Source of the DNA: Pseudomonadota bacterium
GTDB lineage: Bacteria; Pseudomonadota; Gammaproteobacteria; Burkholderiales; Nitrosomonadaceae
Direction of reading: 5' to 3'
DNA length: 48,170 nt
NCBI GenBank assembly: GCA_018241205.1
Contig: JAFEEI010000046.1
Location: forward strand, 1 to 48,170
Shown piece by piece: positions 1 to 48,170 of the stretch (within the stretch, counting starts at the first letter, position 1; every line of letters begins with the position of its first letter). The notes below the pieces were generated by a model that searched no databases, was not told the origin of the DNA, and saw only the letters and a program-made list of their open reading frames with translations. The position numbers were made by a program, and so were the translations under genes.

Positions 1-1273
1 CCGCTGGCGGTGACAGCCAATAGCTGATGTCCAGCAAGACCGGCTGCGGCAGTTGCGGCAACCGGGGCTTTATTTCCGGCGATTGCAGCAAGTCTCGCAG
101 CCGCTGCCGCCCGGCTGGGGGCGATTCCTTCAGGATCGCGGCATAGCCTGCGTCGATCAATTCGGTCTTGTGCAACGCTGCTACGATTCGCAAGTACAGT
201 ACTTGGTATGCCGCTCCATCTTGCTTCACGCTATCGGGTAACGTAGTCTTTTCCGGTGATGTTTTCCGCTTTTCGCTTGCGCCGGTTGTTATTTCTTCTG
301 TCCTGCTGTGCGCTGCATTTTCATTGCTGTTCCGTTGCCTCAGCGATGCATGCTGCGGATGCCGTGAATACAGGCCATTCACGGTTTGTAATGCATCATA
401 AAATGTGCCGCTGATTTTCCCTGCTTTATGGTATTGCGCAGCCGTTTGGGTGATTCTTCTCAGCAGAAATGACGAATCCTGCGTATGCCGCAACGCTAGA
501 TTTTTGACCAGCTGATCCAGCAAAACCGCCAAGTCACCAGCTGACGGACTCGATTCCAATAGTATCGTCAAGAGTTGTTCCCAAGCCGGATAAGTCGCTG
601 CTGTTGTTAGTGCCGGTACGGAATCCGCTGCCGACATCGCGTGCGGATAGATCAACAGAAAATCCAACAGCGGACGCGCATCAGCCGGTGCAATCCCGGT
701 CAAAACATTTTCCAGAGAACGGTAGGAAAACTGCGAAACCAGACGGCCGATCACTATCGCCTGTTGCGCCGCAGTCATTCGCTTGAGTAACGTAATCCAC
801 GCTTCCCGGGCATCTTGTTGCTGCAAGATCTGCCGCAGCATGTTTTCGTGCGCATGCCGATCAGCCGCATCGATATGCCAAGGCATGCGGCCTGTCAGCA
901 AAAAATCCTGCAATTGCTCCAGATCCGTTTGAATTTTGCTCAGTCGCCGGGTAGGCAGTATTCCGGCCGATGCGGAATCCGATGGTTGATGATGGTCTTG
1001 CAAACGCCGCAATCGTTCGCGCAGTTTTTCCTGCACACGCGACATCAACTCAGCATAAAAATCCTCGCTGGTAATATCGCCGAGATCGATTTCCACTTGA
1101 TCCAACCGCCACACAGTGCCTGTTTGATCGAATTCATCCAGGATCGAGTCAATGACAGGCAGCAGTTTGTCAGTCAACAATGCGCTTATCTCCGCTTCAA
1201 GCGTATTGGCTTGCGCCAGCGAATCGTATGAGCAATCGAAAACAAATTCATCGATGCGATGCGTTATCGGCAT
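1..1273 (-). CDS. Contractile injection system tape-measure protein (partial, C-terminus beyond window)
   Basis: The gene starts at ATG 1273, four bases after the stop of the upstream baseplate gene, and runs off the window after about 424 codons. The N-terminus (residues 4-67) has the pattern of eCIS tape-measure proteins (CIS_TMP family, Afp14-like): an amphipathic helix, then KLLPVIDSILDEF, then a beta segment LDQVEIDLGDI. The rest is helical and Gln/Leu-rich. In this family the protein sets tube length and occupies the tube lumen during assembly. It is the last visible gene of the minus-strand structural operon. In known loci the AAA+ ATPase and toxin genes follow it, which here would lie outside the window. 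Family call from the N-terminal pattern; total length unknown. Confidence 0.85.
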   Translation of the reverse strand, partial: MPITHRIDEFVFDCSYDSLAQANTLEAEISALLTDKLLPVIDSILDEFDQTGTVWRLDQVEIDLGDITSEDFYAELMSRVQEKLRERLRRLQDHHQPSDSASAGILPTRRLSKIQTDLEQLQDFLLTGRMPWHIDAADRHAHENMLRQILQQQDAREAWITLLKRMTAAQQAIVIGRLVSQFSYRSLENVLTGIAPADARPLLDFLLIYPHAMSAADSVPALTTAATYPAWEQLLTILLESSPSAGDLAVLLDQLVKNLALRHTQDSSFLLRRITQTAAQYHKAGKISGTFYDALQTVNGLYSRHPQHASLRQRNSNENAAHSRTEEITTGASEKRKTSPEKTTLPDSVKQDGAAYQVLYLRIVAALHKTELIDAGYAAILKESPPAGRQRLRDLLQSPEIKPRLPQLPQPVLLDISYWLSPPA

Positions 1274-1277
1274 GGTA

Positions 1278-4200
1278 TTAGAGCCAGTACTCACGTTCCG
1301 TTTCTTTTCTGTTTTTCAGCAAGAAAGACACTATGCGTTCCGATGCGCTGTTCAACTGTTCGAAATCGCTCTGGCGATGATTCCGGTGAGCCTGCCGCAA
1401 ACACGACAACCAATTCTTGTAGCGTTGCTCAAAATCCTGCAGGTAAACAAAATCGAGCCAGTAAAATTCCGGAAGAATATGCGCCGGAAGATTCTTGATC
1501 ACCGTTTCCTCAGCAAATTTCCGGAATACCGTATTGGAAAACCGTGCTGTCCAGGATGGAAAAATCACGCTGACACGAAAATCAAAAAACGGCTCACTCT
1601 GCGGAATCCCTGCGCACGCATCCTTCCCTCTGGGCCGCAGCAGCACGTGCTCGATCATATGAAAACCCTCGCACGCAATATTCAGTTGCGTTATCGCACT
1701 GCAAAACTCATGCGCATACCGTTCCGCTTCGTCCCGGTTGCGCTTGCGGCTCAACGGCCATAACCGGGTGTTTTGTCCGGACTTCAAACACACCACCGTT
1801 TCCTCGCCGGAATTGACCAGCCGATAATTTTTTAATTCGACGCCTTCCCGGAAAACGCCATAGCAAAAAGGCGGCAGCTTGGCCGGAATGGCGATTTCAG
1901 CAAACTTTTCTTCATCGATTACCAGCGGAATCGCGTTTGCTTCCAGTTTCGCTGGCAGGAACTGCATGCTTTCCGCCACGATGCGATCGGGAATAAGACG
2001 GCTGTTCCTTCGGATGAGAACATCGGTGATTAGTGGAATCCGGTCGAATTGCGTCAACCCCAGCAAAATACTGATGCGCTGATGCGCACCGGCCAAATTT
2101 TCCTCGTTATCTTCATTATGCCCATGCAACGTGGGTTTCAGGTAATTGAACCCTTTCCCCCGGTCACGCGTAATATCCTTGATGCATTTCAGAAAATTGA
2201 TTTTGTTTTCGATCATCCATTGGCTCTGATCGGAACGCCGGTAACAATCGAATTGCTGCAACGCCGCTTGCGGATATTGCTCGCCATACATGGCCAGCAA
2301 AGTATCCAACACCCGGCTTCTCCGGCCGCTGAAGTTATCGTAATGCCGCAGGATGTCAGCCAGCGCGGTTTGGCCGTAGTGGACGTCTTTCACGTATAGC
2401 GATTCGATGCCGGGAATATTGCCGTTATCGAGAGATTGAGCGAAATAGGATTGCGTTAATCCGCTATCCAACGAAAACAAGCGTGGCATTTCCTGTACAT
2501 GCTGCAAATAATCCGCCATCAATTGCTCGAAGGAAAACAAGTATGCTTTGAGCTGCTTCGCCTTGGCTTTAACCTCGGGAGGTTTGGAATGCGGAATGCC
2601 GTAGCGGTTGATCCCGTATGCCGCTGGAAAATGGTTTTGAATCGAATAATACTCAGCCGCAACCCGCCATTCTCCCTTGGGCAGCGGAATCAAATGCGCA
2701 AACGACGGGCGGTTGTTCCTGAAGGCATGATATTCAAAAATCAACTTCCTGAGTTCCAGGTGGGCTTCCTCCAGCAATACTTCATCTTGCCGGCTCTCAT
2801 TGAACCTGAAGCCCGGCATCTGCCCATCATGATCCTTACGGCTGACATCTTGCGGGAGAACCAGGCGGAGAATCTGCTGCGGTTTTGCGGAGCGCGGAAA
2901 ATTCAAGCCGGGGAAAGCATGCCGCGACGAGTCATAGGTAATACTGGTGTGTTTCTTGTTGTCCCGATCGATCAGATACAGGTCGTGCACTTTGATAACG
3001 CCGTCAACCCGGCTGATCATCGTAATCAAGTCGACCATACTAATCACGCCGTCCCCTTCCGCAAAACACCGGTCGCTGATGAACCCGTGCTGTGTTAGCG
3101 GACCGGTAAAAATCCGCTCGTAATTACCGGTTTGATTCAGGATGGACTCATAGCGGTCAACTTGAATACCAGAAGAAATATAATGCACGCATTTGAGAAA
3201 GATCTCGGCGTAAATTTTTGCTCTGTTATGGGAAGGCTGGATTTCAACTTCGCCCGCCAGAAAATAGGGCACCGTATGAATGATTTCGACTTGATCGATA
3301 TCCTCGCAAAGATTGCGATGCGCCGCAAAAACCGACCAAACTTTTTGTATGATGGCAGGTTCATCCCATTTCCCTTCAGTCTGATCCGGCGCGCCGATTT
3401 TGGAAACCAAACCATTTCCGGTTTCCTGTAATTCCGTGTCCAATTCGCGTAATGTATTCCCGAACTGGGATAACGGCGCAATCAGTTTATCCGGCAGCGT
3501 ACTGTCATTGGCGATCTCGTTATCCATCCTGGATTCGAATACGGGCAGAACACTTTCTTTTACGCTATTGAGCGCAACTTCGAATTTGCGCAAAACTTTA
3601 TTTAATCTTGCGCTCATGCCGGAACTGGATGGCGAATCCGTGATGACTGACCAAAGACTGTTGATCTGACGCCAGATGTTATCCATGCTGACCAGAATGG
3701 CGTCCAGTTGCCGCAAGATGCCGCCGGTTTGATCCACCGGCTGCCCGGCCGCTTGCGCTGCCGGATCCGCATCAACGGTAACGTTGCGTCCGCTTTTCAG
3801 GTCTTCGTACTGTTCATCGAGCACTGTGCCAAGCCGGTCAAGGCTTGCGCGAATGCGCTCCGATACCGTATGGATCTGCTCCAGTTTGTCCGATTGTTCG
3901 TCCAGATTGCCGTTTTTATTTTTCTCACGGGCATGATTTTGCATCAGCTCGTCATCAAGTTTGACAAATACGGTATAAAGACCGCCTGCCGCCGTTTTCC
4001 CTCCAGTAGCGCTCGGTTCTAGCCAAACGTAATCGATCTCGGGAATCGCGTCGTAGAGAATTTTTTGATAATCGACTCCAGTAACGGCCGAGCTGGGAAA
4101 AATTTCTTCCGGTGGAAAAAGCGCTTGCTGCTGAAAATCTATGCTATTGGTTTCATCGGTCAGATAATCCTGAACGGCAAATCCGGAGCGGTAGGATAGA

Positions 4201-4379
4201 TCGGTCAATCCATAGCACAGCTGTTCCAGAATGGTCACGCCGGGATCGTGCAGGTTATAGTCGGTCCATACCTCGCCGCATAGATCCTGAATTCTGCTGA
4301 TACCTTCTTTTCTTAATGTTTCAAAATCCAATCCGTCGGGATCGGTTCTGACGCGCGGAATTTTCTCAGATACCGGCAT
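1278..4379 (-). CDS. eCIS baseplate wedge protein, Afp12-like
   Basis: A 1033-aa protein whose N-terminus has the baseplate-wedge signature WTDYNLHDPGVTILEQL (residues 38-54), typical of the large J/gp47-related proteins of eCIS. In these particles two large proteins (Afp11 and Afp12) form the wedge that joins spike hub, sheath and fibres; this gene lies last before the tape measure, as Afp12 usually does. Residues ~150-330 are acidic and probably coiled-coil (many Leu/Gln/Asp heptads), an insertion that makes it long. ATG 4379 overlaps the end of the preceding small gene by 14 bases, so the two are probably translationally coupled. The assignment to Afp12 rather than Afp11 rests on gene order. 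Confidence 0.8.
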   Translation of the reverse strand: MPVSEKIPRVRTDPDGLDFETLRKEGISRIQDLCGEVWTDYNLHDPGVTILEQLCYGLTDLSYRSGFAVQDYLTDETNSIDFQQQALFPPEEIFPSSAVTGVDYQKILYDAIPEIDYVWLEPSATGGKTAAGGLYTVFVKLDDELMQNHAREKNKNGNLDEQSDKLEQIHTVSERIRASLDRLGTVLDEQYEDLKSGRNVTVDADPAAQAAGQPVDQTGGILRQLDAILVSMDNIWRQINSLWSVITDSPSSSGMSARLNKVLRKFEVALNSVKESVLPVFESRMDNEIANDSTLPDKLIAPLSQFGNTLRELDTELQETGNGLVSKIGAPDQTEGKWDEPAIIQKVWSVFAAHRNLCEDIDQVEIIHTVPYFLAGEVEIQPSHNRAKIYAEIFLKCVHYISSGIQVDRYESILNQTGNYERIFTGPLTQHGFISDRCFAEGDGVISMVDLITMISRVDGVIKVHDLYLIDRDNKKHTSITYDSSRHAFPGLNFPRSAKPQQILRLVLPQDVSRKDHDGQMPGFRFNESRQDEVLLEEAHLELRKLIFEYHAFRNNRPSFAHLIPLPKGEWRVAAEYYSIQNHFPAAYGINRYGIPHSKPPEVKAKAKQLKAYLFSFEQLMADYLQHVQEMPRLFSLDSGLTQSYFAQSLDNGNIPGIESLYVKDVHYGQTALADILRHYDNFSGRRSRVLDTLLAMYGEQYPQAALQQFDCYRRSDQSQWMIENKINFLKCIKDITRDRGKGFNYLKPTLHGHNEDNEENLAGAHQRISILLGLTQFDRIPLITDVLIRRNSRLIPDRIVAESMQFLPAKLEANAIPLVIDEEKFAEIAIPAKLPPFCYGVFREGVELKNYRLVNSGEETVVCLKSGQNTRLWPLSRKRNRDEAERYAHEFCSAITQLNIACEGFHMIEHVLLRPRGKDACAGIPQSEPFFDFRVSVIFPSWTARFSNTVFRKFAEETVIKNLPAHILPEFYWLDFVYLQDFEQRYKNWLSCLRQAHRNHRQSDFEQLNSASERIVSFLLKNRKETEREYWL

Positions 4380-4695
4380 ACGCTTTCGCAGCCGCGGACG
4401 ATTGTTGATTATTCAGTTGCGCCTGAATCTGCTGATTCAAATCGGCCAGCAGCTCATGCACGCGATGATAAGGCAGGTTGCCCAGCGCCTTGATAGTCAG
4501 CGCAAGCTCGGCTTCGGTCAGAACGAATCGTTGCCGTTCATGCTGCGCGCTCCCCGGCGCGAACAATTCGTTAGCTTGTTGATTCAATTTGCCGATCAAC
4601 TCGAAGACGGATTTAAACGGCAGCTCGGCCAGCGCTTCCAGCAGCAGGCCGCCTTCTTGCACATTCAATCGGATGGTCAAAACACGCGCGGACAT
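4366..4695 (-). CDS. Small eCIS-operon protein with two helical repeats, unknown function
   Basis: The frame is open to 4758, but ATG 4695 (MSARVLTIRL) is the better start: it lies one base after the upstream stop codon and has an AGGAAG ribosome site about nine bases before it, giving 109 aa. The protein carries two copies of a ~25-residue helical unit: ALAELPFKSVFELIGKLNQQ and a second copy with ALGNLPYHRVHELLADLNQQ, separated by an Ala/Gln/Glu linker. I recognise no family. Its place between the fibre-like protein and the Afp12-like wedge protein, with overlaps on both sides, suggests an adaptor or assembly factor made in fixed ratio with them. The repeat (LP-hydrophobic-V-EL--LNQQ) looks like a protein-binding helical hairpin. 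Confidence 0.75.
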   Translation of the reverse strand: MSARVLTIRLNVQEGGLLLEALAELPFKSVFELIGKLNQQANELFAPGSAQHERQRFVLTEAELALTIKALGNLPYHRVHELLADLNQQIQAQLNNQQSSAAAKAYAGI

Positions 4696-4696
4696 G

Positions 4697-5518
4697 TTAT
4701 TTTTCTTCCTGCCGTCTGCGCAAAACTTTCGGATAGCCGGATTCCGCTCCGCTTTCACTGCCGTACATCGCCGGGTCTTGCCATAACCGGGTCAGGTAAT
4801 AATTGACCCAAATTTTATCGCCGTATGAAGACCCCGCACGAAGCTGCAGCGTGTACTCGAAATTCTCGGCATTCGCGCCGCGTTCCCAGCGCAATTCCAG
4901 GCGGTTGCACTTGGCGCCGAAATGCGCCTGATGATACGTGATATGACTCTTGTCGTTATAGGCGTTGAGTGCAAAGGCATGCAGCAAGGCATACTTGCCG
5001 TCGCCATCTTTACCGCCGACACCGGCCATCACCTCGAAGGCCTGGCAACCCGTCAACGTTTCGGTAATATTGTGCCAATTGCCATCGGCGGGCACCGGCA
5101 GCTCTCCGCGGCGCCCCATCCTGCCGAATGAAGCGATCGTGCCGGCAACATCCAGCTCGCAGCGGGGATTACCGGTATTGATGCCGACAGCCGCCTTGGC
5201 CATGCTGCCGGGTTCGGCGCTGTCCGCGCTGCGCAAGGTCAGAACATGCGGATTCTGTTGATCGCCAAAACTCAAATTCCCCGTCGCCTTATCGATACCC
5301 ACCGACCATAGGGAACTGAGTGTCGACATATTTTGATAAAAACTCATCAGCTTGCCGTCACCCAGCTGAAAAATTTTCAGTCCCTCTCCGACCGTCTTCT
5401 CAAATCCGTCGTCGATCAGATTCAGCGTCGAATCGATCAAATCGGCAAATGCAACCTCAGTCGGCATCTTGCCGTTCTTGAACTTGGCCTCTAGTGTTTT
5501 TCTATCTTTTCGCGCCAT
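4697..5518 (-). CDS. eCIS fibre-like / surface structural protein
   Basis: A 273-aa protein starting at ATG 5518, which overlaps the upstream baseplate gene by 28 bases. The N-terminal ~50 residues (KDRKTLEAKFKNGKMPTE, then FADLIDS and a DGFEKT motif) match a module I know from eCIS loci, thought to attach to the baseplate. A Gly-rich beta part (residues 95-130, AAVGINTGNPRCELDVAGTI) resembles the repeats before tail-fibre tips. The C-terminal ~130 residues (PADGNWHNITETLTGCQAFE to YYLTRLW) form a compact, Trp/Tyr-rich beta domain that could bind a target or carry a fibre. No other gene in the window looks like a long Afp13-type fibre, so this is the best candidate for the outward-facing component. 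The binding role is inference. Confidence 0.7.
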   Translation of the reverse strand: MARKDRKTLEAKFKNGKMPTEVAFADLIDSTLNLIDDGFEKTVGEGLKIFQLGDGKLMSFYQNMSTLSSLWSVGIDKATGNLSFGDQQNPHVLTLRSADSAEPGSMAKAAVGINTGNPRCELDVAGTIASFGRMGRRGELPVPADGNWHNITETLTGCQAFEVMAGVGGKDGDGKYALLHAFALNAYNDKSHITYHQAHFGAKCNRLELRWERGANAENFEYTLQLRAGSSYGDKIWVNYYLTRLWQDPAMYGSESGAESGYPKVLRRRQEEK

Positions 5519-8500
5519 TTTTCGTCAGAAATTATAAAAGTGCTGCCAATTTCGAGCTCGCCGATTCCGGTAATCTGCGGCTCGATGACATCGTAACGAT
5601 CGTCAATCTCGATAAAATGCTGCTGGATCGGCGCAACAATGCTCCAGGGATAAACCGGGATTATATCCTTGACCTCGACAGTCTCCGGTTTGTCCGCGCT
5701 ATCCAGAAAATCGTAAAAACCTTCTCCCATCGGCGCGATGCGCAATAGCGAAAGGTTGGTGACGCGGTCGGCATAATCCAGATTCTGAATAAAGGATTCG
5801 ATATCGTGCTTGCTGACAACCCAGCCGAAATGGCGGGTATAACCGATGGTCTCGTTCCACGGCGACAGGAAATCCGATATCGCCTGATTCAAGCGTGCCA
5901 AGTACATACCGGCCAGCAATGGATTTTTCAGCTTAACCGTGCAACGCACTTGGATGACTTCATACACCGGATTAATGACATGCACGGTAGCAAACGACGG
6001 CGCGTACTGACCGATGAAATCCTTGACATCGTTGAGCAGATGACCGCTCAACAGCGGTTTGTGCGCGCTGATCGCATTCCGGTAGAGGTAGGGCACCACC
6101 GCAATCAACAGGTGACCGGGGTTGAAACGCTGCTCGGCTGCAAAACCGGGGTTCATGCCGGGAAAGCATTTCACTTTATAAATTTGCGGAAACTGTTCCA
6201 GTATCAGCAACTCATAATCGGCCGGCAACAGGGCGCGTTGTTTATGTTTCAACCGTTCACTGACGCGAATCCGCAGATGGCCGCGATCCTCGGCCAAGCG
6301 GCCGCCGAAGGAAGATTGAATCTGCCGGATGCCGCCAATCCCGGGAATCGACTGGCGCAATCGCGATACCGTACCGGCGGGCAAGCGGATGGCACTGCTC
6401 AATACCGCGTCTTCTTGCATATACCGGCTTGCTTTCAGCGCTTGCGTATGAATCGAGTACAGGCTGCAATATTTTCCCAGATCGTGTTCGGACGATACGC
6501 GCAACCAGCATAATCCGGCCGGCAATACCGTGTTTTCCTGCGTGATATCCGCCGGAATATCGAGCGTGACGATACCCGCTTTCATGAACCGTTGCGTGGA
6601 GTCCGCGATGATCTCTTGGGTGCTCAGAGGCAGCCAGCGGTTTTGCGCCAAATAGAACCACTGTATCTCCTGCACCGCGGCATGTTCAACCGGCAATGAA
6701 TTCTCGCGCAAATGAAAATACAGCGTGACCACGCCGCCACCCGCCAATCCGTCCAATCCGATCAATAAATTCCCCGAATATTCGTACTGCGGCAGTAAAT
6801 GATAGGCCCGGTCAGCTTGCATCGTCACATCTTCCCAACCCAGCGGATGCAAATGCATCATTTTCTCGCGCACGGCCGGACTGCAACCGGCTTCTTCCTT
6901 ACCGGGCACGATGTGCGCGGAAGCCCGGTAATTCGCCGAGATGGCGGTAATCATCGGCGTATAAGGCAGATTGGGCGCTTTCTTGAGAAATTTGGCGTGC
7001 TTCTGCTTGGCATTGAAAGTCAAAACATTGGCTAAGACCGCAGGGTAATCGCGATGACCGAATGCTTGCTGGGGCGCTACCAGCGTAAACTTAAAAAAGC
7101 CTTTATTGGTCGACGGCGTGTAACCGAATTCCGTTGCAGCGCTGCGGTAATCATCGGGGCTCCAGTACGAAATCACCGGAGCGCAAAATAATTCACTGCG
7201 CTCGTTCACTTCGCTACCGCCGTCCAAGCCTGCTTTAATTTGAAAAAGCGAATGGGCGGCCATACCCTTGGCATTCTCCGGCAGCCATTTTCCGTTGGCC
7301 AGAACCGACGTGCTGACACGGAAATCGGTATCGCCGAAAGTTTCATAACCCTGATAGTACGTTTTAAATCCACCGATACCGGCGGGCAAACCGCCCCACT
7401 GAATCTCTAGTTTGAAATCCGACAATTGTTTCCCGGCGGCTTCGGCGCATCCGGCGATGAAATAAGAACCTACCTCAGGAATCGGACCAAAAGGCGTGAA
7501 GGGCGCCAGTGGCGATAGCTGCCCGATATTGTTATACAACTGCAGCATCCGGCATCCTTTCACCATCACATCGATGCTGATCCGGTCCAATTCCAGCTTG
7601 TTCAGAATTCCATACGGATATAAATAGCTGCGCGGGTTCTGAATCATCCGCACCACCGGCAACCGCGTTTCATAGCCATCACCGTGGATATTCCGGTCGT
7701 AAGCGACAACTGCCGGAAAATCCTCCGGTAAAAAGAAAGTGATCGCCAGGCTGTTTTTTTTCTGTTGCGGATCAACACCCGAGTAGGAAGGCAGATATTC
7801 CGCCAGCTCCCGCCAGCCGTCTTCAGCCGATAAGCTAACGATAAACATATCCCTGAAAACTTTAAAAAAGGCTTGCTGCTCCTGAAGGGATGATACGACA
7901 CGAGTCCCCGGCGGTTGCATGGCAATCGCAATGTTCCGGATCCACTGCTCCAAAGACATTTCCTGCGCACCGGTGAATTGCATCCGGATACAAACCGTGC
8001 GCCGTCCTTCCTGTAGCCGCAACACTTTACTGGCCACGGCGAATCCGATGCGCGCATGTTGCACCAGCATCGTATCCTCACTTTTCTTGGGCGCGCCAAA
8101 TAGCGGGTACGATTCCAGACTCTCCTCATCCAACGGGCTATCCGCCGTTGCAACCGGCACATCATTCAGCCAGCCGCCGGTAGCCAGCTGCCGGGTGACT
8201 TCGTCCACCCGGTCATTCAGGACGACGGATTCGTACAAACTATTTTCAGGGAAATTCAGCGAGTCGCGTTTAAAAAACAGCGTATGAATCGCACTGACCG
8301 CAGCATCGTTGACCACAACATCTTCAGCGGCTGCATACACAATATCCCGTTTGTTTTCATCCTGCCCCGCCAGAAACTCCGTGCCCTTCGGTATCAGTAC
8401 CGTGTGATTCTTCTTGCTCGGGGCGACCACCAAATAGACATGATCCGGCGCGAAACCTCGCGGCTGTGCTTTGAGCACTTGATCATAGTAAAAGTCGACA

Positions 8501-9330
8501 TAGTTCAGCGTAAACCGGTTGACTTTATGATGCAGCTTTTGGAACAGCTGCAAGAAAGCAATCAAAAGCCCCGTCGCCGGTTCATGATCCTGACTGACCA
8601 ATGAAGCGGACAGCAATTTCTCCGCACTGAACTGCACCATTTCGATGGCTTTGATAAAAGCATAAAAACTGGAGCGGATAGGCACAGGATCGGAAACATC
8701 GACGACTGCGTTCACCCGGCTCAATTTGGTTTCTTTCACGGCGGACATCAGCGCATTCAAATCACGTGAAAAAATTTCCTCCGGCAAGCGGTGCGGAAGA
8801 TGTCCGGCTAGATAATCTCCGAGCACATCGATATCTTTTTTAAGCCCGGCAATCACGCTTTCCACAACCTTGCGCAGCTCGACACCGATGGAATTTTTCG
8901 CATGCGCGAGCAATTGCAGCCATTTATCGAGCATAGTGACCGCGCTGTAAGCCGCAATCATGTGGCGGCCAACTTCTTTCGCAGGTATGGCACGCAATGT
9001 GTCAATTAATTCACGATCGGCATCAGTCACGAGGCTTTTATAGCCCTCGCCGCTTGCCAATTTATCCAGATCGACAGCCAGTATGGTTGCAATGACGACC
9101 GTTTCATCCAGCGAGAAAAAATGTTCCCAGGTACCGTCCTCCCGGTTTTCCAGGTTATAAAATTTCAGCACTTGGGCATATTCGACCGCCAGCGCCAATA
9201 AGGTATGAAAACGCAGTTCGGCGACGTTGAAATAATCCTTCTCCAGCGCCGGCAACAGTCTTTTTTCCTGACTTCTGCCGTCACTGATGTGCAAATAACT
9301 ATTCGTTAATCGATTAGCGCGAACCTTCAT
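5491..9330 (-). CDS. eCIS baseplate protein, Afp11-like
   Basis: A 1279-aa protein that follows gp25, exactly where the large Afp11/Pvc11 baseplate protein is expected. The N-terminus has DGRSQEKRLLPALEKDYF, a pattern seen in the large eCIS baseplate proteins. A central part contains the J-like segment GFAPDHVYLVVAPSKKNHTV followed by IPKGTEF, as in gp47/J proteins. The C-terminal ~400 residues include the wedge-like FPQIYKVKCFPGMNP and a domain ending in VEVKDIIPVYPW. Function in the family: ring-forming wedge subunit linking spike, sheath initiator and fibres. ATG 9330 lies 14 bases after the gp25 stop, and its 3' end overlaps the fibre-like gene. The length is within the usual range for non-Afp eCIS. 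Confidence 0.8.
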   Translation of the reverse strand: MKVRANRLTNSYLHISDGRSQEKRLLPALEKDYFNVAELRFHTLLALAVEYAQVLKFYNLENREDGTWEHFFSLDETVVIATILAVDLDKLASGEGYKSLVTDADRELIDTLRAIPAKEVGRHMIAAYSAVTMLDKWLQLLAHAKNSIGVELRKVVESVIAGLKKDIDVLGDYLAGHLPHRLPEEIFSRDLNALMSAVKETKLSRVNAVVDVSDPVPIRSSFYAFIKAIEMVQFSAEKLLSASLVSQDHEPATGLLIAFLQLFQKLHHKVNRFTLNYVDFYYDQVLKAQPRGFAPDHVYLVVAPSKKNHTVLIPKGTEFLAGQDENKRDIVYAAAEDVVVNDAAVSAIHTLFFKRDSLNFPENSLYESVVLNDRVDEVTRQLATGGWLNDVPVATADSPLDEESLESYPLFGAPKKSEDTMLVQHARIGFAVASKVLRLQEGRRTVCIRMQFTGAQEMSLEQWIRNIAIAMQPPGTRVVSSLQEQQAFFKVFRDMFIVSLSAEDGWRELAEYLPSYSGVDPQQKKNSLAITFFLPEDFPAVVAYDRNIHGDGYETRLPVVRMIQNPRSYLYPYGILNKLELDRISIDVMVKGCRMLQLYNNIGQLSPLAPFTPFGPIPEVGSYFIAGCAEAAGKQLSDFKLEIQWGGLPAGIGGFKTYYQGYETFGDTDFRVSTSVLANGKWLPENAKGMAAHSLFQIKAGLDGGSEVNERSELFCAPVISYWSPDDYRSAATEFGYTPSTNKGFFKFTLVAPQQAFGHRDYPAVLANVLTFNAKQKHAKFLKKAPNLPYTPMITAISANYRASAHIVPGKEEAGCSPAVREKMMHLHPLGWEDVTMQADRAYHLLPQYEYSGNLLIGLDGLAGGGVVTLYFHLRENSLPVEHAAVQEIQWFYLAQNRWLPLSTQEIIADSTQRFMKAGIVTLDIPADITQENTVLPAGLCWLRVSSEHDLGKYCSLYSIHTQALKASRYMQEDAVLSSAIRLPAGTVSRLRQSIPGIGGIRQIQSSFGGRLAEDRGHLRIRVSERLKHKQRALLPADYELLILEQFPQIYKVKCFPGMNPGFAAEQRFNPGHLLIAVVPYLYRNAISAHKPLLSGHLLNDVKDFIGQYAPSFATVHVINPVYEVIQVRCTVKLKNPLLAGMYLARLNQAISDFLSPWNETIGYTRHFGWVVSKHDIESFIQNLDYADRVTNLSLLRIAPMGEGFYDFLDSADKPETVEVKDIIPVYPWSIVAPIQQHFIEIDDRYDVIEPQITGIGELEIGSTFIISDEKWREKIEKH

Positions 9331-9344
9331 TCACCCAGAAATCC

Positions 9345-9767
9345 TCATAATTTGACATTCGTACCTTCGGTGAAATAAAACGGATACACGATATTGTGAC
9401 GATTATTCGTGGCACGCACGATGTACGTGACATCAATCTTGATCAAACCATTCAGGATATCTTCCTGGCTACCGGAATCCACCCGGATACTTTCCACGAT
9501 CACCCGTGGCTCGAAGAAAAGGATGGCGCGCCGCACCAAATCGACCATGACGGTTACCGCCGTTTCATTGATCTCTTCAAAGACCTGGCTTTTCAGACCG
9601 CAGCCATACGTCGGCTGCATTACACGCTCGCCGGGATTGGTCGATAACAGAATAAACAAGCTCTCATGAATATCTTCTTCCGCAACCACCTTCCGTGCCG
9701 ATCCCCGCCGATTAAACTCGGGGGGAAATCCCCAGCCGGTGCCGAGAAAGGATTTATCGATACTCAC
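9345..9767 (-). CDS. Baseplate protein gp25/W (Afp9-like)
   Basis: A 140-aa protein of the GPW/gp25 family, the conserved sheath initiator of contractile tails, T6SS (TssE) and eCIS. The family core is clear: NPGERVMQPTYGCGL at residues 44-58 contains the glycine, Pro and Tyr-Gly-Cys-Gly positions found in nearly all gp25 proteins, followed by the amphipathic helix FEEINETAVTVMVDLVRRAI. The start is a GTG at 9767, 15 bases after the PAAR stop, with a purine-rich sequence upstream. The protein nucleates sheath polymerisation on the baseplate. Family call firm. Confidence 0.93.
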   Translation of the reverse strand: MSIDKSFLGTGWGFPPEFNRRGSARKVVAEEDIHESLFILLSTNPGERVMQPTYGCGLKSQVFEEINETAVTVMVDLVRRAILFFEPRVIVESIRVDSGSQEDILNGLIKIDVTYIVRATNNRHNIVYPFYFTEGTNVKL

Positions 9768-9782
9768 CGTTCCGTTTCCCTG

Positions 9783-10082
9783 TTAACCGCCGATCATCAC
9801 CGTCGGAAAACCCAGCACAATCGTACCGCCATGCGCCGTGGTATCACCCACTCTGGCAGCCGGGCGGTTGTTGATCATCACCGTCGCGGAACCCTTCACA
9901 ATACTGTCCGGCGGACCGACACAAACACACATATCCCCCACCACGGCCGCTGGCATGTTGCCAATCAGCACCGTGGGCACACATGGCCCGCTGATCGGAC
10001 CGCCGACATGAGGAATCGGCGGCACACCCGGTGTTTGCATCGGGCAAGTATGCATATCGGTAATTCGTGCGGCGGGTGGCAT
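9783..10082 (-). CDS. PAAR-domain spike tip protein (Afp10-like)
   Basis: A 99-aa, cysteine- and histidine-containing PAAR protein. Two PAAR motifs frame it: MPPAARITDMHTCP at residues 1-14 and NRPAARVGDTTAHGG near residue 72. His/Cys residues placed beside them would bind the single zinc that caps the spike in this family. The protein sits at the tip of the VgrG-like trimer and is the first part to pierce the target. It has no extra C-terminal domain, so it is not an evolved, toxin-bearing PAAR. It lies between the spike and gp25 genes, the same order as Afp8-10 with PAAR and gp25 exchanged. Confidence 0.93.
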   Translation of the reverse strand: MPPAARITDMHTCPMQTPGVPPIPHVGGPISGPCVPTVLIGNMPAAVVGDMCVCVGPPDSIVKGSATVMINNRPAARVGDTTAHGGTIVLGFPTVMIGG

Positions 10083-10132
10083 GGTTAAGCTCCTGATAAT
10101 GATTAATTGAAATTCCGAGCATTCAACAAAGC

Positions 10133-11923
10133 TTAGTTGATCATCACAATAGCGCCTTTTACCGTAGTCTGGCCGCTGGCCGACAACTCGGCGGTCGCGT
10201 TGCCCTTAGCGCTGAAACCGACATTCGCTTGATGATTGATATTCAGTCCCTGATTCTTGATATCCGCTTGCGCCGTCAATTCGATATTGCTCACCGCGTC
10301 GATGGTGACCTTGCCCTTGGCGCTGATCTTGATGTCTTTCGGGCTGTCGATAGTAATGCCGCTGGAGTTGAGCTCGATTTTGTTGGAATTCTGGTCTTGC
10401 AGCAGAATCGATTTCTGGTCGTCGCTGATGACGATCTTGTTATTGCCGGGTGTGGTCAGCGTAATGACTTTCTTGTCGTCGTCGAATTCGAGCTTCAATT
10501 TACTGCGCGTCACCACTGCCTTGGTGAAATTATCGGCGGTCAATTCGTAGGGCATTTTCTGTTTGCTGCTGTACAAACTGCCGAGAATCACCGGATGCGA
10601 AGGATCATCGTTGAAGTATCCGAGCACCACTTCATCGCCGATCTCCGGAATAAAAAAAGCGCCGATGCCATTGGAACCGTAAAAACTGGCCAGCCGCGCC
10701 CAGACGCCGTCGGTTTCCGCTTGCAAAACCGGGACGGATACCTGGATCTTGTATTGCCCTTCCGGATCCGCATCGAGTTTCTTCACCACACCGACTTGCA
10801 AGCCGTTGACCCCAGGCACGAAACCGGAAGTCAACGGCGCTTCGGTTTTATGCTGCTCGGTAAACCATTGCGACGGCATGCCGAACTCGATTTCCGTCAC
10901 CCAATTGCCCTGTTTGATGTCATGTTTCACCGCGGTGACCAGCACATTGCCATTAAAGCGTGCGCCCACGCCTTTCAATTCGACCAGATCGCCGGCTTTT
11001 ACCTTGGCGCTGCCCTGAAATGCCGCATAACCTCTGATGCGCGCCAAACCCGCCTTTATTTGCTGTCCTTTAGCCCATTCGGTGAGCACGGCATTCTCCA
11101 GCGGCGCATCGGTTTGCAAACGGAAATAATCCGGTGCCATCACACTCGCCAAATCCGCAGCCTTCAGATTGCCTTGGCCGGTCAGTTGTTCGGGATTCGC
11201 TTGCGCTTCTTGCACGGCTTGGCTGGTTGGATCCCAGGCAATGCCTTTGACCACCGGGAATTGCGAGGCCGCATCCAGGTCCGCGCTGAACGCCATCAAG
11301 TCGATGCCGTAGGTCAGTGTCAAAACGGCGCTGCCATCCGTTTGCGGTGCTTTGACGCTGACTTTGCCGCTGTTGGCGGTCACCAGAAAACCATTAACCT
11401 CGGCCCGGCTCAACAGGTAATCCCAGTCGGTGCAGTAGTATTGCACCAGTTCCTTATAGCTAGTCGTGGTGGCGGTGACATCGGAACTCAAGCCGCTGTA
11501 TCCGCCGATCAGCTTGCTGATAATGTCGCTGTCCTTCGAGTCGACAAAATTAGCGTTCTTGCGCCCCACCGTCATGGCGACCGCGCTGTCTTTACACTGC
11601 ACGATCAAACGGGAAAAATTATTACCGTCTATTTTTATACCGTGTTTGATAACCACACCTTTGAAAACAGAGGTCGTTTGATTGGCATAACCGGCGTTGA
11701 TGGTGATCACCGCGCCGGGTTTAAAATCATCCGTATCACTGACCGGAAAATCGTTGTTCGGCATATCCCCGTCCAACACGACGATCCTGGCGCTGGGAAT
11801 TTTATTGACTCCGTACATGATTTCGATCGAAACGATTTGAACGGTATCGGCTATGGCATTGCCGTTACTCAGAATGGTCACCGATACGACACCCGTGCTG
11901 CCCGTTAAGGGGGAATCCGCCAT
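10133..11923 (-). CDS. VgrG-like spike protein (Afp8-like)
   Basis: A 596-aa spike protein. ATG 11923 (MADSPLTGS) is chosen over an in-frame TTG two codons earlier because AAGG lies six bases upstream. Domain order: gp27-like hub (residues ~10-350, with the LLSRAEVNGFLVTANSGKV segment), a gp5-type OB fold (~375-470, VKKLDADPEGQYKIQVSVPV and VWARLASFYG, then GDEVVLGYF), and a beta-helical spike built of short repeats (~480-596, KIELNSSGITIDSPKDIKIS and SAKGKVTIDAV). In the family it forms the trimeric needle under the PAAR tip. No toxin extension follows the spike. A 559-aa open frame on the opposite strand is a coding shadow. Confidence 0.93.
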   Translation of the reverse strand: MADSPLTGSTGVVSVTILSNGNAIADTVQIVSIEIMYGVNKIPSARIVVLDGDMPNNDFPVSDTDDFKPGAVITINAGYANQTTSVFKGVVIKHGIKIDGNNFSRLIVQCKDSAVAMTVGRKNANFVDSKDSDIISKLIGGYSGLSSDVTATTTSYKELVQYYCTDWDYLLSRAEVNGFLVTANSGKVSVKAPQTDGSAVLTLTYGIDLMAFSADLDAASQFPVVKGIAWDPTSQAVQEAQANPEQLTGQGNLKAADLASVMAPDYFRLQTDAPLENAVLTEWAKGQQIKAGLARIRGYAAFQGSAKVKAGDLVELKGVGARFNGNVLVTAVKHDIKQGNWVTEIEFGMPSQWFTEQHKTEAPLTSGFVPGVNGLQVGVVKKLDADPEGQYKIQVSVPVLQAETDGVWARLASFYGSNGIGAFFIPEIGDEVVLGYFNDDPSHPVILGSLYSSKQKMPYELTADNFTKAVVTRSKLKLEFDDDKKVITLTTPGNNKIVISDDQKSILLQDQNSNKIELNSSGITIDSPKDIKISAKGKVTIDAVSNIELTAQADIKNQGLNINHQANVGFSAKGNATAELSASGQTTVKGAIVMIN

Positions 11924-11931
11924 AGTCAACC

Positions 11932-12633
11932 TTAATTTAAAGGAGGGAACCGCAGCTTGGTTCCCGGTTTTAGATTACGAAAATCGGTCAGACGATTAAT
12001 CTTGGCAATGTCAAGATAGTAGCTACAATCCTGATAAATCCGGTAACACAGCAGCGGCAAAGTATCTCCCGCTTTCACCTCGAGCAAATGCGTCAAATCC
12101 GGCGATTCTTGCGCAGCTTCCTTGGATATTTCCTCTTTGCTTTGATATTCGACAAAGGCCAGCGTCACTTTGGCCCGCAGCGGCACGCCGCTGGGCTTGA
12201 ACAAGGTATAGTCGAATTTAAGCGATTCCACCCGTCCGTAAAACAGCAACTCCCCCCATTTCACCTGCACGATCGGCGTTTCGTGCTTGGTGCCCCAGTA
12301 TCGATACACCACATCCTTCAATAACTCAATCTGATCTTTCACCGGAACGGGATCGCTAACCACAGAGAGCGGATTGGCCGAAACAGCGCCCGTAGCATCC
12401 AGTACCAGCTCCTTGAGAACAAATTTTTCCGGATGGCTTGCATCAAATTTGGTCTCGGTTCCCGGTTGCCCCAGCACCTTGTTTTTTGAGTAGCTCAACT
12501 TAAACGTTTGCTCATAACCGGCGGGATTGATCATGGCTTCAAATTTTTGCTGCGAGCTATCGACACTGATTTTGCCGTTATTCACGGTGCATGGGGATAT
12601 CGTCAAAAGCGCCTTGGTACCGCTCGGAGTCAT
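11932..12633 (-). CDS. LysM-domain hub protein (Afp7-like, gp53-type)
   Basis: A 233-aa protein with an N-terminal CIS-tube-type domain (residues 1-165; FEAMINPAGYEQTF and the aromatic VKWGELLFYGRVESLKF are characteristic) and a C-terminal LysM module (residues 182-230, LEVKAGDTLPLLCYRIY to LKPGTKLRFP). In phage T4, Afp and PVC this protein connects the tube initiator to the spike hub; the LysM fold serves structural contacts rather than clear peptidoglycan binding. The ATG at 12633 directly abuts the TAG of the upstream DUF5908-like gene, and eight bases separate its stop from the spike start. Confidence 0.9.
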   Translation of the reverse strand: MTPSGTKALLTISPCTVNNGKISVDSSQQKFEAMINPAGYEQTFKLSYSKNKVLGQPGTETKFDASHPEKFVLKELVLDATGAVSANPLSVVSDPVPVKDQIELLKDVVYRYWGTKHETPIVQVKWGELLFYGRVESLKFDYTLFKPSGVPLRAKVTLAFVEYQSKEEISKEAAQESPDLTHLLEVKAGDTLPLLCYRIYQDCSYYLDIAKINRLTDFRNLKPGTKLRFPPLN

Positions 12634-12798
12634 CTAGCGTTCTCCCTGTTCCTGCAGCAAATCCGCAATCATGCGGCGGCATTCGGCCAGCACTTCTTCT
12701 TTCAACAAGCGGTGCTCTTCGGATAAATCAAGATCTTCATGTCCGGTGCGCTGCACGATGTTCGACTTGATCAACAGCTGTTTAATCTCTATCGCCAT
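12634..12798 (-). CDS. Small DUF5908-like eCIS protein (Afp6 position)
   Basis: A 54-aa protein starting at ATG 12798 (MAIEIKQLLIKSNIVQR), 17 bases after the stop of the second tube gene, with a weak GAG-type ribosome site. The beginning 'M-x-IEI-x-x-L-x-IK' is typical of the short DUF5908 proteins found between the tube and Afp7 genes in eCIS loci. The rest is one charged helix ending in ADLLQEQGER. The role in the particle is not known; the position suggests a small tube or hub adaptor. Family call from size, first residues and position. Confidence 0.8.
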   Translation of the reverse strand: MAIEIKQLLIKSNIVQRTGHEDLDLSEEHRLLKEEVLAECRRMIADLLQEQGER

Positions 12799-12815
12799 AG
12801 AATATCTCACACACG

Positions 12816-13286
12816 CTAGATGATGCGCATTGCGACGGTATAACTCAGAATGATCTTCTCGATGGCCACCTCGTTCTTGGTGGAACCGAAGCTTTCCACT
12901 TCCCATTTCAGTGGATATGCGGAATCAAAAGACCAGCCGCGAATTGGTGTTTGATCTTCGTTCATCAGATACACCAACACTGGCAATGGCTTGATCGCCA
13001 GATTAAAACCGGATTCGAGCGTCGCTTTGCACCATACCACCAACGGAGAAGTCAATGGTGCAATGCCGCGCTTCAAGGATAAATTGGGATGCTTGATGCC
13101 TTTCGGCAGCTGCCGGACGAATCGATTCTCACCGCCTTCAACAATGGACTCGACTTCCATTTCCGTTTCGATTCCGGATACTTCCTGAAAAGAAGTATCC
13201 GCCGACAATCCTGCCGGCGGTGCAATCACGACCTTGAAGTAGAAAGCAGAGGGCGGATAAACATTTCCGGATAATGAAATATTCAT
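12816..13286 (-). CDS. eCIS inner tube protein 2 (gp19-like; Afp5-type tube initiator)
   Basis: A 156-aa gp19-like tail-tube protein. The FQEVSGIETEMEVESIVEGG segment and the ending KNEVAIEKIILSYTVAMRI are the tube-family hallmarks. It differs clearly from the tube protein encoded just upstream and has the longer N-terminus (NVYPPSAFYFKVV) of the Afp5-like proteins that start the tube on the spike hub. A GAGGGG ribosome site lies about seven bases before ATG 13286, and 35 bases separate it from the upstream gene. Whether it caps the baseplate or mixes into the tube cannot be read from sequence. Confidence 0.88.
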   Translation of the reverse strand: MNISLSGNVYPPSAFYFKVVIAPPAGLSADTSFQEVSGIETEMEVESIVEGGENRFVRQLPKGIKHPNLSLKRGIAPLTSPLVVWCKATLESGFNLAIKPLPVLVYLMNEDQTPIRGWSFDSAYPLKWEVESFGSTKNEVAIEKIILSYTVAMRII

Positions 13287-13321
13287 ACGTCACCCCTCTG
13301 CTGGCAGAATTTAGCAAAACA

Positions 13322-13780
13322 CTAACTGTTGGCGATCGTCAAACCTTCATGCACGATCTCGATGGTTTCGATCGCCACTTCATTGCCTTCCGATTTCAGA
13401 TCGGTACCGGTGATCTTGGTCGGCCAGGCGTTCGTCAATGTCCACACCATGGTCGCCTTACCGCCTTCGTCCAGCAAACTGATGGTAACCGGCAGGCGCT
13501 TGATGGTATTCATCTTGATTTGCTTAAACCAATCCCAGAATTTGTTATCGCCTTTGAAGACGCCTTTCTTCATGGTGATATTGCCGAACTTTTTCATGCC
13601 CGGCATCTTGATCACGGAAAATTCCGGACTGTCGCCATGCCGGTACTTAATTTCTTCGGATTGGATATCCAATCCGCTGACCTCCTGAAACCGCATGACT
13701 TGTGAGTCCCATTTAACCTGAAAATAAAATTTCGGCATGGGCCAAACGGTCGTCGATTGAGCTGATCCATCATCTGCCAT
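13322..13780 (-). CDS. eCIS major inner tube protein (gp19-like; Afp1-type)
   Basis: A 152-aa tail-tube protein: PKFYFQVKWDSQVMRFQEVS at residues 16-35 followed by GLDIQSEEIKYRHGDSPEF is the standard gp19/Hcp-like tube start. The C-terminal SEGNEVAIETIEIVHEGL is the matching last strand and helix. In eCIS, hexamers of this protein stack into the effector-carrying tube. AGAGGT lies six to seven bases before ATG 13780. The gene sits directly after the sheath gene, with a 76-base gap. It is the more abundant-looking of the two tube proteins by position. Confidence 0.92.
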   Translation of the reverse strand: MADDGSAQSTTVWPMPKFYFQVKWDSQVMRFQEVSGLDIQSEEIKYRHGDSPEFSVIKMPGMKKFGNITMKKGVFKGDNKFWDWFKQIKMNTIKRLPVTISLLDEGGKATMVWTLTNAWPTKITGTDLKSEGNEVAIETIEIVHEGLTIANS

Positions 13781-13856
13781 AATTTACCTCTGCTTTTATG
13801 ATTAAGAAATAAACGTTGTTTTTGTCAATTACACCCATAACGCATTAACTTTCAGG

Positions 13857-15401
13857 TTAAGATTTCTGCATTTGCTGCTGGAACGTGATCTCGATAAACT
13901 CTGCCGGACGGCTTAGCGCAACCAGCACCGTCACACGCAATACGCCATCGAGAATATCCTGCGGTGTCATGGTCTCACCCAAGCCGACGAACACGCCGAA
14001 AGCATCGTCCGGTGTCGCGCCGGCCAAGCCGCCGCGTTTCCAGATACCGATGAGAAAATTGCTGATCATGCTTTTGATCGTCACCCAAGTATTGGAAACA
14101 TTAGGTTCAAACACATACGCTTTGGTCGCCAGCTTGATCGATTCTTCCAGCATGATCATGGTTCGGCGCACGTTGATATAACGCCAGTCCAGACTGTTGC
14201 CATCGAGTGTCCGTGCACCCCAAACCAACGTGCCTTCGCCGATGAAAGTGCGGATCGCATTGATCGATTTGCCCGCCGTCGTCACATTCAGATCTTCCTG
14301 TTGCGCATGCGTGATCTCGACGGATGGAGAGATCACCGCATTCAAGCTGATATTGGCCGGTGCCTTCCATACCCCGCGCGAATTGTCGACCAGCGTATAA
14401 ACACCCGCCATGCCGGCACTGGGCGGCAACAGATTAAGTTTGAGTTTGATGCTTTCGATGATGGCTTTATAGAGCGGGCAAACGGCCGTCAGAATTTTGT
14501 GCAAATCTGCATCGCTCGACATCGCATCAGTCTTCGGCGTCACCCCGATTTCCGCAATCTTCTCGTTAATCTCGGTTTTTTTCTTATCTTCCAATGCGCT
14601 GCCGTCAACTTCCGCTTTCAGCAATTCCTGCAATTTATCCGCATTGGAAACATTAGCGAAACTCAAATCGCCGGTTTGCACAATGGAGGTATTGAGCCAA
14701 GGATAATAAGCTGCGGCAAAATCCAGACTACTCGTGCCGAGATCGTTACGGAATTTCTCGATGCATCCGCTATCCTGCGCTTCCTTGTAGCCATCATACA
14801 CATCCAGGATGGCAAAGCGATTTTTCATCACTTGACCGCAATGACTCAAGGCCGCCTGTTGCAACGCGATACAATCCGGTTCCGCCAGCGACATGGCATC
14901 CGGAATCACCACCATCGTGGGTTCCTGTTCTTTCAATAAAATGTCGATCCCCGCGCTCAGTTTCGGTTTTTCGATATCCTGGCCATAACCGCCAACCGAC
15001 ACAATGTAGCAAGCACCGCCGCCATTCTGGAAGAACAGCATCATGCTGTGATACAGGAAATAACGTGCGCCCTGGAGTTCCAGAACATATTCCTTATCAG
15101 CACTTGAGAAATCGGATTCAACGACTGCAGCCGGTGCCGCCCCCGCTTTTCCTCCTTTTGCGCCGGCTGCCGCGGCAGCTTCGGAAATCTGATACTGCGT
15201 CTTAGGCGGTCCACCGAAGAAGCTGATAAATTCCGACATGGATGAAATACGCCACGCCTTATTCAGTAGAGTTTTTCCTTTATTGTTGGCCTTTTCCGTG
15301 TAACCGATAAAGGCCGGTACTGCCGTAGCCACTTCGACCACGGAATTGGGAAACGCGTTCTTTTCAACAATGTAAACACCCGGTGTCTTATACTGCCCCA
15401 T
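13857..15401 (-). CDS. Contractile tail sheath protein (Afp2/3-like)
   Basis: A sheath protein of about 514 aa and the first gene of the structural operon. Of two adjacent ATGs, 15401 (MGQYKTPGVYIVEK) has the better distance to the AAGGAG site. The N-terminal TPGVYIVE strand and PAFIGYTEK, and the C-terminal helix/strand (FLIGIWKRGGLAGATPDDAF, then GETMTPQDILDGVLRV and LSRPAEFIEITFQQQ), are the handshake segments that link neighbouring sheath subunits. Residues ~100-130 hold an Ala/Gly-rich insertion (SEAAAAAGAKGGKAGAAPAA). Only this one sheath gene is visible, whereas Afp has three paralogues, so this particle has a simple sheath like many environmental eCIS. It has its own promoter upstream. 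Confidence 0.95.
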   Translation of the reverse strand: MGQYKTPGVYIVEKNAFPNSVVEVATAVPAFIGYTEKANNKGKTLLNKAWRISSMSEFISFFGGPPKTQYQISEAAAAAGAKGGKAGAAPAAVVESDFSSADKEYVLELQGARYFLYHSMMLFFQNGGGACYIVSVGGYGQDIEKPKLSAGIDILLKEQEPTMVVIPDAMSLAEPDCIALQQAALSHCGQVMKNRFAILDVYDGYKEAQDSGCIEKFRNDLGTSSLDFAAAYYPWLNTSIVQTGDLSFANVSNADKLQELLKAEVDGSALEDKKKTEINEKIAEIGVTPKTDAMSSDADLHKILTAVCPLYKAIIESIKLKLNLLPPSAGMAGVYTLVDNSRGVWKAPANISLNAVISPSVEITHAQQEDLNVTTAGKSINAIRTFIGEGTLVWGARTLDGNSLDWRYINVRRTMIMLEESIKLATKAYVFEPNVSNTWVTIKSMISNFLIGIWKRGGLAGATPDDAFGVFVGLGETMTPQDILDGVLRVTVLVALSRPAEFIEITFQQQMQKS

Positions 15402-15444
15402 CATCAGCTCCTTTTAATTGGAATAGTCGCATCCATCGACAATT

Positions 15445-15465
15445 CTTATCATCCTACTTGATAAG
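15445..15465. repeat. Inverted repeat in the sheath-gene leader
   Basis: CTTATCA and TGATAAG are perfect 7-base arms around a 7-base spacer. The site lies between the predicted promoter and the ribosome site of the sheath gene, so it may be an operator or a small leader hairpin. Function is inferred from position only. Confidence 0.5.
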
Positions 15466-15501
15466 CCCCACCTACAACCTTGTTTAGATTGAACATAGCT
15501 C

Positions 15502-15530
15502 AGCTTAGCGGATGTCATATCAATACTCAA
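15502..15530 (-). promoter_or_regulatory. Predicted sigma70 promoter of the eCIS structural operon
   Basis: On the minus strand, TTGAGT (15530-15525) and TAAGCT (15507-15502) are 17 bases apart, about 100 bases before the sheath start. It lies between the stop of the GGDEF/EAL gene and the sheath gene and would let the structural operon be transcribed independently of the signalling genes upstream. The -10 hexamer is imperfect. Confidence 0.5.
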
Positions 15531-15581
15531 GCGTTATGTAAAAAATCGGTAAAATTCCTATTCATGATAACCGGGCGAACC

Positions 15582-18500
15582 TTATCGGCACGTTGAGTGC
15601 TCGCGTAACCAAGCTTCAAGCTCTATAGCTGGCACAGGCCGGTGAAACAAAAATCCTTGATAATAATCGCAGTCATGCTGGCGCAGAAAAGCCAATTGCT
15701 GCTCCGATTCGACACCTTCCGCCAGCACACTTAATTTCAGGTTGCGCGCCATGGCAATAATCGTTGCGGCAATTTCACGGTCGTTGGGGTCGTGCGCCAA
15801 ACCGCGCACAAAGCTTTGATCGATCTTGAGTTTATCGATGGGGAATCGTTTCAGATACGTCAACGACGAATAGCCCGTACCGAAATCGTCGATTGCCAGT
15901 TGAATTCCCGGCGCTTTCAGTGTTTTGAGCGTTTCGATCGACCGTTCCGCATGCTCCATGAACATGCTTTCGGTTAATTCGAGTTCCAAACAAGCTGCGG
16001 GGAGTTTCGTTTCTTCCAGCACCTGCTGGATCACTTCAACCAGATTCTCCGATTGAAATTGCCGCACCGACAAATTGACCGCCATCACCAGCGGCGGCAA
16101 GCCAGCATCGATCCAGGCGCGCCCTTGTGCGCAGGCGGTGCGCAATACCCACTCGCCGAGCGGCACGATCAAACCGGTTTCTTCTGCCACCGGAATAAAT
16201 TTTCCCGGCGGCACCATTTCCTTACCCGGCGGCTGCCAGCGCACCAACGCCTCGGCGCCAACCACCCGGCCGCTATGCGCATCGATCAATGGCTGATAGT
16301 GCAGAATGAATTCCTCCGCGGCGAGTGCATGACGCAACCGGTTCTCCATCGCCAGACGCTCATTTGCGGCAATGCTTAAAGCTTCGGTATGGTAACGATA
16401 GGTACTGCGGCCTTCTTTTTTGGCCAGATACATCGCCATATCGGCATGCTGGATCAGTTCGGTGACATTGCACGCATCATCCGGGAAAAGGCTGATGCCG
16501 ATACTGCCATTGATAAAGATCTCGTGACCGCTCGGCAACACAAAGGGGGTTGTCAGCAGATCGATCAACATTTGCGCAACGGCGGCAGGTTCGCTCGCAT
16601 CCTTGACGTCTTCCAGCACCAGCAAAAACTCATCACCACCCAACCGTGCCAGCGTATCTTCCTCGCGCAAGCGGTTTCTCAAGCGCGATGCCAATAAAAT
16701 CAGAAGCTCATCGCCGACCGGATGACCCAAGCTGTCGTTGACATTCTTGAAGCGATCCAAATCGAGACAAAGCGTGGCAATGCGGAAATTATGCCGTTGT
16801 GCGCGTTCAATGGCATGATGCAGCCGCGATTGCACCAGCAACCGGTTCGGCAGGCCGGTTAACGGATCGTAGTGCGCCAGATGTGCCACGCGCGCCTCGG
16901 ATTGTTTCATCTGCGTAATGTCAGTAAATACACCGACGTAATTGCAAGGCTCATTGTTGTCGTTGCGGACTGTGGTAATCGTCAGCCATTGCGGATAAAT
17001 TTCACCGTCTCTGCGGCGGTTCCAGACTTCTCCGCGCCAGTAGCCTTCCTGGAGCAAGCTGGCCCACATCGCCCGATAAAACGATTTGTCGTGGCGCCCC
17101 GACTTGATGACTTTAGGGTTTTTGCCAAGCACTTGCGCTTCGCTATAACCGGTAATTTCCATGTAGGCGCGATTGACCGCCAGGATACGCGGCTCCAGAC
17201 TCGTGATCACCACACCTTCACGCGTAGATTCGAAAACTGCCGCGGCCTGCCGTAAAGTTTCCGCCGCGTAGATCTTTTGCACCGCCAGCGCCGTGATGGA
17301 GGCAAACTCATGGATCAGCGCCAGATCGCCCGACGCGGGCTCGCACGGCGTATGATGATAAATGGCGAAAGTACCCAGAACTTTGCCGTTCTCGTCTTTA
17401 AAAGGCAATGACCAGCACGCATGAAGATTAGCTTTACGTGTTAATTCCAGATAAGGCTGCCAGTAGGGATGGCGATCGATATCGGCAACGATGACCGCTT
17501 CACCGCGCCAAGCCGCTGTGCCGCAGGAGCCGACGCCATCGCCGATCTTCAGTTGATCGACAGCCGCGTTGAAGTCAGCCGGTAAACTTGGTGCCGCGCC
17601 ATGCATGAGGCACCCTGCATACTTATCCAGCAGCAAAATGGAAACCAGCATGCTGGAATCGATTTTCTCAAGGCGCCCTGCAATATCGTTCAGAATCACA
17701 GCCAGCGGCCGGCCGGCCACAATCATATCCATCGCGGACTGGTGCGCCCTTCTTATCAATTCGACCCGCTTGTGCTCACTGATATCCAGCCAAGCACCGA
17801 CAATTTCATGCGGCTGACCATCGGCGTTCCGTATCAGCCGCAGCTCGTCGAGAATCCAGATGACTCGCCCGTCACTGCAATAAAAGCGGTAATCATGCGT
17901 CAATTGACCGTCGGTCATCAAAGTCAATTGACACGCCATCGCCAATTCACGATCGTCCGGATGCAAGTGGGAAAGCCACCAATCCGGTGCAAGCGCTTCC
18001 TCCACGGTATAACCGAACAATCGCTCGATGTTTTCACTGATCCAAGCAGGATGCAGCTTATCCCCGGCAAAGCGCAGGTTGTATAGCACCATCGGACTGG
18101 CGGCGAGCAAATGAGAAAGACGCAAACTGGTTTGTTTCAGGCTGGCTCGCTCACGCGTCAATTCGGCTTGCTGGCGTGCTTTTTCCAATGTAGCCGGAAT
18201 TTCGAAGAGATAGCCTTCGTGTTTGGGTAAGTAATCTTCCACGCCCAAGTGCAATGCGCGCGCAGCGACCATTTCACTGCCCTGCCCGGTGATCAGCACA
18301 ATGGGAATATCCAGTTTATGTTCGTCGCGCAGCAATTTAACGAACTCGAGGCCATCCATGCCAGGCAAACGGTTATCGATCAGCAAGATATCGAAACCGG
18401 CAGCTTTTCCCGGCTCGCCTGATAACAGCACCACAGCCTGTCGCGCGCTCGTCACCGCGGTCAGATGGATATGCGGCGCATGTTGAGCCAAGTGACGGCG

Positions 18501-18950
18501 CATCAAATCGATATCAAAACTATTATGTTCGACATACAGCACCCGCAATGTCAGCAGATTGCGATCCACACTGTGGCTGCGAAAGCGCGCGAGCGCACTG
18601 CGCAAAGTGCGCGGCAGCCGCTCCAGATAATCGCCTTCCTTGATCAGATATTCATCCGCGCTAGCCTTAAACGCCGCAACCGCCGAATCATGATCTCCGG
18701 ATCCGGTAATAATCACCACCGCCAGCGGCAGCTGCCGCTCCCTGATATTGGCCAATGCTTCCAAACCCGAGCCGTCGGGTAAGTTGAGGTCGGTCAGCAG
18801 CACATCGTAATAATCAGGCTTTTCGAGACATCTCAGACCCTCCGCCAGCGATGTGACCGCGATCAATTCGATATCGGGTGCCGTCCGCGCCAGCGTGCGC
18901 TGGGCAATGTCGGCATCGCTGAGGGTATCTTCGATATACAGGACGCGCAT
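15582..18950 (-). CDS. Dual-receiver PAS/GAF GGDEF-EAL c-di-GMP regulator
   Basis: A 1122-aa cytoplasmic protein with no membrane segment. Domains in order: receiver 1 (residues 1-120; D8, D54, K104), receiver 2 (~134-250; D192), PAS (~280-395), GAF (~400-560), PAS with PAC (~565-690), GGDEF (~690-855) and EAL (~870-1115). The cyclase motif GGDEF is intact at 771-775, with an I-site REED at 762-765, so product inhibition is likely. The phosphodiesterase motif EALVRW begins at 900, and DDFGTGYSSL and LKIDQSFV are present, so both activities could work. It starts five bases after the stop of the receiver gene and is the last gene of the signalling operon, directly upstream of the sheath promoter. 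The two receivers imply phosphorylation control, perhaps by the adjacent kinase. Coupling to the eCIS is inference. Confidence 0.93.
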   Translation of the reverse strand: MRVLYIEDTLSDADIAQRTLARTAPDIELIAVTSLAEGLRCLEKPDYYDVLLTDLNLPDGSGLEALANIRERQLPLAVVIITGSGDHDSAVAAFKASADEYLIKEGDYLERLPRTLRSALARFRSHSVDRNLLTLRVLYVEHNSFDIDLMRRHLAQHAPHIHLTAVTSARQAVVLLSGEPGKAAGFDILLIDNRLPGMDGLEFVKLLRDEHKLDIPIVLITGQGSEMVAARALHLGVEDYLPKHEGYLFEIPATLEKARQQAELTRERASLKQTSLRLSHLLAASPMVLYNLRFAGDKLHPAWISENIERLFGYTVEEALAPDWWLSHLHPDDRELAMACQLTLMTDGQLTHDYRFYCSDGRVIWILDELRLIRNADGQPHEIVGAWLDISEHKRVELIRRAHQSAMDMIVAGRPLAVILNDIAGRLEKIDSSMLVSILLLDKYAGCLMHGAAPSLPADFNAAVDQLKIGDGVGSCGTAAWRGEAVIVADIDRHPYWQPYLELTRKANLHACWSLPFKDENGKVLGTFAIYHHTPCEPASGDLALIHEFASITALAVQKIYAAETLRQAAAVFESTREGVVITSLEPRILAVNRAYMEITGYSEAQVLGKNPKVIKSGRHDKSFYRAMWASLLQEGYWRGEVWNRRRDGEIYPQWLTITTVRNDNNEPCNYVGVFTDITQMKQSEARVAHLAHYDPLTGLPNRLLVQSRLHHAIERAQRHNFRIATLCLDLDRFKNVNDSLGHPVGDELLILLASRLRNRLREEDTLARLGGDEFLLVLEDVKDASEPAAVAQMLIDLLTTPFVLPSGHEIFINGSIGISLFPDDACNVTELIQHADMAMYLAKKEGRSTYRYHTEALSIAANERLAMENRLRHALAAEEFILHYQPLIDAHSGRVVGAEALVRWQPPGKEMVPPGKFIPVAEETGLIVPLGEWVLRTACAQGRAWIDAGLPPLVMAVNLSVRQFQSENLVEVIQQVLEETKLPAACLELELTESMFMEHAERSIETLKTLKAPGIQLAIDDFGTGYSSLTYLKRFPIDKLKIDQSFVRGLAHDPNDREIAATIIAMARNLKLSVLAEGVESEQQLAFLRQHDCDYYQGFLFHRPVPAIELEAWLREHSTCR

Positions 18951-18955
18951 CGCCG

Positions 18956-19378
18956 TTACCTGCTCGATTCATTAAGCACGCACCAGTAAAGCTCTATCTG
19001 CTGCGCCACATCCATGAAATTATCAAAGCCGACCGGTTTGACAATGTAAGAATTAGCCCCCAGATCATACGCGGCTTGAATATCGCGATCTTCTTTTGAA
19101 GTGGTCAGCACAACGACCGGAACACGCCGCAGCAAAGCATGCGCTTTCAGAGTCTTCAGCACAGCTAGACCGTCGATCTTGGGTAATCTCAGATCGAGCA
19201 AAATGACCGCCGGCCGGGTTTCTCCGCTCTCCCAGCGCGGCACCCAAGCCAGCGCTTCCTCACCGTCCCGCGCGACCAGAATGGGGTTGGCCAGCTTGCG
19301 CTGCCGGAAAGCGCGCAAGGTCAAGTCGACATCCAGCGGATTATCTTCAACCAGGAGAATGGGCGGGCATGAATTCAT
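18956..19378 (-). CDS. Single-domain response regulator (receiver only)
   Basis: A 140-aa receiver protein without output domain. ATG 19378 is preceded by GGAG at about nine bases; a TTG one codon earlier is less likely. The phosphorylation site is intact: E11-D12 acidic pair, phospho-acceptor D62 in LLDLRLP, TTSK switch residues and the lysine in YIVKPVGF. The form (ILLVEDNPLDVDLTLRAF, a long loop WESGETRPAV, end at ELYWCVLN) is that of the Rcp1/CheY-like regulators that often travel with bacteriophytochrome-type or multi-PAS kinases and serve as phosphorelay shuttles. It sits between the hybrid kinase (18-base gap) and the GGDEF-EAL protein (five-base gap), so a relay kinase to receiver to GGDEF-EAL is plausible. 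Confidence 0.93.
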   Translation of the reverse strand: MNSCPPILLVEDNPLDVDLTLRAFRQRKLANPILVARDGEEALAWVPRWESGETRPAVILLDLRLPKIDGLAVLKTLKAHALLRRVPVVVLTTSKEDRDIQAAYDLGANSYIVKPVGFDNFMDVAQQIELYWCVLNESSR

Positions 19379-19395
19379 CAATTAAGACTCCATCG

Positions 19396-22300
19396 TTATT
19401 TCGGGTTTTCTTGCACTGCGGGTAGTTGCAAATAAAAGGTCGCTCCTTCGCCAGGCGCGCTCTGCGCCCAAACCCGGCCGCCCATGCGTTGCATGGCCTT
19501 CTTGACCAGAGCCAGGCCGACCCCCGTTCCGGGATAATCCTCCAGCCGGTGGAGACGCTCAAAGATCTCGAATATCCGCTGATTGTACTTCATATCAAAA
19601 CCAATGCCATTATCTCGAATCCACAACGAGATCCGCTGACCATCCCGCGTGGAGCCGAATTCGATACGGGGCTGCGCCGAATATTGAGTGAATTTGATTG
19701 CGTTTTCCAATAAATTGCGCAGCACCAGCGCCAAACCGTCGCGATCTCCGCGCACCATGAGCGGTGACAAATTGCTGACGATTTCGATTCGATTCTTCGC
19801 AATATCTTCACTGCACTCTTTCAGCACCTGCTGAACCAGAACAGACAGATCCACCGCAGCGGACTCCAGCTGGCAACGTTCCATGCGCGAATACGCCAGC
19901 AAATCATTGATCAACTCATTCATCCTCGTCACCCCGGTACGAATATTTTTGATGAACAAACGTCCCTCATCGTTCAACCGGTCAGCGTAATCATCCTGCA
20001 GCAGTCGGCTGTACCCTTCGACGCCGCGCAACGGCGCTTTCAAGTCATGAGAAACGGAATAGACAAAACTTTCCAGCGACTGATTGATCGCGGTTAATTC
20101 CGCAGTGCGCAGATTGATACGCTCTTCCAGCTCGGCATTCAGTTGCTGCAATGCCGCCTCGGCCTGTTTCTGATGGGTGATATCCTCGGTAAACATCGCA
20201 ATCCCGCCGATTGCGCCGCCAACTTGATACCAAGGCCGCACTTCCCAGCGCAACCACTGCACACTACCGTCAGCTCGCACAAAACGATCTTCGTCGGCAT
20301 GGATGATTTCGCCGGCCAGACAGCGGCGATGGATGGCTTTCCAGTCTTCGCCAATTTCGGGAAAAACATCGTAATGACACACTCCCGATAAATCATGCTC
20401 AGCCAGTTTGTAATCGCTGCGCCAGCGCTGGCTGCAAGCAAGGTAGCGTATTTCCCGGTCGAACATGGCCAGCGAGGCCGGTGCATATTCAATGAGCAAT
20501 TTGAGTTGCTCTTTGCTCTCATAAAGCGCCATCTCGGCCAGCTTGCGATCGGTGATATCCTGCACGGTGCCGTGCATTGCAATGATGCGGCCGTCGGCAT
20601 CGTGTATCGCTTCGCCACGCAAAATCGTCCAATGATGCACGCCATCCTGCCGTACCACTTCCGCATCGCACTGGAATACCACGCCCTCGCGCCAGCATTT
20701 TTGCACTGCGGCGTCCAGTCTGTTCCAGCTATCTGCGGTGTAATAGCCCGCTATCTCCTGATAATTGGCGGGTGGCAGCGCCGGATCACGGCCGCAAATA
20801 GTGTAAAGTTCCTCGGACCAGGTTTGCTCATCAGCGCCGCTCCACGTCCAGTGTCCGAGGCTAGCAATCCGTTTCGCTTCCTTGAAGTTTGCTTCGGTTT
20901 CCTTGCGGCTTTGTATGTCTTCAACGACGGCAATGAAATAATCCGGTGTGTTATCCGCTTTGCGCACCAGGGAAACATGGAGATTAATCCAGATCACGCT
21001 GCCATCCTTGCGGACAAAGCGTTTTTCCATCGCATAACCGGCAATCTCACCGTTCAGCGTACGCCGGACATAATCGAGGCTCGTCTCCAGATCATCGGCA
21101 TACGTAACATTCTGAAAAGTACGCATCATCAATTCATCTTGACTGTAACCCAAGATATCGCAGAGCTTCCGGTTGACGCGCAACCAACGCCCTCCGGGCG
21201 AAATAATCGCAATACCCGTGGCCGCTTGCTCGAACGTCGCCTGAAAGCGTTTCTCACTTTCTTGCAATTGCGCATGAGCACGATGGCATTCGATCACCAG
21301 TTTATCGACGCGCGCCAGCAGCTCATTGATGCTGAAAGGTTTGTGCAGAAAATCCTGCACCCCGAACTTCAACAGCCGCACACACAAGTCATCATCCGTC
21401 TTGGCAGTCAACATAATGATGGGAACCTCTGTCAATGCAGCATGCTGGCGTATCTGCCGCACCATGTGCTCACCGTCCATCTCTGGCATCATCACATCGG
21501 AAATAATCAAATCGGGCGGCATTGCCAGCGCCTGCTGCAAACCTTGCCGGCCGTTGAAGGCGCTGACCACCCGGTAATTGGGTTGCAACATCTCGCTCAG
21601 AAAGCGATTCATATCCGCACTATCCTCAACAACCAGCACCAATGGCTTATCGTTGGCCGGATCTGGCGGAACCGGCGATATATTTTGCACACCTGCCCGC
21701 AGTTCATCGAGAGTTTCATGCGCCATACCTTCGTCGGGCTGAAGCGGTGAATCCGATAGGGAAGAACCAGCTGGCGCCGAGCACGGCAATGTGATTCTAA
21801 ATAACGCGCCGCCGCCCGGCGGTTCCTCTAGCTCGAGTTCGCCGTGCAGTAAATGAACGAAATCCTTGACAATAGGCAATCCCAATCCGGTTCCGCGATG
21901 ACGGCGGCCTGCAACGTTCTCGATTTGAACAAAGCGCTCAAATATGTGCTCACGCATATCCTCCGGTATGCCGGGACCATTATCCTGCACTTCGATTTGC
22001 ACGCGGTCTCCGCTGGCGGCAAGCCGCACCGTGATACAGCCTTTATCCTGAACGAACTTGAATGCATTCGACAACAGATTGAGCAAGATGCGCTGCAGTT
22101 TCTCGTGATCGCTTTCGATCACGCAGGTTTCCGGAACAATGGTTTGCAACGCGATGGCATGCGCCTGCGCCAGCAATTCGAAGTCACTCGACGTGGTTCG
22201 CACCAGCCCGGCCAAATCGAACCGCGCCCAGTGAACTTGCATGCGCCCCGCTTCGAGTTTTGCCGCATCGAGCAAATCGGTAACCAGCCGGTAAAGAACA

Positions 22301-23037
22301 TGCGCATTACGCAGCAGCAATTCGGTTTCCTGGCGCTCCTGCGCTGCCGCGTTGCTCTTGATGAGCCGCTGCATGCGGCTCTCCAGCGGCGCGAGAATCA
22401 ATGTCAGCGGTGTGCGTAGCTCATGGCTAATATTGGCAAAAAACTGCGACTTGAGCTGATCCAGCTCGGTCAAGCGCTGATTCAACCGTTCCTGCTCTGC
22501 CATTGCTGCCTTCAAGTCGCGATTGGCTTGCTTCACTTCGGCCGCACGCTGCACGATCTCGGCTTCCATGCGTTGCGCGCGCGCCTTCACCTTGCTCGAC
22601 TGCGCCTTATTATCATGACGGACAATGTATTCAGTCACGTCCTCAACATGGTGAAAGATATAAGCGACACGGTCCTCGGCATCCAAAACCGGCGTATTAA
22701 CCGGACTCCAATACTTGAGTTCGAATGCGCCACTGCCATCGCGTAACGGAATATCGTACTTTTGCACGTTCATGACATCCGCTTGTTTCTTACTCACCAC
22801 ATGATTGAGCGAAGCACGTAAGTCACGCACACTGGTGGATGCCTGATCTTCCGGATTATCGGGAAAAACATCGAATATGCTTTGACCCACAATGGCGTCG
22901 CGCTTGGTACCCGTCACTTCAAGATATTTATCGTTCACGGCGGCGATGGTGAAACTGGAATCCGCGCGCAAGATCAGATACGGATGCGGGCTTGCCTCGA
23001 ATAACTGCTGATAGGGTGGAATTTCAAGCATGAGCAT
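19396..23037 (-). CDS. Multi-PAS hybrid histidine kinase with two kinase cores
   Basis: A 1213-aa soluble sensor kinase. Order: PAS (5-135), coiled coil (~140-195), HisKA with H205 in FFANISHELRTPL, HATPase with the DNGPGIPED and GTGLGLPIV boxes (~305-420), receiver (~465-580; D514 in ISDVMMPEMDG, K567), three PAS/PAC units (~590-710, 715-830, 840-960), coiled coil, a second HisKA with H997 in FVYSVSHDLKAPL and a second HATPase (DNGIGFD, GTGVGLALV). Two complete cores of different type in one chain are uncommon; the second resembles phytochrome-type kinases. There is no transmembrane segment, so it senses a cytoplasmic cue. The start is 23037 or the ATG two codons later. It is the first gene of the signalling operon and has a near-consensus promoter. 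Confidence 0.93.
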   Translation of the reverse strand: MLMLEIPPYQQLFEASPHPYLILRADSSFTIAAVNDKYLEVTGTKRDAIVGQSIFDVFPDNPEDQASTSVRDLRASLNHVVSKKQADVMNVQKYDIPLRDGSGAFELKYWSPVNTPVLDAEDRVAYIFHHVEDVTEYIVRHDNKAQSSKVKARAQRMEAEIVQRAAEVKQANRDLKAAMAEQERLNQRLTELDQLKSQFFANISHELRTPLTLILAPLESRMQRLIKSNAAAQERQETELLLRNAHVLYRLVTDLLDAAKLEAGRMQVHWARFDLAGLVRTTSSDFELLAQAHAIALQTIVPETCVIESDHEKLQRILLNLLSNAFKFVQDKGCITVRLAASGDRVQIEVQDNGPGIPEDMREHIFERFVQIENVAGRRHRGTGLGLPIVKDFVHLLHGELELEEPPGGGALFRITLPCSAPAGSSLSDSPLQPDEGMAHETLDELRAGVQNISPVPPDPANDKPLVLVVEDSADMNRFLSEMLQPNYRVVSAFNGRQGLQQALAMPPDLIISDVMMPEMDGEHMVRQIRQHAALTEVPIIMLTAKTDDDLCVRLLKFGVQDFLHKPFSINELLARVDKLVIECHRAHAQLQESEKRFQATFEQAATGIAIISPGGRWLRVNRKLCDILGYSQDELMMRTFQNVTYADDLETSLDYVRRTLNGEIAGYAMEKRFVRKDGSVIWINLHVSLVRKADNTPDYFIAVVEDIQSRKETEANFKEAKRIASLGHWTWSGADEQTWSEELYTICGRDPALPPANYQEIAGYYTADSWNRLDAAVQKCWREGVVFQCDAEVVRQDGVHHWTILRGEAIHDADGRIIAMHGTVQDITDRKLAEMALYESKEQLKLLIEYAPASLAMFDREIRYLACSQRWRSDYKLAEHDLSGVCHYDVFPEIGEDWKAIHRRCLAGEIIHADEDRFVRADGSVQWLRWEVRPWYQVGGAIGGIAMFTEDITHQKQAEAALQQLNAELEERINLRTAELTAINQSLESFVYSVSHDLKAPLRGVEGYSRLLQDDYADRLNDEGRLFIKNIRTGVTRMNELINDLLAYSRMERCQLESAAVDLSVLVQQVLKECSEDIAKNRIEIVSNLSPLMVRGDRDGLALVLRNLLENAIKFTQYSAQPRIEFGSTRDGQRISLWIRDNGIGFDMKYNQRIFEIFERLHRLEDYPGTGVGLALVKKAMQRMGGRVWAQSAPGEGATFYLQLPAVQENPK

Positions 23038-23100
23038 CTCACGTTTTTAGAAGACGGTCAGTACGTATCACAAACCAGAGAAATTCACTATAAGATCATG

Positions 23101-23129
23101 ATTATTATCAAATAAATTAGCATTGTCAA
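23101..23129 (-). promoter_or_regulatory. Predicted strong sigma70 promoter of the signalling operon
   Basis: On the minus strand a perfect TTGACA (23129-23124) is followed after 17 bases by AATAAT (23106-23101), about 65 bases before the kinase start. The spacer is AT-rich. It is among the best sigma70 matches I found in the window and separates the signalling operon from the eCIS genes upstream. Confidence 0.65.
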
Positions 23130-23216
23130 CAGGGTTTTAACTACTGTCGGAATAAACTGACTGACATGAACCTGCGGTGCATGGAGGGACGAATGATCTA
23201 TTCGATGAAGCCACAA

Positions 23217-23426
23217 CTACCGGATAAAGATCTCAAGCCTTGCCAAGAGCCTTACCAAGAAGATGCCTCCCACGTTATTCTCCTTCAAATTATCTGACAA
23301 CCCGGCTGACGCCCGCATAGCATCCTTCACGCCCGGACACTCGCCATCTTGCACTGGTGTGCTGAATTGGATCAGGAAGAAACAACGCGCAGACAACTCT
23401 GCCGGTGATGCGCCATCATCGATCAA
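23217..23426 (-). CDS. Possible small ORF after the eCIS unknown gene
   Basis: An open frame of 69 codons that starts with a TTG overlapping the TGA of the preceding 286-aa gene. It contains CFFLIQFSTPVQDGECPGVK and ends in GGIFLVRLLARLEIFI. No family recognised and no convincing ribosome site; the composition reads like real protein, so it may be a coupled small gene or the tail of a decayed one. It fills most of the 385-base gap between the neighbouring genes, the rest being the signalling-operon promoter region. Confidence 0.3.
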   Translation of the reverse strand: MIDDGASPAELSARCFFLIQFSTPVQDGECPGVKDAMRASAGLSDNLKENNVGGIFLVRLLARLEIFIR

Positions 23427-24283
23427 TTGATATAAATTTCGGAAACATTTTCCATCGCGCCGCCCAGCACTTCCCCGTGCACTTGATCCACGCGGGCATT
23501 CGGCAGGCGCTTGATCAGTATTCTATCGCCCGTGCTGGTTGATTCCTTCAGTTGCAGTCGTTGAGAAGGCTGTTCACATAGCGGAATCGCCTTTGACGAT
23601 CGCAGTTGAATCGCCTCGCGATTTCCAGGCAGCTGGATGTTGCCCAGGTTTTCAAACTGAATGGCACTATCCAAATCCGCAATATAGACATTACGTTTGG
23701 ATAGATCGCCAAGAATGTAGTATTTCCAGAATGTTTGACCGGTGGCAAAGCGAATATAAAACCGGCGCGCTTCAGCATCCAGCTTATCCGAGCACAACCC
23801 TTGCGCACCGGCGGTAATTGACAGCTGCAGAATAAAGAGCGGTTTGACGAAATAATCCTTGCGTTCCAGTATTTCAGGCAGCGGATCCGCGCTTAGTTTC
23901 ATCCAGGCCGCTGCAGTGACGCTTGCATCGGGATGCAGCATTTGCTTGCCCGCCGCATCGCGCGTTATCTGCCGATTGCTGAAAAAAAGTACCGCGTCAT
24001 CGGGCGGTGCCTCTGGAGAGGTGTAGCGGAAAAAATTGCTATCCTTGGAAAAAACCTTGAAAGCCAGCGTCAGGTTATCTTCCGCATGCAACCGCAAGAT
24101 GTCGATTTTCTCTTCATCGAAATAAATCGCCACACCGCTTTGCGATGACTTGACCAGCAAACCCGCGTTCCTCAGTTTGGCGGCGCAAAACTCCGCCGCA
24201 ATGAATTCCAGCATTTTGCAGTTATTTTCCGCAAAATAGGCATGTTCGACAGTCACACTCGCGAGAAGACGATAAGCGCCCAT
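23423..24283 (-). CDS. eCIS-associated protein of unknown function
   Basis: A 286-aa protein starting at ATG 24283. No signal peptide or membrane segment. The N-terminal ~110 residues read as a small alpha/beta fold (MGAYRLLASVTVEHAYF, then AIYFDEEKIDILRLHAEDNL), the middle has KDYFVKPLFILQLSI and RFYIRFATGQTFWKYYIL, and the C-terminal part is beta-rich and Ser/Thr/Gln-rich, ending in ENVSEIYIN. I know similar proteins beside DUF4255 genes in eCIS loci, but not a function. It lies 57 bases after the Afp16-like gene and before the signalling operon, so it is probably part of the particle or its assembly. Confidence 0.7.
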   Translation of the reverse strand: MGAYRLLASVTVEHAYFAENNCKMLEFIAAEFCAAKLRNAGLLVKSSQSGVAIYFDEEKIDILRLHAEDNLTLAFKVFSKDSNFFRYTSPEAPPDDAVLFFSNRQITRDAAGKQMLHPDASVTAAAWMKLSADPLPEILERKDYFVKPLFILQLSITAGAQGLCSDKLDAEARRFYIRFATGQTFWKYYILGDLSKRNVYIADLDSAIQFENLGNIQLPGNREAIQLRSSKAIPLCEQPSQRLQLKESTSTGDRILIKRLPNARVDQVHGEVLGGAMENVSEIYIN

Positions 24284-24340
24284 AGTGTTATCAACCTATG
24301 ATTTTTCCGTGAGCAACACGATAAAAAACTCTGACAGGCA

Positions 24341-24913
24341 TTATTTCACCATCGGCTGCGGTTCGCCCACAACCGGGATACGACCGGTGATATCCTCGGC
24401 ATCGAAAGCTACCATGCGCACCTTATACAGGATGGATGGCAGATATTTCCCCCCCAGTGAACCCCATAAGTTACTGAGATCCTGGATCGACAGATTCTCG
24501 ATGTCCAGAATCAGCTTTTCGATGCGCTCGTCCATCTCAGGCGCAGTTTGACGCGTGAAGACATGATTCTTCTGGAAGAAATGGATCGTGCTGGATAAAA
24601 ATTTCAGCGCTTCCGGATAATTGTTGCCGGTAAAATTGGCTGTCATCATCAGGTACAGATTGAAGTACAGCGGCACGCTGCTCTGCGCTTCCCGCTCCCC
24701 GACTTCATGCAAGCTTACCTGCCGGAACGGAACGGTGTCTTTCTCGATATTGACCAGAAAAACGACCAGTTTATTACTGATATTGGCCGCCATGCTGCCG
24801 TCCATTTCCAGCAAATTGGAAACCACCACGACATCTTCATTGAGATTGTAGGTGCGCCGCAAATACTGGTTCAACTGCATCGCCAGAATTTGTACAGCCA
24901 GGTTAATCATCAT
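24341..24913 (-). CDS. DUF4255 / Afp16-like tail terminator (cap) protein
   Basis: A 190-aa protein with the DUF4255 (Pvc16 N-terminal) pattern: AVQILAMQLNQYLRRTYNL at residues 6-24, VVVVSNLLEMDGS, a strand NKLVVFLVNIEKD, and the later PLYFNLYLMMTANFTGNNY and FLSSTIHFFQKNHVF. In Afp, Afp16 closes the distal end of sheath and tube and fixes length. The start is ATG 24913 or the ATG directly after it; no strong ribosome site is visible. It is separated from the sheath operon by about 9 kb, most of which is the signalling operon. In the family it is usually near the locus edge, so this marks the upstream border of the eCIS. Confidence 0.88.
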   Translation of the reverse strand: MMINLAVQILAMQLNQYLRRTYNLNEDVVVVSNLLEMDGSMAANISNKLVVFLVNIEKDTVPFRQVSLHEVGEREAQSSVPLYFNLYLMMTANFTGNNYPEALKFLSSTIHFFQKNHVFTRQTAPEMDERIEKLILDIENLSIQDLSNLWGSLGGKYLPSILYKVRMVAFDAEDITGRIPVVGEPQPMVK

Positions 24914-25083
24914 AAGCAGTCAAGAATCTTTGTCTTTGATCTGATAACAAACTACACATACCGCAAGTAATTCCAGGAACTACAGATTAATCAAGGAACA
25001 AGGCATGATTTCTCCTTTCCGGCGGAATGTACTGGAAGCCCGATTGGCTGTCAAATATGCGCCGATCAAGCATCTTGTGATAT

Positions 25084-25434
25084 TTACAGCGATGCAACCG
25101 CCCAATCGGGCACTTCGCTTCCTTTCCACAGCAAGCGGAACGGCATTCCGCCCGGCTTGAGAAAAGGCGGCATTTGCGCACTTTCTTGCACGAACTCATT
25201 ACCTTCGCATTGCAGGATGAGATAAACGCACCGATGCCCCCAGTTGGCTTGCGGCTCGAGATCGGCAAACACGATCCAAGCATCCCACGGAACATCCATC
25301 AGAGCATCTCCGAACTGAATTTTCGTGCCAGCGCGAACCGTTTCGTGACTGACATAAACAATTGCGCTCAACAATATCTCGTCGCCCAACACGGCACGCA
25401 CTCGCTCGAAAATGCTCCGATCGGACTGCATCAT
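25084..25434 (-). CDS. Unknown protein coupled to the caspase-like pseudogene
   Basis: A 116-aa soluble protein beginning at ATG 25434, which overlaps the TGA of the upstream decayed protease gene in an ATGA arrangement, so the two were once translationally coupled. Sequence: a helix SIFERVRAVLGDEILLS, then a beta-rich part with AWIVFADLEPQANWGHRCVY and a proline-rich MPPFLKPGGMPFRLLW. I do not recognise the family. The WGHRCVY segment and pairing with a clan CD protease suggest an accessory, substrate or inhibitor, but this is conjecture. It remains open although its partner gene is broken. A 170-base gap without clear signals separates it from the DUF4255 gene. Confidence 0.65.
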   Translation of the reverse strand: MMQSDRSIFERVRAVLGDEILLSAIVYVSHETVRAGTKIQFGDALMDVPWDAWIVFADLEPQANWGHRCVYLILQCEGNEFVQESAQMPPFLKPGGMPFRLLWKGSEVPDWAVASL

Positions 25435-26119
25435 CTACCCAGGACTTTCTTCACGGCCTCACCGACGGCAGCACGCAGTTCCTTTTCTTGCGCCGCCGAG
25501 GTGCTTTCCAGCTTGCTCTCGATGTCCTGCAACTGCGGCATCAATTGGGTGTGCACCAACTCCGGAATCGGTTTGTGCAGGTAGTAAGGTTGCAAAACTT
25601 CCACCAGCAAGCGGCAATAGATCGGCCAGATGTACCAATAGCGCTATCCGAGGAAACAGTTACCGGCTACCGCCGAGGATTGACTGAACACCGGCGTGTC
25701 ATACGGGTCATACACCGAATCGGCATAGTTGTGCGTTGTGCGTTGTGCGCTGCGCGCTGCGCGCGCCGAAACCTTACCCGATCGTCCGTGTCGGGATTGC
25801 ATGCAAGCGCACCGCCGTAAAGTGTATGCCCGGCTATCGCAGCAATCCAGTCACGTGCAAACGGATCGAATTGCGCACCGCCGATCGAGTTGTTCAACTC
25901 CAGGCAAGCCGACGAAACGCTGGTATTGGTTGCGGGTGACTTCGCCAGGATCGGCGCGTTAAAACCACCGGCATGGCATTGCTCCATCATGACCATCATG
26001 CAATAGTGTTTGGGCAGCGTCGCCAGCGTATTGGCAAAATCCGATGCCAAGTAGTCGGCGCCACTGTAGCTACAGAATTCCGCTCCATGACGATGCGCTA
26101 CTTGTACGCCAGAACGGTT
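25431..26119 (-). pseudogene. Decayed caspase-like (clan CD) cysteine protease gene
   Basis: In one frame the reverse strand reads VAHRHGAEFCSYSGADYLAS, then LPKHYCMMVMMEQCHAGGFN: a His-Gly dyad (26084-26089) followed 37 residues later by the catalytic Cys in QCHAGG (25976-25978), the order seen in caspase/metacaspase-like enzymes. The frame continues through GGAQFDPFARDWIAAIAGHT to NPDTD, where a lost base at ~25776-25788 shifts it. The reading resumes in another frame as KVSARAA and HNYADSVYDPYDTPVFSQSS, meets an in-frame TAG at 25644, and continues as RYWYIWPIYCRLLVE to a TGA overlapping the next gene. The N-terminal part of the enzyme is missing. Decay is clear; the exact protease family is less sure. 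Confidence 0.75.
25728..25762. repeat. Heptanucleotide tandem repeat in the protease pseudogene
   Basis: Five 7-base units in a row: GTTGTGC three times, then GCTGCGC twice. Compared with the expected protein (ARAAHNYADS), about three units (21 bases) are extra, which keeps the frame. Typical of replication slippage. Confidence 0.85.
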
Positions 26120-26238
26120 TCACCTTTTTTGAGCACTTGGTTTTCGATATGGAGATTGATACTGCGCGCAGCTCTCCAGGAAAGATTACTGACAATGCCG
26201 GATTTAATTTTGCTGATTAATGCAGAATCTTTTGCCAT
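26098..26238 (-). CDS. 46-codon ORF with strong ribosome site; probable 5' stub of a deleted gene
   Basis: ATG 26238 has GGGAGG six bases upstream, one of the best ribosome sites in the region, and starts MAKDSALISKIKSG; the frame stops after ETVLAYK at a TAG. The C-terminal protease remnant begins in another frame just where this one ends (26119-26098 overlap). I read it as the true start of an upstream gene, possibly the protease itself, joined to the remnant by a deletion. It could also be an intact small protein. No family recognised. Confidence 0.45.
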   Translation of the reverse strand: MAKDSALISKIKSGIVSNLSWRAARSINLHIENQVLKKGETVLAYK

Positions 26239-26316
26239 GATGTGCCTCCCGTGGATAGAAAAAATAGATCTACTTTTTCATCAGAAATAATGCACTCAGA
26301 GTTTGATTATCCGCTA

Positions 26317-26460
26317 GGAAAGCGCTGATTAATTGACTGCACGAGTGAATTGCTTCGTTGCGCGGTACTCACTCCCTCGCCTATCCGATTGATAGGTCTC
26401 GGTTGTTGCGTTCCGTGCGCCTCGCACTTCATCTCGTTCGTTGAATTAATCAGCGCTTCC
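26317..26460. mobile_element. MITE-like element 1 (IS5-type ends)
   Basis: A 144-bp element with inverted ends GGAAAGCGCTGATTAATT and GGAAGCGCTGATTAATT (reverse complement of the right end), flanked by CTA on both sides (CTAG left, CTAA right). No transposase inside. It has an internal hairpin CCTATC/GATAGG. The size and CTA(A/G) target match a non-autonomous IS5-type element and the second element at 30473. Confidence 0.7.
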
Positions 26461-26545
26461 CTAAGACTGATAAATCGAAACCCGTTTTCAGGGTGATCCA
26501 ATCGGCACAAGAAAACAAGACATTTTGATGTGATCCATTACAGCA

Positions 26546-26650
26546 CTCGACAAAGACTTGGAGCGTGAGAATCAGGAATTTAAGCGGACTAACGAAATAT
26601 CGCGGAAGATATGCTGCATTCAACCGGTGAATACAACAGCGGCTTCTTCA
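26546..26650 (+). pseudogene. Possible IS3-type OrfA transposase remnant
   Basis: The plus strand reads LDKDLERENQEFKRTNEIS, close to the LERE-x-x-ELRRANEIL coiled coil that ends IS3-family OrfA proteins, then degenerates and stops. Nothing else of the element is recognisable. The stretch 26461-26799 otherwise holds no gene I can support. Confidence 0.4.
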
Positions 26651-26799
26651 TAAGCACTTGGAGATGTCTTCTTAAAGTATTCCGTTAATCCAATAACGAA
26701 TTTCATTACACCTGCACGAGCGCCTCGGCGCCATCTGAAACGGCAGCAAGTACCCAAGCTGCACATTGGGCATTAAAAACAGAGCTTAATCAATCCACC

Positions 26800-27105
26800 T
26801 CATCCAGGTGTTTGTGCATAACAATTTGAAATCAAACACATACCGCCAAAACCTTTCATTGCCGCGCCAAGTTCATTCAGCACTTTTTGCGCCCTGTCTT
26901 CTTTACAAGCGAGAATTACTACAATATTTTCATCGGTTATCAGAACATCATCGGGGTTGCGGATACCTCGCGATCCAATACCGCCGACATTCTTAAAAAC
27001 GGTATAGCCACGCACTTCGGATCTCTCCAGCAGTTCCGTCAACTGATCGAGATACTCCGTTCCAATAACGATTTCGAATCTTTTCATGACTATCCCATCA
27101 TCCAT
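26800..27105 (-). CDS. PII-like signalling protein (CPII/SbtB type)
   Basis: A 101-aa protein; ATG 27105 is chosen because GGGAGGAG lies just upstream, although the frame is open to 27144. The fold pattern is that of PII-like proteins: beta1 MKRFEIVIGTEYLDQLTELL, the helix, then GYTVFKNVGGIGSRG and a short T-loop region RNPDDVLITDENIVVILA, and a second beta-alpha-beta unit. The end GGMCLISNCYAQ carries two Cys four residues apart, recalling the redox-active Cys pair reported for the carboxysome-associated PII-like protein CPII. Such proteins bind adenine nucleotides and often bicarbonate and regulate transporters. No transporter gene is adjacent apart from the small membrane protein upstream. 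Family firm, ligand unknown. Confidence 0.82.
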   Translation of the reverse strand: MDDGIVMKRFEIVIGTEYLDQLTELLERSEVRGYTVFKNVGGIGSRGIRNPDDVLITDENIVVILACKEDRAQKVLNELGAAMKGFGGMCLISNCYAQTPG

Positions 27106-27160
27106 AGACTCCTCCCAAAAAAACAGACAATTATTATTAACCAATCACTTGAGAATCAGA

Positions 27161-27210
27161 CGCCCCCGTGGGCATATTCCAATGATCTTGCGGTCTCAAT
27201 CACGGGGGCG
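27161..27210. repeat. GC-rich inverted repeat between the small membrane gene and the PII-like gene
   Basis: CGCCCCCGTG (27161-27170) pairs perfectly with CACGGGGGCG (27201-27210) around a 30-base loop. No T-run follows on either strand, so it is not a standard intrinsic terminator. It lies in the leader of the PII-like gene. Confidence 0.6.
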
Positions 27211-27225
27211 TAATCCATACTGCAT

Positions 27226-27426
27226 TTAGCCTGAGCTGTTATCGCTTATAGCCTCGAGATAAACAGGATGACCTGTTTCCAGCGTGGCAACCTGATAAAC
27301 CCTTTGTTGATGGGTCGTCGTAGACGGCCCTGTCGCCGCAGCCAAGTAAAACGTAATCGTGTACAGAATCGTGATTGCATAAACCACAACCAGTTGCGGT
27401 GCTTTTAATAACTCTTTAATTTCCAT
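27226..27426 (-). CDS. Small single-span membrane protein
   Basis: A 66-aa protein; ATG 27426 has GAGG about seven bases upstream. One transmembrane segment (residues ~12-32, LVVVYAITILYTITFYLAAA) follows a short cytoplasmic start MEIKELLKAP, and a ~34-residue polar tail rich in Thr/Gln/Ser would lie outside. No family recognised. It precedes the PII-like gene in the same direction with a 120-base gap containing a GC-rich hairpin, and may be a membrane partner of that regulator or unrelated. Confidence 0.6.
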   Translation of the reverse strand: MEIKELLKAPQLVVVYAITILYTITFYLAAATGPSTTTHQQRVYQVATLETGHPVYLEAISDNSSG

Positions 27427-27760
27427 TTTTTTCCTCTTTTAAGACATTTGCCGGGTATTTATACAAATCAGAAAAAAACGCATAGCTGATTCGGATAAAT
27501 ATCCAGGTTAATAATACGTTCTTTCAGGTTGACAATAAAACTACTAGCCTATCAACCAATCACCCTCATTCGCAGTGACCAAAGAACAAACAAAATAAGG
27601 TTTGATATATAATAGTCGTTTAAATGCAATGATAAAAACCCTACTAACTTAAGATACAAATTAAATATCTCACCCTGGAAGAGATAATACAGGTTGAATG
27701 TCTCGGAGAGAAGTCCAATAAAGTGAAACATTTTGTTTCCTAATTAGATACAATGACACA
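27427..27760. other. Intergenic region between divergent genes
   Basis: An AT-rich 334-base stretch between the small membrane gene (minus) and the LysR regulator (plus). It contains TTGACA (27529-27534) and a TATAAT (27608-27613) but they are not in promoter spacing with each other. It probably carries both divergent promoters; I see no ORF or RNA gene. Confidence 0.4.
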
Positions 27761-28672
27761 ATGCAAGATCTCAATCTTTTCGTTATTTTTGCGCGAGTGG
27801 TAGAAACAGGCAGTTTTGCCGAAGCGGCGCGGCGCATGGATATCTCTCGTTCAGCGGTCAGCAAAGCGGTCGCAAAGCTTGAGAAGGATCTCAGCACCCG
27901 CTTACTTCTCCGCAGCACGCGCCATCTCAGTCTGACGGAATCAGGCGTCGCGCTGTCGGAACATGTGAAACGCATTCTGGAAGAAGCCGAACACGCCGAG
28001 CGGGCAATCAATAGTCTTCATGACGAGCCGCGCGGAACCCTGAAAGTGAGCACGCCAAGCTCATTCGGAACACGCCATATCGCTCCGGCGCTGCCTTGTT
28101 TTCTCGCGCGCTATCCTGAGATTAAAGTTGACTTAACCATTACCGATCATCCGGGCGATTTGATTGAAGAAGGGTATGACGTGCAAATTCGCGTGACCAA
28201 TGAACCCGATCCTAATCTGGTCGCGCGCAAGATTGCACCCGTCCGCCGCATATTGTGTGCAACCCCGCAGTATTTTCAACAACGGGGTATACCCCAAACC
28301 CCGGCCGATCTTGTAAGCCACAACTGCCTCGATTGCGCGCTTTCACCTGAACAAGGTTATTGGCGCTTCGACGGACCGGAAGGCAAGATCAAGGTTCCGG
28401 TATCCGGAACCTTACGGATCAACGATAACGATGCGCTAGCCCAAGCAGTGCTGTATGGATTGGGAATTGCCCTGCTGCCTACGTATACCATTGGCATAGA
28501 ATTACAAAAAGGGCGGCTACAGACGGTGTTGCCGGACTATCTATCCGTAGAGCGTCATATTTACGCCTGCTATCTCCCAAGCCGGCACTTACCCATAAAA
28601 ATACGCGCTTTTATTAATTTCCTAGCGGAACACGTTGGTGACATGCCCTATTGGGACCGGTCTTTAGGATAG
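27761..28672 (+). CDS. LysR-family transcriptional regulator
   Basis: A 303-aa LysR regulator. Residues 1-60 form the winged helix-turn-helix (FVIFARVVETGSFAEAARRM, SRSAVSKAVAKLEKDL), and RLLLRSTRHLSLTESG is the usual wing. Residues ~88-295 are the periplasmic-binding-protein-like effector domain (GTLKVSTPSSFG, PALPCFLARYPEIKVDL, DDNDALAQAVLYGLGIALLP-like segment). The closest recognisable subgroup is CrgA/YafC-like, to which many aldehyde- or redox-linked regulators belong. It stands alone; upstream is a divergent small membrane gene, which may be its target. The start is the ATG at 27761; no clear ribosome site is seen. Confidence 0.93.
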   Translation: MQDLNLFVIFARVVETGSFAEAARRMDISRSAVSKAVAKLEKDLSTRLLLRSTRHLSLTESGVALSEHVKRILEEAEHAERAINSLHDEPRGTLKVSTPSSFGTRHIAPALPCFLARYPEIKVDLTITDHPGDLIEEGYDVQIRVTNEPDPNLVARKIAPVRRILCATPQYFQQRGIPQTPADLVSHNCLDCALSPEQGYWRFDGPEGKIKVPVSGTLRINDNDALAQAVLYGLGIALLPTYTIGIELQKGRLQTVLPDYLSVERHIYACYLPSRHLPIKIRAFINFLAEHVGDMPYWDRSLG

Positions 28673-28820
28673 ACACTGTATATTCAACAAAGTCAGATAA
28701 AGCAAAAAACTGCCCCATTTCGGACGGATGACACTTGCAATGAAAGTGATCACCGTATTCAATCCAAATAAGATTATTGGGCGAAAAATATCTTATATAT
28801 TACCTTAGGGGAAACTACTG

Positions 28821-29513
28821 ATGGCAATGACAACTTGCAAGGAAAGTAAAACTCATATCTATACAACCGCTGAGTCTTGGTCACAACACGATATCAAGGA
28901 AAAGAAGATATATTACTGCGCCATAATTGTCGCAGCGTTTCTCGGGATGATCCTTTTATCAGCAACTGCGCTTGGCTATACCGGAGCAACTTCATCCACT
29001 CCATCCAAATCCACCCCAAATGAGTCAGCTAAAACTGAACCAGCCACCACTTTTACTGAATCAAAAAAGATCATTGAAGAGGTTGAAGCGCGCCTCAAAA
29101 GCAATTCAGAGCACTTAAAGAAGTACTATGGCACGTCTAGTCAAGTGAAACAGGCCACCACAGACCTCGTCAAACTTGCCGTAATCAAGGGACTTTACGA
29201 GAAATCAGGCAAAAAAGAAGAAAAGAATCTTGGCACTCGCGCAACCACCCTCATTTTGAGAGTTTCTCAACAACAACGTACTATTTACGCATCTGCTACA
29301 GAAGAAATCTTCGTCAAGAGCGGCATGGACGTCAAGGTTACTGCCAATGGCGCAAAAAAAGACCAATTGACTCTCAAGTATGTGCTTATGTCTAAGCCGC
29401 TTGTATACAAGTTCCAGAATGAGGTGAAGCTCTCTGACCAAGCTCGTGTTCTCGGCTTCAAGAAGATCATTTACTCTGACGGTTATAACACGAGCTGGAC
29501 AGTAGACCTCTGA
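28821..29513 (+). CDS. Membrane-anchored protein of unknown function
   Basis: A 230-aa protein; GGGGA lies about nine bases before ATG 28821. A ~35-residue cytoplasmic start, rich in Thr/Lys/Cys, is followed by one transmembrane span (residues ~32-54, YYCAIIVAAFLGMILLSATA). The outer part has a Thr/Ser/Pro linker, a charged helix (ESKKIIEEVEARLKSNSEHL), and a beta-rich C-terminal domain with SGMDVKVTANGAKKDQLTL. No family recognised. It is preceded by ~150 bases without features and followed by a convergent lipoprotein gene. Codon use is more AT-rich than that of most neighbours, which could mean recent acquisition. Confidence 0.75.
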   Translation: MAMTTCKESKTHIYTTAESWSQHDIKEKKIYYCAIIVAAFLGMILLSATALGYTGATSSTPSKSTPNESAKTEPATTFTESKKIIEEVEARLKSNSEHLKKYYGTSSQVKQATTDLVKLAVIKGLYEKSGKKEEKNLGTRATTLILRVSQQQRTIYASATEEIFVKSGMDVKVTANGAKKDQLTLKYVLMSKPLVYKFQNEVKLSDQARVLGFKKIIYSDGYNTSWTVDL

Positions 29514-29633
29514 TTTTCGTTTAAAAACTCATTCATGCTGGACTTATTTTATTTGTGAGATATCGAAACCATGACAAATGCTGCCCTTAAATTGATGCCT
29601 CCTTTCTAAGATACAGATTTCACCGAAACTAAC

Positions 29634-29972
29634 TCATCGTGCATGAATCAATTGACTCGGCACGGGTATGGTTTGGGTCATTTTTGGCGTGGCCAGTTTC
29701 GTACTCCAGCGGATAAACGGCAGGTCCTGGTTTACCGCAGTCTGCGTGGTTGCCGCATACAGGTTGCAATCCACGCCTCTACGGGTAACTTCGTTGGTCC
29801 ATTCTTCGCGGATTTTCTCAGGCGCCAGCGTCGCGACGGCTAACCGCTCGCAGAGCTCATAATTGGCCGACCATTGGTTGCGCAATTGCCGCTGCGCAGG
29901 GTCGCTGCCGTATATTCCGTACGAAGTGCAGCCGGTAATCAGCAAGATGGATGCGATGAGCAGTAATTTCAT
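29634..29972 (-). CDS. Small lipoprotein
   Basis: A 112-aa protein with a lipoprotein signal: MKLLLIASILLITGC, where LITGC is the lipobox and Cys15 the acylated residue. An in-frame ATG four codons upstream (29984) is possible but less suited to a signal peptide. The mature part is short, with a conserved-looking NQWSANYELCERLAVATLA helix and the ending PVPSQLIHAR; two further Cys could form a disulfide. The pattern recalls small envelope lipoproteins of unknown function. It follows a secreted-protein gene on the same strand (33-base gap), so the two may be cotranscribed. Confidence 0.75.
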   Translation of the reverse strand: MKLLLIASILLITGCTSYGIYGSDPAQRQLRNQWSANYELCERLAVATLAPEKIREEWTNEVTRRGVDCNLYAATTQTAVNQDLPFIRWSTKLATPKMTQTIPVPSQLIHAR

Positions 29973-30005
29973 AATGGTGTGCATAGGATGTAGTGATCCG
30001 TTTTT

Positions 30006-30395
30006 TTACCAAATCTTGCTGGCCGTATAAGGCACCCCGTTTGGCAGTGAGCAATTATAATTGGGATTGATCGGGCGGCATGATCGCTGTGTCAAGGTTA
30101 ATGTTGTCGATGAAGTAAACACGACATCGGTGACGGCATCGATATTGTCGTTAATCAGACGCGTCAGCTGTACGGTACCATCCTTGATGTCACCCCATGA
30201 TGCGCCCCATCGTCTATTGCCATCGAAATCGGGCGGATTGAGACCGACAAAGATCAATCTGCCGTTATTCTCCGAGGTCATGATATAGCCCGCTTCCGGT
30301 AAATCGTCTACCGTCCAAATGCCGTCGTAGGGACCGGCAGCGTGAACAAGCCCCGCAGGCAGACACAAGAGCAACGCGCTAATGATTTTCTTCAT
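30006..30395 (-). CDS. Secreted protein of unknown function
   Basis: A 129-aa protein with a Sec signal peptide (MKKIISALLLCLPAGLVHAA, cleavage after HAA). GAGGAGG lies about ten bases upstream of ATG 30395. The mature part is ~109 residues and looks like a small beta barrel: YDGIWTVDDLPEAGYIMTSE, GRLIFVGLNPPDFDGNRRW, SSTTLTLTQRSC and PINPNYNCSLPNGVPY, with two Cys likely paired. No enzyme motif is visible. Located upstream of the lipoprotein gene on the same strand. Confidence 0.75.
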   Translation of the reverse strand: MKKIISALLLCLPAGLVHAAGPYDGIWTVDDLPEAGYIMTSENNGRLIFVGLNPPDFDGNRRWGASWGDIKDGTVQLTRLINDNIDAVTDVVFTSSTTLTLTQRSCRPINPNYNCSLPNGVPYTASKIW

Positions 30396-30472
30396 ATTCC
30401 ATTTTCCTCCTCAAGAGATGCCGCTATTTTTTAAGAAAAGAATCCAAGCAAAGACAAAGCCGCACTGGCTAA

Positions 30473-30612
30473 GGAAGCTCTGAAAAAGGTAGCGAGCGAT
30501 GATCAGGCAAGGCGAAATCAGGTGAAAAAGCGCAATTTACATTGCGTAAATGAGCATTTTGAGCCTGATTTCAACGCAGCTTGAACGAGCGCAGTCATTT
30601 TGCAGAGCTTCC
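30473..30612. mobile_element. MITE-like element 2 (IS5-type ends), at the stop codon of the HerA-like gene
   Basis: A 140-bp element with inverted ends GGAAGCTCTGAAAAA and GGAAGCTCTGCAAAA (reverse complement of the right end), flanked by a perfect CTAA duplication (30469-30472 and 30613-30616). No ORF inside. Its size and CTAA target agree with the element at 26317, though the interiors differ. The right CTAA supplies the reverse-strand TAG stop of the HerA-like gene. Confidence 0.75.
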
Positions 30613-32133
30613 CTAACGCCGTTTCTGCCCTAATATCGACCCGAGCACGCCACGGGTAATCTCGCGCGCAATCGACGAGCCGACCGAACGGGCGGCGCTT
30701 TTTGCAAAGGCATCGAGCACGCTTTCGCGCCGTCCGCCGCGCTTATTGGACGAACCGAGCAGCAAATCACCCAACTCGGACAGAATTCCTTCGCCTGCGG
30801 GTTTATGCACACTTCCGGAACCGCCCGTTTGAGTTGAATGACCCAGCGGTTTTTCAGCGCCGCCGCGTGCTTGCAGCAATTCAAAAGCGCTTTCGCGGTC
30901 GATTTCCTGCTCGTAGACACCGGCCACAATCGACGACTGCATCAATTCCTTGCGCTCGTCCGCTGTGATCGGACCGATCTGGCTGACCGGCGGCACGATC
31001 AGTGCGCGTTCGGTCACGCCGGGCGAACCATCCGCATCGAGAAAAGAAACCAGCGCTTCGCCGACCGAAAGTTCGAGAATCGCTTGTTTGACGTTCAATT
31101 TCGGATTGGGCCGCATGGTTTCGGCGATCGCGTTCACCGCTTTCTGATCGCGCGGGGTAAAAGCCCGTAACGCATGCTGCACGCGATTGCCCAGTTGACT
31201 CAACACTTTCTCGGGGATATCGAAAGGATTCTGCGTGACGAAATAAACGCCGACGCCTTTGGAGCGGATCAGCCGCACCACCTGCTCGATTTTTTCCAGC
31301 AGCGCGGGCGATGCCATGCTGAACAACAAATGCGCTTCGTCAAAAAAGAATACCAGCTTGGGTTTCTCGCGGTCACCGGTTTCCGGCAGATTTTCGTACA
31401 GCTCGGACAACATCCACAGCAAAAAGGTGCTGTACAGCCGCGGCGAGTTCAACAATTTATCGGCGGCCAGAATATTGACGACACCCTTGCCGTCGATAGT
31501 CTGCATCAAATCCTCGATATTCAGCATCGGTTCGCCGAAAAACTTGCCGCCCCCCTGTTTCTCGATCTGCAACAAACCGCGCTGAATGGCGCCGATCGAA
31601 GCCGGCGACACGTTGCCGTATTGCGTCTTGAACTCGTCCGCATGATCGCCGACAAATTGCAGCAGCGCGCGCAAATCCTTCAGATCGAGCAACAACAAGC
31701 CATGATCGTCAGCGACTTTAAACACCAAAGTCAGCACGCCTTCCTGCGTTTCGTTCAGATTCAGCAAGCGCGCCAGTAGCAACGGTCCGAGATCGGAAAT
31801 CGTCGCGCGAATTGGATGACCGTTCTCCTGCAATACATCCCACAGCGTCACCGGAAAACCTTGCCATTGCGGCGCATCCAGTTGCAGCATATCCAGTCGG
31901 GCTTGCATTTTTGCGGACAGCGATCCGGGCTTGCAGATACCGGTCAAATCGCCTTTGATGTCCGCCATGAATACCGGCACACCGATGCTGGAAAAGCTTT
32001 CCGCCAGTTTCTGCAGCGTCACCGTTTTGCCGGTGCCGGTCGCGCCGGTGATGCAGCCGTGGCGCGTCGCCATCGCGGGCAAAAGGGCCACATCGGATTT
32101 ACCGGTTTTGGCGATAATCAATGATTCGGTCAT
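30613..32133 (-). CDS. HerA/YjgR-like ATPase (DUF853)
   Basis: A protein of about 506 aa; I prefer ATG 32133 ([14 protein letters not shown]), which fits the start of YjgR-type proteins, over the ATG at 32166. Walker [15 protein letters not shown] lies near residue 28, Walker [14 protein letters not shown] near residue 265, and [15 protein letters not shown] is the sensor region of HerA/FtsK-type ATPases. The C-terminal ~100 residues are Gly/Ser-rich and end in GSILGQKRR. Relatives are DNA-translocase-like enzymes of uncertain role. The gene ends exactly at a MITE. It is divergent from the glucokinase gene with about 150 bases between. Confidence 0.9.
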
Positions 32134-32284
32134 AGCGTTTTTCACAGAAATCAAGAAAGAAGTCATTGTAAGTCAAACGGCGGCAAAGGCAATCGAAACA
32201 TCCCCTGTGCACCGCGGTATACTATTGTCCTGGCTCGTCACTTTTTCCATTCATCTTGAGAAGATTCCAGGGATTGACCGGTAC

Positions 32285-33286
32285 GTGAATACACAGCTCA
32301 TCTACGGCGACATCGGCGGCACCAAAACCGTTCTGCAACTGGCTGAGATTGCCGATGGCGGCATCCGGGAATGCTGCACCAAACGCTACGACAGCGCGGC
32401 TTTTGCCACCTTTTCGGATATCCTGCAAGATTTCCTCGATCAAGCCACAACCCATCCCCCAATGGTAGGATGCTTCGCAGTAGCCGGACCGATTGCCGCG
32501 CAGCAAGCGACTTTGACCAACCTGCCCTGGCATATCAGCAGCGCGGACATCGCGCATGAATTTTCAATGACAGCGGTCAAGCTCATCAATGATTTCGAGG
32601 CTGTCGCACTCGCTGTTGACAGTCTACCGTCCACCGACCTGATTACGCTACAAACCGGACAGCCGCATGCGCACGCCATGCGCGTGGCACTCGGCGCCGG
32701 TACCGGAATGGGTGTGGCGTGGCTGACGTGGATCAACGGCCGATATTTTGCGCTGCCGACCGAAGCGGGCCATATCGATTTCGCTCCGCTCACCTCCTTG
32801 CAAGCCGGTTTGCTCGAATGGCTGCAACAGCGCTTCGGTCATGTGTCCGTGGAACGTTTGCTATCCGGTTCGGGGCTCACAAATATTTTTAAATTTTTGC
32901 AAATGCAGGCGGCAACACCAGATTTACCGGCCATCGAGCTGGAGGAAGACAGCGGTGCTACCATCACCGCTCTTGCTCAAATCCAGAAACACCCGGTGGC
33001 GTTGCAAGCGCTCGAATTATTCGCCGAGATTTATGGCGCTTATGCAGGTAATCTGGCGCTTGCCGGACTGTGCCGCGGCGGCGTCTATGTCGCGGGCGGT
33101 ATCGCACCGAAAATAATCGATACCTTGCGCGCTGGCGGTTTTATGCGCGCATTCCATGCAAAGGGAAGATTCTCCGCCTTGCTGCACGAAATCCCGGTAC
33201 ATGTCGTCACCAACCCGGTGGCCGGTTTGCTCGGCGCACGGCAGGAAGCGCAGCATTTGCTGCAAAACTATGAGGAAAAGCCATAG
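32285..33286 (+). CDS. glk: Glucokinase
   Basis: The protein is about 333 aa. I place the start at GTG 32285 (VNTQLIYGDIGGTKT), with AGGGA upstream; the longer open frame covers the neighbouring gene on the other strand. It belongs to the Glk-type ROK/hexokinase fold: GDIGGTKT phosphate-1 loop, KLINDFEAVALAVD with the catalytic Asp, LGAGTGMGVAWL phosphate-2, EAGHIDFAP, and GGVYVAGGIAPKI adenosine motif. It phosphorylates glucose with ATP. Glucan phosphorylase follows 100 bases downstream on the same strand, so the pair would feed glycogen breakdown and free glucose into glucose-6-phosphate pools. Confidence 0.93.
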   Translation: MNTQLIYGDIGGTKTVLQLAEIADGGIRECCTKRYDSAAFATFSDILQDFLDQATTHPPMVGCFAVAGPIAAQQATLTNLPWHISSADIAHEFSMTAVKLINDFEAVALAVDSLPSTDLITLQTGQPHAHAMRVALGAGTGMGVAWLTWINGRYFALPTEAGHIDFAPLTSLQAGLLEWLQQRFGHVSVERLLSGSGLTNIFKFLQMQAATPDLPAIELEEDSGATITALAQIQKHPVALQALELFAEIYGAYAGNLALAGLCRGGVYVAGGIAPKIIDTLRAGGFMRAFHAKGRFSALLHEIPVHVVTNPVAGLLGARQEAQHLLQNYEEKP

Positions 33287-33385
33287 CACAACCGCACATT
33301 GACTGGATTCGAAGCGCTGAATCCAATCAATCAGCCGGTTCACGGTGTATCATATCAACGCTTATTCGCAACGAGGAGAACCGCC

Positions 33386-35941
33386 ATGTTTTCACGCACT
33401 GCCTTCACCATTACCGTCAACCCCAAAATACCGCCGCGCCTGAAACGCTTGGAAGAGCTGGCCAACAATCTCTGGTATAGCTGGGATCGCGCCACACGCA
33501 CGCTGTTTTCGCGGCTCGATCCGTATTTATGGGAAGCGGTGGGACATAACCCGAAGGCATTTCTCAAACGCGTGGACGAATCGGTGCTGCAGAAAGCGAC
33601 CGAAGACCGGGTTTTTCTCGCGACCTACAACAGCATCCTGTCCACGTACGACTCGTACCATGACGCATCCGCGCTGAAAAAAAGCAACGGCGGATTGAGT
33701 TCGCAAGATCAGGTCGCGTATTTCTGCTTTGAATTCGGTTTTCATGAAAGCTTGCCGATTTATTCCGGTGGCTTAGGGATTCTGGCCGGCGATCACTGCA
33801 AAGCCGCCAGCGATTTGCACTTGCCCTTCGTCGCCATCGGTTTGCTGTACCGCCAGGGCTATTTCTCCCAAACCATCGACAGCCGCGGCAATCAGCAAGT
33901 CACCTACACTGTCGCCGATTTTGAAGATCTGCCGGTGACCCCGGTGACGCATGCGGACGGCTCGGACATGCATATCCAAGTACCCCTGTTGCAGCGGCAA
34001 GTCACCGCCAAAATATGGCAGGTAAAAATCGGCCACGTCACGCTTTATCTGCTCGATACCGATTTACCGGAAAATTCCCCGCAAGACCGCTATATCACGC
34101 ACAATCTTTACGGCGGCGACAGAACCATGCGCATCGAACAGGAAATCATCCTCGGCATGGGCGGCGCGCGCGCGTTGCAAGCGCTCGGCGTCAAACCGAC
34201 CATATGGCATATCAACGAAGGCCATGCCGCGTTCATGATTCTTGAGCGCATTCACAATCTGGTGCAGCAAGGGCTGGATTTTGCCAGCGCCCTTGAGAGC
34301 GTGGCGGTGAATACGGTGTTTACCACCCACACCGCGGTGCCTGCCGGGCACGATCACTTCAGCGCGGAGACGATGCAAACTTACTTTAGCAGCTTCTACC
34401 GCAGCCTGAACATTACGCACGAAGAATTCATGGCGCTCGGCCACATACCTGGCAGCCCGGATTTCAATATGACCGCGCTGGCGATACGCGGCTCGCGCAC
34501 GCACAACGGCGTCAGCAAAATACACGGCGGCGTATCGGCGAGTATCTGCCGCGATCTATGGCCGCAGATCGAACCGGAAGAAAATCCGATGGCGTACATC
34601 ACCAACGGCATCCATGTGCCGACGTTCCTGGCGCAGGAATGGTCCGATCTGTTCGACCGTTACCTCGGCCACGAATGGCGCAGCAAAATGTGCGACAGTG
34701 CCTACTGGTCGCGCATCGATGCGATTCCCGATCATTTGTTCTGGAGTGTGCGGCAATCGTTGAAATCACAGATGTTTTACGGTATCCGTTCGCGCATCAC
34801 CGAACAAAACGCCCGCAATCGCGGCTCCGAAGCACATCTCGACCGGCTGCTAAAGTTTATCGATCCAATCAATCCCAACATTCTGACGTTGGGTTTCGCG
34901 CGCCGCTTCGCTACATACAAACGTGCCACTTTGCTGTTCGAGAACCTCGATTGGCTGCGGAAAATTATTCTCAATCAGGAGCGCCCTGTGCTGCTGATTT
35001 TCGCCGGCAAAGCGCATCCGGCCGATGTGCCGGGTCAGGATTTGATCCGCCGCATCAGTCAAGTCGCGCATTTTCCGGAATTCGAGGGGCGGCTGCTCTT
35101 GATCGAAGGTTATGACCTGCGTCTCGCCCGGCGGCTGGTCGCCGGTGTCGATGTGTGGCTGAACAATCCGATCTATCCGCTGGAAGCCAGCGGCACATCG
35201 GGAATGAAAGCAGGTATCAACGGCGCGATCAATTTGAGCGTGCTCGACGGCTGGTGGGGCGAAGGCTACGACGGCAAGAATGGCTGGGCGGTCAAACCCG
35301 GCCCGGAAGACATGGAAGGCATCGTGCGCGACCAGGAGGAAAGCCGCGCCTTATATGAAATCCTGCAAGATCAGGTGGTCCCGTTGTATTACAACTACGG
35401 TAAGCTCGGCTACTCGCCGGAATGGGTGAAAATGGCCAAGCATTCGATGATATCGCTGCTGCCCAGCTATAACGCCACCCGCATGGTCGACGAATACGTC
35501 AATAAATTTTATTGCCCGGCCAGCGATAAAGGCACGCTGTACGCAGCCAATGATTTCAGCGGGGCAAAAACTATCGCCGTGTGGAAAACCAAAATCCGCC
35601 GCGCCTGGCCCGGTGTTTCGCTACGCCGCTTGGATACGCCGTGCGAGCGCATTTATTACGACGAAACGCTGACTTTCAAGGTCGCCGCCAAACTCAACGA
35701 TCTCGCGCCGGACGATATCGTCATCGAGCTGCTGATATGCCGTCAATTCAAAACCACCCGGTTATGCAATTTCGACCGTTTCAAGTTTGAATTCATCGGC
35801 ATACAAGACTCAGGCGAACACCTGTTTGAACTCAAACTGACGCCGGAATTATGCGGCAAGCAGGAATATTTCATCCGCACCTACCCGTACCATTCGCTGC
35901 TGACCCATCCGCTGGAAATGGGATTGATGGTATGGCTGTAA
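33386..35941 (+). CDS. glgP: Alpha-glucan phosphorylase (GlgP, DUF3417 type)
   Basis: An 851-aa protein; ATG 33386 has GAGGAG seven bases upstream. The N-terminal ~100 residues are the DUF3417 module (RLKRLEELANNLWYSWDRAT), marking the shorter, non-MalP class of alpha-glucan phosphorylases. The substrate/phosphate region YSGGLGILAGDHCKAASDL and the pyridoxal-phosphate lysine K608 in SGTSGMKAGINGAINLS are present, followed by LDGWWGEGY. It releases glucose-1-phosphate from glycogen. Length is normal. Glucokinase lies directly upstream; the outer-membrane channel gene is convergent, with 13 bases between stops. Confidence 0.95.
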   Translation: MFSRTAFTITVNPKIPPRLKRLEELANNLWYSWDRATRTLFSRLDPYLWEAVGHNPKAFLKRVDESVLQKATEDRVFLATYNSILSTYDSYHDASALKKSNGGLSSQDQVAYFCFEFGFHESLPIYSGGLGILAGDHCKAASDLHLPFVAIGLLYRQGYFSQTIDSRGNQQVTYTVADFEDLPVTPVTHADGSDMHIQVPLLQRQVTAKIWQVKIGHVTLYLLDTDLPENSPQDRYITHNLYGGDRTMRIEQEIILGMGGARALQALGVKPTIWHINEGHAAFMILERIHNLVQQGLDFASALESVAVNTVFTTHTAVPAGHDHFSAETMQTYFSSFYRSLNITHEEFMALGHIPGSPDFNMTALAIRGSRTHNGVSKIHGGVSASICRDLWPQIEPEENPMAYITNGIHVPTFLAQEWSDLFDRYLGHEWRSKMCDSAYWSRIDAIPDHLFWSVRQSLKSQMFYGIRSRITEQNARNRGSEAHLDRLLKFIDPINPNILTLGFARRFATYKRATLLFENLDWLRKIILNQERPVLLIFAGKAHPADVPGQDLIRRISQVAHFPEFEGRLLLIEGYDLRLARRLVAGVDVWLNNPIYPLEASGTSGMKAGINGAINLSVLDGWWGEGYDGKNGWAVKPGPEDMEGIVRDQEESRALYEILQDQVVPLYYNYGKLGYSPEWVKMAKHSMISLLPSYNATRMVDEYVNKFYCPASDKGTLYAANDFSGAKTIAVWKTKIRRAWPGVSLRRLDTPCERIYYDETLTFKVAAKLNDLAPDDIVIELLICRQFKTTRLCNFDRFKFEFIGIQDSGEHLFELKLTPELCGKQEYFIRTYPYHSLLTHPLEMGLMVWL

Positions 35942-35954
35942 GGCCTTCGATGCA

Positions 35955-37469
35955 TTATGGCCGGAAGCTCAGAAAAACTTCCGGTTTCAGCGAGGATTCT
36001 TGCTTTTTATCGTCATTCCACCACCCGCCGCCAAGAGCAACGAAAAGCGCCGCGGTATCCTGCAAACGTTGGGCTTGGACCTGCAGATATGCCAGCTTGG
36101 CCTGAAAATACTGACTCTTGGCGTTCAGCACCTGCAGATAATCGACCAGCCCCGCCTGATAATTGGTTTGCACCAAGCGCACCGCCTCCTGGGTGAAATC
36201 CAATTGCTGTGTGTAATTCCGTAGCGCTTCGGCGTCATGCTCCAGCGCCAGCAAAATATCGGCTACCTGGGCCAAAGCATCCAAGGCGGTTTGCTTGTAA
36301 TTCGCCAAGGATTGCTGATAAGCAGCGATCGCAGCCTTGCGGTGCAGCCATGACGTACCGCCATGAAACAACGGCGCCACGATATTGGCGCCCGCGCTCC
36401 AGAAGTTGCCGCTGCTCATAAAAACATCCATCAGATTCCGGGTGTTCTGGCCATAAGTACCGCTCAGGGTAAAGCTGGGCAGCAACTCTGCCGTGGCGAC
36501 GCCGATATTGGCGCTATTCTCATGCACAGTAGCTTCGGCTGCCAGAACATCGGGACGCTGACGCACCAGCTTGGAAGGTAACGACAAGGGCAAATCGGCC
36601 GGCAACATGATGTCGTCCAGATCGACCGGCTCCAGCGCCCGCTCTCCCGGCGCATGGCCTGTCAGCGTTGACAGCAGATGCTCAGCCTGGCTGTATTTTT
36701 GTTCCAGTGGTGCAAGCGTAGCTTCCAGTGCTGCCAGCTTGGCCTTGAGATCGACAATACTTGCATACGCGACAATACCCGCTTTCACTTGGGTCTCGCT
36801 GATCGCAATTTGTTCTTGCTGCAAGCCGATCAGTTGCCGGGTTGCCGCGATCTGTGCGGCGTAAGCAGCCCGGGCAATCACGCTATTGACAATATTGCCG
36901 GACAACGTCAGATAGGTGGCTAAAACCGTATAACGCTGAAAATCTCTTTGCGCACCCAAGCCCTCAACTGCGCGGCGTTGTCCACCGAACACATCGAGTG
37001 CATAACTGACCGTGGTGGATAGGGTCAGTAAATTAAAAATCGAGCTGGCAGAACTGCCGAAGCGGGCGGCGGAAAATCTCTGCCGGCTAAAGCCAGCGGC
37101 AAGATCGATCTGCGGATAAAAAATACCGTAACCCGCGCGTAAATTTTCCTGACTCTGGCGTAAACTGGCCTGCGCCGCTTGCAAGTTCTGATTATGATCG
37201 ATCGCTTCCTGCACCAATGCATCCAGCTTGGGCGATTGGAACAACCGCCACCAATCCGCGACGATCTCAGCATCTTGCGCAAAATGTTGCACCTGCCCAT
37301 TGACTGGGACAATTTCCAGCGATTGCTCATCCGGTACATAGCGATCGGTTTGCGGAGGATCCGGGCGGACAAAATCCGGCCCGACAGCACAGCCTGCCAA
37401 TGCCAGCAGCACGATCGTGCAAAATCCCAGCGCAATGCTATTCCGGTGCAGCGGAAAAATCTGCTGCAT
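35955..37469 (-). CDS. Outer-membrane efflux lipoprotein (NodT/TolC family)
   Basis: A protein of about 504 aa; ATG 37469 (MQQIFPLHRNSIALG) is favoured over an ATG 15 codons upstream. The signal ends in the lipobox LALAGC, so the channel is lipid-anchored. Two OEP repeats follow: WWRLFQSPKLDALVQEAIDH with NQNLQAAQASLRQSQENL, and later RQRPDVLAAEATVHENSANI with AVRLVQTNYQAGLVDYLQVL, the classic helical barrel. It is the last gene of a minus-strand exporter operon, 62 bases after the adaptor gene, and would give the ABC pump an exit across the outer membrane. Confidence 0.93.
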   Translation of the reverse strand: MQQIFPLHRNSIALGFCTIVLLALAGCAVGPDFVRPDPPQTDRYVPDEQSLEIVPVNGQVQHFAQDAEIVADWWRLFQSPKLDALVQEAIDHNQNLQAAQASLRQSQENLRAGYGIFYPQIDLAAGFSRQRFSAARFGSSASSIFNLLTLSTTVSYALDVFGGQRRAVEGLGAQRDFQRYTVLATYLTLSGNIVNSVIARAAYAAQIAATRQLIGLQQEQIAISETQVKAGIVAYASIVDLKAKLAALEATLAPLEQKYSQAEHLLSTLTGHAPGERALEPVDLDDIMLPADLPLSLPSKLVRQRPDVLAAEATVHENSANIGVATAELLPSFTLSGTYGQNTRNLMDVFMSSGNFWSAGANIVAPLFHGGTSWLHRKAAIAAYQQSLANYKQTALDALAQVADILLALEHDAEALRNYTQQLDFTQEAVRLVQTNYQAGLVDYLQVLNAKSQYFQAKLAYLQVQAQRLQDTAALFVALGGGWWNDDKKQESSLKPEVFLSFRP

Positions 37470-37531
37470 CCTCAGAACGTTGCGCTTACTTTGGCAATTC
37501 CACTTACGTTGCATACCGGTTTGGCAAAAAA

Positions 37532-38620
37532 CTAGCCATCCTCATCGATATAAACATCCACCAATTGACCGCGATAGAGTTGCACGTTATCGGGTTGCTT
37601 AAAACGAAACAACACCGGCAAAACCCTGACATCGACCCGTTCGGTGCGTTGGTTCGATAACTGGATCTTGGGCGACACATAGGGCTGCAAGCGGAAATAT
37701 TCCAGTGGAATACGAATTTTTGTACCGCGCAGAAACATTTGCGCCTGCATTTTGCTGACATCCGGCAACCGGTTAATCAGGATTTCATCGACATAGCATC
37801 GCACCACCAGCTCATCTTCGGAATTACCCATCACGATGACCGGATTCAGTCCCTGCGTATAAGTATCGTAAACGCCTTGCGGTGAAATATAGCTGCCCAG
37901 CGAGGCTGTTATCGATAGCACGACACCGTCAACCGGTGCTTTGATCGTATATTTTTCCAGCAAGGCGCTACCGGCACGATAGGTATTGGATAAAGCCGCA
38001 TACTGGCGTTCCTGGTTTTGAATATCGTAACTCCAAGCGCCTGCCTTGGTCAGATTGTAGTTCTTCAAAGCAACTTCAACGCTGGCCTTTGCGGCTTTGG
38101 CGGCATTGATCGCATTATCCAGGTTATCCTTGCTCACCGATTTAGCATCCATGTCATAAGCATTCTGCAACTTCTTCAGCTGCGTCTCGGCGGTTGTCAA
38201 ATTCGCCCTGGCGAAATCCAGTTGCGCTTTGGCGACATCCAGAACTTCTTTTCGAGGTTGGGCTTTCAATTCTTCCAGCAAGGCATGCGCGGCTTCCGCT
38301 TGCGAACGCTGCTGTTCCACGGTCGCGCGCTGCACCGAATCGTCCATTTTCAGCAACGGTTCGCCTTGCTTGACCGTTTGCCCTTCGGCCACCAGGATCC
38401 GGGTAATCACACCCGTCACTTCCGGATAAAGATTGATATTCTCCCCGGTCGGCTGGAGGCTCTCGATGACCCCGGTGGAATAAATGCCCTTGGCATAAGG
38501 ATTGGGCGCCGGATCGAAAACCGGCGGTTGCGGCATCTTTTCCCGGCCGACCAGATAAGCGCTGAGCAAGCCGGCGATGATGCCGCCTATGGCAACGGTA
38601 ATGATGATTTTATTCTGCAC
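37532..38620 (-). CDS. HlyD-family membrane fusion protein (DevB/MacA-like)
   Basis: A protein of about 362 aa; GTG 38620 follows AGGAGG and gives MQNKIIITVAIGGIIAGLLS, a signal anchor, better than a TTG six codons earlier. Biotinyl-lipoyl halves TGVITRILVAEGQTVKQGEP and APVDGVVLSITASLGSYISP flank a long hairpin (residues ~95-215, rich in Ala/Lys/Gln). The gene overlaps the ATPase gene by 11 bases. It would bridge the inner-membrane ABC permease to the outer-membrane channel. The hairpin is long, as in DevB-type adaptors. Confidence 0.92.
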   Translation of the reverse strand: MQNKIIITVAIGGIIAGLLSAYLVGREKMPQPPVFDPAPNPYAKGIYSTGVIESLQPTGENINLYPEVTGVITRILVAEGQTVKQGEPLLKMDDSVQRATVEQQRSQAEAAHALLEELKAQPRKEVLDVAKAQLDFARANLTTAETQLKKLQNAYDMDAKSVSKDNLDNAINAAKAAKASVEVALKNYNLTKAGAWSYDIQNQERQYAALSNTYRAGSALLEKYTIKAPVDGVVLSITASLGSYISPQGVYDTYTQGLNPVIVMGNSEDELVVRCYVDEILINRLPDVSKMQAQMFLRGTKIRIPLEYFRLQPYVSPKIQLSNQRTERVDVRVLPVLFRFKQPDNVQLYRGQLVDVYIDEDG

Positions 38621-39311
38621 CGTTCCTCCTGTTCTCAATACCGACGATCTTACCGTCTTCCATTTTCATGATCCGGTCGGCGAATTCGAAAATCCGGCTA
38701 TCGTGGGTGACGATCAAAATACAGCGCTTGTCGTTGAGCACGCTGGTTTTCACAAAATCCATGATGCGTCGGCCGGTATCGCCATCCAGCGATGCGGTCG
38801 GTTCGTCAAAAATCAAAATATCCGGCTGGCTTATCAGCGCGCGTGCGATGGCCACTCGCTGCTGTTCACCGCCGCTTAATTTCATCGGCGGCAGCTCGGC
38901 TTTATTCTTCAGCCCGACAATTTCCAGATAACCGGCCGCTTCCCGGATCGATTCATCCCAGTCGCGTTTCTTCAGGATCAACGGAATCGCGACATTCTCG
39001 GCTGTGGTCAGCCTTGGAAACAGATGGTAATCCTGAAATACGAAACCGACTTTGTTCAAACGAAACTCAGCGATCTGATCGGGTTTCAATGCCCAGATAT
39101 CCATGCTATCGATAGTCACCGCGCCGGAATTGGGGCGCAGAATACCCGAGATCATACTCAATAACGTTGTTTTCCCGCTTCCCGAAGGACCTACGATGAA
39201 AAATATCTCGCCAAAGTAAGCTTCGAAACTGATACCCCGAACCGCGAAGGTTTTCGCATCACCCTCGCCGAACCACTTGGTCAGTTCATGCGCGGAAACG
39301 GCGGGATTCAC
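38610..39311 (-). CDS. ABC transporter ATP-binding protein (DevA/MacB/LolD type)
   Basis: A 233-aa ATPase starting at GTG 39311. Walker A GPSGSGKTTLLSMISG (near residue 41), Q-loop FVFQDYHLFPRLT, signature KLSGGEQQRVAIARAL, Walker B ILIFDEPTASLD and the His loop VTHDSRIF are all intact. LolD/MacB/DevA-type enzymes power export or extraction rather than uptake. It overlaps the adaptor gene by 11 bases, and starts three bases after the permease stop, so the three form one transcription unit. Confidence 0.96.
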   Translation of the reverse strand: MNPAVSAHELTKWFGEGDAKTFAVRGISFEAYFGEIFFIVGPSGSGKTTLLSMISGILRPNSGAVTIDSMDIWALKPDQIAEFRLNKVGFVFQDYHLFPRLTTAENVAIPLILKKRDWDESIREAAGYLEIVGLKNKAELPPMKLSGGEQQRVAIARALISQPDILIFDEPTASLDGDTGRRIMDFVKTSVLNDKRCILIVTHDSRIFEFADRIMKMEDGKIVGIENRRNGAE

Positions 39312-39314
39312 CCG

Positions 39315-40451
39315 TTAGCCCCTGAAAATATCGAATGGTTCAATCTTCAATACCTTTCTTATGCCGATATAGCTGGAAATCGCAGCGATGATCAGCACCA
39401 TGGCAAACGCAAAAGCCAAGGTGGTATACGTGATATTGGCGGAATAATCCGGGACTTTGAGTTTTGCGATTGTGATGATGAGCGTGCACAACCCGACCCC
39501 CAATCCGTACCCAATCAGCGCGGTGAACGTGGCTTGGAAAAGAATCATATACACCAGCTCATGCCCTTTTGCGCCGATCGCCTTCAACGCGCCGAATTTT
39601 TCCAAATTTTCCAATATAAAGGTATAAAAAGTCTGCCCGGAGATCGATAGCCCCACCAGAAAGCTGACGATGGTCATGATAAAAATATTGGTTCCCAACC
39701 CGGTCTGGTATTTGTAGTAATTCGCTATTTTCTGCATGAACTCTTCTTTGGTGAGCGCCTCATAACCCAGCAGCTTAACCTGCTCCTTAATATGCGAAAT
39801 CGCATCATTATTTTTCGGTTCGACGAGAATATACGAGATAGTAAAGCGCGTTGACGGGATGTACTGAATCGCCCGGCTATAAGTCGTATACAGCGTGGGA
39901 ATGCCGAACAATCCGCTGGCGGTCACCTTGGCGATACCGACAATGACACCGCGATGATCGTTCAACTCAAAATCGGTTCCCAATTGGATGTCACCAAGCT
40001 TGTTGATTTCTGCATCTTGTACGGCGATGAATGCGTTCTCGGCATAAATATCTTCGATCTTGCCGGCAATCAGCTCGGGACGGCCGAACAGGCTATTGTC
40101 GTCCAACCCGAGCACCGTCACCGATTGAAACACACCGCTTCTGAGCTTGACCAGCGCACCGCCAGAATACAACGGCACGGCATACTTGACGCCATTGATA
40201 CTGCGCACCGCGTCGAGCACATAATCCGGCATCGGAATGCTATTCGCCACATTATTCACCGCCGGATCCATCACCCAAACCTGCGCACCCAGGTTAATCA
40301 CAGTCGAGGAGGATTTCGCCAGAATGCCGGAAAAAATCGATGTCATCTGCACCATCAAAAACACGGCAAACATAATCCCGACCAACAAAGCAGCGTATTT
40401 TCCTTTGTCGTTCACGAGAAGCTTAAAAGCCAGTTTCAAGGTTCCGTTCAT
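39315..40451 (-). CDS. FtsX-like ABC permease (DevC/MacB type)
   Basis: A protein of about 378 aa; ATG 40451 (MNGTLKLAFKLLVNDKGKYA) is the likely start, since the upstream extension looks non-coding. Segments: one N-terminal transmembrane span (~20-45), a periplasmic domain of ~200 residues, and three C-terminal spans (IFIMTIVSFLVGLSISGQTF, MILFQATFTALIGYGLGVGL and TLAFAFAMVLIIAAISSYIG), the FtsX/MacB-type layout. It is the first gene of the four-gene exporter operon (permease, ATPase, adaptor, outer-membrane channel). The substrate is unknown; DevBCA-type pumps export lipids or peptides in other bacteria. Confidence 0.93.
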   Translation of the reverse strand: MNGTLKLAFKLLVNDKGKYAALLVGIMFAVFLMVQMTSIFSGILAKSSSTVINLGAQVWVMDPAVNNVANSIPMPDYVLDAVRSINGVKYAVPLYSGGALVKLRSGVFQSVTVLGLDDNSLFGRPELIAGKIEDIYAENAFIAVQDAEINKLGDIQLGTDFELNDHRGVIVGIAKVTASGLFGIPTLYTTYSRAIQYIPSTRFTISYILVEPKNNDAISHIKEQVKLLGYEALTKEEFMQKIANYYKYQTGLGTNIFIMTIVSFLVGLSISGQTFYTFILENLEKFGALKAIGAKGHELVYMILFQATFTALIGYGLGVGLCTLIITIAKLKVPDYSANITYTTLAFAFAMVLIIAAISSYIGIRKVLKIEPFDIFRG

Positions 40452-40674
40452 TACGCATCCACTTCCATGATGATATAGGCTTGTTGCAGACTCTACCGGC
40501 GCGACATGAATTACTGCGTCGGCTATGCATTTTTGACTATGCAATTGAATCTGCTTATTGATAAAAGCCAGTATATCATCCAGCAGTGAATATATCTTCG
40601 GTGAGGATTTATCGGCCTAAACTCGAAGCACGGCATGAAATAAGTGCAGCAACTTCAGCAAACTGAATGCTTTG

Positions 40675-40720
40675 GCAGGATGCGAGCCGGCAACTTAACT
40701 TTGACCGGCTCGCATCCTGC
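40675..40720. terminator. Strong hairpin between the exporter operon and the secreted-repeat gene
   Basis: GCAGGATGCGAGCCGG (40675-40690) pairs perfectly with its complement at 40705-40720 around a 14-base loop. No T-run follows on either side. It probably ends transcription or stabilises the 3' end of the minus-strand gene at 40812. Otherwise the gap 40452-40811 shows no gene. Confidence 0.55.
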
Positions 40721-40811
40721 ATTGGATATAATTTAGATAAGCTTCGAAAATCCCTTATATCGAGTTACCGTTAGCATCCAAAAAGGTTTCTTTAAAGAAG
40801 ATACCGTACGG

Positions 40812-41705
40812 TCACCGCGTGCTGCTGTTATTTATGAAGGCGGCATCATAAAATCGAATGCCGCTGCTATCGATATAAGTTACGATATCAATCGGCCGGG
40901 CAGTCAATTGATTCGCATAATTGATCAAATTGGTGATAGAAGAAAAACCAAAGTTGTACCACCAAGTAGAGTTGTTATTCCCGCTGTTAGAAACCTGAAT
41001 AAAGTTGTAAGTACCATCAGGTTGACGATCAAGTTTAACGATACGCCCCCCAAACGTCGCTACTCTATTGGTGATATCGGTTTTGGATTGATTTAACCAC
41101 CACTGCCAACTCTTGGCGTCGGTGCCGGTATTAGCGACTCCCACTACGGCATACTTTTTCACTCCACCTTCCCAATAGCTATCCAGATCAATCAACCGAT
41201 GATCGGAGCTAGTTAAAAAATTAGAGATCTGGGACGAGCTCACTCCATACAGCCAACTCCATGCGCGCCCAGCACTGCCGGTATTGGAAATCATGATGAC
41301 AGCAAAACGAATTACACCCCCGCCCACGTCATAGGGTTCGATTTCAACCAAGCGAGCATTGTTGGTGGTCAAGTAATTCACGATATCAGTCGCGGTCAGC
41401 CCGTAGTACCACCACCATCCCGGCACTGCATAGGCACCACTGTTTTTAACCATACGCACCGTAAACGTTGGTACACCGCTGCTGACAGCATAAACCTCGA
41501 TTTCAGTCAGACGGGCGCCATTGGCATTCAAAAAGGAGCTTACTTGAGCAGCGCTGATGTTGGTATATGCCCACCACGGGGTGGCTACGTTAACTGAATG
41601 ATCATCAGTTGATGCAGTAGTATCTAACGCTGCCCAAGCATTGCCAAGGCTGGCAGCAAGAACAATAAATAAAATACGTGCAAAATTAATGGCTTGGAAA
41701 ATCAT
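40812..41705 (-). CDS. Secreted protein with five tandem ~50-aa repeats (BTRD1-like)
   Basis: A 297-aa protein with a Sec signal (LFIVLAASLGNAWA) and then five repeats of about 50 residues starting near 43, 96, 150, 203 and 251. Each has Trp-rich start (WWWYYG, WSWLYG, WQWWLN), a helix such as TATDIVNYLTTNNARLVEIE, a tyrosine (Y-D/V-x-GGG) and a strand ending in SNTG. This resembles the bacterial tandem repeat domain 1 (PF17660) also seen in secreted hydrolases, where it may bind surfaces. It has no catalytic domain. AGGAG precedes ATG 41705; it is six bases downstream of the small secreted protein gene, so the two are cotranscribed. Confidence 0.75.
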   Translation of the reverse strand: MIFQAINFARILFIVLAASLGNAWAALDTTASTDDHSVNVATPWWAYTNISAAQVSSFLNANGARLTEIEVYAVSSGVPTFTVRMVKNSGAYAVPGWWWYYGLTATDIVNYLTTNNARLVEIEPYDVGGGVIRFAVIMISNTGSAGRAWSWLYGVSSSQISNFLTSSDHRLIDLDSYWEGGVKKYAVVGVANTGTDAKSWQWWLNQSKTDITNRVATFGGRIVKLDRQPDGTYNFIQVSNSGNNNSTWWYNFGFSSITNLINYANQLTARPIDIVTYIDSSGIRFYDAAFINNSSTR

Positions 41706-41711
41706 GAGTCA

Positions 41712-42005
41712 TTACTCCTGTTCAAAGTCATCTTTATCATGAGTATCAGAACGACCAAAGGTATTACTGGAATGGAATCCACCACCACCTCCACTCGCAT
41801 GATCCTCATGAGCGGCATACTGATCACTATTGTTACTAATGCTAAAAACCTCGCCATTTCCTTCGGTGTCAAACCCTCCGCCATTAAAGCTCTCTTCAAA
41901 ACCTCCATCTTCAAATCCACCAACATCGTCTTGCCCTTGAACAGAGCTCATCAACAATATTCCGCTGAGAGCTACAGCCAAGCGAGTCAATTTATACTTT
42001 CTCAT
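41712..42005 (-). CDS. Small secreted Gly/Asp/His-rich protein
   Basis: A 97-aa protein. The N-terminus is a signal peptide (KLTRLAVALSGILLMSSVQG, cleavage near QGQ). The mature ~73 residues are low in complexity: GGFEDGGFEESFNGGGF repeats, a middle FSISNNSDQYAAHEDHASG and a Gly run followed by FHSSNTFGRSDTHDKDDFE. It has no cysteine, so it is not disulfide-stabilised. I recognise no family. It is the first gene of the pair with the repeat protein and stands back to back with the 6-TM hybrid kinase gene. It could be a surface protein, a metal-binding protein or a precursor of a secreted signal; none is shown by sequence. Confidence 0.65.
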   Translation of the reverse strand: MRKYKLTRLAVALSGILLMSSVQGQDDVGGFEDGGFEESFNGGGFDTEGNGEVFSISNNSDQYAAHEDHASGGGGGFHSSNTFGRSDTHDKDDFEQE

Positions 42006-42252
42006 AACAACCCCACTAAGTTAAGTTATTGATCCGACCATTAATGAGTGTGATTCATTTACAAAAATGATATTGATCTGCATACCAAATTCATTAATGA
42101 TCAGTTCTTTAATACGCTAAAAGATCAAGAATTTTGATTTAACTAGTTCTTACATTATTTGCCAGTAACGATTTAAGATACTGGCTGTAATGCTTAGGTA
42201 TGCGATTCAATTATTGTAAGAATATGCATCTATTGGTAGACCACAGCGGTAG

Positions 42253-42268
42253 TACCACAACTGTAGTA
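42253..42268. promoter_or_regulatory. Palindrome just upstream of the hybrid kinase gene
   Basis: TACCACA-AC-TGTAGTA, a near-perfect 7-2-7 palindrome 17 bases before the start of the hybrid kinase, inside GGTAGTACCACAACTGTAG. A near-identical copy lies at 45537. Candidate operator. Confidence 0.6.
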
Positions 42269-42284
42269 ATTCGAGGAATATGCA

Positions 42285-44264
42285 ATGCGTAAATCAGATC
42301 ATCCGGAATGGATGCACAAAATCGCAGCAGCAATGTTGGAGTCATTGATACCGCCGCAGCCTTTTCCGCCAGCGGACGAACAGGAATTTCGCACAGCGCA
42401 CGCCAAGCGTGTTTTGCCCTATCGCCGCGCAAACTTTCTGATTACGCTGTTTACATGGAGTATCTTTGCTTATTGGGACTGGATTAGCTATCACGAACAA
42501 AAATGGCTTTATACTACCGAAATGTTCATGTCCATTATGTCGATCCGCTTGGCTGGTGCCATTGCGATCGGTATTTGCTTGGTATTGTTCTGGACCCGCG
42601 AAATCTACGATGAAAAAATAGTAACAGTCTTAATTATTGGTACATCCATATTCTGTTGCTTCGGTGTTATCACGATGTTATTCATTGTTCCCAATCCGAT
42701 CAACTACCAACTCTATTTTTTCGGCTTAATTCTGGCGATTACTTTTACTTTTGGATTGACTTATGTTTTCTCCAAGCCACTAATTATACAGACCATAATA
42801 ATCACTGCCTTTCTCATCATAAGTAATCAATTTCATTCTATATTTGGTAGTGAATTTACTTTTGCTGCTTTTTTTTATTACTTCTGTTTCAGTTTATTTG
42901 GAATAAGTTACGCGGTTCGTTTCGAGGTTAGCGAGCGCGAACGGTTTATACGGGAACGGGCACTGGAAGAACAGCGGCAGCTTGCCATCGAAGCCAGCGC
43001 CCGCGCGGAACAGGAAGCGCAAAACGCACAATATGAGCGTAAACGGAGCGTTGAGATTATGACCGCCGCGGCACAGCAGCGCGAGCGGTTGATCAATCTT
43101 CTGAAGCTCAAGAACGAGGAACGCGAACGGTTCATTCGCGCCGCTTACCATGACACCATGCAGCCGCTTGCCGCGATCGGCGCGCAAACCGTGGTGATGA
43201 AACTTGATCCAAACTTGACAGCCAACGGCACGGCCATCGAAGCATTAAACGAAATCGAGCGCTCCCGGCGCGACATCGCGGAAGGCATACGCGGCATCTA
43301 CGATCTGTTTCAATGGGGCGCACATGAACCCAAGTTGGAAGCGATCTCAATACACGATCTTTTCATGGAGATTGAGAAGCGCTTTTCTGAGCCGGCAAAA
43401 TCAATCAATCTCCAATTCCGGGTTCGTCCATCAAAAGTAAGCAAGTTACATGGGAAAAGCGATTATGCAATGCTCAAGCGCATCCTCGAGAACCTGGTTT
43501 CAAATGCCATCAAGTATACCGAGAAAGGTGGCATCGTCATCGGCGCGGTTGGTTTTTGCGAAACTTTGCGGATTGACATATGGGACACAGGAGCCGGTAT
43601 TGCGCCTGATCAGCATCAAAAAATATTTGAGGAGTTCTACCAAGTGGATGAACAAGCGCCAGGGATCGGTCTCGGTCTTCCTATCGTCCACTTACTGGTT
43701 GAACGTTTATCCGGACATACCCTGAGCTTTCGTTCTCTGCTGGGCCACGGTTCACGGTTTTCGATCACCTTGCCGAGATGCGATGCACCCGTCCGGCAGG
43801 ATCAGTTACCGCTCACTATTACCACATCTACGGTTTCTTTAGCGGGCGCCTATGTAATCGTAGTCGAAAACAATAAAAACGTACTGAATGGGCTACGATC
43901 ATTGTTCGAATCTTTGGGTTGCATTGTGCGCATAGCCGTCAACCTGAAAGATCTTAAGCAGCTGATCGAGGCCGCTCCCGACCGGGCGCCGGATGTCGTG
44001 ATTTCCGATTACCGGCTGAGAAATAACGAAACGGGCGCCGATGTCGTCAAGCTGATCGAACAACACTTCGATTGGACTATTGTGCCTGTCGTATTTTATT
44101 CAGCCAATTTGGACATTCCCACAGCGTTACTTACCAAGCCGCTGCGGTACATCGAACGTAAGGGAATTGCACCGGATTCGCTCATCGCAAAAGTTCAGGA
44201 AGCAGTTTCAAGCGGGCGCGATATTCGCACCCGGGAGATCGAAGAAAAAATGCTCAGCAATTGA
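42285..44264 (+). CDS. Six-TM hybrid histidine kinase with C-terminal receiver
   Basis: A 659-aa protein; GAGG lies nine bases before ATG 42285. Six hydrophobic spans (about 50-66, 88-104, 112-134, 142-161, 165-180, 193-210) form a 6-TM sensor without a known family name; a coiled coil (215-285) follows. The phospho-acceptor H289 is in AAYHDTMQPLAAIG, an H-box of the 'HD-x-x-QPL' type. The HATPase boxes (LVSNAIKY, DTGAGIAPD, GIGLGLPIV) are intact. The C-terminal receiver (~530-650) keeps a phosphoacceptor-like Asp in ISDYRL, but its first acidic pair is replaced by VVENNKN, so it may signal without normal phosphorylation. Regulators lie downstream. Confidence 0.9.
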   Translation: MRKSDHPEWMHKIAAAMLESLIPPQPFPPADEQEFRTAHAKRVLPYRRANFLITLFTWSIFAYWDWISYHEQKWLYTTEMFMSIMSIRLAGAIAIGICLVLFWTREIYDEKIVTVLIIGTSIFCCFGVITMLFIVPNPINYQLYFFGLILAITFTFGLTYVFSKPLIIQTIIITAFLIISNQFHSIFGSEFTFAAFFYYFCFSLFGISYAVRFEVSERERFIRERALEEQRQLAIEASARAEQEAQNAQYERKRSVEIMTAAAQQRERLINLLKLKNEERERFIRAAYHDTMQPLAAIGAQTVVMKLDPNLTANGTAIEALNEIERSRRDIAEGIRGIYDLFQWGAHEPKLEAISIHDLFMEIEKRFSEPAKSINLQFRVRPSKVSKLHGKSDYAMLKRILENLVSNAIKYTEKGGIVIGAVGFCETLRIDIWDTGAGIAPDQHQKIFEEFYQVDEQAPGIGLGLPIVHLLVERLSGHTLSFRSLLGHGSRFSITLPRCDAPVRQDQLPLTITTSTVSLAGAYVIVVENNKNVLNGLRSLFESLGCIVRIAVNLKDLKQLIEAAPDRAPDVVISDYRLRNNETGADVVKLIEQHFDWTIVPVVFYSANLDIPTALLTKPLRYIERKGIAPDSLIAKVQEAVSSGRDIRTREIEEKMLSN

Positions 44265-44419
44265 TTCGGTTAGCAATAGCAAGCAACGGATACTCAATGC
44301 AAAACAGGTAATGTGCCGCTATAAAATCATTGGCAGAAAGAGAGGATACGCCGCCTACAATAGTGGCTGGATCAACGGTAGCGAAGTGGTAGCTGTCGCC
44401 AGCGACACCGGATGTCGGG

Positions 44420-44640
44420 TTGTACTATATATACCCATTCGATGTATCGACATAGATACCGCTCGATTGACCTCCATTTCCGTTAAAACCGCTACCCTCG
44501 AAATACGATCCAGCACTCAAATGACCATCAGCATTAAAACTCAGGTCTCTATCAAATACTCCAATTCCACCTCCACCATGGAGAAAATCATCCCCAGCAT
44601 CACCATATTGATAGGTAAGAGATATTCGCCAAAGGATGAA
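44420..44640 (-). pseudogene. Possible remnant of a second Gly-rich secreted protein gene
   Basis: The reverse strand has no start but reads YQYGDAGDDFLHGGGG, then FDRDLSFNADGHLSAGSYFE, then FNGNGGQSSGIYVD and a stop. The Asp/Gly/Phe/Asn/His bias is like that of the 97-aa secreted protein at 41712. It runs from just after the LuxR stop and looks like the 3' end of a lost relative; similarity is compositional only. The gap 44265-44644 otherwise has nothing I can support. Confidence 0.35.
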
Positions 44641-44644
44641 AGAA

Positions 44645-45310
44645 TTACTGGAAATAATTGTGCAAAGGCGCTTTGATACAGAGCTGAACTTGTTTCCTGA
44701 CACCCACTTTTTTATAGATTGACGACAATTGATTGCGGACGGATTTTTCCGTGATTGATAGTTGCCGTCCAATTTCCTTTGCCGACAAACCCTTGCATGC
44801 AAGAGAAGCAACGCGGCTTTCAGTTCTGCTCAACTTAAAGCAATCGGTTGTTGGATGATTGTCAGACAAGGCTGGCGGTTTAGCCAAACTGGGTTGTGCA
44901 CGTTTTACCGGTAATGTACTGTGATTCAACCACTTCTTTCCGGCATAAATTGCAGTGATGGCATTCAGCAATAACTTGCATGAACTGTACTTGCTGACAA
45001 TACCTGCCGTACTTGGCGGCAACATTTGCAATGGCGGTTGCCGCTCTTCATTTGAAGATAGAATTAAAACCTTACTTTCCGGAATTTGGCGCTGCAACCT
45101 GGAAAAATTTTCCATACCGTGACCTTCGATCAGCTGCAAATCCATCAAAATGACATCGGGTTGATGTTGCCTCACCAAAAACAGCAAATCGTGTATGCAA
45201 TCGGTAGCAGCAATTAGATTAACTGAAGCATGATTATCAAAGAACGCGTATAACCCCATCCGGACAAGATCGGAACTTTCTATCACCAGAATACGGATTT
45301 TGTGCTGCAT
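44645..45310 (-). CDS. NarL/LuxR-type response regulator with degenerate receiver
   Basis: A 221-aa regulator. The receiver keeps the central Asp57 in ILMDLQL but the acidic pair is reduced to E11-S12-S13 (IESSDLV), which would weaken Mg2+ binding, so it may be controlled by ligand or dimerisation. The DNA-binding part is standard: LSRTESRVASLACKGLSAKE and SVRNQLSSIYKKVGVRKQ, a LuxR-type helix-turn-helix. It points toward the end of the 6-TM kinase gene. Its upstream region contains the second palindrome and the remnant of a kinase gene, so it was probably divergent from that lost kinase. Confidence 0.9.
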   Translation of the reverse strand: MQHKIRILVIESSDLVRMGLYAFFDNHASVNLIAATDCIHDLLFLVRQHQPDVILMDLQLIEGHGMENFSRLQRQIPESKVLILSSNEERQPPLQMLPPSTAGIVSKYSSCKLLLNAITAIYAGKKWLNHSTLPVKRAQPSLAKPPALSDNHPTTDCFKLSRTESRVASLACKGLSAKEIGRQLSITEKSVRNQLSSIYKKVGVRKQVQLCIKAPLHNYFQ

Positions 45311-45536
45311 CTTCTATTCATCAGCCTTTATTATGTGTTTCCGGAATCATCATTGTCTAAGCCGCCTGTCAGTTCACTAAAACTCAATGCTGTTATAAGG
45401 TAGCAGACCTCTGCAAAATGCCGCGAATTTATCATTTCTGTTGATTCTCATGTCATTTGACGGGTCGACAGATTACGCTTCATCTGTCGGTTTATTATGG
45501 TTAAGATACTGATCAATTAGTAGGCTACACAGGTAG

Positions 45537-45552
45537 TACTACAACTGTAGTA
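45537..45552. promoter_or_regulatory. Second copy of the palindrome, upstream of the LuxR-type regulator
   Basis: TACTACA-AC-TGTAGTA, a perfect 7-2-7 palindrome in GGTAGTACTACAACTGTAG, matching the 42253 site with one base difference over 21. It sits about 230 bases before the start of the LuxR-type regulator, and 20-25 bases before the kinase-tail remnant. Confidence 0.6.
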
Positions 45553-45573
45553 GTTGGAATAGATACTGATCGC

Positions 45574-45625
45574 AAGGAAATCTCACCGGATTCCCTGATC
45601 ATAAAAGCTCAGCAAGTAGCTTTAT
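45574..45625 (+). pseudogene. C-terminal remnant of a second hybrid kinase gene
   Basis: On the plus strand, about 50 bases match the end of the 6-TM kinase gene (44158-44207) at roughly four of five positions, and translate as KEISPDSLIIKAQQVAL beside KGIAPDSLIAKVQEAVS. The matching palindrome and leader (45520-45560) come directly before it. The middle of the gene is gone: promoter and tail were left by a large internal deletion. Confidence 0.7.
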
Positions 45626-46350
45626 TCAGGTACACCACACGAGCGAGTGGGTGAAGAAATAATCCCCAGCAGTTGCCCCGTCTTGGCAAAATGGCATTGC
45701 AGACCGTATAAATCGATCACTCCGAACCGGCTGTACAATCTAGACAAATAGCGCCGCGTATTGGCGGGATTGATTCCCAGTATTCTCGCCACTTTCCAGG
45801 GCGCATTGCCTTGCATCGCAAGGCGTAACACATCAAATTCGCGTTCAGTAATGCTTAAATCAGCAGCAGTAACGGATAAGGGCCGATCGCGCAGCAACGA
45901 ATCAATGCTTGGCGGTTGTTCAATGCATTCTATCGGTGTTATCTCCGACGGCAGCCAGACACCTCCTCCTATTGCACGCTGAATGGCTTCCAGCATGACT
46001 TCCACAGAAGCTGCCTTAGGAACAAATGATGCGGCGCCTACCTTTAAGATTTTCTCCACCGCATTTTTACTGATAAATTCACCTGAAATTACAATGACAG
46101 GAATGGGTCTTTCCATATCGCAGACTGCTCTAAGAACATCCAAGCCGAATTTCCCGTTGATCTCGCCTCCAACTTCCCACGGAAGTTTCAAATCGAGAAA
46201 AACCAGATCCGGAATTTCCGCCTTCAGAATCTGAAGCCCATCTTGCGCAGCAGCTGCTTCCAGAACTTCCGCTTCTTGATGTATTTGCAGAATTAAACCC
46301 TTTATACCTAAACGAATCATACTATGGTCATCAATCAGCAAAATTCTCAT
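45622..46350 (-). CDS. NarL/LuxR-type response regulator
   Basis: A 242-aa regulator with an intact receiver: D7-D8 (LLIDDHS), phospho-acceptor D53 in FLDLKLP, and VPKAAS for the conserved Lys. An unusually long loop (WEVGGEINGKFG, ~60-72) follows the Asp. The C-terminal helix-turn-helix (LSITEREFDVLRLAMQG, WKVARILGINPANTRRYLSR) resembles the LuxR type with a shortened middle. Upstream (46351-46500) is a gap that probably carries its promoter. It may be the partner of the 6-TM kinase or of its lost copy; no direct evidence. Confidence 0.9.
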   Translation of the reverse strand: MRILLIDDHSMIRLGIKGLILQIHQEAEVLEAAAAQDGLQILKAEIPDLVFLDLKLPWEVGGEINGKFGLDVLRAVCDMERPIPVIVISGEFISKNAVEKILKVGAASFVPKAASVEVMLEAIQRAIGGGVWLPSEITPIECIEQPPSIDSLLRDRPLSVTAADLSITEREFDVLRLAMQGNAPWKVARILGINPANTRRYLSRLYSRFGVIDLYGLQCHFAKTGQLLGIISSPTRSCGVPE

Positions 46351-46500
46351 ATTTTCGTGTTTCCCGGATAAAAATAGCGCTGGTAATCAAAATAATTATT
46401 TTTCAACACGATAGAAAATAATTCTATGACTTTTCTCACTCATAGTAAGATTAAAGTACATCAATAGGATAAAAGCAATCAACAATCACAGGAGTCGCGC

Positions 46501-46757
46501 ATGAATCACAACCCCGTCGGATGGTTTGAGATTTACGTGCAGGATATGGACCGGGCCAAGCGCTTTTATGAATCGGTTTTTCAAATACAGCTGGAGCAAT
46601 TGAATAGTCCTGCAGATATGCTGATCGAGCTTCGGAGTTTTCCCATGAGCAAGGATCAAATGGGCGCGTCGGGGCGCTGGTCAGGATGAAAGACAGGCCG
46701 TCCGGCGGGAATTGCGTGCTGGTCTATTTTTCCTGTAAGGATTACGCGGTGGAAGCT
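46501..46757 (+). pseudogene. Truncated, frameshifted VOC-superfamily (PhnB/glyoxalase-like) gene
   Basis: The start MNHNPVGWFEIYVQDMDRAK, with GGAG upstream, is typical of VOC-type proteins of ~130 aa. The first frame ends at 46689 after GASGRWSG. The next frame continues as GALVRMKDRPSGGNCVLVYF, then SCKDYAVEAS, so a one- or two-base shift at ~46670 broke it. At ~46757 the homology stops where GC-rich DNA begins, and about 50 C-terminal residues are missing. Both the frameshift and the junction make it non-functional. Confidence 0.8.
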
Positions 46758-46987
46758 TCGCCCTTGTACCCCCTCCGGCTATCCGTCCACCATCCATTGC
46801 AGACCATCCACGCCAGTGTCCAGATCGCGAGCCAATGTAGGAAGGCCAAGTTGACCACGACCGCGTCCAGCGCGATGACGAAGAACCTCAGCAGCGCCGC
46901 GATCAACGTTGCTTGCCCACGATGCCGCACCACTGGCTCTGAGGCATCCTTCAGGTGGGTGGCGACAATGCCCGGTTTGATCGACAT
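46757..46987 (-). pseudogene. N-terminal fragment of an MFS (EmrB/QacA-type) transporter
   Basis: ATG 46987 overlaps the stop of the ADH frame (TGATG). It reads ATLIAALLRFFVIALDAVVVN, the first span of 14-TM drug/proton antiporters, then shifts frame (LPTLARDLDTGVDGLQWMVD) and stops at TAG. The rest is cut at the junction with the VOC pseudogene. Confidence 0.7.
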
Positions 46988-47922
46988 CACGGCATCAACA
47001 GCGTCTTGATGGCGCGGCGTTCGTCCATGGCCCGGTAGCCCTCGGCCACCTGCGCCAGCGGCAGGGTCAGGTCGAACACCTGGCCGGGATGGATTTTGCC
47101 GTCCAGCGTGAGGTCGATCAGGTGCGGCAGGTACTGGCGTACCGGAGCCGGGCCGCCGTGCAGATGCACATGCTCGAAGAACAGTTCCTCGCCCTTGAGC
47201 AGCACCCCATGCGGCACGCCCACGTAGCCCACATGGCCGCCCACGCGCGTGGCGTGGATGGCTTGCCACAGCGATTCCTGCGTGCCCACGCAGTCGACGC
47301 GCAGTCGACGCCCAGGCCGTCCGTCATGTCCTGGATGCGGGCCACACCCTCATCGCCGCGTTCTTCCACGATGTCGGTGGCGCCAAAGCTGCGTGCCAGT
47401 TGCTGGCGCGTCGCATGGCGGCTCATGGCGATGATGCGCCCGACACCCATCTGCCTGGCGGAAAGCACAGCCAGCAATCCCACCGCGTCATCGCCCACCA
47501 CGGCTACGGTGGAGCCGGGCTGCACCTCGGCTGCCGCCGCACCGAACCAGCCCGTGCCCATCACGTCGGACAAGGCCAGCAGATCAGGCAGCATCTCTTG
47601 TGAAGGCATCAGCGGCGTGGCAACCAGCGTACCGTCGGCCAGCGGTACACGCAGCAGCGGCGCCTGCGCGCCACCGACAAATTCGGCCTGCCGGCATGAC
47701 GTTGTGCACGGCACTGCCGACTTCCTCGACCACGCCACAATATTCATGACCCATCGGCGTGGGAGCGGACGTGGTTTGGATGCCCCGGTACGGCCACAGG
47801 TCGGAGCCGCAAACACAGGTAGCGGCGATACGCACGATGGCGTCGGTGGGTTTGAGAATGGTCGGGACGGGCCGCTTCTCGAAGCGGATGTCGCGCGGCC
47901 CGTAGAGCATGGTGGCTTGCAT
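46987..47922 (-). pseudogene. Zinc-dependent alcohol dehydrogenase pseudogene
   Basis: Medium-chain ADH read in three frames. Start MQATMLYGPRDIRFEKRPVP at 47922, with catalytic-zinc Cys in TCVCGSDLWPYRG and MGHEYCGVV. At ~47688-47694 the frame jumps from HNVMPAG to RQAEFV: the structural-zinc lobe (~50 residues) has been deleted. The Rossmann part GSTVAVVGDDAVGLLAVLSA follows in the second frame. An 11-base tandem duplication at 47289-47310 shifts it again to GTQESLWQAIHATRVGGHVG and a normal C-terminus. Two independent lesions argue for true decay rather than a single sequencing error. Confidence 0.85.
47289..47310. repeat. 11-base tandem duplication in the ADH pseudogene
   Basis: CGCAGTCGACG occurs twice in a row; one copy would restore the GLGVDCVGTQE reading. 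It directly explains the second frameshift. Confidence 0.85.
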
Positions 47923-47924
47923 GG

Positions 47925-48170
47925 TTATTTCTTCTCCAAGGTCAGGGTGACAAGGTGGCGCTCCAGCGCTTCATGGGCACGGCGGGCCATATCGGCATCC
48001 ACGCGCTCGGCCAGCACCTGAGTGAGTTGACGCAACTGGCCTGCCGTGATACCAACGTTCATACTGATGCGCATGTGCGCCTGCAATTGCGGTTCGGTGC
48101 CGGGCAGCGCGGACAGCATGCCCACGGTAGCCAGCTCGCGGCTTTGCCAGTCGAGGTTGTCGCGCTCGAA
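47925..48170 (-). CDS. Carboxymuconolactone decarboxylase-family protein (partial, N-terminus beyond window)
   Basis: The frame enters from the right edge (FERDNLDWQSRELATVG) and stops at 47925, two bases before the ADH start. The sequence MLSALPGTEPQLQAHMRISM and NVGITAGQLRQLTQVLAE is the typical C-terminal half of CMD/AhpD-like proteins, which bind small carbonyl compounds or act as peroxide reductases. No Cys is in the visible part, so it is not an AhpD-type redox enzyme. It is high in GC like the ADH pseudogene and was the first gene of a CMD-ADH-MFS operon. It has no lesion in the visible part. Confidence 0.8.
   Translation of the reverse strand, partial: FERDNLDWQSRELATVGMLSALPGTEPQLQAHMRISMNVGITAGQLRQLTQVLAERVDADMARRAHEALERHLVTLTLEKK

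Follow-up and report, generated by a model that had tools for sequence, protein, structure and literature searches.

Why do genes for a hybrid kinase, a receiver and a c-di-GMP protein stand inside an eCIS locus, and do they serve the injection machine? To our knowledge, little has been established about what starts eCIS production. The window, by which we mean the whole 48,170-nucleotide stretch of Nitrosomonadaceae DNA that was analysed, was originally predicted to hold three genes of one direction between those for cap and sheath, coding for a hybrid kinase, a receiver and a REC-REC-PAS-GAF-PAS-GGDEF-EAL protein, and open reading frames and Pfam matches confirm this (Table 1). The surrounding locus is an eCIS, with sheath, tube and CIS-specific tube, tape-measure and cap proteins present. 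It resembles the Afp/PVC type in that a single locus combines cap (Pvc16_N), sheath, gp19 tubes, CIS_tube, hub-spike, gp25, baseplate J and tape measure, but here the sheath gene comes after the cap gene and u286, with a 7.5-kb signalling cassette in between. An ATPase and a fibre were not seen in the window, whose contig ends within the tape-measure gene. No family was found for u286 by Pfam (E ≤ 0.001), NCBIfam or PADLOC, the only Pfam match at E ≤ 0.5 being RteC (E 0.069), and its structure model, built from six sequences, had a mean pLDDT of 34, too poor for structure searching.

Table 1. Features of the window, in positions counted from its first base.
Feature	Position	Strand	Remarks
CIS tape-measure protein, partial	2..1294	-	cut by contig end
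Baseplate J-like (Afp11-like)	5491..9330	-	
gp25-like baseplate wedge	9345..9767	-	
Phage_base_V / hub-spike (Afp8-like)	10133..11929	-	
CIS_tube (Afp7-like)	11932..12633	-	
Second tube protein, gp19 type	12816..13286	-	
Tube protein, gp19 type	13322..13780	-	
eCIS sheath protein	13857..15404	-	downstream of trio
Promoter-like CTTGAG-N18-TAAGCT before sheath	15502..15531	-	starts 127 bases upstream of sheath
CDG protein	15582..18950	-	1122 aa; REC-REC(degenerate)-PAS-GAF-PAS-GGDEF(I-site)-EAL
Stand-alone receiver	18956..19381	-	141 aa; single REC; phospho-acceptor Asp and Lys intact
Hybrid histidine kinase	19396..23037	-	1213 aa; PAS-HisKA-HATPase-REC-PAS-PAS-PAS-HisKA-HATPase (Pfam)
Promoter-like TTGACA-17-AATAAT before kinase	23101..23129	-	best match in 13000-25500 (11/12)
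u286, eCIS-linked protein	23423..24283	-	286 aa; left neighbour of cassette; without Pfam family
Cap protein, Afp16 type (Pvc16_N)	24341..24913	-	Pfam
HerA_C gene	30613..32166	-	left marker of chromosomal interval
ORF between phosphorylase gene and HerA	31931-33286		falls into a cluster of glucokinase-like proteins
DUF3417/phosphorylase gene	33299..35941	+	conserved flank

The three genes are tightly packed on the minus strand, with 14 bases between kinase and receiver and 5 between receiver and CDG gene. As predicted, the kinase has two complete cores: Pfam finds HisKA and HATPase_c twice each, along with PAS domains and a single internal receiver but no output domain, and the H-boxes and the N and G boxes are intact. 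The receiver Asp and Lys and the GGDEF and EAL motifs are likewise preserved, as is the RxxD I-site foreseen for the CDG protein, which by these motifs (GGDEF with I-site, plus EAL) is a putative c-di-GMP enzyme. The full phospho-acceptor set (acidic pair, Asp and Lys) occurs in the kinase receiver, in the free receiver, which we take to be Rcp1-like, and in the first receiver of the CDG protein (REC1). The two receivers claimed for the CDG protein hold as architecture but not clearly for phosphorylation, because in a comparison of 22 loci the acidic pair of the second reads E-H in 19, with A-H or E-S in the remaining three; lacking the second acidic residue in all 22, REC2 does not qualify as a phospho-accepting receiver. 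Pfam found no DNA-binding domain in any of the three proteins. Kinase residues 8-596 align to positions 4-598 of the NCBIfam model for the hybrid kinase LvrA (717.6 against a cut-off of 1200 bits), and the C-terminal half of the CDG protein (558-1112) best matches positions 69-622 of that for phosphodiesterase DibA (725 against 980 bits); since both scores fall under the curated cut-offs, these likenesses do not make either protein a member. PADLOC matches of the kinase (PDC-M43B and PD-T4-6) span the ATPase and receiver domains and were treated as generic.

With three genes in this order and with these domains, the trio fits the definition of a free-standing HK-REC-CDG cassette, a unit for which we know of no established name. 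In the relay that we propose, the cytoplasmic, PAS-rich, double-core kinase would autophosphorylate on an internal cue, and phosphate would probably pass from its own receiver to the stand-alone receiver and on to REC1 of the CDG protein. Phosphorylated REC1 would then set the balance of GGDEF against EAL activity, perhaps towards net c-di-GMP breakdown.

With 23 GGDEF matches (E ≤ 1e-10) in the window's genome, a lone GGDEF gene beside an eCIS would be a weak observation; the recurrence of the whole trio is another matter. It directly precedes the sheath gene in 11 of the 28 strong eCIS loci of Nitrosomonas, the window included, which makes the arrangement more than chance, rules out a one-off and shows that the trio is not absent beside the eCIS of relatives. 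The other 17 strong loci lack it, so it is no obligate part of this eCIS type, and none of five eCIS loci of the window's type in other families carries it. Genus-wide, with eCIS presence defined as a sheath match at E ≤ 1e-60, the GGDEF-EAL gene of the cassette occurs in 13 of 29 genomes with an eCIS versus 18 of 56 without (Fisher p=0.34), and co-occurrence within Nitrosomonas thus does not exceed chance. In each of the 11 genomes that combine a strong eCIS with a kinase of the cassette (match at E ≤ 1e-100), however, the two are adjacent, and in none are they apart. Unlinked cassette copies in eCIS genomes come to just two: G053 has a broken one, and the other is in G106, where the eCIS is divergent.

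Outside this setting, the cassette is common. The HK-REC-CDG arrangement was found in 30 of 79 named loci, of which 24 have no eCIS gene in the stretch compared, among them all 16 from outside Nitrosomonas; the six with an eCIS are all assigned to Nitrosomonas. Hosts of the eCIS-free form include Accumulibacter, Methyloversatilis, Aromatoleum, Polaromonas and N. nitrosa. These cassettes of Betaproteobacteria and others have the same genes in the same order, and the CDG proteins of the 16 loci outside the genus are 48-65% identical to that of the window; the kinase of most Nitrosomonas copies found differs from those elsewhere in its LvrA-like front half. The expectation that the trio would stay with eCIS in distant genomes and be missing otherwise is therefore not borne out, within the genus as well as beyond it. 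The cassette is an older, free-standing unit that most likely has its own switch.

Both elements most likely share a chromosomal address. In L053, L054, L056, L057, L071 and L073 the free cassette follows HerA, with phosphorylase, glucokinase and HerA genes upstream, and these three families also occupy 30613-35941 of the window, next to the eCIS. Some 40 bases separate HerA from the cap gene in G022 and G053, which have no nested cassette, and in G027, which has one; in other Nitrosomonas HerA is followed by either a free cassette or the cap gene, and in several the cassette alone fills the post-HerA interval that holds the eCIS in the window. We therefore favour, with a probability of roughly 0.6, an autonomous, widespread signalling cassette that became nested in the eCIS through this shared address. 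In Nitrosomonas both would use the interval from the HerA gene to a dapE-like gene, and the cassette may have settled between u286 and the sheath promoter, leaving every eCIS gene intact. The best reading is of two tenants of one site that became nested and were then kept by purifying selection. We infer that a dedicated eCIS role is absent, while some part in running the injection machine is possible. The shared address accounts for the neighbourhood but not for nesting inside the locus. The favoured reading is also weakened by the constant adjacency in strong-eCIS genomes, by a nested position shared between two groups of the eCIS tree, and by possible transcriptional read-through.

This adjacency and the shared nested position speak for a dedicated control module, in which the relay would sense a cytoplasmic cue and c-di-GMP or the free receiver would set particle production, firing or release. 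A single clade of nested loci, with groups named once gene orders were known and before trees were made, is rejected on both the eCIS core tree (p-AU 0.001) and the cassette tree (p-AU 3e-5), as repeated nesting would predict; when free N. europaea-like copies are allowed inside the nested clade, the cassette tree gives only p-AU 0.035. Core trees omitted tblastn matches below 60% cover or 38% identity (for example the L050 sheath and L035 afp8), and the CDG tree omitted pieces below 48% identity as well as L141, L148 and L150. Nesting took place in at least one and probably two lineages; a single nesting with later losses may also be the history. The rpoB tree, made without G025 (only 28 positions matched), gives no placement for the window's own genome: its rpoB (G000:C154) has a branch of 3.26 changes per column and is thus probably a contaminant. 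Motifs are intact in most nested copies, and across eight nested loci (nine for CDG), in pairs with dS under 2, median dN/dS is 0.13 for HK, 0.06 for REC and 0.09 for CDG, similar to 0.08 for the eCIS gene afp7, indicating that purifying selection keeps the cassette as a working unit. For two groups of the eCIS tree, what survives of the predicted eCIS-linked module is a conserved, mostly intact operon within the locus, but not an exclusive association. Dedicated control nevertheless appears rather unlikely, given the 17 strong loci without the trio, the many cassettes without an eCIS and the lack of co-occurrence. Nor did we find a tie between c-di-GMP and particle production: besides the missing DNA-binding domain, Pfam found no PilZ among the scanned eCIS proteins, and the genome's two PilZ matches are on other contigs. 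A c-di-GMP riboswitch before the sheath was ruled out, as the whole window has no Rfam match at gathering score; the one match in 15380-15640 (E 3.8) belongs to an unrelated family on the opposite strand.

The cassette and the sheath also have separate promoter-like elements. The TTGACA upstream of the kinase is found at the same place in five of the eight nested loci compared, and the sheath element in 11/11 nested loci and 4/17 other strong loci of the genus. Under the favoured reading the cassette would be transcribed from its own promoter and the sheath operon from a second one downstream. Since the trio and the eCIS are co-directional and the 177-base gap between CDG and sheath genes contains no terminator-like site, read-through is possible. 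The relay could then be global, with its promoter, the strongest promoter-like site of the region, adding condition-dependent sheath transcription for which the arrangement is kept. The sheath's own element in every nested locus argues against such coupling by position, which we consider unlikely.

Two-component genes beside eCIS have a precedent, which speaks for dedicated control: Geller et al. (2021, PMC8213781) report GerE regulators near 25.8% of eCIS loci, with a kinase accompanying 9% of those. The window trio, unlike these GerE/LuxR-kinase neighbours as described there, has no GerE, its predicted output being c-di-GMP turnover and a free receiver. A cassette within an eCIS does not appear in the titles or abstract openings of two papers naming both Nitrosomonas and contractile injection.

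Gene position within an eCIS locus is, on its own, no evidence of function. It is unlikely, in our judgement, that gating of the particles is the reason why the c-di-GMP phosphorelay nested at least twice independently at the same eCIS point in Nitrosomonas; if it were, ammonia oxidisers would have contractile injection wired to the surface-to-planktonic switch governed by c-di-GMP. Nitrosomonas offers a natural experiment, since in one and the same interval its species have only the eCIS, only the cassette, the two nested or neither of them, and cultured N. oligotropha strains thus allow a direct test of a c-di-GMP link.

Reading the open reading frames and domains of the window bore out the coordinates, order and common direction of the three signalling genes in the original prediction, namely a hybrid kinase, a single receiver and a REC-REC-PAS-GAF-PAS-GGDEF-EAL gene (CDG), together called the cassette. 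The minus-strand order is cap, u286 (an eCIS-linked protein of 286 residues without a Pfam family), kinase, receiver, CDG and sheath, then the remaining eCIS genes: 3' of the sheath come two tube genes, CIS_tube (afp7), hub-spike (afp8), gp25 and baseplate J, followed by additional ORFs with no strong family match and by a tape-measure gene truncated at the contig end. Both predicted kinase cores are complete, as are the I-site, GGDEF and EAL motifs of CDG. The prediction of two CDG receivers held for the first, which keeps its key residues like the free receiver and that of the kinase, but in the second CDG receiver the second acidic residue is missing from all 22 loci compared. Nested copies (cassette inside an eCIS locus, directly before the sheath) have median dN/dS values of 0.13 (kinase), 0.06 (receiver) and 0.09 (CDG), compared with 0.14 for u286 and 0.08 for afp7; in the nested copies measured, the cassette is maintained as a functional unit, whatever its purpose.

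Features of the window and of compared loci
Feature	Locus	Position	Strand
Cap (Pvc16_N)	window	24341-24913	-
u286	window	23423-24283	-
Hybrid kinase	window	19396-23037	-
Single receiver	window	18956-19381	-
CDG	window	15582-18950	-
Sheath	window	13857-15404	-
LysR-type regulator	window	27761-28672	+
Phosphorylase, glucokinase, HerA families	window	30613-35941	
Kinase-receiver	window	42285-44264	+
Receiver-GerE	window	44645-45310	-
Receiver-GerE	window	45622-46350	-
Opposite-strand ORF	L032	4179-5474	-
Opposite-strand ORF	L034	13236-14690	+
Two adjacent sheath genes	L185	9450-12367	

Defining a strong eCIS by our own cut (sheath match E<=1e-60), we found 20 in Nitrosomonas and one in another family (G088) among 101 genomes, the window's own included; weaker matches in 16 more were left out of this count. 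Another 24 Nitrosomonas genomes gave eight strong matches and a divergent one (L185, in G106), whose two adjacent sheath genes share 40% and 36% identity with that of the window. Across the genus, inspecting the gene order of each of the 28 strong loci placed the cassette directly before the sheath in 11 (window, L031-L035, L039, L040, L047, L049, L050). The window's own genome is assigned to Nitrosomonas from named loci that share this arrangement, including those of N. oligotropha Nm75 and Nm45. u286 lies on the other side of the cassette in nine of the 11 (eight on the same stretch; in G003 on a second contig, L072). A contig end cuts L039, whose CDG lacks part of its middle; L035 (G028) is missing cap and u286 and has a shortened kinase. 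At 14 of the 28 loci u286 directly precedes the sheath, and at three (L036, L186, L187) no cap, u286 or cassette was found upstream of it. L036, sister to nine nested loci in the eCIS core tree, encodes a small secreted-looking protein at this place.

Across the class, 12 of 369 sampled genomes had a sheath match at E<=1e-60, ten of them not Nitrosomonas; five of these were examined for gene order, and the remaining five have weaker matches (E 1e-86 to 1e-76). At five of six loci examined outside the genus (G088, G195, G325, G366, G330), u286 sits immediately before the sheath and there is no cassette match; at the sixth, G267, u286 was not found. The proposed link would have been supported by a trio that stays beside eCIS across distant genomes; it is missing from all five same-type loci outside the genus.

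Nor is the trio absent where no eCIS lies beside it, the other half of the proposed check. The kinase search of the 101 genomes gave 20 at E<=1e-100: the 11 nested, eight Nitrosomonas without a strong eCIS, and G092 with only a partial kinase. Receiver and CDG adjoin the kinase in all eight (L051-L058), the CDG frame being broken in L058. Among the best 80 of 259 relatives in a named-genome scan with the kinase alignment (79 loci), 30 loci carry all three genes: six in the genus with eCIS, eight in the genus without and 16 elsewhere without, so that 24 of 30 lack eCIS in the stretch, judged within at most 10 kb each side and sometimes much less. Over 85 Nitrosomonas genomes, CDG relatives (E<=1e-250) occur in 31 and eCIS in 29 (28 strong ones and that of G106); 13 genomes have both, namely the 11 nested, G053 and G106. 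Having either one is no predictor of having the other (13/29 vs 18/56, Fisher p=0.34, a rough figure for partly incomplete, related genomes). The G053 cassette (L141, contig C170), unlinked to that genome's eCIS, is decaying, with its kinase in pieces in different frames, its receiver diverged and its CDG cut by a contig end.

A 21-row tree built on the eCIS core (sheath, tube, afp7, afp8) divides nested loci into nine plus two (L039, L040), a single clade being rejected (p-AU 0.001). In the cassette tree nested and free copies (without eCIS beside them) are intermixed; one nested clade is rejected (p-AU 3e-5), and L039/L040 cluster with free L056/L071 when outgroups are included (95/90). A clade of the nine alone is rejected too (p-AU 0.00014), since they are interspersed with free N. 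europaea-like copies; with these copies permitted inside, a single nested clade is only weakly rejected (p-AU 0.035). The rpoB tree likewise has two nested groups, of eight and two genomes, with the window's genome set aside as its rpoB (G000:C154) looks foreign. That rpoB forms an extreme branch among Nitrosomonas, and its contig is likely a contaminant; the assembly (3.08 Mb, 210 contigs, 89% complete) is probably a MAG. Since same-type loci outside the genus lack the cassette, its insertion into the eCIS would be the simpler direction, and there may have been one insertion with later losses.

Six free loci (L053, L054, L056, L057, L071, L073) have phosphorylase, glucokinase and HerA genes before the kinase, the same families that lie upstream of the window's eCIS. 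Mapping HerA and a dapE-like gene in 101 genomes revealed one interval with four occupancy states. It holds eCIS with nested cassette in G029, G044, G046 and G031 (between both markers) and in G041, G027 and the window (beside HerA); eCIS alone in G022 (between both), G053 (beside HerA) and G043 (dapE side); cassette alone in G013, G025, G051 and G057; and neither in G020, where the markers are ~6 kb apart. Exceptions are G042 (dapE adjoins cap, HerA on another contig), G028 (rearranged), G003 and G054 (HerA on other contigs), G034 (sheath and HerA on different contigs), G059 and G060 (cassette far from HerA), and G012 and G017 (cassette contig without HerA, glucokinase-family gene in the stretch examined); at E<=1e-100, HerA had no match in six strong eCIS genomes (G004, G006, G019, G026, G043, G055). 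The HerA-cap interval is only ~40 bases in G022, G027 and G053 and holds the LysR-type gene in the window. A 153-base inverted-repeat element, 84% identical, is shared by the u286-kinase gap of nested L040 and the HerA-kinase gap of free L057; it is possibly a recombination substrate, or merely a common dispersed repeat.

The top promoter-like site in 13000-25500, TTGACA-17-AATAAT, immediately precedes the kinase. Among eight nested upstream regions compared, TTGACA occupies the same place in five (window, L031, L032, L047, L050), is diverged in L034 and L049 and is absent from L040; free copies differ. A CTTGAG-N18-TAAGCT element starts 126-146 bases before the sheath in all 11 nested loci, against 4 of the 17 remaining strong Nitrosomonas loci and 0 of 5 loci outside the genus. 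Similarity to non-nested L037 extends through the sheath leader, and the cassette therefore lies upstream of that leader. All such sites are candidates (15 promoter-like and 15 terminator-like vs 11.6 and 13.3 in shuffles), and no Rfam family matched in the window.

Between u286 and kinase, L032, L034, L031, L049 and L050 have opposite-strand ORFs of ~400-485 residues, with weak DNA/RNA endonuclease matches below the cut-off in L032 (E 0.0025) and L034 (E 0.15) and a broken frame in L031. Their N-terminus (..DNRPE..AQR..) resembles what we take to be eCIS cargo leaders; a leader-pattern search found no such ORF in the window, L040 or L047.

About 17-21 kb upstream of cap, past HerA and an efflux-type operon, the window also carries a kinase-receiver gene and two receiver-GerE genes, a regulator type tied to eCIS by Geller et al. 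(PMC8213781). In that study 25.8% of eCIS loci have an adjoining GerE regulator, and 9% of these include a kinase (Geller et al. 2021); the word GGDEF is absent from its main text, and the available part of PMC10066040 has c-di-GMP only in a reference. No title or abstract opening found on eCIS or contractile injection with c-di-GMP, GGDEF, kinase, two-component system or Nitrosomonas describes this arrangement, in a search mainly of openly available journal papers.

Taken together, nesting in 11 of 28 loci speaks for the proposed eCIS control module, but the cassette occurs more widely than its pairing with eCIS, each of the two is gained or lost independently of the other, and both use a common chromosomal site; a control module is therefore possible but not favoured. 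The cassette-in-eCIS arrangement itself is real and conserved within part of one genus, and its puzzling feature is still that nesting took place at a single point in two groups.
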